Below, piece by piece: positions 1 to 20,799 of a stretch of 20,799 bases of DNA. Numbering within the stretch: the first letter of the stretch is position 1; every line of letters begins with the position of its first letter. Origin of the DNA: a virus; the IMG/VR virus record IMGVR_UViG_3300027963_000400, positions 1 to 20,799 of that record; one strand, written 5' to 3'. Below the pieces are notes generated by a model, which saw only the letters and a list, made by a program, of their open reading frames with translations, ran no database searches and had not been told where the DNA came from. The position numbers and the translations under genes were made by a program.

Positions 1-57
1 AGAGCACAAAAAGACAACAACGATATCTCCAGCAAGATGTTGCGTATGCAAACATAA
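1..57 (+). CDS. C-terminal end of an unidentified upstream gene (partial)
   Basis: An open frame from base 1 encodes 18 residues (RAQKDNNDISSKMLRMQT) and stops at TAA 55-57, just before a late-promoter-like box at 64-69. It has no start in the window. In T4 the gene before portal gene 20 is 19 (tail tube), so this could be the tail-tube C-terminus, but the fragment is too short to recognise and that is only positional inference. A chance open frame is also possible. Confidence 0.4.
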   Translation, partial: RAQKDNNDISSKMLRMQT

Positions 58-63
58 TCACGG

Positions 64-69
64 TAAATA
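64..69 (+). promoter_or_regulatory. Late-promoter-like TAAATA box before the GIY-YIG gene
   Basis: GGTAAATAA matches the core of the T4-family late promoter (TATAAATA in T4). It lies 7 bases before the ATG at 77. If RNA starts about 6 bases after the box, as in T4, the transcript would begin only one or two bases before the start codon. No Shine-Dalgarno sequence is visible. Confidence 0.5.
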
Positions 70-76
70 AACTACT

Positions 77-586
77 ATGGCAGATAATATTTTTTATGTT
101 TATCAATATATCAATGAAGATGGGCAACCTTACTATATTGGAAAAGGTTCGGGTAAACGTATTGATAGACCGCATACCAGCACATTATTGCCACCAAAAG
201 AACGACGTGTTATTATAAAAGACGGATTATCAAACGAAGAAGCAAAACAACTTGAAGGCAATCTCATTACCAAATATAAGAGAAAACTTGATGGTGGCAT
301 TCTAGATAATATCAAAATAAATCAATGGGCTTGTGCAGTAGGGTGGAAACATTCTGAAGAAGCCAAAAGAAAAATTAGTGAGGGCAATCGTGGAAAGAAA
401 CGCACTCCTGAACAATGTAAAAACTATAAAGGCACAGTGACCGCTGAACATCGAGAAAAAGTTAGACAGGCTAATTTAGGACGTCCGTACGATCCAGTAC
501 GATCAGCAAAAATATCGGCTACTTTAAAACGTTATTTTGCAGAACGCAAAGAAAGTAAATTAATGCAGGAACAAAAGAATGGCTGA
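77..586 (+). CDS. GIY-YIG homing endonuclease with NUMOD3 motifs
   Basis: This 169-residue protein is probably a free-standing site-specific DNA endonuclease that spreads its own gene between related phages. The N-terminus has a degenerate GIY-YIG core: YVYQY at residues 7-11, YYIGKG at 19-24, Arg28 as candidate catalytic Arg, and the helix LEGNLITKY at 59-67 with Glu60 as candidate catalytic Glu. The C-terminus has two NUMOD3-type DNA-binding motifs, near 93-108 (HSEEAKRKISEGNRGKK) and 121-136 (TAEHREKVRQANLGRP). It sits immediately before the portal gene and overlaps it by 8 bases, so its last codons supply the portal ribosome-binding site (AGGA 567-570). It is more AT-rich than the head genes, which fits horizontal transfer. 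Family assignment is secure; activity and target are not known. Confidence 0.88.
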   Translation: MADNIFYVYQYINEDGQPYYIGKGSGKRIDRPHTSTLLPPKERRVIIKDGLSNEEAKQLEGNLITKYKRKLDGGILDNIKINQWACAVGWKHSEEAKRKISEGNRGKKRTPEQCKNYKGTVTAEHREKVRQANLGRPYDPVRSAKISATLKRYFAERKESKLMQEQKNG

Positions 587-2372
587 AAACGAAAAAACTA
601 AAGGGTCGTGGCGAAAGTATTTCAAGGTTGCAGACAACTCTGGAACAATGAGTCCTATATCAGGCTCAAATCAATTTGGTTTACCAAACTATCCTCGGAA
701 TGACGGCAACGGATCAGCGTCTGCTCAGGCAGACTTTGTGTTTCGCAACTATGCAAGCCGACTACCAGAAGTATACTCAGGCCACCCCAATCGTGTGGAA
801 CGCTACAACCAGTATGAAAACATGGACATGGATTCTGAAGTCAATGCCTGTTTGGACATCATTGCTGAGTTCTCCACACAACTGAGTGAAACCAACGGCA
901 CACCGTTTGACGTAAAATACAACGACAAGCCCACTGATCATGAGATTGAAATTATCAAGAAGCAGATGCAACAGTGGGTCAAACTGAACAAACTAGACCA
1001 GCGTATCTTTAAACTGTTCCGCAACACCATCAAGTATGGGGATCAAGTGTTTGTGCGTGATCCAGAAACATTTGAAATGTACTGGGTTGACATGAGCAAG
1101 ATCATGCGTATCATTGTGAACGAATCAGAAGGCAAGCGCCCGGAACAATACGTTATTCGTGACATCAACCCCAACTTTCAAAACATGACTGTGGCAGCCA
1201 AGACCACCACAGACTACATGACCAATCCTGTGACAGGTACCATATCAGGCAGTTCAAACTACACCATGCCCAACGGCGGTGCTGGGGGCGGCGTGGGCAA
1301 CAGCAGATTCATGCAGGCTATGAACGAAGCCACAATTGATGCCAAGCACGTGGTGCATTGCAGCCTGAACGAAGGACTGGATGTGTTTTGGCCGTTTGGC
1401 CGCAGTATACTGGAACAGATTTACAAGGTTTACAAACAGAAAGAACTCTTAGAAGATGCTATTCTTATCTATCGTGTGAGCCGTGCGCCTGAGCGCAGAG
1501 TGTTCAAAATTGACGTGGGCAACATGCCCAGTCACCTGGCCATGCAGTTTGTGGAACGTGTGAAAAACGAAATGCATCAACGCCGAATCCCTACCATGAC
1601 AGGTGGTGGACAAAACATGATGGATTCCAGTTATAATCCGCTGTCAATCAACGAAGATTACTTCTTTCCCCAGGGACAAGACGGACGTGGCTCGTCAGTA
1701 GATGTACTGCAAGGCGGTGCAAATCTAGGCGAAATTGACGATTTAAAATACTTCAACAACAAGATGGCACGTGGTTTACGTGTGCCATCAAGTTACTTGC
1801 CCACTGGACCTGACGACTCAGACCGTGCTTTGAGCGACGGAAAAGTTGGCACAGCCTTGATACAAGAGTATAGATTCAACCAGTATTGTGAACGTTTACA
1901 GGCCTTGATTGCTCAGAAACTAGACGACGAATTCAAGATGTTCTTGAAGTGGCGCGGGTTTAACATAGACTCGGGCCTGTTTAGCCTGGGCTTTAATGCA
2001 CCTCAAAACTTTGCCAGTTACCGTCAAAGTGAACTGGATAACACACGTATACAGGCGTTTATGCAGTTGGAACCACTGCCCTACATGTCAAAACGCTTCT
2101 TGCTCGAACGATTCTTGGGCCTGACCGAAGGCGAAATCAAAGAAAACGAAGACATGTGGCGTGAAGAACGTGAAGATCCTGAACTTAAAGTTGCCGGCAG
2201 CGATCTACGTGCTGTGGGTATCAGTCCAGGCGCCATGCAAACAGACATTGAAACTGGCGAAGAAATTGCTCAAATGGAGCCAGCAGGTGTGGGCACACCT
2301 GAAGTTGGGTCTGCACCAGCAGGTCCTGTGGTACCCGGAGGCGTGGGTGGCGCAGGCGCCCCGGCAGCATAA
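579..2372 (+). CDS. gp20: Portal vertex protein of the head (gp20-like)
   Basis: This 597-residue protein matches the T4 gp20 family, whose dodecamer forms the portal through which DNA is packaged and on which the prohead core starts. Recognisable family segments are the N-terminal NACLDIIAEFST region (residues ~89-100), RVSRAPERRVFKIDVGNMP in the middle, and the region with LGEIDDLKYF, SSYLPTG and DDSDRALSDGK. It is longer than T4 gp20 (about 524 residues). The extra length includes a Gly/Asn-rich insertion near residues 215-245 and a Gly/Ala/Pro-rich tail over the last ~45 residues, both probably flexible. The start at 579 has AGGA 8 bases upstream, inside the end of the GIY-YIG gene. The following gp67-like, gp21, gp22 and gp23 genes confirm the identity. 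Confidence 0.96.
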   Translation: MAENEKTKGSWRKYFKVADNSGTMSPISGSNQFGLPNYPRNDGNGSASAQADFVFRNYASRLPEVYSGHPNRVERYNQYENMDMDSEVNACLDIIAEFSTQLSETNGTPFDVKYNDKPTDHEIEIIKKQMQQWVKLNKLDQRIFKLFRNTIKYGDQVFVRDPETFEMYWVDMSKIMRIIVNESEGKRPEQYVIRDINPNFQNMTVAAKTTTDYMTNPVTGTISGSSNYTMPNGGAGGGVGNSRFMQAMNEATIDAKHVVHCSLNEGLDVFWPFGRSILEQIYKVYKQKELLEDAILIYRVSRAPERRVFKIDVGNMPSHLAMQFVERVKNEMHQRRIPTMTGGGQNMMDSSYNPLSINEDYFFPQGQDGRGSSVDVLQGGANLGEIDDLKYFNNKMARGLRVPSSYLPTGPDDSDRALSDGKVGTALIQEYRFNQYCERLQALIAQKLDDEFKMFLKWRGFNIDSGLFSLGFNAPQNFASYRQSELDNTRIQAFMQLEPLPYMSKRFLLERFLGLTEGEIKENEDMWREEREDPELKVAGSDLRAVGISPGAMQTDIETGEEIAQMEPAGVGTPEVGSAPAGPVVPGGVGGAGAPAA

Positions 2373-2375
2373 ATA
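2370..2375 (+). promoter_or_regulatory. Late-promoter-like TAAATA box overlapping the gp20 stop codon
   Basis: CATAAATAT shares its TAA with the portal stop codon and ends exactly 5 bases before the ATG at 2381. Using T4 spacing, RNA would start at the A of the start codon, giving a leaderless message. No Shine-Dalgarno sequence precedes 2381. Confidence 0.5.
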
Positions 2376-2380
2376 TTCAT

Positions 2381-2602
2381 ATGATACTACATGAATTTTG
2401 GCACAAAGATCCTGAAGCCTATCAGGACCTTGCACAAGACAACAGCCAAACACAACTGGGCGATCTGCGTAAAACGCATCTAACCTTGCGTCAGTTAAAC
2501 AAACTGCGCCGGATGAATGATGTGCGCACAGTTGAATACAAGGAAAAACTCAAACTAGTGCGTCAGCAGTATGCACCTGCTCCTGAAGCACCGGCGATGT
2601 AA
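2381..2602 (+). CDS. Small conserved-looking protein between portal and prohead core genes
   Basis: This 73-residue protein starts MILHEFWHKDPEAYQ, has a charged, probably helical centre rich in Lys, Arg and Leu (residues ~25-62), and ends in a short Pro/Ala tail. It has no signal peptide or membrane segment. I do not recognise a domain. It lies in the slot between gene 20 and the core-protein genes, so a role in prohead assembly or the core is plausible from position only. Codon use resembles the neighbours, it has its own late-type box, and it fits exactly between the gp20 stop and a hairpin at its own stop, so I believe it is real. A chance ORF is unlikely but not excluded. Confidence 0.72.
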   Translation: MILHEFWHKDPEAYQDLAQDNSQTQLGDLRKTHLTLRQLNKLRRMNDVRTVEYKEKLKLVRQQYAPAPEAPAM

Positions 2603-2618
2603 TTTATCGCCATTTTGG
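2593..2618 (+). terminator. Weak hairpin at the end of the 73-residue gene
   Basis: GGCGAT (2593-2598) and ATCGCC (2606-2611) form a 6-bp stem with a 7-base loop that contains the stop codon, followed by ATTTTGG. The U-run is short and interrupted, so this is at best a partial terminator or an RNA end-protecting hairpin. Confidence 0.3.
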
Positions 2619-2650
2619 CCCCATAAACCGCTAGTTTTTCTCCTAGTGTG

Positions 2651-2656
2651 TAAATA
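2651..2656 (+). promoter_or_regulatory. Late-promoter-like TAAATA box before the gp67-like gene
   Basis: GTGTAAATAACA lies 31 bases before the ATG at 2688. With T4 spacing, RNA would start near 2662, leaving a leader of about 26 bases that includes the Shine-Dalgarno AGGAG at 2676-2680. This is the most conventional promoter-to-start layout in the window. Confidence 0.6.
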
Positions 2657-2687
2657 ACATTACACTTTAACCTATAGGAGTTTCCTT

Positions 2688-3521
2688 ATGAACAGATTTG
2701 AACAATTGATCGAATACGTGATCAATGATGAAGACGCAAAAGCTCGCGAACTTTTCCATGACATCGTTGTGGCCAAGAGTCGTGAGATTTACGAAAACTT
2801 GATGCAAGAAGAAGCCGACGAGGACCTTGACGAGTCCGAAGAAGAAGAACTTGATGAAGATGCCATGGGCGGCGACGCCAGTGATGACTTGATCGACAAC
2901 ATCGAAGCCGATGAAGAGCAAGACATGAGCATGGAAGGCGAAGAATCAGACGCTGAGTTTGATGACGGCGCTGAAGAAGCCGGCGATGATCTTACTCATG
3001 ACATCGAAGACATGCATGACGAAGGTGGTGGAGAGCCAGCATCTAAAGACGACATCCTCAACTTAGAAGACAAATTGGACCAGTTGATGGCCGAATTTGA
3101 AGACCTAATGGGCGGCGACGACATGGGTGATGGCGACGGTTTTGGTCCAGAAGAAGGCGGCGACGCAATTGAAATGGACGACACAGGCGAAATGCAGCCA
3201 GGCATGATGGAAGCAATTTCATTGAAAGCCGCTCCAAAGCCAGTTACATCTGAAGAAGGTGGCGTTAACAAGAAGTCCACAGTGAGTGCAAATTCAGGTG
3301 CAAAAGGTCCAATTGGCAGCACAGTCAAGCCAGTACACGCAGGTGGCGAAGGCGGTGGCAAGCATGATGCTCCGGGCGCTTACAGCAACCAGACTAAAGA
3401 CTTGATCGGCAAAGTTGGTAATACACCAGCCCAAGGTTCACAAAAACCAAGCCCAGCAACCAAGCCACACTTGGCACAAGCAACAGGTGTTAACACAAAG
3501 AGCCCAGTTGCTCGCAGTTAA
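2688..3521 (+). CDS. gp67: Prohead core protein, gp67-like, acidic
   Basis: This 277-residue protein is probably an internal core (scaffold) protein of the prohead, degraded by gp21 during maturation. Residues 1-42 (FEQLIEYVINDEDAKARELF and following) resemble, from memory, the helical N-terminus of T4 gp67. They are followed by a very acidic stretch, about 43-175, dominated by Asp and Glu. T4 gp67 is far shorter (about 80 residues); here a Gly/Ser/Lys/Pro-rich, near-neutral tail (~185-277) is added. The protein is low-complexity, with no membrane or signal segment. A good Shine-Dalgarno (AGGAG 2676-2680) sits 7 bases before the ATG. Genomic order (20, small ORF, this, 21, 22, 23) supports the role. 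It may instead correspond to gp68 or to a fusion of both; T4 has separate 67 and 68. Confidence 0.75.
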   Translation: MNRFEQLIEYVINDEDAKARELFHDIVVAKSREIYENLMQEEADEDLDESEEEELDEDAMGGDASDDLIDNIEADEEQDMSMEGEESDAEFDDGAEEAGDDLTHDIEDMHDEGGGEPASKDDILNLEDKLDQLMAEFEDLMGGDDMGDGDGFGPEEGGDAIEMDDTGEMQPGMMEAISLKAAPKPVTSEEGGVNKKSTVSANSGAKGPIGSTVKPVHAGGEGGGKHDAPGAYSNQTKDLIGKVGNTPAQGSQKPSPATKPHLAQATGVNTKSPVARS

Positions 3522-3524
3522 TAC

Positions 3525-4160
3525 ATGAAAACACTAAGAGAACAACTTACCTTTAATCAGGCCAACATCCAGGTTCTAGAAGAATCTGGACCGGATGGTC
3601 ACGGTAAAAATCTCTATTTAAAAGGCATCTGTATTGAAGGCAACAAGCGCAATGCAAATGACCGCGTCTACCCCATGCATGAAATCAGCAAAGCAGTAAA
3701 CACAATTAATGAGCAAATCAAAAGTGGTAACTCAGTGTTAGGTGAAGTGGATCATCCGGATGATTTGAAAATTAATCTAGACCGTGTGTGTCACAGCGTT
3801 GAAGGTATGTGGATGGAAGGCGATACCGGATGTGGAAAGTTAAAGATTTTACCAACCCCAATGGGCGAGTTGATCAAGACACTGTTAACATCAGGTATAA
3901 AACTTGGAGTTTCAAGTCGTGGCAGCGGCAACGTTGACGACAGAACAGGACATGTAAGTGACTTCGAAATAGTCACTATAGATGTAGTTGCTCAACCCAG
4001 CGCACCCAATGCATACCCTAAAGCAATATATGAAAGTCTCATGAACATGAAGTACGGACATAGACTGTTAGAGGTAGCCAAGGAAGCAGGCGAAAACAAC
4101 AAAGTGCAGAAGTATCTCAAGAATGAAGTTGTAAAACTCATCAGAGAACTCAAGATCTAA
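3525..4160 (+). CDS. gp21: Prohead core scaffolding protease (gp21-like, peptidase family S80/U9)
   Basis: This 211-residue protein is the T4-type maturation protease that cleaves core proteins and gp23, normally after Glu in (Leu/Ile)-x-Glu sites. Family landmarks are KRNANDRVYP (residues 41-50), LGEVDHPDD (72-80) with candidate catalytic His77, and GVSSRGSG (128-135) with candidate nucleophile Ser130 or Ser131. The segment VSDFEIVTIDVVAQPSAPNA (144-163) is typical of herpes-like/HK97-like prohead proteases. The length is close to T4 gp21 (about 212). The ATG is only 3 bases after the gp67-like stop with no clear Shine-Dalgarno, suggesting translational coupling. It is followed at once by its substrates gp22 and gp23. 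Confidence 0.95.
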   Translation: MKTLREQLTFNQANIQVLEESGPDGHGKNLYLKGICIEGNKRNANDRVYPMHEISKAVNTINEQIKSGNSVLGEVDHPDDLKINLDRVCHSVEGMWMEGDTGCGKLKILPTPMGELIKTLLTSGIKLGVSSRGSGNVDDRTGHVSDFEIVTIDVVAQPSAPNAYPKAIYESLMNMKYGHRLLEVAKEAGENNKVQKYLKNEVVKLIRELKI

Positions 4161-4173
4161 GGAGAATCTACTA

Positions 4174-5262
4174 ATGTTAGATGCAATCAAACCATTGCTA
4201 GATAGCGACCTGATCACCGAGGAAACTCGTACAGAGATCACAGAAGCTTGGGAAGCCAAGTTAAGTGAGGCTCGTGAACAGGCTCGTGCAGAACTACGTG
4301 AAGAGTTCGCACAACGCTATGAGCATGACAAGACAGTGATGGTAGAGGCTTTGGATAAAATGGTAACAGAAGGTTTGGCCTCAGAAATTGCCCAGGTAGC
4401 CGCTGAAAAGCGCAACTTGAGTGAAGACCGTGTCCGTTTCCAACACAAGATCAAAGAGTCAGCACAGAAGTTTAACGGCTTCTTGGTGACCAAACTTGCA
4501 GAAGAAATTGGCGAATTGCGCAAAGACCGTCGGATGCACACAGAAGGACTAGCAAAACTAGAAAACTTCATGGTGCATGCATTGGCTCGTGAAATTCAAG
4601 AGTTTGCCGCAGACAAACGTGACGTAGTGGAAACAAAAGTCCGCTTGGTCCGTGAAGCTCGTGCAAAACTTGAAACACTCAAAACACGTTTCGTAAAAGA
4701 AAGTGCAGAGAAAATGAGTCAGGCTGTTAGCCGTCATCTAAAGACAGAACTTTCACAATTGCAAGAAGACATCCGAATTGCTCGCGAGAACAATTTTGGT
4801 CGTCGTATCTTTGAAGCATACGCAAGTGAATTTGGTGCTACTCACCTAAATGAGAAAGCAGAAGTTCGCAAGTTGTATAGTGCATTGTCACGCCGTGACA
4901 AGCAATTGGCGGAAGCCATCCGACTCGCACAACGAGCCAAAGTCGTTGTGGAGTCAAAAGAACGTGAAATACGTATAATCAAAGAATCCAATGAGCGCGA
5001 AAGCACCATGGAAATGTTGCTTGCACCTCTTAATAAAGAGAAGCAAGATGTTATGCGTAATTTGCTTGAAAGCGTACAGACAACCCGTTTGAAAAACGCA
5101 TTCGAAAAGTATCTGCCAGCAGTATTGGAAGACCGCTCTGTAAAAGCCTCAAAAGTGATTACAGAAAACGTTTCAGTAGCAACTGGGGATAAATCTGTTC
5201 CAAGTGGTCAGCAGGAAGATCGCAGTAATGTGATCGACTTAAAGCGCCTGGCAGGGTTATAA
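4174..5262 (+). CDS. gp22: Prohead core scaffold protein (gp22-like)
   Basis: This 362-residue protein is the major internal scaffold around which gp23 assembles; it is later destroyed by the gp21 protease. The sequence is almost entirely charged, Ala/Glu/Lys/Arg-rich and predicted helical or coiled-coil from about residue 15 to 320, with no globular domain. It starts LDAIKPLLDSDLITEETR and ends IDLKRLAGL, both features I associate with gp22 of T4-like phages. T4 gp22 is about 269 residues, so this is a long version. Shine-Dalgarno AAGGAG (4159-4164) is 9 bases before the ATG. The position between protease and capsid genes is the conserved T4 order. Confidence 0.93.
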   Translation: MLDAIKPLLDSDLITEETRTEITEAWEAKLSEAREQARAELREEFAQRYEHDKTVMVEALDKMVTEGLASEIAQVAAEKRNLSEDRVRFQHKIKESAQKFNGFLVTKLAEEIGELRKDRRMHTEGLAKLENFMVHALAREIQEFAADKRDVVETKVRLVREARAKLETLKTRFVKESAEKMSQAVSRHLKTELSQLQEDIRIARENNFGRRIFEAYASEFGATHLNEKAEVRKLYSALSRRDKQLAEAIRLAQRAKVVVESKEREIRIIKESNERESTMEMLLAPLNKEKQDVMRNLLESVQTTRLKNAFEKYLPAVLEDRSVKASKVITENVSVATGDKSVPSGQQEDRSNVIDLKRLAGL

Positions 5263-5263
5263 T

Positions 5264-5269
5264 TAAATA
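5264..5269 (+). promoter_or_regulatory. TAAATA sequence and Shine-Dalgarno before gp23
   Basis: TAAATA (5264-5269) overlaps AAGGAG (5269-5274), which lies 6 bases before the gp23 ATG. The ribosome-binding site is clear. The promoter reading is doubtful: RNA starting about 6 bases after the box would begin after the Shine-Dalgarno and lose it. The box may be chance, or gp23 may be read mainly from upstream transcripts. Confidence 0.3.
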
Positions 5270-5280
5270 AGGAGACTTAA

Positions 5281-6477
5281 ATGTCACAAGAACTATTAGA
5301 AAGCCGCTGGGGCGAGACCAAAGAAGCATTGCTCGAAGGTTTAAACGGCTCAAAGCGCAACAGCATGGGCGTTATCCTTGAGAATACACGCAAGTATTTG
5401 AAAGAAAACGCAAGTGCTGGTTCCACAGCATCTGGCAACATCGCCACACTTAACCGTGTGATTCTGCCAGTTATCCGTCGTGTTATGCCAACCGTTATTG
5501 CTAACGAATTGGTAGGCGTTCAGCCAATGACTGGTCCAGTTGGTCAAATCCACACTTTGCGTGTTCGTTACGCACAGTCATTGACTGACACATCAGCAGC
5601 CGCCACAAGCGTGTCAGCTGGTCAAGAAGCATTGTCACCATTCACGATTGCTCAGGCATATTCAACTGTGCCACAAGGTACAAGTACAGCCACAAACTAT
5701 ACTGGTAACAACACAGCCACCATGGAAGGTACAGGCGGTAAGCAAATTTCTGTGCAAATCTTGAAACAAGCCGTTGAAGCTCGCACACGTAAGTTGCAAG
5801 CACGTTGGACTTTTGAATCTGCACAAGATGCACAAGCCATGCACGGTATTGACGTTGAAGCAGAAATTATGGCTGCTTTGGCTCAAGAAATTACTGCTGA
5901 AATCGACCAAGAGATTCTCTTGAGCCTGCGTTCATTGGCAGCAACTGAGTTCACATACAACCAAGCAACTGTTTCAGGTACTGCTACATTCGTTGGTGAC
6001 GAACACGCCGCATTGGCTGTTTTGATCAACCGTGTTGCTAACTTGATCGCCCAACGCACACGTCGTGGCGCAGGTAACTATGCTGTTGTCTCTTCAGCTG
6101 CCTTGACAGTGTTGCAATCTGCTACAACTAGCGCATTTGCACGTACCACAGAAGGCACATTCGAAGCACCTACAAACACCAAGTTTGTTGGTACATTGAA
6201 CGGCGCCATGCGTGTGTTCGTTGACTCTTATGCAGCTGATACAACACCAGTGTTGGTCGGTTACAAAGGTTCTTCAGAAGCAGACGCTCCAGCATTCTAC
6301 TGCCCATACATTCCTTTGATGTCTTCAGGCGTTGTGTTGGATCCAAGCACATTCGAACCAGTCGTGTCATTCATGACACGTTACGGTTACATCGAATTGA
6401 CAAACACTGCATCTTCATTCGGCAATGCCGGAGATTATGTGGGAGAGATAGCCGTTTCGAACCTATCGTTCAGTTAA
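5281..6477 (+). CDS. gp23: Major capsid protein (gp23-like)
   Basis: This 398-residue HK97-fold protein builds the head shell. Matches to T4 gp23 include IGPAVMG/MVRRAIPNLIA-like ILPVIRRVMPTVIANELVGV (residues 61-80), QPMTGPVGQ (81-89), VEARTRKLQARW (165-176), AQDAQAMHGIDVEAE, RRGAGNYAVVS and VGYKG. YLKE at 39-42 aligns with the T4 maturation site FLTE, so gp21 probably cleaves after Glu42. It is much shorter than T4 gp23 (521). The segment between RVRYAQS (~94-100) and VEARTRK is about 65 residues against about 130 in T4, so most of the insertion domain is missing, and the C-terminus is also shorter. The Shine-Dalgarno is strong, and a terminator follows at 6504. Confidence 0.97.
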   Translation: MSQELLESRWGETKEALLEGLNGSKRNSMGVILENTRKYLKENASAGSTASGNIATLNRVILPVIRRVMPTVIANELVGVQPMTGPVGQIHTLRVRYAQSLTDTSAAATSVSAGQEALSPFTIAQAYSTVPQGTSTATNYTGNNTATMEGTGGKQISVQILKQAVEARTRKLQARWTFESAQDAQAMHGIDVEAEIMAALAQEITAEIDQEILLSLRSLAATEFTYNQATVSGTATFVGDEHAALAVLINRVANLIAQRTRRGAGNYAVVSSAALTVLQSATTSAFARTTEGTFEAPTNTKFVGTLNGAMRVFVDSYAADTTPVLVGYKGSSEADAPAFYCPYIPLMSSGVVLDPSTFEPVVSFMTRYGYIELTNTASSFGNAGDYVGEIAVSNLSFS

Positions 6478-6503
6478 GAACTATTCTTATCTACACGATA
6501 TAC

Positions 6504-6529
6504 AAAAACGCCCTTCGGGGCGTTTTTTT
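6504..6529 (+). terminator. Strong intrinsic terminator after gp23
   Basis: ACGCCC-TTCG-GGGCGT forms a G+C-rich stem capped by a UUCG tetraloop. An A-run on the 5' side (6504-6508) pairs with a 7-base T-run (6523-6529). It lies 27 bases after the gp23 stop and would end the head transcript. Confidence 0.95.
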
Positions 6530-6565
6530 ATTGACTACATATTTACGTAAAAGTAAAGTTAGAGA

Positions 6566-6571
6566 TAAATA
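6566..6571 (+). promoter_or_regulatory. Late-promoter-like TAAATA box before the HNH gene, inside a hairpin arm
   Basis: GATAAATAAC ends 5 bases before the ATG at 6577, so T4-like spacing puts the RNA start on the A of the ATG. The box overlaps the 5' arm of an inverted repeat: 6568-6578 pairs with 6599-6609, 10 of 11 bases, loop 20. The stem overlaps the start codon. RNA reading through from gp23 could fold and hide the start; RNA starting at the late promoter would lack most of the 5' arm. Confidence 0.5.
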
Positions 6572-6576
6572 ACAGT

Positions 6577-7338
6577 ATGAATAAATATACTATTTGGTAT
6601 ACTGCTATTACAGATCGTGCTAGAACACGTAAACTTAATGGATATACTGAACGCCATCATATTATACCTAAGAGCCTAAACGGCACAGATGACAAAAACA
6701 ATCTTGTAGATCTTACAGCAAGAGAACATTTTATATGTCACTGGTTGTTAACTAAGATGCATACTGGTGAAGCAAAGGCAAAGATGATTTATGCATTAAA
6801 TGGAATGAAACGAAACGGTAAATGCACTCAACGGTATGAAACAAAGATTACAGCAAGAGTTTACGAGAATCTTAAAAAGGAATTCTCAGTGGTGCATAGT
6901 GCAACAATGTCTGGCCGCCAGGCTAATAACAAAGGCAGGCCCATGAGTGAAGCACAAAAAATTAAAATTCGAGAAACTAAAGCATCTAATCCGTTTAAGC
7001 CAACAGATGAATGGAAGGCGGCACTAGCGGCAAGGAGAACTGGACAAACTCATAGTGAAGAAACAAAATTAAAAATGTCTCTATCTGCAAAAGGCAAACC
7101 CAAAGGACCAATGAGCGAAGAGGGAAAACGTATACGGTCAGACGCGGCAAAAGGTAAATCTAAACCAGAAGGCATGGGTGCAAAGTTATCAGCAACAGTA
7201 GCGGCACAAAAAGCCGCTGGAACTCATTATACTCAACAGCCTAAACAGATCTGTCCACATTGTGGAATCCAGGCTAGCAAGGCAAGATACAACGGCTTTC
7301 ACGGTGACAAATGCAAACTCAAACTAAATACTCTGTAA
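6577..7338 (+). CDS. HNH homing endonuclease with NUMOD3 motifs and C-terminal zinc finger
   Basis: This 253-residue protein is probably a free-standing homing endonuclease. Residues 23-58 (YTERHHIIPKSL, then NNLVDLTAREHFICHWLL) form a typical HNH beta-beta-alpha metal site with candidate residues His27/His28, Asn41/42, His51 and His55. Short basic NUMOD3-like DNA-binding motifs follow near 116-138 and 154-198. The C-terminus has ICPHCG with Cys226, Cys229, His242 and Cys246, a zinc-finger tail common in phage homing enzymes. It lies directly after the gp23 terminator, has its own late-type promoter and no Shine-Dalgarno, and is AT-rich, all consistent with an inserted cassette. The target is probably in or near gp23 of related phages (inference). 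Confidence 0.9.
   Translation: MNKYTIWYTAITDRARTRKLNGYTERHHIIPKSLNGTDDKNNLVDLTAREHFICHWLLTKMHTGEAKAKMIYALNGMKRNGKCTQRYETKITARVYENLKKEFSVVHSATMSGRQANNKGRPMSEAQKIKIRETKASNPFKPTDEWKAALAARRTGQTHSEETKLKMSLSAKGKPKGPMSEEGKRIRSDAAKGKSKPEGMGAKLSATVAAQKAAGTHYTQQPKQICPHCGIQASKARYNGFHGDKCKLKLNTL
7325..7330 (+). promoter_or_regulatory. TAAATACT box at the 3' end of the HNH gene
   Basis: CTAAATACT (7324-7332) is the same 9-mer found before the virion gene at 9505-9513. It lies within the last codons of the HNH gene. A transcript starting near 7336 would meet the terminator at 7371 before the next start codon, so it is either inactive, attenuated, or a chance match. Confidence 0.25.
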
Positions 7339-7370
7339 GAAAAAAATTCACCGTGAGATGGGAAGGCAAG

Positions 7371-7393
7371 AAACCTGCGTCAGCAGGTTTTTT
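7371..7393 (+). terminator. Intrinsic terminator after the HNH gene
   Basis: AAACCTGC (7371-7378) and GCAGGTTT (7383-7390) form a perfect 8-bp stem with loop GTCA and a T-run through 7393. It lies 33 bases after the HNH stop. It also argues against starting the next gene at 7311, because that start would translate the hairpin (KKPASAGFL is a typical terminator read-through peptide). Confidence 0.85.
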
Positions 7394-7409
7394 GTTGGCT
7401 ATATACTCA

Positions 7410-8348
7410 ATGATATATCATTTAAACCCTGAACGTTTTTATACCAATCGAACTTATCTTACACAATGGTTGTTAGAAGATACATTAGTAATAACAGACA
7501 ACGATTTTGAAAACTGTGACGAAACATTAAACTTGCTATCTACTCACCCTTTGAAAAATCAAGTTGTAGATATAACGCATAATCCTTATCCAGATAATAA
7601 AATACCAACCAACATAGACCCAATATTGACTAACAATTTTGAATTTTGGTTACAACCTAAACCGGGTGTATATTTTTTCCCAATATTTTTATGGATGTTC
7701 AGCTTGAGAGCAAATCTTTGGTGGCCTAGATTTGTTATGGATGCCGGCTCAAATAAAACACAAAAAGTTATGTGCCTAAACAATAACACTCGACCTCATC
7801 GAACATATTTGTTTGAAGAATTTCAACGTAAAAATATATTAGATCAAATGATGTATACGTTTGCTAACTATCGTGTGTTACCGGGAGAAAGTCTAGAGAA
7901 TAGACAAATGAATGATGGATTTTATGGCCTTGGCCATGCAGTTTACAATCAGTATGCAGTGAATCTTGTAACTGAAACAGTAATAGACCAATCATGGATA
8001 AGCGAAAAAACTTGCAAACCATTTATGGCTAGACAAATTCCAATTATTGCCTGTGGCCCAGGAGTTAATAAATTTTTACAGGATATAGGACTAGATATGT
8101 TTAGAGATATTGTGCCCTGGGAGTCGTGGGATAATGAAACTAACTCTACTGTCAGACTTCAAAAAATTGCTGATTTTACGGAGCAATGGGTTCTCAGTGG
8201 AACTATATTAGATGATTATTATCGAGTGTTAGATCGAGTGGAACATAACAAACAATATTTTCATAGCGAAAAATTTAGAAACAAAATTATGATTCAAATG
8301 GATCAATTTAAACCTTATACCATGACAAGTATTGAGCAATCTTTTTAG
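7410..8348 (+). CDS. Glycosyltransferase-like protein of a phage family
   Basis: This 312-residue protein probably transfers a sugar from a nucleotide-sugar. It has the layout of phage glycosyltransferase-like proteins: KVMCLNNNTRPHRTYLFEEF (119-138), then AVNLVTET (183-190) and the motif ISEKTCKPFMARQIPIIACGP (197-217). That motif resembles the donor-binding segment of GT10 fucosyltransferase-type enzymes. No membrane segment is evident. I chose ATG 7410 over an in-frame ATG at 7311 because the longer form overlaps the HNH gene and crosses a terminator. TATATACT lies just before 7410 and could be a degenerate late box; no Shine-Dalgarno is seen. The gene is clearly AT-richer than the head genes. 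Its end overlaps the convergent - strand gene by 41 bases. The substrate is unknown. Confidence 0.72.
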   Translation: MIYHLNPERFYTNRTYLTQWLLEDTLVITDNDFENCDETLNLLSTHPLKNQVVDITHNPYPDNKIPTNIDPILTNNFEFWLQPKPGVYFFPIFLWMFSLRANLWWPRFVMDAGSNKTQKVMCLNNNTRPHRTYLFEEFQRKNILDQMMYTFANYRVLPGESLENRQMNDGFYGLGHAVYNQYAVNLVTETVIDQSWISEKTCKPFMARQIPIIACGPGVNKFLQDIGLDMFRDIVPWESWDNETNSTVRLQKIADFTEQWVLSGTILDDYYRVLDRVEHNKQYFHSEKFRNKIMIQMDQFKPYTMTSIEQSF

Positions 8349-9462
8349 TGACACTGGCCCAGTCACCGCGTGTGGGTTGTCTAAACAAAGTGGCAGTAGG
8401 ATACCAAGGACTATTGTTGCGATCCAACAACCAACGCCAGTCCTGTCCGTACTGATTCAACATCACCCAGGTGGGTCTACCTAGTGCGCCACTCAAATGA
8501 CTGATGGCAGTGTCAACAGATATCACCACATCCATGTGCATGATCAATGCGGCTGTGTCAGCAAAACTAACAATTGTTCCAGGATATCCAGTGACACCAA
8601 CTTGATTTAACTGTGCCTCTTCTTCGGGTGACACGTCAACTTGTAGATTGATCCATTCGTATTGAGGATTAGATTGAATCATTTCTAGTATCACCGGAAA
8701 CGGCACACTCTTGTGTTGATGTATCCAAGAATCTTTGCGCCCACTCCAACTCACACCCACCCGCATGCGTTTTTTAGGACCTAGTCTATCTTGCCATGCT
8801 TTTGTCAATGCCGGAGTAGCAGTAAGATAGTTTTGCATTCGTGGCAAGTTATCTAATGTGATGCCCAATATACCAGGAACACTCATGATAGGAACCCAGT
8901 AATCAAACTCGCCCATGTCTTCGTTGTATCTACCCACATGTTCTATAATGTTGCTCTGACTCAGCAACGGGATCAATCCGTCGGTGACTTGTAATTTGAT
9001 TCGAGCACCCATGGCATGCAAGTTAAAAATAAATCTTGAAAACTGAACACAGTCTCCGTGACCTTGCTCGCCCACCACAAGAATAGTTTTGTCTCGAATA
9101 TCTTCACCACGCCAGCGTGGCTGTGAGAATTTTGGTTCAGTACCTTGCAAGTGCTCAAATTGCCAACGAGTTTCGTATTGCGCCCACCCGCGTTGATAGT
9201 CACCCGTCAGCAGGTATGCCACTGCTAAATTAAACTGTGCAGTAATGTTAGAAGGATCCAATAGAATAGAATGTTGTAAAAATGGTATAGCACGTTTGGG
9301 ATAACCCAACTCACGCATGACGTTGCCATAGTTACAAAATGCCGCGGCATTATCGGGGTCGTCAACTAAAACCTGTGCATAACATTTTAGTGATTTTTCA
9401 GGTTCGTGATTGGCACGATGTTGATTGCCTTGTTCGATTAAATCTATTTGTTGTTGGTTCAT
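8308..9462 (-). CDS. TPR protein with a GT9/heptosyltransferase-like glycosyltransferase domain
   Basis: This 384-residue protein combines about three tetratricopeptide repeats (residues ~8-105, e.g. AAAFCNYGNVMRELGYPKRA and TAQFNLAVAYLLTGDYQRG) with a two-lobed glycosyltransferase-like region. Landmarks are ILVVGEQGHGDCVQFSRF (127-144), VGVSWSGRK (235-243) and DVVISVDTAISHLSGALG (311-328). The last is the donor-lobe motif seen in ADP-heptose LPS heptosyltransferase-like (GT9) domains of bacterial TPR proteins. TPRs usually bind proteins, so a protein substrate is possible. It is the only gene on the - strand here and converges on the previous gene with a 41-base overlap. A TAAATA box lies 5 bases before its ATG. 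It looks like an accessory (moron-type) gene, perhaps of bacterial origin. An alternative role is host surface modification. Confidence 0.82.
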   Translation of the reverse strand: MNQQQIDLIEQGNQHRANHEPEKSLKCYAQVLVDDPDNAAAFCNYGNVMRELGYPKRAIPFLQHSILLDPSNITAQFNLAVAYLLTGDYQRGWAQYETRWQFEHLQGTEPKFSQPRWRGEDIRDKTILVVGEQGHGDCVQFSRFIFNLHAMGARIKLQVTDGLIPLLSQSNIIEHVGRYNEDMGEFDYWVPIMSVPGILGITLDNLPRMQNYLTATPALTKAWQDRLGPKKRMRVGVSWSGRKDSWIHQHKSVPFPVILEMIQSNPQYEWINLQVDVSPEEEAQLNQVGVTGYPGTIVSFADTAALIMHMDVVISVDTAISHLSGALGRPTWVMLNQYGQDWRWLLDRNNSPWYPTATLFRQPTRGDWASVTKKIAQYLSWYKV

Positions 9463-9467
9463 AGGGA

Positions 9468-9473
9468 TATTTA
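9468..9473 (-). promoter_or_regulatory. Late-promoter-like TAAATA box for the TPR-glycosyltransferase gene
   Basis: On the - strand GCGTAAATATCC ends 5 bases before the ATG (9462-9460), the same spacing as at 2381 and 6577. This suggests a late, possibly leaderless transcript. With the + strand box at 9506 it makes a divergent promoter region of about 40 bases. Confidence 0.45.
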
Positions 9474-9505
9474 CGCTGTGGTGACATTCTATTTTACATT
9501 TTCGC

Positions 9506-9511
9506 TAAATA
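9506..9511 (+). promoter_or_regulatory. Late-promoter-like TAAATA box before the virion-type gene
   Basis: GCTAAATACTTG is a good match to the T4-family late core. RNA would start near 9517 and carry a leader of about 80 bases to the ATG at 9597, ending in a clear Shine-Dalgarno. Confidence 0.55.
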
Positions 9512-9516
9512 CTTGT

Positions 9517-9596
9517 CAACACAATACGGTGTTTTATGCAGGTTTCCCCTGCGTAGTGCCTGGAACGCACATTGGGCTTCTATAAGGAGAAATCAA
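9517..9596 (+). promoter_or_regulatory. Structured 5' leader with a possible 6-codon uORF
   Basis: Three short stems can form: AACAC/GTGTT beginning near 9519, GCAGG (9538-9542) with CCTGC (9548-9552), and GTGC (9556-9559) with GCAC (9567-9570), with an alternative TGCGT (9550-9554)/ACGCA (9565-9569). ATG 9536 opens a 6-codon frame (MQVSPA) ending at TAG 9554-9556, with its codons in the second hairpin. AAGGAG (9584-9589) then leads to ATG 9597. A regulatory or RNA-stabilising role is inference. Confidence 0.4.
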
Positions 9597-10436
9597 ATGG
9601 GAAGAGCTCTTAAAATACAAAAAACAAACATTGGTTCTGGAACCACTGTTTCTGGATCTGATCCAGTGGTTACCTCATACAACCAAAACGTCTTGACAGA
9701 CGCTGGTTTTCCTAACTTTGGATCGTTAACAGATCCAGTTTACAACACACCAGTTCAAACACTAGATAGCACTCAGTTCTTGGGTGTGGTTGGTGGCTCA
9801 CCTGCTACCAGCACTGCCAGCGCAACATTTCCAGAAATTGCCGCAAAAGTAAACATTACCCTGGCAGACGGTACTGCCACATATGCTCTTGCTAGTCAAT
9901 ATACAGGTCGTATTATCCGCCAAAAAGGTTCACACAAGTTTCTGGTTGCATACACATACGCAACCACTGCTGATGAAGACATGATCATTGGTCAAGCCTA
10001 TCAAATTGCCGTTCTTGGAACAACAAATTGGCAAGCATGTGGTGCACCAAACGGCGCCGCAGTTGGCGACGTATTTACTGTTACTGCTATCGGTTCTGGA
10101 TCAGGCACAGCATACCCAGTCGGTCAGTGTGTGTTGTCTAACACCGCCACTCCGGCATCTGGTTACATGAGCATTGCTTACTCGGTGGGCGACTCGAGCG
10201 CAGTATATGCTAGTTACATTACTAACAAGTGGGTACGTGACTGGAACGGTATGACAACTGCCAGCTATGCTAACGCTAATCTTGGCACAAACGTACAATC
10301 TAGTGAAAACTTCTACGTAACAAACTTCTTTACTGATGAAGGTAATGTCACATGGTCTGGTGCAGAAGTTATTTCTAGTGCTCAAGCACAAAACGGTACA
10401 TTGCAATTGGCACAGATTGCCAGCGTTACAAGTTAA
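9597..10436 (+). CDS. Virion structural-type protein (unknown role)
   Basis: This 279-residue protein is rich in Gly, Thr, Ser and Ala with few charges, as in capsid-decoration or tail-surface proteins of T4-like phages. It begins MGRALKIQKTNIGSGTTV, a start I associate with virion proteins of aquatic T4-like phages. Residues ~129-170 (AYQIAVLGTTNWQACGAPNG, then VFTVTAIGSGSGTA) form a small module widespread in phage tail and fibre proteins. I chose ATG 9597 because it has AAGGAG 7 bases upstream; the longer in-frame TTG start at 9513 begins inside the predicted promoter region and is unlikely. It is followed by a terminator at 10452. Head decoration or tail surface are both possible. Confidence 0.72.
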   Translation: MGRALKIQKTNIGSGTTVSGSDPVVTSYNQNVLTDAGFPNFGSLTDPVYNTPVQTLDSTQFLGVVGGSPATSTASATFPEIAAKVNITLADGTATYALASQYTGRIIRQKGSHKFLVAYTYATTADEDMIIGQAYQIAVLGTTNWQACGAPNGAAVGDVFTVTAIGSGSGTAYPVGQCVLSNTATPASGYMSIAYSVGDSSAVYASYITNKWVRDWNGMTTASYANANLGTNVQSSENFYVTNFFTDEGNVTWSGAEVISSAQAQNGTLQLAQIASVTS

Positions 10437-10451
10437 TTTGTAACCCCCAAC

Positions 10452-10485
10452 AATCCTCCTGGCTATATACTGGGAGGATTTTTTT
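10452..10485 (+). terminator. Terminator hairpin whose 3' arm is the next gene's Shine-Dalgarno
   Basis: AATCCTCC (10452-10459) pairs perfectly with GGAGGATT (10473-10480), loop 13, followed by a T-run to 10485 that touches the ATG at 10486. The GGGAGG in the 3' arm is the only Shine-Dalgarno for that ATG. The element should therefore both end upstream transcripts and hide the ribosome-binding site in any read-through RNA. Confidence 0.8.
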
Positions 10486-11070
10486 ATGGCCGCAGCATTT
10501 GTGTTAGGTAACGGCATAAGCCGACAAGCAGTAGATTTAACAACGTTGAAAACACTAGGAATCACCTATGGGTGCAATGCTATCTATCGTGAGTTTGTGC
10601 CCGATGTGTTGATCAGCACAGACACCCCCATAAGTGAAAGAATTCAGCACGAAGGCTATAGCCAGAAAAACACTTATTACACACGCAAGCCATTGCCAGA
10701 CTCTGGCGCAAGACGAATAGCACAAAAATACTTTGGCTACAGTTCTGGACCTGTAGCGGTATCACAAGCCGCAATTGATGGGGCAACGGCTATATATCTA
10801 ATAGGATTTGACCTAGGTCCTACACGCACCGGCAGATTTAATAACTGCTATGCTGACACAGAGTTCTACAAAAAAAGTTCTGCCAATCCCACTTTTACTG
10901 GCAACTGGGTCAGACAGTTACAAACCATAATGAAAGACCATCCCAAGACTAGTTTCTTTAGAGTAGTGGGAGATACCACTGCAGAGGTACGTGAATTGTT
11001 AGGGGTAGCCAATCTAGCACACATGCAAATGGCAGATTTTCAAAATCGTCTAGTAAACAAAGAAATATAG
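10486..11070 (+). CDS. Small Rossmann-like protein, possibly DUF115/MAF-related
   Basis: This 194-residue protein starts with a strand-loop pattern, FVLGNGISRQ (5-14). It continues with GITYGCNAIYREFVPDVLIS (25-44), a Thr/Asp pair (STDTP, 44-48), and SGPVAVSQAAIDGATAIYLI (87-106) plus GFDLGP (107-112). This resembles the nucleotide-binding half of DUF115 (MptE-like/MAF) proteins, some of which glycosylate flagellin, but I recognise it only weakly. Similar small proteins occur in aquatic phages as hypotheticals. The Shine-Dalgarno GGGAGG (10472-10477) lies in the terminator hairpin just upstream. It sits between a virion gene and the giant fibre, suggesting virion modification or assembly. Function remains unassigned. 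Confidence 0.75.
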   Translation: MAAAFVLGNGISRQAVDLTTLKTLGITYGCNAIYREFVPDVLISTDTPISERIQHEGYSQKNTYYTRKPLPDSGARRIAQKYFGYSSGPVAVSQAAIDGATAIYLIGFDLGPTRTGRFNNCYADTEFYKKSSANPTFTGNWVRQLQTIMKDHPKTSFFRVVGDTTAEVRELLGVANLAHMQMADFQNRLVNKEI

Positions 11071-11086
11071 CCAAAAACTTAGACTG

Positions 11087-11126
11087 TGGGGTTTAGGTAA
11101 ATACCCCAGAGGATATGGTTTACCTA
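11087..11126 (+). promoter_or_regulatory. Late-promoter box embedded in inverted repeats before the giant fibre gene
   Basis: TAAATA at 11098-11103 is followed by GAGGAT (11109-11114, Shine-Dalgarno) and ATG 11126. TAGGTAAA (11094-11101) is a perfect inverted repeat of TTTACCTA (11119-11126), which reaches the start codon. A competing stem TGGGGT (11087-11092)/ACCCCA (11103-11108) is also possible. RNA starting near 11109 would lack the 5' arm and expose the ribosome-binding site; read-through RNA could hide it. Confidence 0.55.
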
Positions 11127-14100
11127 TGACACAACAGATAATAGATGTAGGGGCAAATGCCAACGATGGCACAGGTGAGCCCTTACGCGAAGCATTTACC
11201 GCAGTAAATGACAATTTTACGCAGATCTGGACTGCCGGTCCGGTTGGCAGTCAAGTAAAAATCTCTGGCAACATAGTTACTACCACAGTTACTAATCTAG
11301 GGCTAACTCTGGCCGGCAACGGTATTGGCAACATACAAGCCAATAGTACCATTGTTCCTGGCACATCAGGTGTTTACGATCTTGGCGCCCCGGACAGAAC
11401 ATTTCAATATATCTATGGTGATTACCTAGTTGGTAACGGTGCATTAATCACTGGAATTGTGGCTAATACCACGTATAACAATGCCAATGTAGCAGCCTTC
11501 TTGCCCACATATACTGGTAATCTTGTTAGCTTAACTGGCCCAGTTATAACCACAGCCAACGTTGTGGCTGGTAATGTCATTACCGGCGGCTTCTTGGGAG
11601 TGACTGGCAATATCACAAGTGTGGCCAACATTACCGGCAACAACTTAATCAGTTCAGGCCGCATTTCTGCTGTTGGCAACATAACCACCACCGCCAATGT
11701 TGCTGGTAATTATTTTATTGGCAATGGTGCTTTCTTAACAGGCATAACCGCAACCAATATTGCAGCCGCGGCGCTGACTGGAACCACACTCAGTTCCAAT
11801 GTATTATACTCAAGTCTGCAAGTTGTAGATGATCTACTGTATCTAGATGTGGTTGGTAATGTAACAACTCAGGGTAGATTTATTGGATCTGGTGCAGGGT
11901 TAACAAATATACCAGCAGCCAATGTTACTGGACAAGTTGCCAACGCCGCCATAGCAGGCACAGTGTATACCAATGCACAACCAAACATTACTTCAGTTGG
12001 TACACTGACTTCGTTGACTGCAACTGGTAATATCACTGGCAATTACTTTATTGGTAACGGTGCATTACTAACTGGTATATCAACTTCGGGTGTGAATGCC
12101 AATGCTTTGGTGGGAACCACACTCAGTTCAAATGTATTATACTCAAGTCTGCAAGTAGTAGATGATCTACTGTATTTGGATGTGGTTGGTAATGTAACTA
12201 CTCAAGGCAGATTTATCGGTTCGGGTGCCGGCTTAACCAACCTACTGGGTGCTAATATAGTAGGGTCGGTGGCCAATGCCACCTATGCTAACATAGCAGG
12301 TACAGCATATTCGGTCGCAGGAGCCAATGTCACAGGTACTGTGGCCAATGCTACCTACGCTACTATCGCTGGTAGTGCCACCAGTGCTAATACCGCCAAT
12401 ACTGCCACATATGCCAATACGGCAAATGCTGTGGCTGGTGCAAATGTATCTGGCACCGTGGCCAATGCCACTTATGCTACTACCGCTGGTAGTGCTACCA
12501 CAGCAACAACTGCCACTACCGCAGGTACAGTAACTACTGCCGCACAACCTAATATAACTTCAGTTGGTACCTTGACATCGGTTGCGGTGTCAGGCAATAC
12601 CACCGCAGGAAATATACTAACTGGCGGTAAAATCAGTGCCGTTGGAAACATAACTGGCAATTACTTTATTGGTAACGGCGCATTACTAACAGGGGTGTCT
12701 GCAACAAATGTCAATGCCAACGCATTGATTGGTGATGTACTAAGTTCTAATGTATTGTATTCAAGTTTAAAAGTTGTAGATGATTTATTATACTTAGACG
12801 TTGTTGGTAATATCACTACCACTGGGCGGTTTATTGGATCAGGTGCCGGTCTAACCAATATACCAGGCGGAAATATCACAGGCTCTGTGGCCAATGCCAC
12901 CTATGCCGTAACCGCTGGCACCGCAACCACAGCCACCTACGCTAATACAGCAAACACCGTAGCAGGTGCCAATGTCACGGGTACCGTGGCCAATGCTACC
13001 TACGCTGTTACCGCTGGATCGGCAACCACAGCAGGCACAGTGACCACGGCGGCACAACCCAACATTACCTCAGTTGGCACCTTAACTTCAGTTACTGTCA
13101 CTGGCAATGCCACCGGTGGCAACTTATTAACTGCTGGAGTGGTGAGTGCTACTGGCAACATTACAACCACAAATTACTTTATTGGTAATGGTCGTCAACT
13201 GACTGGAATACAAGCAAGCGAAGTTGGCGTACTGGCAAATCTAAGCGTGACTGGTAATACTCAAACTGGGAATTTACTCACTGGTGGTACAATAAGTGCA
13301 GTTGGTAACATTAGGACCACTGGCAATGTCACAGGCAATTACTTCATTGGTAACGGCTCGCAACTGACAGGTATTATAGCAAGTGCTGGCGCCGCAATCA
13401 CAAACGGCAACAGCAACGTCACAGTCAATGCAAACGGTAATGTCACAGTTGGTGTAACTGGAACTAGTAATGTTGCGGTTTTTGCCCCTACTGGTGCCTA
13501 CATTACTGGACAAGTAAGTGCCACTGGCAACATTGCCGGCAACTATTTGCTGGGCAATGGTGCTCTAATTACTGGCTTACCAGCAGGATACTCAAATACC
13601 GATGTGGCCAATTACTTGCCAACATATTCTGGCAACCTGGTCAGCTTAACTGGCCCTGTAACAACAACTTCGAATGTAACTGGTGGCAATGTTATAACAG
13701 GCGGATTGATAAGTGCTGTAGGCAATGTAAGTGGTAACTATATTCTCGGTAATGGTGCGCTGTTGACCGGCGTTATCACAAGCGTTGCCAATATTAATAA
13801 TGGCACAAGTAATGTTACCGTTGTGAGTTCGGGTGGCAACATCACTGTTGGAGTCGGAGGAACAGCAAATGTTGCTGTGTTTGCCACAACTGGAGAATAC
13901 ATCACTGGCGTATTGAGTGCAAGTGGCAATGTTACCGGCGGCAACGTTTTAACTGCTGGTCTTATATCAGCCACATCGACTATTACCAGTGCTGCCAACA
14001 TAATTGGTGGTAATGTATTAACTGGTGGGCTAATATCAGCAATAGGCAACATCCAAGGCAATGTGTTCATTGGCAATGGTGCTGGGTTAACAAGTTTAAC

Positions 14101-17100
14101 TGGTGCCAACGTAACAGGCACCGTGGCCAATGCTACCTATGCTGATTCAGCAGGAACAGTAACAAACAATGCACAAGCCAATATTACAAGTGTTGGCATA
14201 TTAACAAGTTTAAGTGTTAGCGGCAATACCACAACTGGTAATTTACTTAGCGGTGGCCTAATCAGTGCTACTTCAACCATTACTTCGGCAGCCAATATTA
14301 CTGGTGGCAACTTAATTACCGCCGGACTAATCACAGCAACTGGCAATGCAACTGTTGGTAATTTACAAACCGCAGGTTTAATCACAGCAACTGGTAATAT
14401 TATCAGCGGCAACTTACTAACTGGTGGATTAATCAGTGCTACATCAACAATCACCAGTGCGGCAAATATTACTGGTGGCAATGTCCTAACAGGTGGATTG
14501 ATATCTGCAACCGGTACTATCACTAGTGCCGCTAACATAACTGGTGGCAATGTCCTAACAGGTGGATTGATTTCGGCAACTGGCAATATCACTGGCGGCA
14601 ATATTAACACCAATAGTATAGTTGGCGTCTCATTGACAATTGCTACCAATGGTGATTTGACGTTAAACTCCGTTGGAAATATTCTGGTCAGCAATAAAAT
14701 TATTAGAAATCTTGCTGACCCGGTGCAAGACCAAGATGCCGCAACCAAAGCCTATGTTGACAATGTGGCGCAAGGACTTGATCCCAAAGCATCCGTTTCT
14801 TTGGCCACAGCCACCACACTACCTGCTTATACCTACAACAACGGAACTGCCGGAGTTGGTGCAACCATAACTGGATCTGCCTCAGGCTTATTAACTATTG
14901 ATGGAACCTCACCCACAGTTGGTGATCGAGTGTTGATCAAGAATGAAACTGGTGGTAATGCTCCATACAACGGTATCTATACAGTCACCGCCAACGATGC
15001 AGGATCCTCATACGTATTGACTCGTTCTGCCGACATGAATCAGGCTGCCGAAGTACCTGGAGCATTTGTTTTTGTTGAGTTGGGCTCAGTCAATGCCGAT
15101 TCTGGATATGTGTGTACTACAAATGCGCCGGTGGTAATTGGCACAACCGCTATTGTTTGGACACAATTCTCCAGTGCCGGCAGTTATACTGCCAACAACA
15201 GTGCTGGCCTAAGCCTTGTGGGATCGCAATTCAATGCCTTGGTGGACAACAACACCACAGCGTTTGATGGATCAGGCAATATTATTGTCAAGGCCAGTGC
15301 CAATCTCACAACGCCAAATATTGGCGCGGCAACTGGTACAAGTGTAAGTTTAACTGCTAATGTAACCGGTGGAAATTTGCTGACAGGTGGTGTTATCAGT
15401 GCCACAGCCAACATAACCGGTGGCAACATATTAACAGCCGGAATAGTTTCAGCAACTGGTAATATTTCTGGTAATTATTTCCTTGGCAATGGTTCTGCTC
15501 TAACTGGTGTTATTGCCGCCGGTGGTCAAGGTAACACAATAACACTGGGTACACCAACAGATGGTAATCTTGTACAAAACGTGGCCTACCCAGGTTGGAC
15601 CACAGCAACTTTTGTCACAGATGGCCTAGATGACTTGAATCAAGTGGCACTGAACATAGCCAACAGTACCTATGTGGGCAACGCTTATATCACTGCCAAC
15701 GTGAGTTCAGGACCAAGTCCATTGAGTGTGGCACTAACAGGCCGTTACGTCGGTAACCCCAACGCTTACTTGTGGCAATTTGGTGATGGTACTGCCAATG
15801 CAACCACAGCCAACGCTGTACACACATTCAGCAATGTATCTGGTGGTACATTCACAGTGACCTACACCGCATACAACACCAATGGAACCTACAATGGAAA
15901 TGTGGCCAATGGAGCCAAAGGATCAACCAGCACAGCGTCTACCACAATAACATTGTATACGCCTACTCCAATACCATCGTTCACTGCCAACCGAACAACG
16001 TTGGACACCCCTGGCGGTGTGCTGATAACCAACAGCAGTTTGTACGCAGAAACTTACTCAATCAACTGGGGTGATGGCACCATTGTGATTCCAGCCAACA
16101 ACTGGACCACAGCAAGTCATACATTTACCAATGCTACGGCCAACACTGATGTGTTGTACGGAGTTAACCTAACAGGTAACAGTGCCAATGCAGGTGCCAC
16201 TCCGGTGAGTGTGACATCATCCAACACCAATGTCAAAGTTTACTCATCACAGGCCAGCAATGTGTTTGTCACTGCCAACCGAGCCAATGTGATCAATGGA
16301 TCAGGTGTGATAAGTTTTAGAAACGATTCAAACGGTGCGCCAGGTAACACAGCAAGTTTTGGTGCACAACAGTATTATTATCTAAACTACGGTGACGGCA
16401 ATGTCAGCAACGTGGTTGTTGCATCTGGTACTGCTGGCAACCCTGGCGCTGCCAACGTTACCAATACCTTTGCGTTGAGTGCGGCCAATCAATCAGGCAA
16501 CATCTATCAACAGTTCACTGCAAACTTGTCCTTGTACACCGGTTATAGTACCAGCCCATTCAAGAGTGGCAACATCACAATCACAATTGAACCACAGACT
16601 CGTGCCAACTTTGTTGGAACCACTGCCAACGTCACTACCAATGCCACTGCCAATACAGGCAACGCTAGAGTTGGCTATCTCTACACTGACTACAACGGTG
16701 CCAATCGGTCTACTTTTACATTCCAGAACACCAGCGAGAACAGCAATATTGCCAACTGGACCTGGGGCGACGCCACATTCAGCAACGGCGTAAGCAACGT
16801 GGGCAACACACTGCACACCTATACCGGTACTGGCGCCTTTACTGTGTCACTACAGGCCAACGGAACACCCAATGGCATAACCAGTACAGCACAGAGTAAT
16901 ACTTTGAGTACTACAGGTTATATCTTTATTGCCGCTAACCCTACTGCACCCACTGCACTGAGCGGCTTTGCCAATTTGACCATTGCCAATGCCAGCCAGG
17001 GCACAAGTCCATTGTTGGCAGCCGGTGCCGCTGACGCATCAGGTGGAAACATTCCGGCCAACGGCACAAGTGTCACACGTTTTGCAACAACAGCAACTAT

Positions 17101-18580
17101 CACAACCAGTGCCAACGTACAAAATGCCAACACAGCGGTAACAGGAACACTGACTGCGTATGTAAATAATACGGCCGCTGGCAATGTGTCATTTAGCAAT
17201 GTAAGTAACACTGTTGGAACATCGGGCGCTTTGGTTGTGTCGGCCGACCAAGACTTGCACGTGGCCAATGCCGCAGTACCCAGTTACTTCTACAAAGTGT
17301 TCAGCGCCAACGTAAGTTGTACATTGAGCAGTTTGAGCACAGGCTATAACAATTACAAAATGGTACACTCAGTATCAGGCAACACCAACTATGTGGGCTT
17401 TGTCAAAGACAATTTGAACACAGCACCCAGCCTAGTTACTAGTAACGTGTTGATGGTCGAGTCCACAGCAGGAACCTACAGATACATTTCAGGAATTCCT
17501 TACTACAACACAGGCTCACCTGCAATCACAATTGCCAATCTAGAGGTCAGCAATCTAGCAGGTCAAACTTATACCAGTGCTACGCCTTTTACATTGGCCA
17601 GTGGTACGGTATACGAAGGTTCGGGTGCAGTGTTATCGGCAACTCAGACCAAGACTCTGGCACAACTTGACAATGCAGGCAACAGTATGTTGACCGGTAG
17701 CAACGTCAAGGCCAACATTGGCGTCAGTGCAAACTACACTTTTGGTAATTTGACCGGCAACATTACCGGTGCAAACAACAGCGTGAGCACCTTGCAGGCC
17801 AACGTACTCAACGTGATTGGAACTGGTACCACCGTACAATTGCCAACCAAGATACAGATGTATGCTGGCGCAAACTCTGGGGTGAACGAGCAGTCAATCA
17901 CTTGCACACCTACTGCCAACACACAAGCGGCCATACGTATTGTGATGAGCACAGCAGGCAACACTCCAGTGTTTTCTGACTCAACTAATTATTACACAGC
18001 CAACGCTTGGTCTGGAGCACAAACCATTGCCGGCACACCAGAGGCTGTGGTGCGGTATGGTGTACTCACGCAATATGCTGTTGACTTGAGCACAGGATAC
18101 TTGCCAGTAGGACCAAACTTGTCAATCACTGGCGGCCGTACAAGCACACAGTATTTTACTTTTGCATTTGCAAGACCAAGCCTGGCCAACTTTGACATTA
18201 GATTGACCACAACCACAGGTGTTGCAGGAGTTTGGGTAGCGGCACCGGGCACAACAATAGACAAGAGTGGATTCTCATCGCCCACTCCGGGATTCCCAGG
18301 ACCTACCAGTACCATCAACGGATGGCTGGAAACATACACACAGTATGCTGGATCAGGAGTTCCGGGTGCTGCCAGTGGTACTGGTGGCAATGGCTCAAAC
18401 GGTTGTGCCTTGACCGGCGCGGATGTGATACCGTTAAATACAGCAATTGCCAACGTAGGATACACAATGACTCTGGGATCTCAAAATGCCGCTAACAGTA
18501 CTGGCAACAACATTTTAATTAGAATTGCATTGGCAAGTGGCCAATCTATCACAGCCTTGTCAATAGGAGTAGCCGCTTAA
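11126..18580 (+). CDS. Giant repetitive tail-fibre/adhesin protein with PKD-like domains
   Basis: This 2484-residue protein is probably a virion fibre that contacts the host. Residues 5-35 (IIDVGANANDGTGEPLREAF, then NDNFTQIW) are the N-terminal module common to fibre proteins of T4-like aquatic phages. Residues ~100-1195 are repeats built from GNYFIGNGALLTGI, VVDDLLYLDVVGN, AAQPNITSVGTLTS and TGGNVLTGGLISATG blocks. Around 1200-1410 is a fibre domain starting AATKAYVDNVAQGLDPKAS, with VGDRVLIKNETG. Residues ~1523-1950 hold about four PKD-like beta domains marked by FGDG (~1551), WGDG (~1647), YGDG (~1754) and WGDA (~1879). The last ~530 residues are Ser/Thr/Asn/Gly-rich and unrecognised. There is no signal peptide, as expected for a virion protein. 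Its stop overlaps the next start by one base. Confidence 0.85.
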   Translation: MTQQIIDVGANANDGTGEPLREAFTAVNDNFTQIWTAGPVGSQVKISGNIVTTTVTNLGLTLAGNGIGNIQANSTIVPGTSGVYDLGAPDRTFQYIYGDYLVGNGALITGIVANTTYNNANVAAFLPTYTGNLVSLTGPVITTANVVAGNVITGGFLGVTGNITSVANITGNNLISSGRISAVGNITTTANVAGNYFIGNGAFLTGITATNIAAAALTGTTLSSNVLYSSLQVVDDLLYLDVVGNVTTQGRFIGSGAGLTNIPAANVTGQVANAAIAGTVYTNAQPNITSVGTLTSLTATGNITGNYFIGNGALLTGISTSGVNANALVGTTLSSNVLYSSLQVVDDLLYLDVVGNVTTQGRFIGSGAGLTNLLGANIVGSVANATYANIAGTAYSVAGANVTGTVANATYATIAGSATSANTANTATYANTANAVAGANVSGTVANATYATTAGSATTATTATTAGTVTTAAQPNITSVGTLTSVAVSGNTTAGNILTGGKISAVGNITGNYFIGNGALLTGVSATNVNANALIGDVLSSNVLYSSLKVVDDLLYLDVVGNITTTGRFIGSGAGLTNIPGGNITGSVANATYAVTAGTATTATYANTANTVAGANVTGTVANATYAVTAGSATTAGTVTTAAQPNITSVGTLTSVTVTGNATGGNLLTAGVVSATGNITTTNYFIGNGRQLTGIQASEVGVLANLSVTGNTQTGNLLTGGTISAVGNIRTTGNVTGNYFIGNGSQLTGIIASAGAAITNGNSNVTVNANGNVTVGVTGTSNVAVFAPTGAYITGQVSATGNIAGNYLLGNGALITGLPAGYSNTDVANYLPTYSGNLVSLTGPVTTTSNVTGGNVITGGLISAVGNVSGNYILGNGALLTGVITSVANINNGTSNVTVVSSGGNITVGVGGTANVAVFATTGEYITGVLSASGNVTGGNVLTAGLISATSTITSAANIIGGNVLTGGLISAIGNIQGNVFIGNGAGLTSLTGANVTGTVANATYADSAGTVTNNAQANITSVGILTSLSVSGNTTTGNLLSGGLISATSTITSAANITGGNLITAGLITATGNATVGNLQTAGLITATGNIISGNLLTGGLISATSTITSAANITGGNVLTGGLISATGTITSAANITGGNVLTGGLISATGNITGGNINTNSIVGVSLTIATNGDLTLNSVGNILVSNKIIRNLADPVQDQDAATKAYVDNVAQGLDPKASVSLATATTLPAYTYNNGTAGVGATITGSASGLLTIDGTSPTVGDRVLIKNETGGNAPYNGIYTVTANDAGSSYVLTRSADMNQAAEVPGAFVFVELGSVNADSGYVCTTNAPVVIGTTAIVWTQFSSAGSYTANNSAGLSLVGSQFNALVDNNTTAFDGSGNIIVKASANLTTPNIGAATGTSVSLTANVTGGNLLTGGVISATANITGGNILTAGIVSATGNISGNYFLGNGSALTGVIAAGGQGNTITLGTPTDGNLVQNVAYPGWTTATFVTDGLDDLNQVALNIANSTYVGNAYITANVSSGPSPLSVALTGRYVGNPNAYLWQFGDGTANATTANAVHTFSNVSGGTFTVTYTAYNTNGTYNGNVANGAKGSTSTASTTITLYTPTPIPSFTANRTTLDTPGGVLITNSSLYAETYSINWGDGTIVIPANNWTTASHTFTNATANTDVLYGVNLTGNSANAGATPVSVTSSNTNVKVYSSQASNVFVTANRANVINGSGVISFRNDSNGAPGNTASFGAQQYYYLNYGDGNVSNVVVASGTAGNPGAANVTNTFALSAANQSGNIYQQFTANLSLYTGYSTSPFKSGNITITIEPQTRANFVGTTANVTTNATANTGNARVGYLYTDYNGANRSTFTFQNTSENSNIANWTWGDATFSNGVSNVGNTLHTYTGTGAFTVSLQANGTPNGITSTAQSNTLSTTGYIFIAANPTAPTALSGFANLTIANASQGTSPLLAAGAADASGGNIPANGTSVTRFATTATITTSANVQNANTAVTGTLTAYVNNTAAGNVSFSNVSNTVGTSGALVVSADQDLHVANAAVPSYFYKVFSANVSCTLSSLSTGYNNYKMVHSVSGNTNYVGFVKDNLNTAPSLVTSNVLMVESTAGTYRYISGIPYYNTGSPAITIANLEVSNLAGQTYTSATPFTLASGTVYEGSGAVLSATQTKTLAQLDNAGNSMLTGSNVKANIGVSANYTFGNLTGNITGANNSVSTLQANVLNVIGTGTTVQLPTKIQMYAGANSGVNEQSITCTPTANTQAAIRIVMSTAGNTPVFSDSTNYYTANAWSGAQTIAGTPEAVVRYGVLTQYAVDLSTGYLPVGPNLSITGGRTSTQYFTFAFARPSLANFDIRLTTTTGVAGVWVAAPGTTIDKSGFSSPTPGFPGPTSTINGWLETYTQYAGSGVPGAASGTGGNGSNGCALTGADVIPLNTAIANVGYTMTLGSQNAANSTGNNILIRIALASGQSITALSIGVAA
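11781..12858 (+). repeat. Three copies of a ~127-bp module in the giant fibre gene
   Basis: Copies lie at about 11781-11907, 12114-12240 (333 bases on) and 12732-12858 (618 bases on). Copies 1 and 2 are nearly identical in DNA; copy 3 is diverged but encodes the same peptide (LSSNVLYSSL, VVDDLLYLDVVGN, GRFIGSGAGLTN). All offsets are multiples of three, so the frame is kept. Confidence 0.85.
14230..14620 (+). repeat. In-frame tandem repeat block (69-bp unit) in the giant fibre gene
   Basis: The peptide pattern TGGNVLTGGLISATGTITSAANI recurs here. The clearest pair shares 32 identical bases at 14471-14502 and 14540-14571, exactly 69 bases apart (23 codons). Neighbouring units are shortened or diverged. 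Confidence 0.85.
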
Positions 18581-20490
18581 TGGCCGCCTCGTTTAACGAA
18601 TCACAAAAGATTGACTACCTTTGGAAAAAGGTCGGCTACGGTGTAACCAAAACAGCCGAGCCTGCTTCCAAAGAAGCCTTCAACGAAAGCATTGCCAGTC
18701 CACTGCTGTATCGTGGTGACCTTATTTGGACACAAAGTGGAGACATACCTGCTTCACCTCCGGCCAATACCACATCACTGGTACAGGTGTACAAAGATGG
18801 CGGTGGCGCTGGATACAGTCCCACAGTGCAATGCACCGAAGATCTAACAGCACCTGACAATCAAACCTGGAAAACAAACCTAACCAATTGGATTCCCACA
18901 CAGTTTGGCGACAACTACCTGGTACAGGTGTATGCTGGTGCTCCAGGATTAAGTAACCCTCAAACAACAGGTACCAAGTTGTTTGGTGCCGGTTCCGGTA
19001 GCGATGACACCTGGTTCTTTGACTACCAGTCTGGCGTACTAAACTTCAATGGCGCAACTATACCAACTGCTATTGGTACCGGAACAGCCAACACAATTTA
19101 TGTTGTTGGCTACAGATATGTTGGTGAGTTTGGGGTAGACACAACATTCATCAGCAACGGCACTAGTAATGTAAACATTGCCACTGCCAATGGCAATATT
19201 ACCATGGGGGTTAATGGCACCAGCAATGTTGCTGTAATTTCTAATACAGGTGCATACGTTTCGGGAGTGGTTTCGGCAAGCGGTAATGTTACTAGTGGTA
19301 ATGTATTAACTGGTGGCCTGATCAGTTCAACTGGGGCAATTACTTCGGTTGCCAACGTCAATGCTAACAATGTGATTGCTACTACTATTGTTAATGCGCC
19401 AAGTTTAACAGGTACCATTGCGTCATTGAGTGGTAACGTCACAGGCGGTAATGTATTAACTGGCGGCTTGATATCTGCCACTTCGACTATTACATCAGCG
19501 GCCAACATCACAGGTGGTAACATTTTAACAGGTGGGCTGATATCTGCTACTGGCACAGTCACTGGATCAAGTTTCTTGGGTGCTGTGGTGAGTGTAACAG
19601 CCAATGTCACAGGTGGTAATGTATTAACTGGTGGATTAGTATCAGCCACTGGCAACATAACTGGTGGCAACATACTAACAGTCGGTAAAATTTCTACATC
19701 GGGCAACATCACTGGCGGTAATATACTTTCAAACAATTACTATTATGCCAATGGCACTCCGGTTCCTCCAGGAATAATATACACAGCCAATACAGCACCT
19801 CCCACAAGCCCAGCACCCAAAGTAACTGATCAATGGTACGATACCGTGAATGATGTATTGTATCAATATCTTGATGATGGTACCAGTGACTATTGGGTAG
19901 ATACCACCAGCCCTGCCTTTGCCGGGGGAGTGGTAGCCAACGTGGCAATTTCTGGCACACTGATACCAATAGCCAACGTTACCTATGACATTGGTACCAG
20001 CAGTGTGTATTTTCGCAACACTTACACACAAAATCTCTACATCAACAACAGATTACCAGCATACAACATGCCCTTGGGTGCCGTGGTACAAACGGTGATG
20101 AGTTCAAGCCTGGGCGGCAGTGTAACAAACAGTGGATCCTATGTTGATGTCACTTATGCAAACGTAACTATTACTCCTTCAAGCGCAACCAGCAAAGTGC
20201 TGATTTTGGCCACTGGTACCAGTGAGTTTAGTGCATTGGCAGGAGCAAACGTCACTGCTGATACACAATTGATTAGATCACCCAGTACTAGTTTGCAAGT
20301 GCAAACAGTTGGTACAACAGTATCAACTGGTGGTATTGGTGCATCAGGTGCTATATCTTACAGTTATCTAGATGCACCGGGAACAACAGGTGCGGTAACT
20401 TATAAATTACAGCAACGAGTATCCAATACCAGTAGCACACTGACCAGCACAAATATCTGGTTGATAGCCCAGGAGATTGCCGCATCATGA
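18580..20490 (+). CDS. Second tail-fibre protein, T4-like aquatic phage type
   Basis: This 636-residue protein is a probable fibre or receptor-binding protein. Residues 1-190 (ESQKIDYLWKKVGYGVTKTA, SPLLYRGDLIWTQSGDIP, TWKTNLTNWIPTQFGD, DTWFFDYQSGVLNFNG) match the N-terminal, probably virion-attachment domain seen in fibres of cyanophage-like T4 relatives. Residues ~195-390 repeat the TGGNVLTGGLISATG pattern of the upstream giant protein. YDIGTSSVYFRNTYTQ (~468-483) is a fibre motif. Residues ~496-636 (GAVVQTVMSS, ITPSSATSKVLI, APGTTGAVTYKLQQR) form a C-terminal beta domain common at fibre tips. The start ATG at 18580 overlaps the upstream stop (TAATG), so translation is probably coupled. No Shine-Dalgarno of note is present. 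Receptor identity cannot be inferred. Confidence 0.86.
   Translation: MAASFNESQKIDYLWKKVGYGVTKTAEPASKEAFNESIASPLLYRGDLIWTQSGDIPASPPANTTSLVQVYKDGGGAGYSPTVQCTEDLTAPDNQTWKTNLTNWIPTQFGDNYLVQVYAGAPGLSNPQTTGTKLFGAGSGSDDTWFFDYQSGVLNFNGATIPTAIGTGTANTIYVVGYRYVGEFGVDTTFISNGTSNVNIATANGNITMGVNGTSNVAVISNTGAYVSGVVSASGNVTSGNVLTGGLISSTGAITSVANVNANNVIATTIVNAPSLTGTIASLSGNVTGGNVLTGGLISATSTITSAANITGGNILTGGLISATGTVTGSSFLGAVVSVTANVTGGNVLTGGLVSATGNITGGNILTVGKISTSGNITGGNILSNNYYYANGTPVPPGIIYTANTAPPTSPAPKVTDQWYDTVNDVLYQYLDDGTSDYWVDTTSPAFAGGVVANVAISGTLIPIANVTYDIGTSSVYFRNTYTQNLYINNRLPAYNMPLGAVVQTVMSSSLGGSVTNSGSYVDVTYANVTITPSSATSKVLILATGTSEFSALAGANVTADTQLIRSPSTSLQVQTVGTTVSTGGIGASGAISYSYLDAPGTTGAVTYKLQQRVSNTSSTLTSTNIWLIAQEIAAS
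19280..19740 (+). repeat. GN-x-TGGN-x-LTGGLISATG repeats shared with the giant fibre
   Basis: At least five in-frame copies of the NVTGGNVLTGGLISATG-type peptide occur here, with DNA such as GGTGGTAATGTATTAACTGG that closely matches 14000-14600 in the upstream gene. This suggests duplication or recombination between the two fibre genes. Confidence 0.8.
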
Positions 20491-20799
20491 TAACCGTATT
20501 TCATGCTATTCAAAGTTTGGTACCTGACGCAGAAGTCAGCGTGAGCATGTATGATCAGACCATAACCTGGCACCGGCCTGCGACTGCTCCAGTCACTGCG
20601 GAACAAATATATCAAGAACAACAGCGTTTGCAACAGGCCTATGACTGGGCGGAATATCAAAGAAATCGTGCTAGAGAGTACCCAACTATACAAGAACAAC
20701 TGGATGCCTTGTACCATGCTGGGGTGTTTCCCGCAGAAATGGCTGCTAGAATACGTGCAGTAAAAACAAAATATCCACGTTATTCGCCAGACCATGAAC
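20487..20799 (+). CDS. Tail-fibre-assembly/chaperone-like protein (3' end cut by window)
   Basis: The frame opens at ATG 20487 (ATGA overlap with the fibre stop) and is still open after 104 codons at the window edge. It begins MITVFHAIQSLVPDAEVSVS. The segment AREYPTIQEQLDALYHAGVF (residues ~64-83) resembles the YP-x-I-x-x-QLD-x-LY motif that ends many small phage tail-assembly/fibre-assembly proteins. AGGAG (20471-20475) lies 11 bases before the ATG. Location after two fibre genes fits a helper for fibre folding or attachment. Role by context and motif only; the full length is unknown. Confidence 0.7.
   Translation, partial: MITVFHAIQSLVPDAEVSVSMYDQTITWHRPATAPVTAEQIYQEQQRLQQAYDWAEYQRNRAREYPTIQEQLDALYHAGVFPAEMAARIRAVKTKYPRYSPDHE

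Follow-up and report, generated by a model that had tools for sequence, protein, structure and literature searches.

How does a homing endonuclease gene inserted among the head genes of a T4-like phage come to be expressed, and is its start tied to the late phase of infection? The locus that raises this question is found in the IMG/VR virus record IMGVR_UViG_3300027963_000400, and the window analyzed here is the whole stretch of 20,799 nt, in which head genes of a T4-like phage are found (Table 1). Behind gp23 lies an open reading frame (ORF) in which the Pfam NUMOD3 model passes its cutoff (2.3e-6) and the HNH model falls narrowly under it (3.6e-4; 21.1 versus 21.4 bits). The motif HHIIP...NLV.LT.REHF..H can be read in the sequence, and the homologues of the 253-amino-acid protein include MobD-like and homing endonucleases. 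The first-pass annotation had placed this gene under late-only control, exerted by a T4-type late promoter and a hairpin over the start codon. The late box and an expected start at or near 6577 held up, while a hairpin switch of the gene e or I-TevI type did not. Judging from the sequence, the element is probably a late promoter of the T4 type that runs directly into a leaderless start codon, carried on an HNH/NUMOD3 cassette behind gp23.

A cassette between gp23 and its native terminator

The sister L262, with a gp23 protein 99% identical to that of the window, has no HNH gene, and the corresponding segment measures 23 bp there versus 885 bp in the window. By blastn, positions 5201 to 6471 align with L262 at 93.6% identity, and positions 7357 to 7401 align at 95.6% with the DNA directly after L262 gp23. 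The native gp23 terminator sequence is therefore now found behind the HNH gene, with the cassette sitting between gp23 and that terminator, which indicates that the cassette brought its own terminator and late promoter and, putatively, a leaderless start. The locus thus combines insertion relative to an endonuclease-free allele (L262) with HNH and NUMOD3 motifs, as expected of a homing endonuclease. T4 mobA-E and MobD-like genes belong to the same HNH/NUMOD3 family and are likewise intergenic insertions adjoining an essential gene. Most T4 mob genes have been described as lacking a promoter and depending on transcription from farther upstream (PMC2988022), in accordance with which two of the three enterobacterial HNH homologues inspected overlap the preceding gene, whereas the HNH family of the window seems to carry a leaderless late promoter of its own. 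Hairpins equivalent to the terminator brought by the cassette follow gp23 in nearly all relatives, and the one in the window should limit read-through into the HNH gene.

Table 1. Coordinates of the features of the window discussed in the text
Feature	Position	Strand	Basis or remark
gp20 portal	579-2372		Portal_T4, 8e-101
Prohead protease	3525-4160		
gp23	5281-6477		1.5e-96
Inserted segment (gp23 end, new terminator, late box, HNH ORF)	6472-7356	+	Missing from sister L262
gp23 intrinsic terminator, AACGCCC-TTCG-GGGCGTT + T tract	6504-6529	+	Direct reading; long stem in 6480-6660 fold
Upstream element, family form GTGAAAGTTAAATT, moderately conserved	6544-6560	+	Fixed distance from box; information profile, 43 de-duplicated relatives
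T4-type late promoter box GATAAATA	6564-6571	+	7/8 match to consensus TATAAATA
Inverted repeat of the first-pass annotation	6568-6609	+	Real, not conserved
5-nt spacer ACAGT	6572-6576	+	Length conserved, letters variable
Start codon ATG and putative +1 (A6577)	6577-6579	+	Box-to-start distance, conserved spacing
HNH/NUMOD3 free-standing homing endonuclease, 253 aa	6577-7338	+	Pfam NUMOD3 and HNH, homologues

The slot after the gp23 terminator is also a hotspot for other cassettes, which were found in L185, L194, L202, L208, L212, L216, L219, L228, L235 and L237. Several of them are GIY-YIG-like (MKPYTYLIKH...), and each has its own TAAATA-N5-ATG start (GTG in L185). For the gene downstream from the HNH cassette, the probable start is the ATG at 7410 rather than 7311, with a degenerate box, TATATA, at spacing 4 ahead of it (7400-7412); HNH-free relatives have TAAGTA or TAAATA at a similar spacing before the corresponding gene. 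Farther downstream, a 2,484-amino-acid ORF (11126-18580) with many near-repeats (ATGNITGGN...) has a box with a 22-nt spacer ahead of it and is followed by a related ORF (18580-20490), both of which are likely to encode repetitive virion fiber or appendage proteins.

Geometry of the late box and the start codon

The first-pass annotation had reported a TAAATA box at 6566 to 6571, and direct reading confirms it, with the ATG at 6577. T4 late promoters have an 8-bp box where a -10 element would be, roughly one helical turn before the start site (PMC2988020), and TAAATA is the late box reported for cyanophages and T4 (PMC2984593); the boxes of T4 and KVP40 (TATAAATA) and of cyanophages (NATAAATA) are the same as the one found here and go with a gp55-like sigma factor (PMC2988020, PMC2984593). 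In the window, the core of the box occupies -11 to -6 relative to the ATG and the full 8-bp box -13 to -6, so that it ends 6 nt before the ATG, at the position of the sigma -10 element of T4 late promoters (PMC2988020). GATAAATA is thus a TATAAATA-like box about one helical turn before the putative +1. Given this geometry and the N5 spacer, the +1 would fall on the A of the ATG and the late mRNA is expected to be leaderless, a probable consequence that the first-pass annotation had missed. Its proposal that late RNA lacks the 5' arm of the repeat agrees with the position of the box, although the start itself is an expectation, at or beside 6577.

The distance between box and ATG is under selection, as would be expected of a leaderless gene. 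Among 59 distinct upstream regions of the HNH family, 51 have exactly TAAATA-N5-ATG, with TAAATA invariant (L038 was counted here after its start had been reset to the ATG behind the box). Seven others combine TAAATA with a spacer of 17 to 21 nt and a strong Shine-Dalgarno sequence (SD), one has spacing 3, and none has a spacing of 6 to 16. The anti-SD energy at the HNH start of the window is -2.9, with no SD at a usable distance; values are mostly above -3 in the leaderless relatives versus -4.3 to -9.2 in the SD-led ones. An AT-rich box before the ATG might conceivably have a translational role. However, a division into two discrete classes, one with the ATG at the putative +1 and the other with an SD leader before the ATG, agrees with a promoter and not with an unspecified translation signal.

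All three TAAATA-N5-ATG sites of the window (2381, 6577 and 9462 on the minus strand) open an ORF, which is far from chance. The first corresponds to a small ORF after gp20 (box-start fusion at 2370-2383), kept in G001 and G002, and the third to a 384-amino-acid ORF on the minus strand (9460-9473). A further box-start fusion, with spacing 7 (64-79), precedes a GIY-YIG-like ORF at 77. A second TAAATA inside the HNH ORF (6582-6587) is lost in relatives and was discarded.

The element upstream from the box, GTGAAAGTTAAATT, was considered as a general part of leaderless promoters and rejected, being absent from the other TAAATA-N4/5-ATG genes of the same phages. Similar elements were found in this HNH family only, making it a candidate operator for autorepression by the endonuclease, or else part of the mobile cassette. 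Autorepression via an operator has reportedly been found for I-TevI.

The inverted repeat over the start codon

The first-pass annotation had also described an inverted repeat, 6568-6578 with 6599-6609, that pairs 10 of 11 bases and overlaps the ATG, and this repeat does exist. It is only mildly unusual: when the 71-nt stretch was dinucleotide-shuffled 1,000 times, 23 of the shuffles held an equally good repeat, as did 9 of 593 stretches taken from the window. If it worked as a late-only switch of the T4 gene e, I-TevI and Aeh1 mobE type, pairing of the two arms would hide the start in read-through RNA, and late RNA would be free of the 5' arm. Such switches are documented for gene e (PMC3014915) and for I-TevI, segB and Aeh1 mobE (PMC2988022). 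The geometry is correct, with the box (6566-6571) lying at the 5' arm, and the predicted probability that the AUG bases of the window are unpaired is 0.01 to 0.14 in read-through RNA versus 0.93 to 0.96 in RNA from 6577, a large change that made the hairpin idea reasonable a priori. The claim that the AUG is hidden in read-through RNA and free in late RNA can therefore be kept as a prediction for the window sequence, but not as an evolved switch. To begin with, the folding energy of 6550 to 6620 was unremarkable compared to shuffles (z = -0.71).

The constant spacing allows a columnwise comparison of the arms among relatives (80 in the sample, pair counts over 19). The 3' arm, lying in the coding sequence, follows changes in the protein, while the 5' arm varies independently; in L002, with a protein 85% identical, the 3' arm is kept and the 5' arm is altered (AATAAATGTAT). 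Paired cells amounted to 66.3%, versus 64.6% in shuffles, and no excess of compensatory changes in the stem over shuffles was found among the 19 relatives. There are also relatives that lack the repeat and show no compensating changes, an outcome that the first-pass annotation had itself named as speaking against a switch. When upstream and coding halves were swapped between relatives, the AUG was as much unpaired with foreign as with own upstream regions (0.322 versus 0.308; P = 0.28), the mean of the relatives being 0.84 in late RNA versus 0.31 in read-through RNA. Foreign upstream halves hide the AUG equally well, which suggests that the hiding is generic: any upstream RNA tends to pair with the AT-rich start, and a 5'-terminal AUG is free. 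The window, furthermore, offers no SD for sequestering, the stem is not maintained in relatives, and the terminator should already restrict read-through. Pair counts, own and foreign swaps and shuffles rule out the hairpin as a conserved switch; it appears to be due to chance, and we consider late-only control by this hairpin improbable.

T4 gene e, I-TevI, segB and Aeh1 mobE (PMC3014915, PMC2988022) resemble the HNH gene in having a late promoter at the start region and late RNA without the upstream sequence of the early read-through transcript, and several of them are homing endonucleases, as here. However, their leaders contain an SD, which is sequestered by the hairpin, whereas the HNH gene of the window has no SD and presumably no leader, a start codon at the putative +1 and a hairpin that is not conserved.

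The spacing-5 signal across phage genomes

TAAATA-N5-ORF starts were counted over whole contigs in seven freshwater records, window included, and in reference phages, with expected values obtained from permuted hexamers. They exceeded expectation in G012 (18 versus 1.9; P = 2e-12), G002 (13 versus 1.0), G006 (13 versus 1.1), G004 (12 versus 1.5), G008 (11 versus 0.9) and the window (3 versus 0.08), as well as in the cultured SAR11 phage HTVC008M (12 versus 0.9); the excess was weaker in Melnitz and Mosig (6 versus 1.1 in the latter). In the full spacing test, no excess was present in S-SKS1 (no sites), S-PM2 (one) or T4 (3 versus 1.1 expected, two of the three falling inside mobB and nrdG), and pattern counts showed no enrichment at this distance in KVP40, Aeh1, P-SSM2, phiM12, Phosso, Cr30 and DLP_6. 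These phages rule out a universal T4-like property. When every hexamer was scored without bias at each of 40 offsets upstream from ORFs, TAAATA with the 5-nt spacing ranked first in the freshwater group (58 versus 8.6 expected), ahead of every SD hexamer, and second in the pelagimyophages (17 versus 1.2), while in T4 TAAATA peaked at spacing 28. Spacings 4 and 7 were enriched too, so the +1 could shift by one or two bases, giving leaders of 1 to 3 nt.

In HTVC008M, all 12 spacing-5 sites with an ORF of at least 50 amino acids are GenBank CDS starts. The genes include gp2-, gp4-, gp48-, gp25- and gp3-type genes and the tape measure, with products such as the DNA end protector, head closure, tail tube cap, baseplate wedge and tail completion proteins. 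Most cases there are virion and metabolic genes, and leaderless starts specific to homing endonucleases were thus discarded. Anti-SD pairing averaged -1.2 kcal/mol in genes with spacing 4 to 5 (n = 102) versus -4.8 in those with spacing 17 to 25 (n = 158). A gp55-like sigma was found in 8 of 8 genomes tested, including five long relatives and HTVC008M (the record of the window is a fragment), although the freshwater contigs gave weak matches (E values of 1e-5 to 1e-8), which fall in longer ORFs of about 300 amino acids. T4, S-PM2 and S-SKS1 have the box 17 to 30 nt before the ATG, with an SD leader, whereas here there is a large second class with the ATG at the putative +1.

Alternatively, the box might be a host sigma70 -10-like element or an AU-rich ribosome standby site, and the gene would then be leaderless or SD-less but not late. 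TAAATA does look like -10 elements, the sites are AT-rich, and TTGACT lies upstream at 6532 to 6537. Nevertheless, the invariant core is the late box of cyanophages and T4 (PMC2984593), in the same genomes this box is also found ahead of SD leaders, at spacing 17 to 25, and many of the box genes of HTVC008M are virion genes. TTGAC is part of the terminator tail that is found also after gp23 in HNH-less relatives, and it is missing in many HNH relatives. A sigma70 promoter with this nonconserved -35 part was rejected, and the alternative as a whole seems unlikely.

In the favored model, in which late promoter and leaderless start are joined, a gp55-type late sigma would read GATAAATA and RNA would begin on A6577, the promoter setting the late timing. 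The late HNH mRNA would have no 5' leader, and its 5'-terminal AUG would be translated without an SD. In RNA reading through from gp23, which the terminator should already curb, the AUG would probably be poorly used because of its internal position, the lack of an SD and its tendency to pair, a general consequence of the lost 5' end rather than of a designed hairpin. This promoter-start unit would move with the HNH homing cassette, and the same layout would serve many late genes in these phages.

In the textbook picture of T4 late transcription, the late mRNAs have leaders with an SD. Leaderless phage mRNAs are known from lambda cI, P2 V and Thermus phage P23-45, with a 5'-terminal AUG and no SD, as proposed here, but these belong to other promoters and phage groups and to no T4-type gp55 late regulon. 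It is likely that some phages of the T4 superfamily, namely the pelagimyophages of SAR11 and a large group from freshwater, use a leaderless late program, in which the gp55-type +1 coincides with the start codon of many late genes, both virion and homing genes, beside a class with SD leaders. The fused promoter and start may act as a late-only translation switch, since the same AUG would be internal and SD-less in read-through RNA. No earlier report joining leaderless mRNA with T4-type late promoters turned up in a search of mainly open-access literature, and the leaderless late layout is, within that literature, an apparently undescribed, lineage-wide feature. The question also arises of whether leaderless translation is favored during late infection by these phages. 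Should late mRNAs begin on the AUG in many T4-like phages that infect abundant aquatic bacteria, gene callers that rely on SDs may misplace starts in such genomes. The strength of the late promoter, the choice of start site and translation would then form one unit, and some 15 bp would be enough for a mobile gene to import all it needs for late expression.
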